From a virus: a DNA stretch of 31,647 nucleotides. The position numbers were made by a program, and so were the translations under genes. Each line of letters starts with the position of its first letter. The stretch's first letter is position 1. Of the stretch, positions 1 through 31,647 are shown piece by piece. The DNA lies in the IMG/VR virus record IMGVR_UViG_3300022602_000289, positions 1 through 31,647 of that record; one strand, written 5' to 3'. A model generated the notes under the pieces. It did not search any database. It worked only from the letters and a program-made list of their open reading frames with translations, and was not told the origin of the DNA.

Positions 1-671
1 CAGGAACAGATCAGATTGATAACAGGGTAATACTTAAAGTACCTAGTATGTATATTTCTTCTCCGTTAACACAGGGACCAAATAAAGAATTATCTTCCAA
101 TCAAGGAATAGTATTTCCTTATACTCCTAATATAACTCTTGAAAACAGTGCGGCATATACTCCTATGTCTTTAGTTCATTCTAACTATAATTTTAATGCT
201 TATAAAAATAGTGCTGTCAGCGCAATAAATCTAACAGCAAAATTCACTGTGCAGAATGATGCTGATGCAGGGGTATACCTAAGTGTAATACATGTTTTAA
301 GAGCTTTGACAAAAATGCCATATGGCACTGATTCGAACGCTGGCAGTCCTCCTCCTATATGTAGATTATTTGCATATGGTAACTACATGTTTAATAATGT
401 TCCTGTTACAGTTACTAGTTTTAGACTCGATCTTCCAGAAGCTGTTGATTATTATTCAACATCTCCAATTAATAATAGTGCTACTCTTCCACCAGGTAAT
501 AACCCCAGTTGGGAAGTATTTGGTTATAGAGAAAATATGGTACCTGTTTCCAGTCAAATATCATTAGTATTAACTCCTCAATATTCTAGATATGAACAAG
601 GACAGTTTAATGTTACAGATTGGTTAAGTGGTAATCTAACACAAACTGGTAATGGCGCAGGATATCTATAA
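1..671 (+). CDS. Baseplate/tail-tube cap protein, gp48-like (5' truncated)
   Basis: The reading frame is open from the left edge (codons begin at base 3), so the ATG at 48 is probably internal and the true start lies upstream. The visible protein is about 222 residues and ends with TAA at 669-671. It carries a pattern I associate with the gp48-like tube-cap family of marine T4-like phages: GIVFPYTPNI, then a Tyr/Asn-rich HSNYNF stretch, VIHVLRALTKMPYG, a Pro-rich PPPICRLFAYGNYMFNNVPV segment and a C-terminal SQISLVLTPQYSR. In T4, gp48 caps the tail tube where it joins the baseplate hub and starts tube polymerisation. The stop overlaps the next start by one base (TAATG), indicating translational coupling to gp53. 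No membrane segment or signal peptide is seen. Family membership is recalled, not searched; a gp54-like or other tube-end protein is the main alternative. Confidence 0.6.
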   Translation, partial: GTDQIDNRVILKVPSMYISSPLTQGPNKELSSNQGIVFPYTPNITLENSAAYTPMSLVHSNYNFNAYKNSAVSAINLTAKFTVQNDADAGVYLSVIHVLRALTKMPYGTDSNAGSPPPICRLFAYGNYMFNNVPVTVTSFRLDLPEAVDYYSTSPINNSATLPPGNNPSWEVFGYRENMVPVSSQISLVLTPQYSRYEQGQFNVTDWLSGNLTQTGNGAGYL

Positions 672-973
672 TGAGTATAACCTATTCTAAAACCAGTCCT
701 TACTATGCAACACCTATTACTAATGGGCACCTAGACATACTTACACTTAGGACTATTCCAGCAACAACAGATGATCTTTCGTTTGTTTTAGATGCCAAAT
801 ATCAAAACCGACCAGATCTATTGGCCTATGACATTTACGGTGATTCCAATCTATGGTGGGTGTTTGCCGCAAGGAATCCTTCTGTAATAAAAGATCCTGT
901 ATACGATATGGTAGCAGGCACAATAATCTTTTTACCACAAGCATCTACAATTAAATCTAGTTTAGGAACATAA
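671..973 (+). CDS. 53: Baseplate wedge subunit gp53
   Basis: A 100-residue protein with the compact signature of gp53: NRPDLLAYDIYG at about residues 46-57 followed by LWWVFAARNP at 61-70 and a DPVYD motif near 75-79. In T4, gp53 (about 196 aa) joins neighbouring wedges around the hub. This version keeps only the conserved core and is about half the T4 length, which I believe is common in marine T4-like phages. The start overlaps the preceding stop by one base, and an AGGA precedes it in the end of the upstream gene. The next ORF begins one base after its stop. The position between a tube-cap gene and hub/spike genes fits the assignment. Confidence 0.87.
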   Translation: MSITYSKTSPYYATPITNGHLDILTLRTIPATTDDLSFVLDAKYQNRPDLLAYDIYGDSNLWWVFAARNPSVIKDPVYDMVAGTIIFLPQASTIKSSLGT

Positions 974-974
974 T

Positions 975-3032
975 ATGTCAACCAATCTAGATTTTAAGGC
1001 GATATCAGCGTCTGGCAATGTCCTTACTCGTTTTAGATCTTACAATCCTATTTTTACACTATCGGCTGTTAGGGCCTCTACGCTATCACCAGGGCCAGAC
1101 GGAGGACTTGACACTAACTTACTTGATCAAGATGTAGAAAAGTTTATGATAGCAAAATCAGGAGGCAAGGGAGATTCTTCTGTAAACGCTGATTCACTTA
1201 ATCCCGGAGAATATGATTTTTATTTTGATAATGTAGAAATACAAACACTTCCTGGATTTAATAAAAAAACAAACTATAGTAAAGCCACTAGTATTAAATT
1301 TTCATTATTTGAACCTTATAGTGTAGGAGGATTGTTTGAAGCATTGAGTAATATGTCTCAGCAAGTAGGTAGCACCGGTTTTCAAAATACAGTTTATGTA
1401 CTTAGATTACAGTTTAGTGGATATACAGATTCAGACGATACTACAATAGTAACTCCTGACAATACCACTAGATATTTTACCATGCGATTTACAGGAATAG
1501 ATGTTAAGGTAGATATATCTGGCACTACCTATGAATGTCATGCTGTACCTTCTAACGAACTGGCATTTGCTGATTCAAACAAACTGCCCACTAATATAAA
1601 TGTTGTAGGAAATACAGTAGGAGAAATGATTACTGATTTCTTTAACAAAATAAATTCAACAATAGTTCAACAATATACAAAATCATTGGGTTTAAATATT
1701 GAACAGGACGATCACAATCACGACACCTATCAATGTTTCTTTCCTTCAGTAGACGATAATGGATTTGTTGATTACACAAATCTAAACTCTAGCAATAATA
1801 AACTTTGGAGTTCAAATGTTATTCCAGATTCTGGAAAAGATATATTTGACACTGACAATATCAAACCTACAGACACATCAATAAGTCCAAACGGTACATT
1901 GGTTCAAAAAGGCACAGTATTATCTACAGTTAAATCTCAAGATCCTAGATTCAGCGGATATACTCCTCCTACATCGAGTACTCCTCCTAAACCAGGAATA
2001 CAATTCAGTCAAGGAGCAAATATACACGATTGTATATCTGCTATATTAAGAGACTGTGATTATATAAGAAATAATGTTGCTCAACTGCCAAACGGTGGGC
2101 TTGATTCTAATGGTATGTTTCAGTATTTTTATGTTCAAATACAGACAGTTCCAAATAACGCAGGTAAATTTGATTTTAAAAACGCGGTTGGTGTAAGCAC
2201 AATAACATATATTGTTTTTCCTTACAAAATGCACATCAGTAGATTGCCTTTATATCAGTCAGACCCTATTACTGCAGGAACGCTAACAAAGAGAATAAGA
2301 AGAACATACAACTATCTTTATACAGGAAAAAATACTGAAATAATAAATTTTGATTTAAAGTTTAATAATTTATATTTTCAGACCAGATCTATCAATCAAG
2401 GAAATAATTCTACCTATCGAAATACTATCGGTGCTATGATACCGTCTAGCCCTAGTACTACTGGTGCTTTAACTTATTCAGTTGATCAAAATTCTGTTAA
2501 AAAATCAGAAGGCATAGTTGCGGTACCTGTAAGGACACACTATAAGTCCTCAGAAAATATCTATTATGGACAGGGGACCGCTCCTCCCCCGGCTAATCCA
2601 GCAGGCTCTTTGGCTCAAAATGTGCATCAAGCTATATTAGAAGATGTTAATATGATACAAGTTGACCTTGAAATAGTAGGAGATCCGTTTTATCTAGTTC
2701 AGGGCGGTATAGGAAATATAATATCTAAACCTTATAAAGATAGTTCGGGAAACACATTGATAGGCATTACAGATAAGGGCGATGCAGATCATCAAAGCTC
2801 TGATATATATGTACAAGTTAATGTAAACAGTATAACAGATGTAGCACAAGCAGGAGGATCGGGAAATAATAATACCCCGTATCCTTTATTCAGCGGTATA
2901 TACAGAGTAATGTCTATGGTAAGTTCCTTCCAAGGAGGATTTTTTAAACAGAAACTAGAACTAATAAGAATTAACAGTGAACCTGTTGATGAAACTAGCT
3001 CTGTACCTACATATACTCAGCAAGGAAAATAA
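975..3032 (+). CDS. Large baseplate hub-type structural protein (gp27 position)
   Basis: A soluble 685-residue protein with no signal peptide or membrane segment. It starts at ATG 975, after an AGGA site in the end of gp53. The N-terminal third (about 70-220) is beta-rich with a YDFYFDNVEIQTLPG stretch. The C-terminal part has DLEIVGDPFYL at about 564-574 and ends with GIYRVMSMVSSFQGGFFKQ (from 641) leading into a KLELIRI strand. That last pattern is typical of tail-hub proteins, whose final strands carry a G-x-Y-R-V...F-x-x-G-x-F-x-Q signature. It sits directly before gp5, whose partner in T4 is the hub ring protein gp27 (about 391 aa), so I infer a gp27-like role with large insertions. Residues 300-345 are low-complexity Pro/Ser/Thr-rich and are likely a linker. 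Sequence identity to gp27 is not evident by eye; the role rests on C-terminal pattern and synteny. Confidence 0.6.
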   Translation: MSTNLDFKAISASGNVLTRFRSYNPIFTLSAVRASTLSPGPDGGLDTNLLDQDVEKFMIAKSGGKGDSSVNADSLNPGEYDFYFDNVEIQTLPGFNKKTNYSKATSIKFSLFEPYSVGGLFEALSNMSQQVGSTGFQNTVYVLRLQFSGYTDSDDTTIVTPDNTTRYFTMRFTGIDVKVDISGTTYECHAVPSNELAFADSNKLPTNINVVGNTVGEMITDFFNKINSTIVQQYTKSLGLNIEQDDHNHDTYQCFFPSVDDNGFVDYTNLNSSNNKLWSSNVIPDSGKDIFDTDNIKPTDTSISPNGTLVQKGTVLSTVKSQDPRFSGYTPPTSSTPPKPGIQFSQGANIHDCISAILRDCDYIRNNVAQLPNGGLDSNGMFQYFYVQIQTVPNNAGKFDFKNAVGVSTITYIVFPYKMHISRLPLYQSDPITAGTLTKRIRRTYNYLYTGKNTEIINFDLKFNNLYFQTRSINQGNNSTYRNTIGAMIPSSPSTTGALTYSVDQNSVKKSEGIVAVPVRTHYKSSENIYYGQGTAPPPANPAGSLAQNVHQAILEDVNMIQVDLEIVGDPFYLVQGGIGNIISKPYKDSSGNTLIGITDKGDADHQSSDIYVQVNVNSITDVAQAGGSGNNNTPYPLFSGIYRVMSMVSSFQGGFFKQKLELIRINSEPVDETSSVPTYTQQGK

Positions 3033-3035
3033 TAA

Positions 3036-5030
3036 ATGGCAATATTAGAAAGAACAGGCTATAGACTTAAACATCCTGGACCGTATTTGGCCATAGTTAA
3101 GAATCACCTAGATACAGGATTTAACGGTGCGTTAGAAGTATCTCTTATAAAAGGTTATACAGACGACACTGATGCTGTATTAGGTCAATACGTAAAAGTA
3201 AAACACCTCAGTCCTTTTGCGGGAAACACTTCGCAACAGTTCAACGGACCTACTAATACATTTAACGACACACAAAAAAGCTACGGGATGTGGATGGTAC
3301 CGCCCGATGTTAACAGTGTGGTCATGTGTTTTTTCATAGACGGATTTATCAGTGACGGTTATTGGTTTGGCTGTATAACAGATAAGTTTACTAATCAAAT
3401 GGTTCCGGGAATAGGATCAATCTCCTTACCTAAGACATCAGTTTCTACTTTATTATCTTCGGACCAACAGCAGTTTTTCGGTGACGATCCCGGACCGGAT
3501 CCAAAAAATCCAGATCCTCAGTATCCTTACAACTATCTGCCTGTAGCAGAGATTAATAAAAATCTCGTTACAGATTCAAATACTCCTCCATTGCCTCCGG
3601 TTCATATACCTTTTGCAACACAGCTAGCCAATCAAGGATTATTATACGATAGAGTACGAGGAGGTACTAGCAGTAGTGCTAGACGAGAAGCCCCTAGTGC
3701 TGTATTTGGTATTTCAACACCCGGCCCATTTGATACCAATACCAATTATCCTACAGGTTATCAACATAGAACTGATAGCTATGGAGGCAAAGGATTCGAG
3801 AAAAGTATTCCTACCAGTCGATTGGGCGGAAATCAATTTGTTATGGATGATGGAGACATCAACGGAGATAACGAGTTAATAAGATTGCGAACTAGAACCG
3901 GTATACAGATACTACTTCACACCACAAAAGATTTAGTTTATATTTCTAACAGTCAGGGAACTTCTTGGATAGAAATGACCAGCCAGGGCAAGTTAGATAT
4001 ATTTTGTCAGGACAGTGTCAGTATACACAGTGAAGCAGATTTTAATCTACGTGCCGATAGAAACTTTAATATAGAAGCGGGTCAAGACGTTAATATTAAG
4101 GCATTTAATAATCTTAATATAGATGTCAGTATAGATCTTAATGCGTTAATAACAGGAAATGCTAAACTAACAGGAAACGGTGGAATATTTCTTAACAGCA
4201 AAGGTAGTATATTATCTACAGCCGCTAAAGAAGTTGGAGTAACAGGTAGTATTATAAACTTTAGCGGACCTGTACAAGGAACTAGTGCTGATTGGTTAGT
4301 ACCTAATCCTGCAACTTCTGCGGCAAGTAAAACAGCAACAGCTATTCCTATAAACAATCTTCCATATAACCAAGTTGGCGCAGGGTGGGGAAATAACGCT
4401 CAATATAAAGCTGGAACATTTGATACTATTGTAAAACGCATGCCGGTTCATGAACCTTGGTCACAGCATGAAGATATTGACCCTGTAGCATTTAGTTCTG
4501 TTAATATAGATAATACACAAGGTGTAACTCCTATAACAGGAACAAGTCCTCAACCTCTAACAGTTGAACTGGCTCCAACTAATCCCGGACAATGGAGTCC
4601 TGCAAATAATGCGGCTACTAATGCTATATCATTTACTAATGGATTGGGAGACCTAGCACATTTCTTAAAAACACAACCGGAATTACAAAAAGCAGTACAA
4701 CAGGCAGCCGATACATACAAACAGGCTACTGGTCTTCCTCTAGTTTTAACTAGTTCTTACAGAAGTAAACAAGAACAACAGGCATTGTATGATAGATGGA
4801 AAGCAGCCGGTGGTGGTCCAGGAGTTCCTACAGCTGCCGGAATAACAACGCCTGTCAATCCTGCAGTTAGTACCAGTGCTCATATGCAAGGAATAGCAAT
4901 AGATACTCCTCAAGCACAATGGTTATATCAACATGGTGTACTGCCAGCGTGTGGACTTCAATGGCCATTGGGCCTCAAAGACAAAGTACATATTACATTA
5001 GTAAATGCTCCTTCACCCAATGATTCTTAA
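3036..5030 (+). CDS. 5: Baseplate spike gp5 with C-terminal M15-type peptidase domain
   Basis: A 664-residue protein that forms the membrane-puncturing spike under the hub. Three parts are visible. Residues 1-130 look like the gp5 OB-fold, with GMWMVPPDVNS from 84, GYWFGCI near 108 and MVPG near 122. A linker follows with the marine gp5 signature TSSSARRE near 212. Residues 319-390 are about nine 8-residue repeats (for example DFNLRADR, NFNIEAGQ, DVNIKAFN), expected to build the triple-stranded beta-helix needle. Residues 549-660 match a D-Ala-D-Ala carboxypeptidase / L-Ala-D-Glu peptidase fold (M15/VanY type): YRSKQEQQALY from 575, SAHMQGIAID with candidate zinc ligands H616 and D623, and DKVHITL with D649 and H652. 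T4 gp5 instead has a lysozyme between OB-fold and needle; none is seen here. AAGGA precedes the ATG. Catalysis is inferred from motifs. Confidence 0.88.
   Translation: MAILERTGYRLKHPGPYLAIVKNHLDTGFNGALEVSLIKGYTDDTDAVLGQYVKVKHLSPFAGNTSQQFNGPTNTFNDTQKSYGMWMVPPDVNSVVMCFFIDGFISDGYWFGCITDKFTNQMVPGIGSISLPKTSVSTLLSSDQQQFFGDDPGPDPKNPDPQYPYNYLPVAEINKNLVTDSNTPPLPPVHIPFATQLANQGLLYDRVRGGTSSSARREAPSAVFGISTPGPFDTNTNYPTGYQHRTDSYGGKGFEKSIPTSRLGGNQFVMDDGDINGDNELIRLRTRTGIQILLHTTKDLVYISNSQGTSWIEMTSQGKLDIFCQDSVSIHSEADFNLRADRNFNIEAGQDVNIKAFNNLNIDVSIDLNALITGNAKLTGNGGIFLNSKGSILSTAAKEVGVTGSIINFSGPVQGTSADWLVPNPATSAASKTATAIPINNLPYNQVGAGWGNNAQYKAGTFDTIVKRMPVHEPWSQHEDIDPVAFSSVNIDNTQGVTPITGTSPQPLTVELAPTNPGQWSPANNAATNAISFTNGLGDLAHFLKTQPELQKAVQQAADTYKQATGLPLVLTSSYRSKQEQQALYDRWKAAGGGPGVPTAAGITTPVNPAVSTSAHMQGIAIDTPQAQWLYQHGVLPACGLQWPLGLKDKVHITLVNAPSPNDS
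3990..4205 (+). repeat. Octapeptide repeats of the gp5 beta-helix needle
   Basis: This stretch encodes about nine consecutive 8-residue units in gp5 (residues about 319-390) with alternating aliphatic positions, such as SVSIHSEA, NFNIEAGQ and NLNIDVSI. In T4 gp5, octapeptide repeats form the intertwined trimeric beta-helix of the cell-puncturing device. The unit length matches, though the glycine pattern of T4 is weaker here. Confidence 0.75.
4680..5015 (+). other. M15/VanY-type peptidoglycan peptidase domain fused to gp5
   Basis: Domain inside the gp5 gene (residues about 549-660). The ordered motifs are a helix ending at GLPLVLTSSYRS (substrate-side SxYR motif), Q581/L584/Y585, then S-x-H616-x-x-G-x-A-x-D623, then D649-x-x-H652. 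This H...D...D/E-x-x-H order is the zinc and catalytic-acid arrangement of M15 peptidases, which cut the peptide stems of peptidoglycan. No second domain of this type occurs in the window. Confidence 0.82.
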
Positions 5031-5044
5031 CGAGTAAATAAAAT

Positions 5045-5482
5045 ATGCCATACGTAAACCTAACTATCAATCCCACCCAATACAGCGCTGGATATACTAA
5101 TCAGCAGACACAAATATACAAGGGATTTAGTACTATTAATAATACCTCTAATAGTGCGTTGTATGACTATGATTTGATCAAACAAGACATCATAAATCAG
5201 TTCAACGTCAGTAGAGGTGAGCGTGTGATGAGACCGGATTATGGAACTGTTATTTGGTCCTTGCTTTTTGAACCCTTTACGTCAGCCATAAAAGATCAAA
5301 TTATAGCCGATGTAACAAGAATAGCAAACAGCGATCCTAGGGCAAATGCTTTACAGATCGATATTATAGAACAAGAATACGGAATATTATTAGAAGTTAC
5401 ATTAGAATATTCCGGAAGCGACCAAACCGATGTGCTTAAATTATCCTTTGATAATAACATTGGGTTGGTATCAAAACAATAA
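5045..5482 (+). CDS. 25: Baseplate wedge subunit gp25 (gpW/gp25 family)
   Basis: A 145-residue protein, close to the 132 aa of T4 gp25. The core shows the family pattern: YDYDLIKQDIINQF at about 40-53, SRGERVMRPDYGT at 56-68, LLFEP at 73-77 and a DPRA motif near 97-100. gp25 is the most conserved wedge protein of contractile injection systems. It links the wedge to the sheath and probably triggers sheath contraction. The first 35 residues are an Asn/Thr/Gln-rich extension not needed for the fold. It follows gp5 after 14 nt, with only a weak GAG as a possible ribosome site, and is separated from gp6 by 51 nt. In T4 gene 25 lies in a different cluster, so its place between genes 5 and 6 is the marine-type arrangement. 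Confidence 0.92.
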   Translation: MPYVNLTINPTQYSAGYTNQQTQIYKGFSTINNTSNSALYDYDLIKQDIINQFNVSRGERVMRPDYGTVIWSLLFEPFTSAIKDQIIADVTRIANSDPRANALQIDIIEQEYGILLEVTLEYSGSDQTDVLKLSFDNNIGLVSKQ

Positions 5483-5500
5483 AATGCGTGGATAATGCCT

Positions 5501-5510
5501 TCCATAAATA
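5501..5510 (+). promoter_or_regulatory. Putative T4-type late promoter upstream of gp6
   Basis: TCCATAAATA lies in the 51-nt gap between genes 25 and 6, with its last base 24 nt before the gp6 ATG. T4 late promoters carry TATAAATA near -10, recognised by the phage sigma factor gp55. The variant here differs at the first base of that octamer. The identical 10-mer occurs in the only other sizeable late-gene gap (28476-28485). No host-type -35 box is seen. Activity is inferred. Confidence 0.6.
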
Positions 5511-5533
5511 CGTAATAACACAATCAACCAGCC

Positions 5534-8500
5534 ATGATACCATCAACAACTAACCAATATCTAACTACAGAAGATTGGAAAAAAATATATCAGAGTTATC
5601 CTAACGCTGAATTTCAAAGTTATGATTTTGAAACATTACGTAGGGTTATGATATCTTATCTTCAAGAAAACTATCCAGAAGATTTTAACGATTACATTGA
5701 CAGTAGTGAATATTTGGCATTAGTTGATCTCATAGCATTTATGGGACAAAATTTAAGTTTCCGTGTTGACCTAAACGCACGTGAAAACTTTTTAGAAACA
5801 GCACAACGTAGAGATAGTATATTAAGATTAGCAAAATTGATAGGATATAATCCCAGCAGAAATGTCCCAGCTAATGGTTTTTTAAAAATAGTCAGCGTTA
5901 GTACAAGTGACATAGTATTAGATTCAAATGGCGTAAATTTAGCCAATAGATCTATAGGATGGAATGATCCTACAAATGCTAACTGGTATGATCAATTTGT
6001 TTCGATATTAAACAGTACTATGCCTAGCGGATTTATATTTGGTCGTCCTTACGACGAGGCAACAATCAATGGCATAGATACACAACAGTACAGAATAAAC
6101 AGTAGCAATACAGATGTATCGGTGTTTTCTTTTAACAGCAATGTCAATGGAAACACAATGGCATTTGAAATAGTCAGTAGTCTATTTGCGGGACAAAACT
6201 ACGTATATGAAGAGCCCCCTGAACCAGGTACACAATTTAGTTTCTTATATAAAAATGACAATCAAGGAAACAGTTCTGCTAACACAGGATTTTTTGTACA
6301 TTTTAAACAAGGAACTCTTTCGTCTACAAACTTTTCTGTTACTAATCCTACTCCCGACGAGCTAATAAGCATCAATGCTAGCGGAACAAACCAAAGCGAT
6401 ATTTGGTTATGGCAACTGAACTTAAATGGCAACTATCAAACACTATGGACACAAGTTCCTAATCTTGTAGGTAACAATGTTATATACAACAGCATAGCCA
6501 ATCAAATTAAAACAGTCTATAGTGTATTAACTAGAGATCAAGACCAGTTTGATTTAAGTTTTGCAGATGGAAGTTTTGGTCAGTTACCGCAAGGAAACTT
6601 TAATCTATTTTATAGACAAAGTAATGGTTTAACATATACCATAAGACCGGATCAGTTATCTAACATCACTGTTAATATTCCCTATACAAATAAAAATGGT
6701 CAGTCTAACTCTCTTAAAATAGTTTTAAGTTTACAAGAAACAGTTAGTAATAGTCAGGCTACTGAATCTAATGCCAGTATACAGTTAAAAGCGCCTCAAT
6801 CATACTATGTACAAAATAGAATGATTACTGCTGAAGATTATAATATTGCTCCCTTAACAGCAGGAACAGACATTGTTAAGATACACAGTGTCAATCGTAC
6901 AGCTAGTGGTATTAGTCGCTATTTTGAATTGAGTGATGTTAGTGGAGAATATAGTAGTACAAACATTTTTGCCACTGACGGAATCATTTACAAAAAAAGA
7001 ACCGAACAGAATTTTAACTTTACCTTTGTAAATCAAAATGAAATAACAGGAGTTATAGATAATCAGCTTGGTCCTATAATTTCTAGTCCTGAAGTTTTTA
7101 ACTTTTATCTTGATTTATATCCTAGAGTTTCTGCTATTAACTTGTTTGCTGTTTGGACACAAAATACAAAATCGACAAATCAATCAACCGGGTATTTCAG
7201 TATTCTTGGAAACCCAGTAAGTGTTGGATCTTATAGTGGAACTGAACTACAATATTGTAGTCCTAATGCCTTAATAAAATTTGTGGCCCCAACTGGCAGT
7301 TATTTTACACCTAATGATTTATTAACAACAACTCCAGATGAAACTACTAAAAATTATATTTGGGCCAAAGTTATATCCATTACCGGTGATGGGTCAAATG
7401 GAGGACAAGGAGCATTATCAAATGGAAATGGTCCTATATTAATCAGTAAACAAATACCATCCGGATCTATTATTGAAGAAATTATTCCTGCTTTTGAAAG
7501 TATATTACCAATAGCTATACAAAGTGAAATGGTAGATATTATAACAGCAACAAGAAATATGGGTCTAGGATTTGACTCTACAACAAGAGAGTGGTATATT
7601 ATTGAAGATAGTAATCTTGATTTAATAAATGATTTTGGTCTTAGTTTCCAGAAAGATACTAGTAACATAGGAAAAGATAATGGATGGATTATCAGTTTAC
7701 AATGGAATGGGATTAACTATCAAGTAAGATATAGAACACTAGAATATGTATTTGAAAGTGAAAGACAAACAGCATTTTTTGTTGATAATACTGTCAAAAA
7801 TTATGACTTTGTCGCTGACACAGTTATTAAAGATCAAATATCAGTATTAGCTATTAATCAATCCATTACACCAACAACTGTTACTATTAATACTTCTACA
7901 CCCCTAACATTAATATCTACTACTACAGTGCAATCTTCTTTAGTTGGATCTTCTGCTATATACCTAAATAGAACCTGGGTAAACTCTAGTCAACTAGGAT
8001 CAGTAAAATATTATGCTGTTCATCCTGCTATTTTAGGAGGAAGTTCATTGGTTACTGGATTTAGTACTAGCGGTACAGTATATCTACAGTCGGCGATTTC
8101 AAATGTAGCAGGATTGCCTTCGGGAGATACTATTACATTTATTCCTACTACGGTTAATCTTGTAAGTACGGCGTCAATAACTCCAGCCGAAGTAAATCAA
8201 TATATCAGCTTATCGACAGACTATCAATGGGAAATAAACAGTGCGGTAGTTGAGCCAGATGGGTTTGTTGATCCTAAGAAAGTATTAATCAGCTTTTTTG
8301 ATCACGACGAAAATGGACAAATAGATGATCCTGATGCGTTTAATAATATAGTGGTGCCCTACGATGTATCTGCACAAACAGGATATCTGCATAACTTTGT
8401 TTATTTTAAATATCTTGCTGATGGAACATCATACCAGCTAGCAGATCCGAGTCTATTTACAGCATATCCTACACAAAATGATGTAGCTATGCCTTCTACT

Positions 8501-9253
8501 TCTACAATATATTATTTTTACGATCCGTCGGTTAATGTTATACAAACCTGGTCAGATGTTGAACAGGCCTTTATATTAAACACACAATATTTTGCCTATA
8601 CAGGCCGTAGTGGTTTAAAGTTTCATTATCTACATAATAGTGGTAGAGATCGTAGAATAGATCCTAGCAAAACTAATCTAATAGACATTTACCTATTGAC
8701 AACTTCTTATGATACTGAATATAGAGCATGGTTAGCCGCAGGGACAGGAGTAGAACCACTACCTCCCACAAGCAGTGAGTTAGCCGACCAATACCAATCA
8801 GTGTTAGATCCTATTAAAAGCATAAGTGATGAACTGGTATTTCAACCCGCTGTATATAAAGTTTTATTTGGATCACAAGCCGCTCCTGCACTACAGGCAA
8901 CATTTAAGGCTGTACAAAATCCAAATATTTTTAATAGTACAAACAGTTTAAAGACAAGAATATTAACAGCCATTGAAAACTTTTTTGCTTTAGAAAACTG
9001 GAACTTTGGAGACACATTTAACTTTAGTGAATTAGTAACTTATGTTATGAATGTTATGACTCCTGATATTACTAACTTTGTCATAGTTCCTGTTTCAAGC
9101 GGAGCATTTGGTAGTCTATTTGAAATAACAAGTCAAAGTAACGAAATCTTTATAAATGGGGCCACAGTGGATAACATTGAGATTATAGATGCTATAACAG
9201 CATCCCAACTACAGGCAAGCGGTTCTGTTGTAACTAGCACAACGAGAGGTTAA
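5534..9253 (+). CDS. 6: Baseplate wedge subunit gp6 (enlarged)
   Basis: A 1239-residue protein, nearly twice the 660 aa of T4 gp6. The N-terminus is diagnostic: TTEDWKKIYQ at 11-20, AEFQSYDFETLRR at 25-37, a YPEDFNDYIDSSEY run near 47-60, FRVDLNARENFLE at 77-89 and RRDSILRLAKLIGYN near 92-106. The C-terminus is equally typical, with NFFALENWNFGDTFNFSEL around 1149-1167 and EIFINGATVDNIEIID around 1204-1219. gp6 dimers form the inner ring of the baseplate and join wedges through their C-terminal parts. The extra length lies in the middle and includes DHDENGQIDDPD at 923-934, an EF-hand-like calcium-binding loop. The start at 5534 has almost no Shine-Dalgarno but follows the candidate late promoter closely. 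The next gene starts 5 nt after the stop. Confidence 0.93.
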   Translation: MIPSTTNQYLTTEDWKKIYQSYPNAEFQSYDFETLRRVMISYLQENYPEDFNDYIDSSEYLALVDLIAFMGQNLSFRVDLNARENFLETAQRRDSILRLAKLIGYNPSRNVPANGFLKIVSVSTSDIVLDSNGVNLANRSIGWNDPTNANWYDQFVSILNSTMPSGFIFGRPYDEATINGIDTQQYRINSSNTDVSVFSFNSNVNGNTMAFEIVSSLFAGQNYVYEEPPEPGTQFSFLYKNDNQGNSSANTGFFVHFKQGTLSSTNFSVTNPTPDELISINASGTNQSDIWLWQLNLNGNYQTLWTQVPNLVGNNVIYNSIANQIKTVYSVLTRDQDQFDLSFADGSFGQLPQGNFNLFYRQSNGLTYTIRPDQLSNITVNIPYTNKNGQSNSLKIVLSLQETVSNSQATESNASIQLKAPQSYYVQNRMITAEDYNIAPLTAGTDIVKIHSVNRTASGISRYFELSDVSGEYSSTNIFATDGIIYKKRTEQNFNFTFVNQNEITGVIDNQLGPIISSPEVFNFYLDLYPRVSAINLFAVWTQNTKSTNQSTGYFSILGNPVSVGSYSGTELQYCSPNALIKFVAPTGSYFTPNDLLTTTPDETTKNYIWAKVISITGDGSNGGQGALSNGNGPILISKQIPSGSIIEEIIPAFESILPIAIQSEMVDIITATRNMGLGFDSTTREWYIIEDSNLDLINDFGLSFQKDTSNIGKDNGWIISLQWNGINYQVRYRTLEYVFESERQTAFFVDNTVKNYDFVADTVIKDQISVLAINQSITPTTVTINTSTPLTLISTTTVQSSLVGSSAIYLNRTWVNSSQLGSVKYYAVHPAILGGSSLVTGFSTSGTVYLQSAISNVAGLPSGDTITFIPTTVNLVSTASITPAEVNQYISLSTDYQWEINSAVVEPDGFVDPKKVLISFFDHDENGQIDDPDAFNNIVVPYDVSAQTGYLHNFVYFKYLADGTSYQLADPSLFTAYPTQNDVAMPSTSTIYYFYDPSVNVIQTWSDVEQAFILNTQYFAYTGRSGLKFHYLHNSGRDRRIDPSKTNLIDIYLLTTSYDTEYRAWLAAGTGVEPLPPTSSELADQYQSVLDPIKSISDELVFQPAVYKVLFGSQAAPALQATFKAVQNPNIFNSTNSLKTRILTAIENFFALENWNFGDTFNFSELVTYVMNVMTPDITNFVIVPVSSGAFGSLFEITSQSNEIFINGATVDNIEIIDAITASQLQASGSVVTSTTRG
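8300..8335 (+). other. EF-hand-like calcium loop in gp6
   Basis: These codons (gp6 residues 923-934) encode DHDENGQIDDPD, matching the 12-position loop D-x-D-x-N-G-x-I-D-x-x-D at every ligand position except that position 12 is Asp rather than the usual Glu. Such loops also occur in dockerin-type and structural calcium sites outside paired EF-hands. The flanking sequence is not obviously helical, so a single structural calcium site is likelier than a regulatory EF-hand. Confidence 0.55.
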
Positions 9254-9258
9254 ACACG

Positions 9259-12200
9259 ATGGCAAGACAATCGGTTAACTTACTACCTACCTACTACCAA
9301 ACAGATAAAAATAGTAAATTTCTATCTAGCACATTAGATCAGCTTATACAACCGCCTAACATAGAACGATTAAACGGATTTGTTGGTAGTAAGTTAAGTC
9401 CTAACTATAATCCATCAACAGACAATTATATAAGTGATCCGCAGCCTTTAAGAAACAACTATCAACTATTGCCAGCCCTGGTAATAAAAAATAATGATGG
9501 TTCGCCTATTAAAGCCTTCGGATATGACGACCTTATCAATCAACTAAGTTTTTACGGTAGTGATACTGGTAATCTTGATAGAATATTCAGGCCTGATTTT
9601 TATAGTTATGATCCAAAAATAGATTGGGATAAGTTTGTTAACTATGATCAATATTATTGGTTACCGACAGGTCCTCAGCCTATTCTTGTAACAGGAATAC
9701 AAAGAGAAGTAACTAGTACATATACAGTCACTGACAGTTCTGATAATAACTTTTTTGTTTTTACTCCCGACGGATTAACTCCTGATCCTTTACTTACATT
9801 GTACAGGGGAGTAACTTATGTTTTTAATATAACTAGCAAATATCATTTATATATTAAAACATCTCAAGTTCCTGGTCCTAATGATCTTTATAGCGTTGAT
9901 ATACAAAATAATGGTATCAACAAAGGTCAAATAATAATCAGTGTTACAGATACTACTCCTGATTTATTATATTATGATTCAGACGACGGTAGGGTCGCTG
10001 GTGGACAGATAGTAATTAAACAGGCTATTGAAAATAGTTCTATAAATGTAGACGATGAAATAGTAGGAAAAGCAAACTATGTAACCTATAATGGAATACA
10101 GTTTATTAATGGAATGGTAGTACGTTTTGGGGGAGATGTTATTCCTAAAACTTATGCTAATAATACCTACATTGTTGAAGGCGTCGGCGATAGTATTACA
10201 TTGGTAAACTTTGCTAATCTAAAAACTCCAGAGAATACAGCCAGTCAGTATGATGACGGATTTGATGATAAACCATTTGATGAATATCCCTTTGATGATT
10301 TTGAAACACTTCCTTTAGTTCCTGAATATATTACCATCAATCGTGCCAGCAGAGATTTAAATCCCTGGACTAGATATAATAGATGGTTTCATAGAAATGT
10401 TATAGAAGCTGCCGCAACTGCTAATGGTTCAGTTTTTGTATTACCTAATAGCAGTGTAGCATCTCGACCTATTATTGAATTTAAACCTAATATTAAGTTA
10501 TTCAACTTTGGTACCGTTGGCGTAGCACCTGTTGATTACATTGATACAGTAACACATGACGCTTTTAACAGTGTAGAAAAAAGTTCAGGATATTGGATAG
10601 ACGGTAACGAGTTACAGGAAGGCGATAGAATTATTTTTAACGCCGACACAGATCCGTTAACCAGAGGAAAAATATTCCGTGTACATTTTGTTAGTATAAA
10701 AGATCTATCTCACGATCCTTTTCAATCAGCCAACATGGTTATTAGTCTTATACCTACAGACGACCACGAGCCTGTTACGGGGTCTGTTCTTGTTGTTAAA
10801 CAAGGCGCATCGTATGCTGGAACTAGTTGGCATCTTACAGTGCAGAATGGACTTGATACGTGGATAGAAGCACAGCAACACAACATAAGAAATCAAGCAC
10901 CTTATTTTGATGTAGTCGACGATAGCGGAAATAGTTTTAGTTCTTACAGTAGTAATTTTATAGGTACCAAAATATTTGGATATCAGATTGGTACAGGCAT
11001 TTCAGATTCTGTATTAGGCTTTCCATTAAACTATCAAAGTTCGGGTTTAGAAAGTACATATCTTTTTGAAAACTATTTCATGACAGATACTGTGATCAAT
11101 ATCGGTCCTAAATCTAACGCAACTATACCTGTTAGTTCTGGTTATCTGTTACACGACAATCAATATATAAATGTTTGGACACCGGCCGCCGAATATAAAC
11201 TAGCAGTGCAACAGTTTCAGGTAATACACGATCAAACATCTGCTATTAATATAACTGTGTTTGATAATCCAGGGTATCTAACTGATCTAAATGCTACAGT
11301 ATTTGTTAACGATAAAAAATATCTCAGTACAGAATTTTCTATTACTACTTCAACAACAGGCACGGCAGTTGTTAACTTTACGTCTCCATTGACTGCGTCT
11401 GTTACTGGACATAGAGTTTTATTTAATTTCTATACAACTGCTGTACCAAATAGTACAGGTATCTACGAAACACCCATAAACCTTTCCAATAATCCTTTAA
11501 ACGGTCCTATCAGTCAGTTTACATTAAGTGAAGTTATAGATCACGTTAGGGACATGACAAATAGAGATCCTGCGTTTGTAGGATCTTTTCCTGGTGCTAG
11601 TAACTTAGGAATACTGCCCAATATAAGTCACTACGGTTCTAGATTTATCAGTAACAAAAATAGTTTTTCTTTTGCTCAATATTTTATCAGCGATCAAGAA
11701 CACAGTTTAGTAAACTCAATAAGGTTAGCAGGCGACGACTATAATCAGTTTAAATTAAACTTTATTAAAACTATTTCTCAATATCCTCTTGATGGATACA
11801 CGCCCGCAGATGCGGTTGATTATGTTTTAACAACATTAAACGAAAACAAAAATACTTCTTCTCCTTATCTGTATAGTGATATGGTTCCTTACGGAACAGA
11901 TAAGAAGGTAAGAACTTACAAAGTTACAGATAGTAGAAATGTTTCTTATGCTATTACTAATGTATTTGATAAGACAGTATTATCTAATCAAGCAATTATC
12001 GTTTATCTAAATGAAACTCAATTAGTTTATGGAACAGATTATACATTTGACAGTATCGATCCTGCTGTTAATATTTCTACTCCATTAAATCCTTATGATG
12101 TTATTGTTATAAATGAATACATTAATACAGACGGTTGTTATGTAGCACCTACTCCTACTAAGTTAGGAATGTATCCTAGTTTTACTCCAATGTTATATGC

Positions 12201-15200
12201 TGACCACAGTTATATTAAAGGCCCGACAAATGTAATACAATGTCATGATGGTAGCATAATAGTAGCATTTGATGACTACAGAGATAACATTATATTAGAA
12301 CTAGAAACAAGGATTTATAATAATTTAAAAACTAGTTATGATCCTAACTTGTTTGATATTAACTCTATATTGCCTGGTGTATTTAGAAACAATGAATACA
12401 GTTATAGCGAAGTTTATAAATTAATACAAGATCTATTTGTTAAATGGTCAGTTACATATAATGTTACCTATGACAAAAATCTAACGTATAATATAGACGA
12501 ACATAAAACTTACAATTATAAATCTGCTACTGATTATATCTTTGGTGGAAATTTTGTGGGTAGCTGGCGTGCTATTTACAAATATTATTTTGATACAGAT
12601 CGTCCTGATTTATGTCCTTGGGAAATGTTAGGATTCTATATTAAACCAGATTGGTGGGACGAGTATTATGGTCCATATCCGTATACTGCAGGTAATGCTC
12701 GTCTATGGGCTGATTTAGAAGCAGGTTATATAGCTCAAGGCACTAGACAGGGATTTGATACATTATATGCTCGCCCCGGTCTATCAAAGATAATACCCGT
12801 TGATGACAGCGGAAACCTATATGATATTAGAGAATGGGCTGGTCTAGCACAAAATGATAATATCCCTCAGCCTGGCCAAAACTGGGCGTTTGGTGATTGG
12901 GGACCTGCTGAAAACGCTTGGCGCAGAAGTAGTAACTGGCCATTTGCTGTTCAAATATTATTAGCATTATCAAAACCATTAGACTATGCTAACAAAATGT
13001 TTGATACTAGTAGAATGACATTAAACAAAGCAGGCCAGTATACATTTAGTGCCGCTAATGAATTTATAAGTCCTAATATAGTTAGTATACACAGCGATGT
13101 AGTTAATAATCAAGTAGTTCGAGCCGCAGGATACGGGGTATATGTTGTAGAGATAGGAAAGAAACGTAGAAATGATTATGTATCCTATTTGAAAGATCAA
13201 CTAGCTAACGGTAATTTTAATCTGTTCCTTAAGATGGGAGGTTTTGTAAGCCAGAACCAATTATTAGTAACAGTTGATGCTTACAATCTAGCCACACAAG
13301 AACCGACTCCGTTTCTACCTAATGAAAACTATAAAGTATTTTTTAATACAAGTAATCCTGTTTTCTCAATAGGAATATCAGGTGTTATAATAATTAAATC
13401 TGAAGGAACATATCTTATAAGAGGATATGATAAAAAAGATTTATATTTTACAATCTTTAATCCTATTCATCAGCTTACTGATGTTAGTTTAACAGTTGGT
13501 GGAAAACCAGAATCCTATCTAACATGGACTTCTGGACAATCATATCAATCTGGACAAATAGTATTCTATCAAAGTGCATACTATAGAGTAACTACTAATC
13601 ACGTTGCTGGTACTACATTTAACATAAAATATTATCAACAACTATCAAGTTTACCTGTTATTGATGGAATATCAGTAACTAAGGCCAGCAAGTTTGAAAC
13701 TACCGAAACTGTAATAGAATACGGTACAACTATGAATTCCATTCAAGAAGTCTACGATTTCTTAAGCGGTTACGGGCACTGGTTAGAAAGTCAAGGATTT
13801 GTGTTTAACGAATACAGTGATCAGTTTAATCAAAATATTAACTGGGATTTTAGTGCTAGCGAGTTTATATATTGGACAGCACAAAACTGGTCTAATAACA
13901 GTGTCATTACATTAAGTCCATTTGCTGATGTTTTAAAATTTAAATATCAAGAAGGTGTTGTAGATAATGTTCTAGATAGTTTTTATGAATATGCTCTTTA
14001 TCAAGCAGACGGAACTCCTTTCCCTGCACAGAACTTTAATATAACTAGATCCTCTGGCATTATAGAAATTAATTCACAAGCAGTACCACAAGGAATATTT
14101 TATGCTAGATTAAATCTAGTACAAAAAGAACATGCAATAATATTTGATAATAGTACTGTATTTGGCGATATTATCTATGATGAAGAATCAGGATATAGAC
14201 AGTTACGAATGAACATAGTGGGATTTAGAACAGCAGACTGGAATGGTGATTTCTTTAGTCCTGGGTTTATCTATGATAACGCATCTATAAGCCAATGGAC
14301 TCCATATGCTAACTACATGCCTGCTGATGTTGTTCAGTATGTAGGAAAATATTATTCGGCTATTAATAAAATAACAGGAACAGAAACATTTAATTTCAGT
14401 CAATGGTATCTGTTACCTGCGGCACCTACTGCTCAATTATTACCTAACTTTGATTATAAGATAAGTCAGTTTGAAGATTTTTACAGTCTAGATACTGATA
14501 ACTTTGATGCTAGCCAACAAAAGATGTCACAACATCTAACCGGTTATAGTCCAAGACCCTACATGGATAATATATTTGCCGATGCAACAGCACAATATAA
14601 GTTTTATCAAGGATATATTAAAGAAAAAGGTACATTAAACTCTATTATTAAACTAGAAAAATCTTCTACTGCTAATATGCTGGGCACTATATCTATTAAT
14701 GAAGAATGGGCATTTAGAGCAGGTGCATACGGAAGTTATTCTAGTTATCAAGAAATAGAGTTACCTTTAAGGGAAGGAGACTTTGTTGAAAATAATCAAG
14801 CCATACAGTTTGTTGATTCTAAACCAGTTAATCCTTTTGATGTTGTTAGTTATATAACCCCAACAGATTTATTAATTACTCCTTCCAACTATCATTCAAA
14901 TTCTACTTTTATAGTTTCAAGCTCAACATACAAAATTAATAATCTAGTATATCCTACTGCAGGTTATGTACGTCTCGACGATGCTACATATACCTTTACT
15001 ACAACAAACGCTATTATACAATCAACAAATAATAGCAAGTGGAATGATGGAGATATATTCTGGGTAGGATTTGATAATAATACAGGCTGGGATGTATTTA
15101 GATATACTCACAAGACTGCTTATATAACCACAGCCACTGCCTCTGGACCAAATATTATATTTTACACGAATGCTAATCATGGATTACAAATCGGCGAGAT

Positions 15201-18200
15201 AATATCAATCAATAATTTTTACAGTACATTAAATGGAGTTTATGTAGTAACAGCCGTGCCACTATCGACACAGTTTGTAGTAGAATCTACTAATTTTGTT
15301 CCACAAAACTTTAAGGGTGAGGGATTAATATTTGCCTTTGCTTCTGTTAGATTTAGCAATGTTGATGATATCGCAGGATTTCCATATGCCGCCAAAATAC
15401 AATCCGGAGAAATGTTCTGGGTAGATGATAACGGTACTGGAAAGTGGGCAGTTTATCGTAAGACAAATAATTATTCGTCTGAAATAATAAACGCACCTAT
15501 CTATCAACCAACAGCAGAGTTTGGATATAATATAGTTAAACAGGCCACTAGTTCAACTGTTGTTATATCGGCTGCACATTATTATTATAGTCAAGAACAT
15601 TATGGAAGAATATATGTATTCAACGCCGACCCTGCAACAGGATCATTAACTAAGATATTCGATTACGGATTAGATACAACTGATCAGCGACTAATAACTG
15701 ATCAAACACCATTTGGTGATGCTTTATTCTATGATGAAGAAGATGATGTAATATTTGCGGCAGCATCGTATGCTACTACATCTACTACCGATGCCTATAG
15801 ATCTTCGGGAATAGTAAAAATTTCAGGAATCATAAGAAGCGAATTAGGTAAAGAAGTAACATATGCTAACATGTTCGGTCATGCACAGGGTGAACGATTT
15901 GGATCTAGCATTTATGTACAAAGAACAAAAACTAATAAACGTGTTTTAATAGGTGGACCTGGAGAAGTATTAAGTACAGCGACTAAGGGTATTGTCTATG
16001 TTTATGATATGTTTATTTCTCCAAATGGATATACATATCACAGTCAAACTGGAACTGATGTTATAAACGGGGGTTCAGGGGCATCTTTTGATGTTACCCC
16101 TGTCAATGAAAAATATGTAGTTTCGTTAACTACTTCAACAGGTACAGCATATGCTGTCAATAGTGAAATAGTCATACGTGGCGATAGTCTGGGCGGTTTA
16201 TACCCAGACAATAATTTAAATATTAAAGTTAGAGCAGTTAATAGTAACGGGTCGATTGTCGGCATAAGCACTACGTCAACTAATGGTATCGCTAGATACA
16301 AATCATTTACTATAGCATCAACAGCATCTATAACCGCACCTGCTGTGGCTACAACTGGTTCGGAGTTTGGTTATACTATAGTAGGAAATCAAGATGGCAG
16401 TCTAATAGCTATATCAGCTCCTGGCCTACATCATTCGACTGGCGGTGTATTTGTATACACATACGACAATACCACTAACCAGTATGTCGAATTAGAACAA
16501 CTTGATCCTACAATACCAATAGTACCTGGAAATAGATTTGGTACTAAAATGGTTATGAATGATCTAGGAACACATTTAGTAGTTGCCACTAGTTTAATAT
16601 CTGATGGTAGAACAGAACCAGGTAAACTAGTAGTGTATGAATGGACCGGCACACAGTTTAGTTACATACAGACTATTGACAATCCTGCTACATCTCCAAT
16701 AAACTTTGGATCAGCATTAAGTATAACACCTGCAGGAGATACTCTAGCGGTAACAGGTCAAGGATCTCCGTATTTTAATGATATAATCTTTGATGGTGGC
16801 GCAACAACTTTTGATAATTTAAGCTGTCTATTCGGAGAAACAGTTAGAGAATCTGGTAGTGCTTATATCTATCAAAGATATAATAAGAAATTTATATTTG
16901 CTCAAGAACTAATAAATGGATCTATCGATGCAGGCGGAAATTATGGATTTAATATTGCTCTCGATAATAACTTTGCCTATGTCGGTAACCCAGACTTTAC
17001 ATCTGGAAAATCTGGATCAGTGTATCTATGGAACAAAGTAGATAGATCAAATATAGGATTAGGTCAATATAGAATACAAGACGATTTGATTGATTTATCC
17101 TTGATTGATAATGCTTATACATTAGACACACTAAAAGATACAGTATTAGATTATCTTGACATAGTTGATCCTGTTAAAGATAGATTGCCCGGTCTTGCTG
17201 AACAAGAGTTAACTTATAAAACATCATTTGATCCTGCTATATATTCCATAGGTGGAGACACAGTTGTTGTAGATACTACAAAGTCTTGGGAAGAAGAACA
17301 TGTAGGCGAACTATGGTGGGATATTTCTGCTGTAAAATATGTTTGGTATGAACAGGGTGATATAGCATACAGAAAAAATGCATGGGGTAAAATATTTCCC
17401 GGATCAAGTATTGATGTATATGAATGGGTTGAGTCAACATATCTACCTAGTAAATGGGCATCTTTAGCAGATACTCCTACTGGGCTGACACTGAATATTA
17501 GCGGACAGCCAAAAAATAATGACGACAGCATATATTCATCTAGACAAATTTTTGATAAAAGTACAGGACAGTTTACAACTTTATACTATTACTGGGTTAA
17601 AAATAAAACCATAATACCTAATGGTCGAGCCAGAAGATTGAGTTCTTATGATGTAGCTTCTTTAATAAATGATCCTAGAGGATATGGATTAAAATATATT
17701 TCTCTTATTTCATCCAATGGACTTGCAATAAACAACTATAAAAATAAATTAATATCTAACAGGATTGATCTTAATATTGCCTACAATGTTGTAGATACAA
17801 CAGTTAATAAACATACTGAGTGGATTTTGTTACAAGAAGGTGATGAAAATAATCAACCAACTCCGGCATTAAATCAAAAGTTATTTGATAGTTTATTAGG
17901 TCATGATGTATTGGGTAATAAAGTTCCTGATCCAAGCCTTAGTTTTAGACAGGCATACGGAATACAAATACGTCCTAGACAAAGCATGTTTATTAATAGA
18001 ATAGAAGCATTAAGAAACTTAATCAACTATGCTAATCTAACAATGCAGGATATGAGGATAACAGGATTTATTAGTTTTAAAAATCTTAACCTCAAAGATG
18101 AGATTCCTAATATATTGTTAGGCGAATATGATCAAGTAGTTGAAGATTCTATAGCACTAGATATTATAGGAACAACAAATTTTAAAACTGCTAGATTATC

Positions 18201-21200
18201 TTCTGAAGTATTAAACGGTCGTTTAATAAGAATAAAAGTAGAAGACCCAGGCTATGGATATTTAATAGCACCTACAGTTACTGTAGGAGACGGAACTTCG
18301 ATTGCTAAAATACAAACAATATTAGATGATCAAGGCAGGGTTATTGATGCTGTCATAATAAATGCTGGATCTGGTTTTGTATCTGCCCCTGACTTATTAG
18401 TCAGACCATATACAGTGATATTAAAAGTCGACCCTATATATAATACTAGATGGAGCAAATATGTCTGGACAGGCATTAACTGGTTGCGTGCATATACTCA
18501 GACGTATGATACAACACAGTATTGGAAATATGTAGATTGGCAAGACGCTACGTATAATCTGTATAAGTCTATTTCTTATGCTGTAGATTCTGTTTACGAA
18601 GCACAAGAATTATCTTTAAATGTAGGCGACTATATTAAAGTACAAAATGGTGGTGACGGTAACTATGTGATATTAAGAAAAACCGATGGAACAGTTGGAA
18701 CATTTGATGACAACTTTGACATTGTTTACAGTCAAAATGGCACTATACAAATATTAGACAAAGTATGGAATGTTAGTGCAAGTGATTTTGGATTTGATGA
18801 AATAACACCATTTGATCAATCTTTATATGATCAAACTCCTGATACAGAGTTAATGAATATTTTAACAGCTTTACATAAAGATGTGTTTGCTGGTGTTAAT
18901 AGGATCAACTGGAATACATTCTTTTTTACCGCTGTAAAATATGCTTTAATAGAACAACCATTCTTGGATTGGGCATTTAAAACAAGTTTTATAGATGTTA
19001 AAAATCTAGCTGGTGTATTAGATCAACGTGCGACTTATAGATATCAAGATCCAACATGGTATAATGATTATATAAATGAAATAAAACCCTATCATACACA
19101 GGTAAGAAACTATCAAGTTAACTATCAGATAGGAGAATCTAATAGTGCTCCATGGGAACCAACTGCTACATATACAACAGACTTTGACTTACCTTCGTAT
19201 TATGATGAAGTTACAGGCAAGTTTACCGTAGTTACAACATCAAGCAGTTTAATAAATCAGTATCCATATGCTGGATGGTACAATAATTATTCACTTAGCG
19301 TTGGCAGTATTATATTAGAAAACGGGGGATCAGGATATCGTGTAGTTCCTAAAGTTGATATAATACCAGCACTTGGTGATACAGGTCATGGCGCTACTGC
19401 CCAAGCCTATATTGCCAACGGTTCGATTAGTAAAATACTAGTTACAAATCCTGGAAAGGGTTATACAATACAACCTACTGTTATGATTAGCGGTGGTGGT
19501 AATCTAGCATTAACGACTGCTACAGCATATGCGTTACTTGAAAACAATCTTGTTAGAACAAACTTTGTGCGAATGAAGTTTGACAGGATCAGTGTAAGTA
19601 CACCAATAAACAGAGATATAGGTGTTTCTAGTATAGTAACTGCTACTATTATATCCGATGGATCTCATAACTCTTTTGAACTTCCCTGGGCCGCAAGTCC
19701 ATTAAAGTTAGATACAACAGTTACATTAGATAACATACTAGTATTAAAATCTACGTTTACAGTCACTAACTATACAAAAGCGTTTACTACTGGTAATAAT
19801 TTAACCAGTTATGAAAAACAATATAGTAATATCGATCTAAACTTTGTTCCAAAGAAAGGACAAGTTCTTGTCGTAACATTTAAAAAGAATATAGAATTAT
19901 ACAACGCATCAGAGCGTATACAAGATTATTACAATCCAAATGTAAATATGCCTGGCAAACAACTAAATCAGGTCATGCAGGGTGCAGAATATGCTGGAAT
20001 AAATGTAGAAGGATTGCCGTTTGATTATGATCGAGGTTTTGGCGATATAGGATTTGGCTCATCCGACTGGGGTGATGTAATTCCTGATGTCTACTACTAC
20101 ACAGTGACTACATCGACTCATTCTCAAGCATTTACTGTACCTTCAGTTAGTACAGGTACTTTACTAAATGTATATGTTGAATCTTGGGGCCCATTGAACT
20201 CAAATACAACAACAAACATTTTGCTTAACTCTATAAGAGTTGATGGAACAAATACATATGGAGTTACAGTTAATACTGGAACTGGTGGTCCTATAGTAGT
20301 TCAAATTGCGTCTAATGCTTTTACTTCAACTAGCGTCTATAGTAAAGTTGTATTTAGAACACCTGAACAGAACTCGTCTATATTATCAACTAACATAGAT
20401 ACTGTTATTGACGGTGGCAAGTTATCTACATTCTCCGATAACACATTTAATACAGCGTTAGGATATCGTCCTAGTGATATTATTATTGATGGAGATGCTT
20501 TTATTACTCCTAAAACAAGTTATGGTCCAGAAGAATTGTTATCAGGACAGGTCCAAGACACGTTGGCCATTAACGTTTTTACAGAAGTTCCTTCAGGTTC
20601 GCCGTTAATTGTTACACAAAATGCCTACATTACTGCTACTGGTGTAACAACTATAGTTCCATTAAAACTCCTTCCTGTATCTACAGGAAGTATAATGGTA
20701 TCGTTTAACCAGAAATATCTAGCTTACGGTATAGACTACACTGTTGATTATTCCTTTAATAGATTGATCTTAAATGCTCAATCACAAACTGGTGTGTTAG
20801 GTATAACTGTAGTAGAAGTGGGAGGAATAGATTTACTATCTAGTTATTCTCAAACTACATTTGCCACAGACACAGCTACCATTAGTAGTAGAAATCCTTT
20901 TAAAAATATAGGTAGTATCTATGTAACAGTAAACGGAGTAACTGCGGTAGAAAACGGGCCCGGATTAGGATACACATTTACTGCTAATAAGAAAAATATA
21001 GGAGTTGTTAATCTATATGGAATGGGGATCGGAGTACATGCTATACAATGTTGGTTCTTTAAACCTACATATAAAGCCTATAGCGAAGTTAAAGAACAAC
21101 TAATATCTATTACTAATACTACATCGACATTTAATCTAATACAGGTACCCGGAAATCAAGGACCTTATGAAGCACAGGCAATAGTTACAGTAAATGGATT

Positions 21201-22554
21201 AAGACTAGCTCCTCCGCATACTACCTACTATGAAGTATCGGGTAATCAAACAGAGTTTATAATACATCCTTTAGAATCATATCCTCCTGGAATCTTTAGT
21301 CTATCAGCAATGAAAGTATTCCGAAATGGTGTACAGTTGAATAATGTATTAGATTTTGAACTAGTCAGAGAAACAAATACAATAGTATTTGAGACCAACG
21401 CTCTTAATGAGGGTGATGTACTGGCCATTGAAACGTTCAATGATGCCGCATATGATATAGATGAAACGACAGGTATATTAACTTTATTAAATCCTGTTAA
21501 CTCCGGTGATCTAGTTAGCATAACAACATTTACCAACGGAGATGCTAGCCAAATACGTACAGAACAGTTTGATTCTAATCTATCAAACCAATACACAATG
21601 TCAAGAGCTGTGCTAGATGATAGTTATGTTTGGGTATCAGTAGACGGAAAACCATTGGTGGCTAACATTGATTATGTTGTTTTAGATGACCATATCACTG
21701 TTGAAATATCTAATAACTATTCTTATAGTCTAGGATCTACGGTTCTTATAACTAGTATTAGTACTCAGGTTATTAATACCAGTATAGGTTATAGACAGTT
21801 TAAAGATATTTTAGGTAGAACACAATTTAAGAGAATCAGCGAATCAAACTCGACAGTTCTTACCAGAGATTTATTATTAACTGATACAGAAATCTATGTT
21901 AAAGATGCTAGTGTATTAACAATACCTAGTCCGTCTACAAATATTCCTGGAGTTATTTTTATTAACTCTGAAAGAATAGAATATATGTCCATAAATGGTA
22001 ATATATTAAGTATAATAAAAAGATCAACATTAGGAACAGGTGCTGGCCTAGACTATCCTGCAAATACAATAGTCGTAGATGCCGGATTTATACAATCAGT
22101 TCCGGACAGAAGTTTTACATTTATACAAAATCTTATAACTACTAATACGTCGACTTATACAATATCTACATCAACTACAAAACAAACAGGTGACGGAATA
22201 ACATTAACTGCTAACATATCTGGTAAAGACCAAATTGAAGTATGGTATGCAGGCCGTCAGTTGTCTAAAACAGAACAAATATCTCATAATAATAATATAG
22301 GATTTGACAGCGGAGAAAATAATAGCGATACAGTAATACCTCCAGAGTTTACTGTAGATGTAGCGTCTCAGACTTTAACTTTAATGCCCATCGATGGGTT
22401 AAATCAAGGAATGCGACTAACAATAATACAAAGAAAAGATGGTGTTTGGCAATACCCTGGACAGAGTTTACTAGATGGTACTACAGCACAATCAAACTTC
22501 TTACTACAGAGGCAGTCTGGAATACCGGATAAATATCAATATGAATCAAACTGA
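9259..22554 (+). CDS. Giant baseplate structural protein in the gp7 position (4431 aa)
   Basis: One uninterrupted 13.3-kb frame, 5 nt after gp6 and preceded by GAGAGG. T4 gene 7 (1032 aa), the wedge initiator partner of gp6, holds this position, so a gp7-like role is inferred from synteny; no gp7 identity is visible. Many blocks match the giant virion proteins of large myoviruses: ITINRASRDLNPWTRYNRW near 357-375, WWDEYYGPYPY near 1130, FGDWGPAENAWRRSSNWPF from 1211, HVGELWWD and YEWVES at about 2681-2726, EIKPYHTQVRNY near 3274-3285, and MPGKQLNQVMQGAEYAG near 3564. Between them are seven FG-GAP-like repeats (2088-2590), two G-x-GY/PxV beta repeats (2995-3050, 3345-3415) and hairpin repeats with V-NG...DY patterns (about 3800-4175). 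An Asp/Phe-rich loop sits at 332-349. No membrane segments or enzymatic motifs were recognised. It ends in TGA, overlapped by the next start. Confidence 0.85.
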   Translation: MARQSVNLLPTYYQTDKNSKFLSSTLDQLIQPPNIERLNGFVGSKLSPNYNPSTDNYISDPQPLRNNYQLLPALVIKNNDGSPIKAFGYDDLINQLSFYGSDTGNLDRIFRPDFYSYDPKIDWDKFVNYDQYYWLPTGPQPILVTGIQREVTSTYTVTDSSDNNFFVFTPDGLTPDPLLTLYRGVTYVFNITSKYHLYIKTSQVPGPNDLYSVDIQNNGINKGQIIISVTDTTPDLLYYDSDDGRVAGGQIVIKQAIENSSINVDDEIVGKANYVTYNGIQFINGMVVRFGGDVIPKTYANNTYIVEGVGDSITLVNFANLKTPENTASQYDDGFDDKPFDEYPFDDFETLPLVPEYITINRASRDLNPWTRYNRWFHRNVIEAAATANGSVFVLPNSSVASRPIIEFKPNIKLFNFGTVGVAPVDYIDTVTHDAFNSVEKSSGYWIDGNELQEGDRIIFNADTDPLTRGKIFRVHFVSIKDLSHDPFQSANMVISLIPTDDHEPVTGSVLVVKQGASYAGTSWHLTVQNGLDTWIEAQQHNIRNQAPYFDVVDDSGNSFSSYSSNFIGTKIFGYQIGTGISDSVLGFPLNYQSSGLESTYLFENYFMTDTVINIGPKSNATIPVSSGYLLHDNQYINVWTPAAEYKLAVQQFQVIHDQTSAINITVFDNPGYLTDLNATVFVNDKKYLSTEFSITTSTTGTAVVNFTSPLTASVTGHRVLFNFYTTAVPNSTGIYETPINLSNNPLNGPISQFTLSEVIDHVRDMTNRDPAFVGSFPGASNLGILPNISHYGSRFISNKNSFSFAQYFISDQEHSLVNSIRLAGDDYNQFKLNFIKTISQYPLDGYTPADAVDYVLTTLNENKNTSSPYLYSDMVPYGTDKKVRTYKVTDSRNVSYAITNVFDKTVLSNQAIIVYLNETQLVYGTDYTFDSIDPAVNISTPLNPYDVIVINEYINTDGCYVAPTPTKLGMYPSFTPMLYADHSYIKGPTNVIQCHDGSIIVAFDDYRDNIILELETRIYNNLKTSYDPNLFDINSILPGVFRNNEYSYSEVYKLIQDLFVKWSVTYNVTYDKNLTYNIDEHKTYNYKSATDYIFGGNFVGSWRAIYKYYFDTDRPDLCPWEMLGFYIKPDWWDEYYGPYPYTAGNARLWADLEAGYIAQGTRQGFDTLYARPGLSKIIPVDDSGNLYDIREWAGLAQNDNIPQPGQNWAFGDWGPAENAWRRSSNWPFAVQILLALSKPLDYANKMFDTSRMTLNKAGQYTFSAANEFISPNIVSIHSDVVNNQVVRAAGYGVYVVEIGKKRRNDYVSYLKDQLANGNFNLFLKMGGFVSQNQLLVTVDAYNLATQEPTPFLPNENYKVFFNTSNPVFSIGISGVIIIKSEGTYLIRGYDKKDLYFTIFNPIHQLTDVSLTVGGKPESYLTWTSGQSYQSGQIVFYQSAYYRVTTNHVAGTTFNIKYYQQLSSLPVIDGISVTKASKFETTETVIEYGTTMNSIQEVYDFLSGYGHWLESQGFVFNEYSDQFNQNINWDFSASEFIYWTAQNWSNNSVITLSPFADVLKFKYQEGVVDNVLDSFYEYALYQADGTPFPAQNFNITRSSGIIEINSQAVPQGIFYARLNLVQKEHAIIFDNSTVFGDIIYDEESGYRQLRMNIVGFRTADWNGDFFSPGFIYDNASISQWTPYANYMPADVVQYVGKYYSAINKITGTETFNFSQWYLLPAAPTAQLLPNFDYKISQFEDFYSLDTDNFDASQQKMSQHLTGYSPRPYMDNIFADATAQYKFYQGYIKEKGTLNSIIKLEKSSTANMLGTISINEEWAFRAGAYGSYSSYQEIELPLREGDFVENNQAIQFVDSKPVNPFDVVSYITPTDLLITPSNYHSNSTFIVSSSTYKINNLVYPTAGYVRLDDATYTFTTTNAIIQSTNNSKWNDGDIFWVGFDNNTGWDVFRYTHKTAYITTATASGPNIIFYTNANHGLQIGEIISINNFYSTLNGVYVVTAVPLSTQFVVESTNFVPQNFKGEGLIFAFASVRFSNVDDIAGFPYAAKIQSGEMFWVDDNGTGKWAVYRKTNNYSSEIINAPIYQPTAEFGYNIVKQATSSTVVISAAHYYYSQEHYGRIYVFNADPATGSLTKIFDYGLDTTDQRLITDQTPFGDALFYDEEDDVIFAAASYATTSTTDAYRSSGIVKISGIIRSELGKEVTYANMFGHAQGERFGSSIYVQRTKTNKRVLIGGPGEVLSTATKGIVYVYDMFISPNGYTYHSQTGTDVINGGSGASFDVTPVNEKYVVSLTTSTGTAYAVNSEIVIRGDSLGGLYPDNNLNIKVRAVNSNGSIVGISTTSTNGIARYKSFTIASTASITAPAVATTGSEFGYTIVGNQDGSLIAISAPGLHHSTGGVFVYTYDNTTNQYVELEQLDPTIPIVPGNRFGTKMVMNDLGTHLVVATSLISDGRTEPGKLVVYEWTGTQFSYIQTIDNPATSPINFGSALSITPAGDTLAVTGQGSPYFNDIIFDGGATTFDNLSCLFGETVRESGSAYIYQRYNKKFIFAQELINGSIDAGGNYGFNIALDNNFAYVGNPDFTSGKSGSVYLWNKVDRSNIGLGQYRIQDDLIDLSLIDNAYTLDTLKDTVLDYLDIVDPVKDRLPGLAEQELTYKTSFDPAIYSIGGDTVVVDTTKSWEEEHVGELWWDISAVKYVWYEQGDIAYRKNAWGKIFPGSSIDVYEWVESTYLPSKWASLADTPTGLTLNISGQPKNNDDSIYSSRQIFDKSTGQFTTLYYYWVKNKTIIPNGRARRLSSYDVASLINDPRGYGLKYISLISSNGLAINNYKNKLISNRIDLNIAYNVVDTTVNKHTEWILLQEGDENNQPTPALNQKLFDSLLGHDVLGNKVPDPSLSFRQAYGIQIRPRQSMFINRIEALRNLINYANLTMQDMRITGFISFKNLNLKDEIPNILLGEYDQVVEDSIALDIIGTTNFKTARLSSEVLNGRLIRIKVEDPGYGYLIAPTVTVGDGTSIAKIQTILDDQGRVIDAVIINAGSGFVSAPDLLVRPYTVILKVDPIYNTRWSKYVWTGINWLRAYTQTYDTTQYWKYVDWQDATYNLYKSISYAVDSVYEAQELSLNVGDYIKVQNGGDGNYVILRKTDGTVGTFDDNFDIVYSQNGTIQILDKVWNVSASDFGFDEITPFDQSLYDQTPDTELMNILTALHKDVFAGVNRINWNTFFFTAVKYALIEQPFLDWAFKTSFIDVKNLAGVLDQRATYRYQDPTWYNDYINEIKPYHTQVRNYQVNYQIGESNSAPWEPTATYTTDFDLPSYYDEVTGKFTVVTTSSSLINQYPYAGWYNNYSLSVGSIILENGGSGYRVVPKVDIIPALGDTGHGATAQAYIANGSISKILVTNPGKGYTIQPTVMISGGGNLALTTATAYALLENNLVRTNFVRMKFDRISVSTPINRDIGVSSIVTATIISDGSHNSFELPWAASPLKLDTTVTLDNILVLKSTFTVTNYTKAFTTGNNLTSYEKQYSNIDLNFVPKKGQVLVVTFKKNIELYNASERIQDYYNPNVNMPGKQLNQVMQGAEYAGINVEGLPFDYDRGFGDIGFGSSDWGDVIPDVYYYTVTTSTHSQAFTVPSVSTGTLLNVYVESWGPLNSNTTTNILLNSIRVDGTNTYGVTVNTGTGGPIVVQIASNAFTSTSVYSKVVFRTPEQNSSILSTNIDTVIDGGKLSTFSDNTFNTALGYRPSDIIIDGDAFITPKTSYGPEELLSGQVQDTLAINVFTEVPSGSPLIVTQNAYITATGVTTIVPLKLLPVSTGSIMVSFNQKYLAYGIDYTVDYSFNRLILNAQSQTGVLGITVVEVGGIDLLSSYSQTTFATDTATISSRNPFKNIGSIYVTVNGVTAVENGPGLGYTFTANKKNIGVVNLYGMGIGVHAIQCWFFKPTYKAYSEVKEQLISITNTTSTFNLIQVPGNQGPYEAQAIVTVNGLRLAPPHTTYYEVSGNQTEFIIHPLESYPPGIFSLSAMKVFRNGVQLNNVLDFELVRETNTIVFETNALNEGDVLAIETFNDAAYDIDETTGILTLLNPVNSGDLVSITTFTNGDASQIRTEQFDSNLSNQYTMSRAVLDDSYVWVSVDGKPLVANIDYVVLDDHITVEISNNYSYSLGSTVLITSISTQVINTSIGYRQFKDILGRTQFKRISESNSTVLTRDLLLTDTEIYVKDASVLTIPSPSTNIPGVIFINSERIEYMSINGNILSIIKRSTLGTGAGLDYPANTIVVDAGFIQSVPDRSFTFIQNLITTNTSTYTISTSTTKQTGDGITLTANISGKDQIEVWYAGRQLSKTEQISHNNNIGFDSGENNSDTVIPPEFTVDVASQTLTLMPIDGLNQGMRLTIIQRKDGVWQYPGQSLLDGTTAQSNFLLQRQSGIPDKYQYESN
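15520..17040 (+). repeat. Seven FG-GAP-like repeats (predicted beta-propeller) in the giant protein
   Basis: Within the giant protein, seven segments each begin with a Tyr/Phe-Gly pair, run into a beta strand of the type 'vviSAP' and end in a 'G.vyvy' strand. The repeat starts are F2088, F2152, F2214, F2370, F2427, F2483 and Y2562. Examples are FGYTIVGNQDGSLIAISAPG and FGTKMVMNDLGTHLVVATS, with closing strands such as GRIYVF, GIVYVYD, GVFVYTYD and SGSVYLWN. This is the arrangement of integrin-alpha-like FG-GAP propellers, and seven is the usual blade number. A non-propeller insert of about 95 residues separates repeats 3 and 4. The calcium-binding DxDxDG loops of classical FG-GAP blades are not evident. 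Confidence 0.65.
18241..18411 (+). repeat. Beta repeat copy 1 (GYGY...PTV...GSGF) in the giant protein
   Basis: Residues about 2995-3051 read as paired half-units: DPGYGYLIAPTVTVGDG, a short strand and turn, then IINAGSGFVSAPDLLV. The pattern is N/D-P/A-G-x-G-[YF]-x(3)-P-x-[VL]-x-[VI]. A second copy lies at 19297-19500. This motif is frequent in giant marine phage tail proteins and probably forms stacked beta hairpins. Confidence 0.6.
19297..19500 (+). repeat. Beta repeat copy 2 (GSGYRVVPKV...GKGYTIQPTV) in the giant protein
   Basis: Residues about 3347-3414 contain ENGGSGYRVVPKVDIIPA, then a GHGATAQAYIANGSISKILV connector, then TNPGKGYTIQPTVMISGGG. It matches copy 1 at 18241-18411 in motif order and spacing. 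The two copies are diverged in nucleotide sequence, so they are protein-level rather than recombinogenic DNA repeats. Confidence 0.6.
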
Positions 22555-23194
22555 GACTAATAAAATGCAAGAAATATCACGCAAACCCGACGAATATGGC
22601 AATATTGCCATAAGAGGACACATCAAAATCTCTGATGTAACTGAAAAAACTCCTGTTGTTTTAATAGATAAGTTTAATGCTATACATTATGAAAACTTTA
22701 GTATGGCACTAGCTCAAAGTATTGGAGATCAAACACAGGGTTGGATTTCAGAAATGGCATTTGGTAATGGGGGAAGCAATATAGACCCTACAGGAATTAT
22801 TACCTATCTTACACCTAACACCGTTGGAGTAAATGCAGGATTATATAATCAAACTTATTATAAAAATGTCGACGGTAATAGTATTTTAAATAAAGATCCT
22901 AGCAGGAATTTTATGGAGGTTAGACATATAACAGGTGCGTATTATACAGATGTTTTAGTTACCTGTTTATTAGATTTTGGAGAACCTAGTGATCAAAGTG
23001 CTTTTGATAATAGCACACAGGCGCAAGGAATGTATGTTTTTGATGAATTAGGATTAAGAGCCTACAGTCCTAATGGACCAGGAACTGGTCCTTTACTGAC
23101 ACATGTTATTTTTCATCCTGTACAAAAATCTCTTAACAGGCTTATACAAATTGATTATACAGTAAGGATCCAAAGCCTATCAACTGGAATGTAA
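22541..23194 (+). CDS. Small virion structural protein downstream of the giant gene
   Basis: I do not recognise a named family. The frame is open back to an ATG at 22475, but that would lie 80 nt inside the giant gene. The preferred start is ATG 22541 (217 aa, overlap 14 nt, GGAT about 13 nt upstream). ATG 22565, starting MQEISRKPDEYG, is a good alternative (209 aa, no overlap). The protein is soluble and beta-rich. It includes a GHIKISDVTEKTPVVLIDKF stretch, an EMAFGNGGSNIDPTGIITYL region and a C-terminal THVIFHPVQKSLNR followed by an IDYTVRI strand. Similar 'virion structural' proteins occur between wedge genes and fibre genes in marine T4-like phages, so a baseplate-periphery or fibre-attachment role is plausible. 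T4 gene 8 holds this position, but I see no gp8 likeness. It ends 2 nt before the first fibre gene. Confidence 0.72.
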   Translation: MNQTETNKMQEISRKPDEYGNIAIRGHIKISDVTEKTPVVLIDKFNAIHYENFSMALAQSIGDQTQGWISEMAFGNGGSNIDPTGIITYLTPNTVGVNAGLYNQTYYKNVDGNSILNKDPSRNFMEVRHITGAYYTDVLVTCLLDFGEPSDQSAFDNSTQAQGMYVFDELGLRAYSPNGPGTGPLLTHVIFHPVQKSLNRLIQIDYTVRIQSLSTGM

Positions 23195-23196
23195 AC

Positions 23197-25095
23197 ATGG
23201 GAAATAACTATACAGCATATCACGCCGATCAATCAATACCTTCTATATCTATTCCCGAACAACAATCGGTTACAGTAAGTGAAGGTGAAAATGGTAGTGC
23301 CCTAACATTAGTTGGAAGAAACTATCCTAGTTATGCTCAGGCTTTCAATCAAAACTTTTTATCTTTATTAGAAAACTTTGCTTCTGGAACAGCGCCGTTG
23401 TTGGCTCCTACTGGACAGTTATGGTATGATACAACTAACAGAGTTTTAAAAGTCAACGATCCTGGCTACGGTTGGATCCCTGTTAACGGAGTGTGGAGCG
23501 ATAATGGAGATCCTACTTCCTTAAATCTACAGACAAACATCGGTGATATATATGTCGATAAGGCAACTGGCATTGTATACATTTATACAGGCACATGGGT
23601 ATCTTTAAATTCAAATACAAATACAGGTGCAAAGTCTGGTCCGTACCCTACTGAAATCTTAGACAAATCAGGTAACACTCATAATGTTATAATAATGTAT
23701 CTAGATGATATAGCTTTAGAAATAATAGCTAAAGAATCATTTACGCCTGCTCAGGTTATAGATGGATTTGTAAATTTAATTCCGGGTATTAACATAAGCA
23801 CGAAGGCATTTAACGGAGTAACTCCTTTAATAAACGGAGTATCATCTGTTGCTCTATCACTAAAACAAATTAACAACAACGGCACTTCTCAAGTAGTTGC
23901 TGGTAATTATTTTATGAGAAATAATACTGCACAGGAGGGAATGAATGGGCAGTTGATTATTAATAATGATGGTGGTATTAAAATAGGAGCAACAACTTCT
24001 ACGTTCTTATTACAAAAAAATGGAGCAAAGGCAGTATTTCAAAATACATTAGCTGGTGGAAGTTTTAACTTTTTAACTTATAATAATGGGATTCCTAATT
24101 ATATTTTAACTCTAGACGGAAGTACAAATAGAGTAGGAGTAGGTGCTAACTTAAATAATTCTTATCCTGCCGTTGAGCTAGATGTATTTGGCAGTTTAAG
24201 GGCGTCTAACAATCTTTATGTAAACACCTCGACTAATAGTGTCATAAGTCCAGCAACCGCAAATATTAATGGTAATGTTTTTATAACAAGTAACCTGCAA
24301 ATAGGATACCCTGTAACTCCAAATCCTGCTAGCGGCCAGTCGTTGATAGTTAACAATCAATCAACATTTATCAGTACAGCTACTTTTTCTAGTGGAATAC
24401 AAACTTCAAATACGATTACAAACTCGCAGGCTGTTTTCAATGACATTGGTTCGAGAACTGTGCCCTTTAATGCTGTATATGCTAGAATATTTGGATCTTC
24501 TAATCTGTCATCCCAGTTTTATGGAAACTTTAACGGACCGGCACAGACTTTAAGTAATAAAAAGACTATTGGAATGTCTGGAGTTATTAATTCTGATTCC
24601 AAAATATTTGATGGAAATAGTAATGTAACATTAGATACCACAGTTAGTCCCAGTATTATAACTAGTTCTACAAACTATCCAGGATTAGCAGGAGCAGAAC
24701 TAACTGCAGACCCAACTGATCAAATATTAGTTTATTCTAGCGTTCAGTTAGCTAACGGAAACGGAAATGGTCTTTTTAATATTACAAAAGAAGCATTTTT
24801 AGCAGATTTATATACAAGTATATTAGTTACAGGTATGATAATACCCTATGCTGGAACTGTTGCGCCAAATGGTTGGTTATTCTGCGATGGAACTCCACAG
24901 GACAGATATGGTCCAATCACTAGCAACTTATACAGCGTTATTGGTACACAATACGGAGCAAGAAATGCTAATGAATTTTTATTACCTAACTTAAACGGAC
25001 CAAGTAGTAACGGTCCGTTCACATTGTATACAAATTCTAGTACATACCTAACATCGCAAGGTCCTGTGGGCGTACGATATATTATAAGGCTATAA
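23197..25095 (+). CDS. Tail fibre/collar protein A (shared N-terminal module, tail-collar C-terminus)
   Basis: A 632-residue fibre-type protein, first of four paralogues in a row. The N-terminus has the shared module: SALTLVGRNYPSYAQAFNQN, LLENFASG and GQLWYDTTNRVLKV within about residues 34-90, followed by a second weaker unit with IGDIYVDKATGIVYIY. The middle is a beta-rich Asn/Thr/Ser shaft with an NRVGVG...AVELDVFGSLRASNNLYV unit of the kind seen in phage fibre repeats. Residues about 547-600 form a phage tail-collar domain: GMIIPYAGTVAPNGWLFCDG followed by a FLLPNLNG close. Collar domains in T4 gp12-type short fibres lie next to the receptor-binding tip. It lies 2 nt after the preceding stop, with only a weak GGA ribosome site, and its own stop is 1 nt before the next gene. 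Receptor binding is inferred. Confidence 0.83.
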   Translation: MGNNYTAYHADQSIPSISIPEQQSVTVSEGENGSALTLVGRNYPSYAQAFNQNFLSLLENFASGTAPLLAPTGQLWYDTTNRVLKVNDPGYGWIPVNGVWSDNGDPTSLNLQTNIGDIYVDKATGIVYIYTGTWVSLNSNTNTGAKSGPYPTEILDKSGNTHNVIIMYLDDIALEIIAKESFTPAQVIDGFVNLIPGINISTKAFNGVTPLINGVSSVALSLKQINNNGTSQVVAGNYFMRNNTAQEGMNGQLIINNDGGIKIGATTSTFLLQKNGAKAVFQNTLAGGSFNFLTYNNGIPNYILTLDGSTNRVGVGANLNNSYPAVELDVFGSLRASNNLYVNTSTNSVISPATANINGNVFITSNLQIGYPVTPNPASGQSLIVNNQSTFISTATFSSGIQTSNTITNSQAVFNDIGSRTVPFNAVYARIFGSSNLSSQFYGNFNGPAQTLSNKKTIGMSGVINSDSKIFDGNSNVTLDTTVSPSIITSSTNYPGLAGAELTADPTDQILVYSSVQLANGNGNGLFNITKEAFLADLYTSILVTGMIIPYAGTVAPNGWLFCDGTPQDRYGPITSNLYSVIGTQYGARNANEFLLPNLNGPSSNGPFTLYTNSSTYLTSQGPVGVRYIIRL

Positions 25096-25096
25096 G

Positions 25097-26926
25097 ATGG
25101 CATACACGATTTATAACACAGATGGTAGTATATTATTAACTTTAGCAGACGGTGAAACTGATTCTGTTACAACTAGCCTTACTCTTATTGGTAGGAATGT
25201 AAATTCATACGGTCAGTATTTTAATAATAACTTAATTAAACTAATGGCCAGTTTCTCTGGCCCCAACGAACCGATTAATCCTATAGTTGGACAACTATGG
25301 TATGATACTTCAACAGGCAGAGTAAAAGTTTATGATGCTAATCAAGTGTTTAGTCCTATTACAGGTATTTTACCTGGCACTTCAGTTCCTGTTGATTTAG
25401 TATCAAACGATTTATGGTATGATACAGTTAACAAACAACTGTATTATCAAGAGCTTGGATTAAATCAACCTACACTGATTGGACCTGTTGATACTGCGTT
25501 GTATGGCAGTACCGGATTAAAAACTGAAACAGTTTTAGGTTCTGATGCTAACTATTATAATATTACTAAACTATATACAGCTGGTAACTTAATTGGTATT
25601 TTATCTACCAGTAGTTTTACTCTTGCCGTTAGTACAGCAGGAATGACCACTGTAGGTATAGGATTAAACTTAAACACAACTATACCCGGTGTACGTTTTA
25701 TAGGAACTGCTACAAGTGCCGATGCTATACAGGGCATATCTGTTGGTAACTTCCTTCGTAGTGATATTAATACTACTACGTTTGGTGCATTCACTATTGA
25801 TAATAACATTGGTTTAAATATTATTAACAGTGCGTTAGATAATATCAACATATACACTGATCCAGGTACACACGAAGCAACTATACAGTATGGAACTAGA
25901 AATGCTCCATTAAGAATACAGGTAACATCTAGTTCTTCTGGATTGGTAAACGTAGTCTATGCTACTCCTAACTATGTTGGTATATGGAATTCTACTCCTC
26001 AATATCCTTTGGATGTAGTAGGTGATACTAGAATACAGGGAAATCTTTTAGTTGCAGGCACAGTTACTAGTATTATTTCATATAACTTAGAAGTCAACGA
26101 GCCGACTATAACATTGGGATACGGACAGTTATCTCCGTCTGACAGTTTTGTTAATGGTGGGGGAGTTATTGTTACCGGTACTACCGCACATACATTGTTA
26201 TGGATGAATGACGGCACTGGATGGAATAGTAATGATAACTTCAATCTTACCAGCGGTGCATCAGTTTATCAAATTGGCGGACAAACTGTATTAACACAAA
26301 ATCAGTTAGGATCATCAATAACCAGCGCACCTGGATTAGTTAGTTTAGGTGCCTTGACTAGTTTAACAGTGGCTGATATAACTGTCTCTGGAAATACTGT
26401 AGCATCAACTAGCGATTTAATATTAAATCCATCTAGCTCAGTTATCAATGCTAGTAGCAGTACAATTATAAATGTAGCAGATCCTGTAAATCCTACCGAT
26501 GCTGCCAACAGAGAATTTGTCTTAAACACTTTTCAACTATCACATGCTAACGCATTGTCGATGACATTAGATGTTACTGAGTTTTCAACTTTGTTCCCTA
26601 GTGTTAACGCAGGAGTTAAGACCTATTTAGATTTAATGTTCCCTGTAACAAATACAGGCACAGATGTAGTATTCAACTTACCTAACGGATCTAGAGCTAA
26701 AGTATTATGCGGTACAACATCAGTACCTGCTACTACAACCACTGTGGTAGTTAACTACTCAACTCAACTAGTTGATCAAAACGGAGTACAAAGTAGTGCA
26801 TTGGTTGTAGATGGTAGAGCTGGTGCTATAGCGGCACATACAGATCCTAATACATTTATTCCTGTCACTACATATACTGTACAGACATGGAAAGTTGAAG
26901 GTAGTGTATGGACATTTATAGCTTAA
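25097..26926 (+). CDS. Tail fibre protein B (shared N-terminal module)
   Basis: A 609-residue fibre-type protein. The shared N-terminal module is clear: YTIYNTDGSILLTL, then SLTLIGRNVNSYGQYFNNN and GQLWYDTSTGRVKVYD by about residue 80, and a second NDLWYDTVNKQLYY unit near 110-125. Around residues 300-370 it has a PLDVVGDTRIQGNLLVAG unit followed by NEPTITLGYGQLSPSDSFVN and a GGG-ViV-TGTT-H-LLWM strand. That block recurs in T4-like fibre shafts, where it is followed by 'W.sn' motifs as here (TGWNSNDNF). The C-terminus (VTTYTVQTWKVEGSVWTFIA) is not a collar domain, so this paralogue probably ends in a different tip or acts as a connector. AAGG precedes the ATG, and the gap from gene A is one base. 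No signal peptide or enzymatic motif is visible. Confidence 0.8.
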   Translation: MAYTIYNTDGSILLTLADGETDSVTTSLTLIGRNVNSYGQYFNNNLIKLMASFSGPNEPINPIVGQLWYDTSTGRVKVYDANQVFSPITGILPGTSVPVDLVSNDLWYDTVNKQLYYQELGLNQPTLIGPVDTALYGSTGLKTETVLGSDANYYNITKLYTAGNLIGILSTSSFTLAVSTAGMTTVGIGLNLNTTIPGVRFIGTATSADAIQGISVGNFLRSDINTTTFGAFTIDNNIGLNIINSALDNINIYTDPGTHEATIQYGTRNAPLRIQVTSSSSGLVNVVYATPNYVGIWNSTPQYPLDVVGDTRIQGNLLVAGTVTSIISYNLEVNEPTITLGYGQLSPSDSFVNGGGVIVTGTTAHTLLWMNDGTGWNSNDNFNLTSGASVYQIGGQTVLTQNQLGSSITSAPGLVSLGALTSLTVADITVSGNTVASTSDLILNPSSSVINASSSTIINVADPVNPTDAANREFVLNTFQLSHANALSMTLDVTEFSTLFPSVNAGVKTYLDLMFPVTNTGTDVVFNLPNGSRAKVLCGTTSVPATTTTVVVNYSTQLVDQNGVQSSALVVDGRAGAIAAHTDPNTFIPVTTYTVQTWKVEGSVWTFIA

Positions 26927-26936
26927 GGAATATTGA

Positions 26937-28475
26937 ATGACATATACAATTAAAAATTACGATCAAAGCACGCTATTGACTATACCAGACGGTACTACTG
27001 ATCACAGTACTAGCCTTTCACTGGTAGGTAAAAATGTCAGTAACTTTGGTGTTTTACAAAATGAAAATTTTTTATATCTGTTACAGAATTTTGCCAATAG
27101 TTCAGCTCCAGCTAACCCTGTAGCAGGCCAACTGTGGTATGATACAAGCAACATACAACTAAAGTTTTTTGATAGTGCCAACTGGCAAATATTACCGGTA
27201 TTAAGTCCTAATAATACATCTGGAAGTAGTGGATCTTTATATATTGATCCTACAACTAATCAGTTACTTATAAACACAGCATTTTCTGGAACAGCTACTT
27301 ACGCTGTTATTGGTCCAGAGGCTGTAGCAGGTTTTGGAACTACAAGATTATTATCAACATCTTTAACTGCTGTATCCGATCCTAGAACACGTTCTGTGAT
27401 TGAAGTTATAGTTGACGGAGAGATAGTGGCAGTTATTAGCACAAGCAGTTTCTTTGTAGATTCTAGTAACAGCATTCCTGGTATATCTCAAATCAACAGA
27501 GGAATAACATTTAAAAATTATTCTACAAACGATTTTACACTTTATGGAAGAAGTCAACTGAGTAATCTAGCAACTACAGCAACTAATATTGTTGGAGGAT
27601 CTACTGGGGCTTTAATTGTTCAATCCGGACCTGGTCTTAGTACAACATTGGCTGTAGGTGCTAATGGTAATATATTATTATCTAACGGGACTACCCCTAC
27701 ATGGGCATCTACTACAACACTGTTAGTTAATCATGCCATTAAGACAGATAATATAACAGGTGGCGGACAAGGTTCTATTCCTTATCAAGCGAGTAATGGT
27801 TCAACAACTTATGTAGATTTAGGTAATGTAGGATACATGTTAACAGCTGGCGCATCAAGACCTGTTTGGTCTGATCCTAGTCAACTATCAGTATCTCTAG
27901 CAACAACTGCCACATACGCACAATCATTTAATACAAGTACATTAGTAACACATGCTACATTGGCTGATACAGCTACTAATGCTAATAGTGCTAATAATGC
28001 TTCTAATGTTCCATGGACAGGGGTACAAAATCCTCCTGCATTTTTAACAACATCAACGGCACTACCTGGCGGCGCTATTATTATGTGGTATGGATCACAA
28101 GTGTCTATTCCTCCAGGATGGCATTTATGTGATGGATCAAATGGGACGCCTGATTTAAGAGATAAATTTGTTGTCGGCGCCGGAAATAGTTATTCTGAAA
28201 ATGCTACAGGTGGTTCTGCTAATACTGTACTGCCAGCACATACACATGCATCGGCGGTAGTAGATTATGGTCACTCACATACTTTACCTGGAGGACCATT
28301 ATATGGACAAGGTACAGGTGGAGGTAGCCAGGCTTGGACTGAAGGTGCTCCAGCATCAACTGCTATTGCTAATACTAACATTACTGTTACTGTAGCATCT
28401 GCGGGAACAGGTACAGGAGTAGGAACTAACCTGCCCCCTTACTATGCATTGTACTACATAATGAAAACTAGCTGA
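26937..28475 (+). CDS. Tail fibre protein C (shared N-terminal module, collar with HxH motifs)
   Basis: A 512-residue fibre-type protein with a good AAGGA site 8 nt before the ATG. The N-terminal module is TSLSLVGKNVSNFGVLQNEN, LLQNFAN and GQLWYDTSNIQLKFFD. The C-terminal 135 residues are a tail-collar domain: GGAIIMWYGSQVSIPPGWHL, then CDGSNGTPDLRDKFVVGAG. A glycine-rich segment follows with two His-x-His pairs, H435/H437 (HTH) and H446/H448 (HSH), and the protein closes with NLPPYYALYYIMKTS. In T4 gp12 and gp37, HxH pairs bind zinc or iron on the trimer axis near the receptor-binding tip, so a metal-stabilised trimeric tip is inferred. The order (collar, HxH, LPPYYALYYIMK) matches the receptor-binding end of T4 short-tail-fibre-like proteins. 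It is the shortest of the four paralogues and precedes a 31-nt gap with a candidate late promoter. Confidence 0.85.
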   Translation: MTYTIKNYDQSTLLTIPDGTTDHSTSLSLVGKNVSNFGVLQNENFLYLLQNFANSSAPANPVAGQLWYDTSNIQLKFFDSANWQILPVLSPNNTSGSSGSLYIDPTTNQLLINTAFSGTATYAVIGPEAVAGFGTTRLLSTSLTAVSDPRTRSVIEVIVDGEIVAVISTSSFFVDSSNSIPGISQINRGITFKNYSTNDFTLYGRSQLSNLATTATNIVGGSTGALIVQSGPGLSTTLAVGANGNILLSNGTTPTWASTTTLLVNHAIKTDNITGGGQGSIPYQASNGSTTYVDLGNVGYMLTAGASRPVWSDPSQLSVSLATTATYAQSFNTSTLVTHATLADTATNANSANNASNVPWTGVQNPPAFLTTSTALPGGAIIMWYGSQVSIPPGWHLCDGSNGTPDLRDKFVVGAGNSYSENATGGSANTVLPAHTHASAVVDYGHSHTLPGGPLYGQGTGGGSQAWTEGAPASTAIANTNITVTVASAGTGTGVGTNLPPYYALYYIMKTS

Positions 28476-28485
28476 TCCATAAATA
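28476..28485 (+). promoter_or_regulatory. Putative T4-type late promoter upstream of fibre gene D
   Basis: TCCATAAATA begins right after the stop of fibre gene C and ends 22 nt before the ATG of fibre gene D. It is identical over 10 bases to the motif before gp6 (5501-5510) and has nearly the same distance to its start codon. It resembles the T4 late consensus TATAAATA. It would allow the last fibre gene extra, separate transcription. Confidence 0.6.
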
Positions 28486-28506
28486 TATTGAATTTGGAAA
28501 TTAATA

Positions 28507-30483
28507 ATGCCTTACATCTTATACAAGTCAAACGGTAAAACACTTGCTACAATACAGGACGGGAGTATAAACACTTCTAGTACACCTTTAACTTTTGTTG
28601 GCAGAAACTATGCTGGTTACGGGGAAATCCTAAATCAAAATATAGTTAAAATGTTAGAGAACTTTGCGAACACAAGTTCCCCAGCAACTCCTATGACAGG
28701 GCAATTATGGTATGATACAGCTAATCAAGTTCTTACAGTATATAATGGAACAAAATTTAAATCATTAACTACCTTTGGCGGAGGTAGTATAACACCTTCA
28801 AATAGCGTATATGGCGATCTTTGGTTTAATGATTCGGAACAAATACTTTATTTTTATAACGGAAATACTTTTCTACCAATCGGCCCTGCTAACAGTAGTT
28901 CAAACCAATCAGCTACGTTAGCAACCACAGCAATGGATGTAAATGGAAATAGTCATTATGTTATTAGTTTTAACGTAACAGACGACGGTGGCCTATTCCA
29001 AAGAACTGTGGCAGTAGCCAGCGATAATGATATACAATTAAATGTTGGTGATCCGCTATTTGATCAAAATTTTACTGTACTTAAACGTGGTATAACACTA
29101 CCTACTAGCGATCTTACTAACGGTAATAGTATATCAAGTCTAAGCGAAGGTGCTTATTATTTCTGGGGAACAGCGGCAACAGCCAGAGGTTTAGTATATG
29201 CTACAACAGCTGGACAACCCGCTGTATTTCACCAGGCTGAAGATTTCTTTTTGTATCAAGATTGGATTAATGCTCTAGCCCATGGATTATACATACAAAA
29301 CTATTATGGTATACATATTGGAGATGTTAGTCAAAATGGAGCTCAAGGTTTACAGTTACATACTACAGGACCGACAAATGGTTATATAGGACAGCTTAGT
29401 AACTGGGCAGGTTCTCAGTTAGATTTTGAAGTAGAAAATAATGGAGTATTACAAACTACCCTTAGTATTTCTGGATCAACAGTCCAACCAGGATTGACTA
29501 ATGCTGGAACTAATAATGGACCAGTTAGTATAGATTTAGGTGCTAACATTAATCCTTTTGCTAATCTTTATGTAAACACCATTACTAACAATATTTTTAA
29601 TACACTTCAAGTATCTACATTTAATATTATTTCTACAGGAACTGTAACAGGTAACTTAGGAACGTTTAATGTTTTAACAGCTACTAATATTGTTAACAAC
29701 TCTTTTTCTAGTGTAGTTAGCACAGTTACTGATCTAACAGTAGTAAACAATACAACAATAGGTAATGATCTTTATATAACTGGCAATATTACACACGTTG
29801 GTACAATACAATCTGATGGAAATGTAGTGTTTGGCGGAACTTTAAGTGTTACAGGTCAGGGTCTATCAGTTATACAAGGCGCATTGACCGTTAGTGGCCT
29901 TATTACAGGAAATGTACATGGAAATACCTACGGTGCTTATTCAACAGCTACATATGCTATCTTAGATAACATAACATCTTTAAATGGAATGGTTGTATCG
30001 TCTGCAGGTAATATAACAACTCCTGAGATATTTGCTCCTGGTGGAACAAATACCAGTCCGGGTAACATGTATGGAGCATGGACGATACATGGTAGTATGG
30101 CATCTACTGATGCTGATATAGCAGAAAGATATCATGCCGATTTTCAATATGATTATGGAACTGTTTTAGTAGTAGGTGGAAAATACGAAGTAACAACGAC
30201 TACAAATAGAGCGGCTGTAAATGTTGCTGGGGTTGTCAGTGAACGTCCTGCTTATAAAATGAATCAAACAGCAGGACCGGATATTTCACATCCGTTTATT
30301 GCTCTTAAGGGACGCATACCTTGTAAAGTCGTAGGAATCATACACAAAGGCGATCGACTAGTGACTAGTTCACGTCCGGGATACGCAGAAGCGTTCCAAG
30401 AAGGTGATAGCCCAAATGCTGTTATCGGAATAGCATTAGAAGATAATCTATCCGATTTTGGAAAAATAGAAATTAAAGTTTAA
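28507..30483 (+). CDS. Tail fibre protein D (shared N-terminal module, ADIAERY-type C-terminal domain)
   Basis: A 658-residue protein, the last of the four fibre-type paralogues. The N-terminal module has TPLTFVGRNYAGYGEILNQN, MLENFAN and GQLWYDTANQVLTVYNG, then a second GDLWFNDSEQILYFYNGN unit near 100-120. Residues about 368-472 are shaft-like beta repeats (LYITGNITHVGTIQSDGNVV; GGTLSVTGQGL; GALTVSGLITGNV). From about 531 it has a C-terminal domain common in marine phage fibres: ADIAERYHADFQYDYGTVLV, GGKYEVT, VAGVVSERPAYKMN, then a LKGRIPCKVVG strand and PNAVIGIALEDN. It resembles the Peptidase_G2 (intramolecular chaperone-type autoproteolytic) region of fibre proteins, but I cannot confirm a catalytic residue. 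A GGA precedes the ATG and a candidate late promoter precedes that. Its stop overlaps the stop of convergent thyA. Confidence 0.83.
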   Translation: MPYILYKSNGKTLATIQDGSINTSSTPLTFVGRNYAGYGEILNQNIVKMLENFANTSSPATPMTGQLWYDTANQVLTVYNGTKFKSLTTFGGGSITPSNSVYGDLWFNDSEQILYFYNGNTFLPIGPANSSSNQSATLATTAMDVNGNSHYVISFNVTDDGGLFQRTVAVASDNDIQLNVGDPLFDQNFTVLKRGITLPTSDLTNGNSISSLSEGAYYFWGTAATARGLVYATTAGQPAVFHQAEDFFLYQDWINALAHGLYIQNYYGIHIGDVSQNGAQGLQLHTTGPTNGYIGQLSNWAGSQLDFEVENNGVLQTTLSISGSTVQPGLTNAGTNNGPVSIDLGANINPFANLYVNTITNNIFNTLQVSTFNIISTGTVTGNLGTFNVLTATNIVNNSFSSVVSTVTDLTVVNNTTIGNDLYITGNITHVGTIQSDGNVVFGGTLSVTGQGLSVIQGALTVSGLITGNVHGNTYGAYSTATYAILDNITSLNGMVVSSAGNITTPEIFAPGGTNTSPGNMYGAWTIHGSMASTDADIAERYHADFQYDYGTVLVVGGKYEVTTTTNRAAVNVAGVVSERPAYKMNQTAGPDISHPFIALKGRIPCKVVGIIHKGDRLVTSSRPGYAEAFQEGDSPNAVIGIALEDNLSDFGKIEIKV

Positions 30484-31367
30484 ACAGCAAACGGAAATTC
30501 TATAGCAGATTGCGGGTTATAGTTTTCTAAAGCAATATCTGCCATGGTAAACTTTGATATATCTTTTATTTCTGGATTTAATACCAGTGTAGGAATATCT
30601 CCAGGAGTTCTTTTTAACTGCTCCTTAACACCCTTAACCTGATTCTCATAGATGTGAGCATCGCCAAAACTGATAATCAACTCCCCTACAGTTAGATCGC
30701 ATACCTGTGCGACCATGTGTGTTAGTAAGGAATAGCTAGCAATATTAAATGGTACGCCTAAAGGAAAATCTGCACTACGTTGGTACATATGGCAACTTAG
30801 TTTTTTATCTGTGCTAACATAGAACTGAAACATGATATGACATGGAGGCAACGCCATCATATCTAATTCGCCGGGATTCCATGCACTGACAATATGTCTA
30901 CGTCCATAAGGATCGGCTTTAATACCTTTAATAACATCTGACAGTTGATCTACTGTGTGTAGAATAACTGTTCTTACTCCAACTACGGGCTTTCTCCAAC
31001 TACGCCATTGTACTCCGTATATACGTCCTAGATCACCTTTGTGTCTAGCAACACGACGTTTAACCCAATAGTCCGCTTCAAGATTATCACTCCAAATAGT
31101 ACGCTTTTCTGTATAACGCTCTCCGTGTAGTATTTCTCTCAAACGAAACTCATCACCACTACCTTCTATAAACCAAAGTAACTCACTTACTACAGCTCGC
31201 CATGCTAACTTCTTAGTAGTCAGCGCAGGAAAACCCTGTGTAAGATCAAATCTCATTTGAGTACCAAATTTACTGATAGTACCTACTCCTGTCCTATCTG
31301 GTCTATGCTCGCCTGTCTTTAATATATCTTGTAGTGTATCTAAATATTGTTGTTCTGGGTGTTTCAT
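30480..31367 (-). CDS. thyA: Thymidylate synthase
   Basis: A 295-residue ThyA-type enzyme (E. coli 264 aa, T4 td 286 aa) that methylates dUMP to dTMP with methylenetetrahydrofolate. The family landmarks are all present: HRPDRTG with R25, a WRAVVSELLWFIEGS stretch near 56-70, RIYGVQWR near 115-122, DPYGRRH with R156/R157, LPPCHIMFQF with catalytic C176, QRSADFPLGVPFNIASY at 195-211 and DAHIYENQ at 236-243. The last residue is Gln where many homologues have His. The frame is open to an ATG at 31442, but the start at 31367 is preferred. It has AAGGA 7 nt upstream, the protein begins KHPEQQYLDTLQDIL as expected, and the extra 25 codons run through a strong hairpin. No intron interrupts it, unlike T4 td. 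It points towards the fibre genes and shares stop-codon bases with fibre D. An upstream - strand gene ends 71 nt before it, so they may be co-transcribed. Confidence 0.96.
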   Translation of the reverse strand: MKHPEQQYLDTLQDILKTGEHRPDRTGVGTISKFGTQMRFDLTQGFPALTTKKLAWRAVVSELLWFIEGSGDEFRLREILHGERYTEKRTIWSDNLEADYWVKRRVARHKGDLGRIYGVQWRSWRKPVVGVRTVILHTVDQLSDVIKGIKADPYGRRHIVSAWNPGELDMMALPPCHIMFQFYVSTDKKLSCHMYQRSADFPLGVPFNIASYSLLTHMVAQVCDLTVGELIISFGDAHIYENQVKGVKEQLKRTPGDIPTLVLNPEIKDISKFTMADIALENYNPQSAIEFPFAV

Positions 31368-31374
31368 TTCTTTA

Positions 31375-31379
31375 TCCTT
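31375..31379 (-). promoter_or_regulatory. Shine-Dalgarno deciding the thyA start
   Basis: On the minus strand AAGGA lies 7 nt before the ATG at 31367, ideal spacing. No comparable site precedes the upstream in-frame ATG at 31442. A short TCCT-CAA-AGGA complement just before it could transiently hide the site. Confidence 0.8.
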
Positions 31380-31388
31380 TGAGGAGAA

Positions 31389-31416
31389 TAAAGGCATCAG
31401 AAAACTAATGCCTTTA
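31389..31416 (-). promoter_or_regulatory. Hairpin in the thyA leader
   Basis: TAAAGGCAT (31389-31397) and ATGCCTTTA (31408-31416) form a perfect 9-bp inverted repeat with a 10-nt loop. On the minus strand it lies between the stop of the upstream gene and the thyA ribosome site. No clear U-run follows (ATTCTCC), so a processing, mRNA-stability or attenuation element is likelier than a standard terminator. A weak terminator cannot be excluded. Confidence 0.6.
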
Positions 31417-31438
31417 ATCTTATCTACTACTAAACCAA

Positions 31439-31647
31439 TCATTCAGCGGTTTCAGCCACTTTTTTAGTTTTAGCTTTACTTTTGGGAGGATCTAAAAGAT
31501 CAGCCTCCTTACGCAGTGCAGCCGCTTCTTTATAAAGTGCATCTGCTCTACTACGCATTTCTGTCGCTGTCATTGGTGTTGAACTGATTTCAATCTCTTT
31601 AGCTTTGATTTCTTCTGCTTTTTCTTTAGCAGTTTTCTTAGTAGGTT
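31439..31647 (-). CDS. C-terminal end of an unrecognised Lys/Glu/Ala-rich protein (partial)
   Basis: The minus-strand frame is open from the right edge to a TGA at 31441-31439, giving 68 visible residues. The start lies outside the window. The sequence is highly charged: KKTAKEKAEEIKAKEIEI, a break at SSTPMTATEM, then RSRADALYKEAAALRKEADL, and a basic tail PPKSKAKTKKVAETAE. The middle looks like a helix with coiled-coil heptads (A, L, Y, A, L, L). I do not recognise the family and assign no function. The stop overlaps an ATG at 31442 (ATGA), but that ATG is judged not to be the thyA start. It probably lies in the same transcript as thyA. Confidence 0.6.
   Translation of the reverse strand, partial: PTKKTAKEKAEEIKAKEIEISSTPMTATEMRSRADALYKEAAALRKEADLLDPPKSKAKTKKVAETAE

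Follow-up and report, generated by a model that had tools for sequence, protein, structure and literature searches.

The window, which is the whole stretch of 31,647 nucleotides that was analysed, is a 31.6-kb virus record and it carries a run of tail and baseplate genes. Within this run, the gene for a protein with a gp25 domain and a gp6-like wedge gene are followed directly by a gene for a giant virion structural protein, and it is in a variable slot of this protein that the seven-bladed propeller described here is found (Table 1). The profile of phrog_10938 matched the giant protein with 1040 bits, and homologues of 3323-4555 aa were found in RaK2, 121Q, Munch, Kaldavass, PA5oct, Atu_ph07, Phosso, SCTP-2, and Vibrio 2.275.O. 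With its homologous core blocks and its position downstream of gp25-like and gp6-like genes the protein belongs to phrog_10938 and, judged by its sequence, is a virion protein of the RaK2/PA5oct/Atu_ph07-type jumbo myophage family. The PA5oct orthologue, gp355, is annotated as detected by mass spectrometry. In phage phAPEC6, gp245, a protein of 381.9 kDa that adjoins the wedge protein gp244, was found with 17 peptides in purified virions (PMC7247149), and by its size and position it is probably another orthologue. Because of the gene order and because these orthologues are found in virions, we place the giant protein in the baseplate region of the virion. The preliminary description called it a wedge protein. 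Its gene does follow directly on the gp25-like and gp6-like wedge genes, and it may or may not be a wedge subunit itself; homology to T4 gp6, gp7, gp8, or gp10 was undetectable (hhalign probabilities below 1%, where one side of the comparison was a single T4 sequence). Homology to T4 gp7 in particular was sought by profile comparison and none was found; the 'gp7' of cyanophage P-HM2 shares small repeat modules only.

Other genes in the window are of the kind expected around a tail. The hub-like protein encoded at 3036-5030 ends in a VanY (D-Ala-D-Ala carboxypeptidase) type domain with an E-value of 1.5e-4, just below the Pfam cut-off, and its counterparts in RaK2, 121Q, and PA5oct are annotated as lysozyme hub. 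The ORF listed at 22475-23194 shares 80 bases with the end of the giant gene, and its true start probably lies further downstream. The four consecutive genes at 23197-30483 appear to encode paralogous fibre/collar proteins, all with an LVGRNxxxYG...GQLWYDT-like module at the N-terminus; one of them ends in a Pfam tail collar domain. A thymidylate synthase-like gene on the minus strand (30480-31442, from a reading of the sequence only) abuts the end of the last fibre gene.

Table 1. Features of the baseplate gene run and parts of the predicted propeller (nucleotide positions in the window; residues of the giant protein)
Feature	Position	Strand	Residues	Basis or remark
gp25 domain protein	5045-5482			Pfam GPW_gp25
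gp6-like wedge gene	5534-9253			position and homologue annotation
giant virion structural protein, phrog_10938 family	9259-22554	+	4431 aa	directly 3' of gp6-like wedge gene; orthologues in virion proteomes
conserved core block upstream of slot	12136-14811	+	960-1851	
variable slot	14812-17076	+	1852-2606	propeller here; other or no domains in relatives
N-terminal closing strands	15448-15492	+	2064-2078	pLDDT 90-97; aligned to first residues of integrin alpha chains
blade 1	15520-15711	+	2088-2151	blade HMM and model
blade 2	15712-15897	+	2152-2213	family alignment and model; insertions up to ~570 aa in marine relatives
blade 3, strands 1-3	15898-16023	+	2214-2255	blade HMM and model
inserted module in strand 3-4 hairpin of blade 3	16024-16299	+	2256-2347	placement from model
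blade 3, strand 4 and linker	16300-16365	+	2348-2369	model
blade 4	16366-16536	+	2370-2426	blade HMM and model
blade 5	16537-16704	+	2427-2482	blade HMM and model
blade 6	16705-16941	+	2483-2561	blade HMM and model
FD..xTTFD loop of blade 6	16789-16815	+	2511-2519	alignment conservation
blade 7	16942-17076	+	2562-2606	blade HMM and model
conserved core block downstream of slot	17077-18063	+	2607-2935	

The proposal of a propeller began with seven Phe/Tyr-Gly starts, and these are present at all seven residues named, F2088 (nucleotide 15520), F2152, F2214, F2370, F2427, F2483, and Y2562. Residues 2050-2620 contain the pattern [FY]Gxx[ILVMA] 8 times as against a mean of 1.9 in shuffled sequences, and the fraction of shuffles reaching 8 was 0.0004. 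We trained a blade HMM on relatives only, omitting the window and its closest kin; it scored 75.6 bits on the giant protein and no higher than 9.0 bits on 476 shuffles; it gave 7 stretches above 3 bits in the giant protein compared to 0-1 in the shuffles. A chance origin of the F/YG starts is rejected on these shuffle tests. One of the 7 stretches is the N-terminal closing segment, and blade 2 (F2152), which is sub-threshold in the window alone, is backed by the family alignment and by four predicted strands. The seven repeats conform to the seven-repeat FG-GAP pattern (PF14312/PF01839), in which strand 1 holds the FG pair and the second strand is GAP-like, with the family consensus FG...GAP...GxVYVY. 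Of the 'SAP'-type strands that had been reported, literal SAP is found in blade 4 only. The other GAP-type prolines of the window are in GGP of blade 3 and GNP of blade 7, which makes three of the seven blades. The propeller is larger than the extent given earlier, 15520-17040, and runs from the closing strands at about nucleotide 15448 to 17076, that is to about residue 2606.

When the window protein was compared to Pfam on its own, FG-GAP_2 scored 10.4 bits (E-value 0.8) where the cut-off is 23, and this insignificant score is what speaks for the reading that there is no propeller and that the F/YG starts arose by chance or from unrelated beta modules. Among the relatives, 54 of 57 matched FG-GAP_2 at E-values of 0.01 or lower, the best being 1.6e-26, and homologous relatives reached up to 74 bits in the same slot. 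In addition, the family profile matched integrin alpha-4 in the PDB at 2.3e-17. Since the window is below the cut-off and the relatives match in the same slot, membership in the FG-GAP family comes via homology to them and not by direct score. The relatives were gathered through the conserved cores only; a search with the propeller alone gave no relatives, its tblastn matches being weak (best E-value 0.1), and the weak cyanophage matches were mostly to the inserted module.

AlphaFold2 predicted a closed propeller with confidence. Model 1 (residues 2076-2616, 57 sequences) had a pLDDT of 83.6 and a pTM of 0.82, and model 2, to which 37 N-terminal residues and more relatives were added, had a pLDDT of 86.7 and a pTM of 0.86. 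Low confidence was confined mainly to the inserted module (residues ~2260-2345). Comparison of model 2 with integrin alphaM by VIA gave a Z score of 38.5 and 2.8 Å over 366 residues. The matches of model 2 are complete integrin alpha heads including the closing strand, with model residue 32 (N2070) aligned to integrin residue 1, while the alignment of model 1 started at integrin residue 10. Foldseek superpositions of the model were looser (TM about 0.5-0.65, rmsd 8-9 Å). In integrins, the N-terminal segment closes the propeller ring. Because the N-terminal segment of the phage propeller aligns with it, the closed ring of seven four-stranded blades is well supported. The check that had been proposed, structure prediction, came out in favour of the earlier claim, and we regard it as well supported that the region is predicted to be a complete seven-bladed FG-GAP propeller with the topology of the integrin alpha head, its ring closed by the N-terminal strand.

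Among relatives with both conserved blocks, the length of the variable slot ranges from 213 to 1542 aa. When the blade profile was run on the slots of 146 distinct relatives, obtained from 216 loci, 133 scored at least 68 bits and 13 scored 2.4 bits or less with a clean gap in between; because the searches give the best 80 matches, this sampling leans to contigs near the window. With these slot scores added to the family matches in Pfam and the PDB, the blade HMM scores against shuffles, the AlphaFold2 models, and the VIA matches, the reading without a propeller is hardly credible and has in practice already been refuted by the model and the family profile.

The 13 relatives without a propeller are all nine cultivated phages that were examined and four SCTP-2-like contigs, and in a tree of 63 core sequences a fully supported branch separates them from the others. 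The tree, being unrooted, does not tell gain of the propeller from loss. The relatives that carry the propeller are all metagenomic. Their slots, all without FG-GAP blades, hold other material: about 213 aa in the RaK2-type, 326 aa in PA5oct, 514 aa in SCTP-2, and about 1530 aa of GYxxxP repeats in Atu_ph07 and Phosso. The slots of the four SCTP-2-like contigs (L233, L237, L238, and L240) are 675-861 aa long with GSGYSVGD-type repeats and also lack FG-GAP blades. A reading by eye of the SCTP-2 slot as a LamG/concanavalin-type lectin was dropped because Pfam gave nothing at an E-value of 0.01. A motif, GDxFWV....W.VyR, occurs twice before the propeller in the window, at ~15049-15108 (residues ~1931-1950) and ~15406-15462 (residues ~2050-2068), and RaK2-type slots have one similar copy. 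Since the motif is found twice here and once there, the propeller may have entered beside a duplicated element.

The preliminary description also proposed an insert between blades 3 and 4 that could be an exposed recognition loop. It is a true insertion, because several close relatives (L014, L092, and L099) have nothing between blade 3 and blade 4 and the module is absent from many relatives, but it is modelled inside blade 3 and not between finished blades. The strand that completes blade 3 (residues 2348-2359) follows the module in both models and therefore the module is placed in the 3-4 hairpin. The window and one relative (L011) have this module in common and another (L096) has an unrelated one. 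Parts of virion proteins of cyanophages are similar to the module (S-CAM1, E-value 3e-3; P-HM2 gp7, pairwise E-value 5e-4), and because it is also found, weakly, in such structural proteins, an exposed recognition loop is only one option for it.

Many relatives have an insertion in the 2-3 loop of blade 2, with a length of up to about 570 aa. Among 252 gaps of more than 40 aa, 74 were in 2-3 loops, 91 came after strand 3, and 87 were unassignable; none of the 252 could be assigned to a 1-2 loop, although some could hide among the 87. One end of a blade holds the FG-GAP elements, close to the loop that precedes strand 1 and to the 2-3 loop, and the opposite end holds the calcium loops, 1-2 and 3-4 (PMC3192720). 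Since the 2-3 loops and the 3-4 hairpin lie at opposite ends, the insertions use both blade ends. For this reason we gave up the idea that a single face of the disc carries all insertions; in the model, the window insert is in the hairpin between strands 3 and 4 of blade 3. CBM_5_12-like modules (chitin-binding type) are present in 18 of 57 relatives, and in the blade 2 loop they score above the Pfam cut-off in L125 and below it in L034. These modules may be structural because they are also found in the conserved core. Several contigs with slots of 1200-1500 aa, L153, L064, and L181 among them, have more than 500 aa inserted in blade 2; several of these insertions begin with a CBM_5_12-like module and the remainder has no identified fold.

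Apart from the FG pairs and the glycine that precedes strand 3, conservation within the propeller is highest in the FD..xTTFD loop of blade 6, where F2511, D2512, T2516, F2518, and D2519 are 90-99% conserved in 80 aligned sequences whose identity to the window is otherwise mostly 20-30%. This conservation is quoted from the alignment only, since a simple regular expression found the loop in just 37 of the 133 relatives. The loop is a candidate partner or ligand site. In one relative (L106) a similar motif was seen in blade 3. The range of the slot from 213 to 1542 aa and its unrelated contents would suit a slot that tolerates passengers, in which case the propeller and the other domains found there would serve as spacers or bulk and be selected for little except their length. 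Such a slot is improbable given that, at that low identity, conservation extends to all seven blades, to the closing strand, and to the TTFD loop. The mean identity over 71 pairs was 0.73 for the propeller compared to 0.81 and 0.76 for the flanks, and since this is only slightly below the flanks the propeller is not hypervariable.

What, then, is the role of the propeller? We propose, with slightly more confidence than doubt, that it contacts the host surface. Held in the variable slot of a giant protein that belongs to the tail-tip/baseplate region of a jumbo myophage, it would fold as a rigid disc projecting from the virion, the disc would contact a glycan or protein of the host surface, and the loops and inserted small domains would add or tune contacts, much like the heads of integrins, which bind ligands and contain an inserted I domain. 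Consistent with host contact, the slot is variable, the loops accept insertions, and some inserts are carbohydrate-module-like; the propeller is in 133 of 146 relatives while the flanking protein is common to all; the propeller diverges somewhat faster than the flanks; and orthologues of the giant protein are found in virions. Against this, its divergence is only modestly above that of the core where a main receptor-binding site is expected to be hypervariable, the near-fixed TTFD loop could dock another virion protein, and the virion proteomics come from relatives without a propeller. In a rival explanation, the propeller is an internal docking platform for virion proteins, namely, tail fibres, the collar-domain proteins encoded downstream, or neighbouring wedges, and makes no direct contact with the host. 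The retention of the propeller in all 133 relatives of one large group, a near-invariant FD..TTFD loop that resembles a fixed partner site, a divergence near that of the core, and fibre and collar genes directly downstream all fit docking. The propeller is nevertheless wholly absent in relatives with a similar gene order, and its loops accept whole extra domains that differ among relatives. We hold docking to be a serious but lesser possibility. More tentative still, and less likely than not, is the specific form of the host-contact proposal drawn by analogy, that the propeller would be an integrin-head-like adhesion module in the baseplate region whose exchangeable loop domains do the recognising, in parallel to the integrin I domain.

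Compared to known systems, the propeller has in common with the integrin alpha head (alphaM, alphaV, and alpha-4) seven four-stranded FG-GAP blades and a matching N-terminal segment, and both have whole domains inserted, the I domain of integrins being between propeller blades 2 and 3 (PMC10659397). The phage propeller differs in that it has about 15% identity to the integrin head, no DxDxDG calcium loops, the GAP proline in three of seven blades, and no beta subunit, and in that it is embedded in a 4431-aa virion protein. The strict integrin-type definition calls for the FG-GAP/Cage motif (FG ... P ... G) in all seven blades and for calcium loops (PMC3192720). In the window the proline of this motif is absent from blades 1, 2, 5, and 6, no strict DxDxDG was found in any slot, and no DxDxDG-like motif was found in the window slot. 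Judged from these motifs, the propeller is of the FG-GAP family via its relatives and is not a strict integrin-type domain. The giant proteins of RaK2, 121Q, Munch, PA5oct, Atu_ph07, and SCTP-2, all of phrog_10938, have homologous flanking cores at the same place after a gp6-like gene but their slots lack FG-GAP blades. T4 gp7 has the same relative gene position after gp6, but profile comparison found no homology to it and the giant protein is four times larger. FG-GAP propellers have already been annotated in viral proteins (BFVD), namely, in giant viruses, in cyanophage S-TIM5 (H6WG31), and in a 'hemagglutinin' of Atu_ph07 (A0A2L0UZX4). These FG-GAP_2 (PF14312) proteins have the same repeat family and predicted fold but are not known to be located in a giant-protein slot; in Atu_ph07 itself, the giant-protein slot is without a propeller. 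No description of an FG-GAP propeller in a phage baseplate was found in a literature search that covered mostly open papers and few subscription papers. What appears to be new is the placement of the propeller in a defined slot of a giant protein and its prevalence among uncultured jumbo phages, and studies of cultured phages could have missed it because all nine cultivated relatives examined lack it. A propeller fold best known from animal cell adhesion has long been kept by a large group of uncultured jumbo phages as part of a structural protein and, if it binds the host, it would be an adhesion module integrated in the baseplate and distinct from tail fibres.
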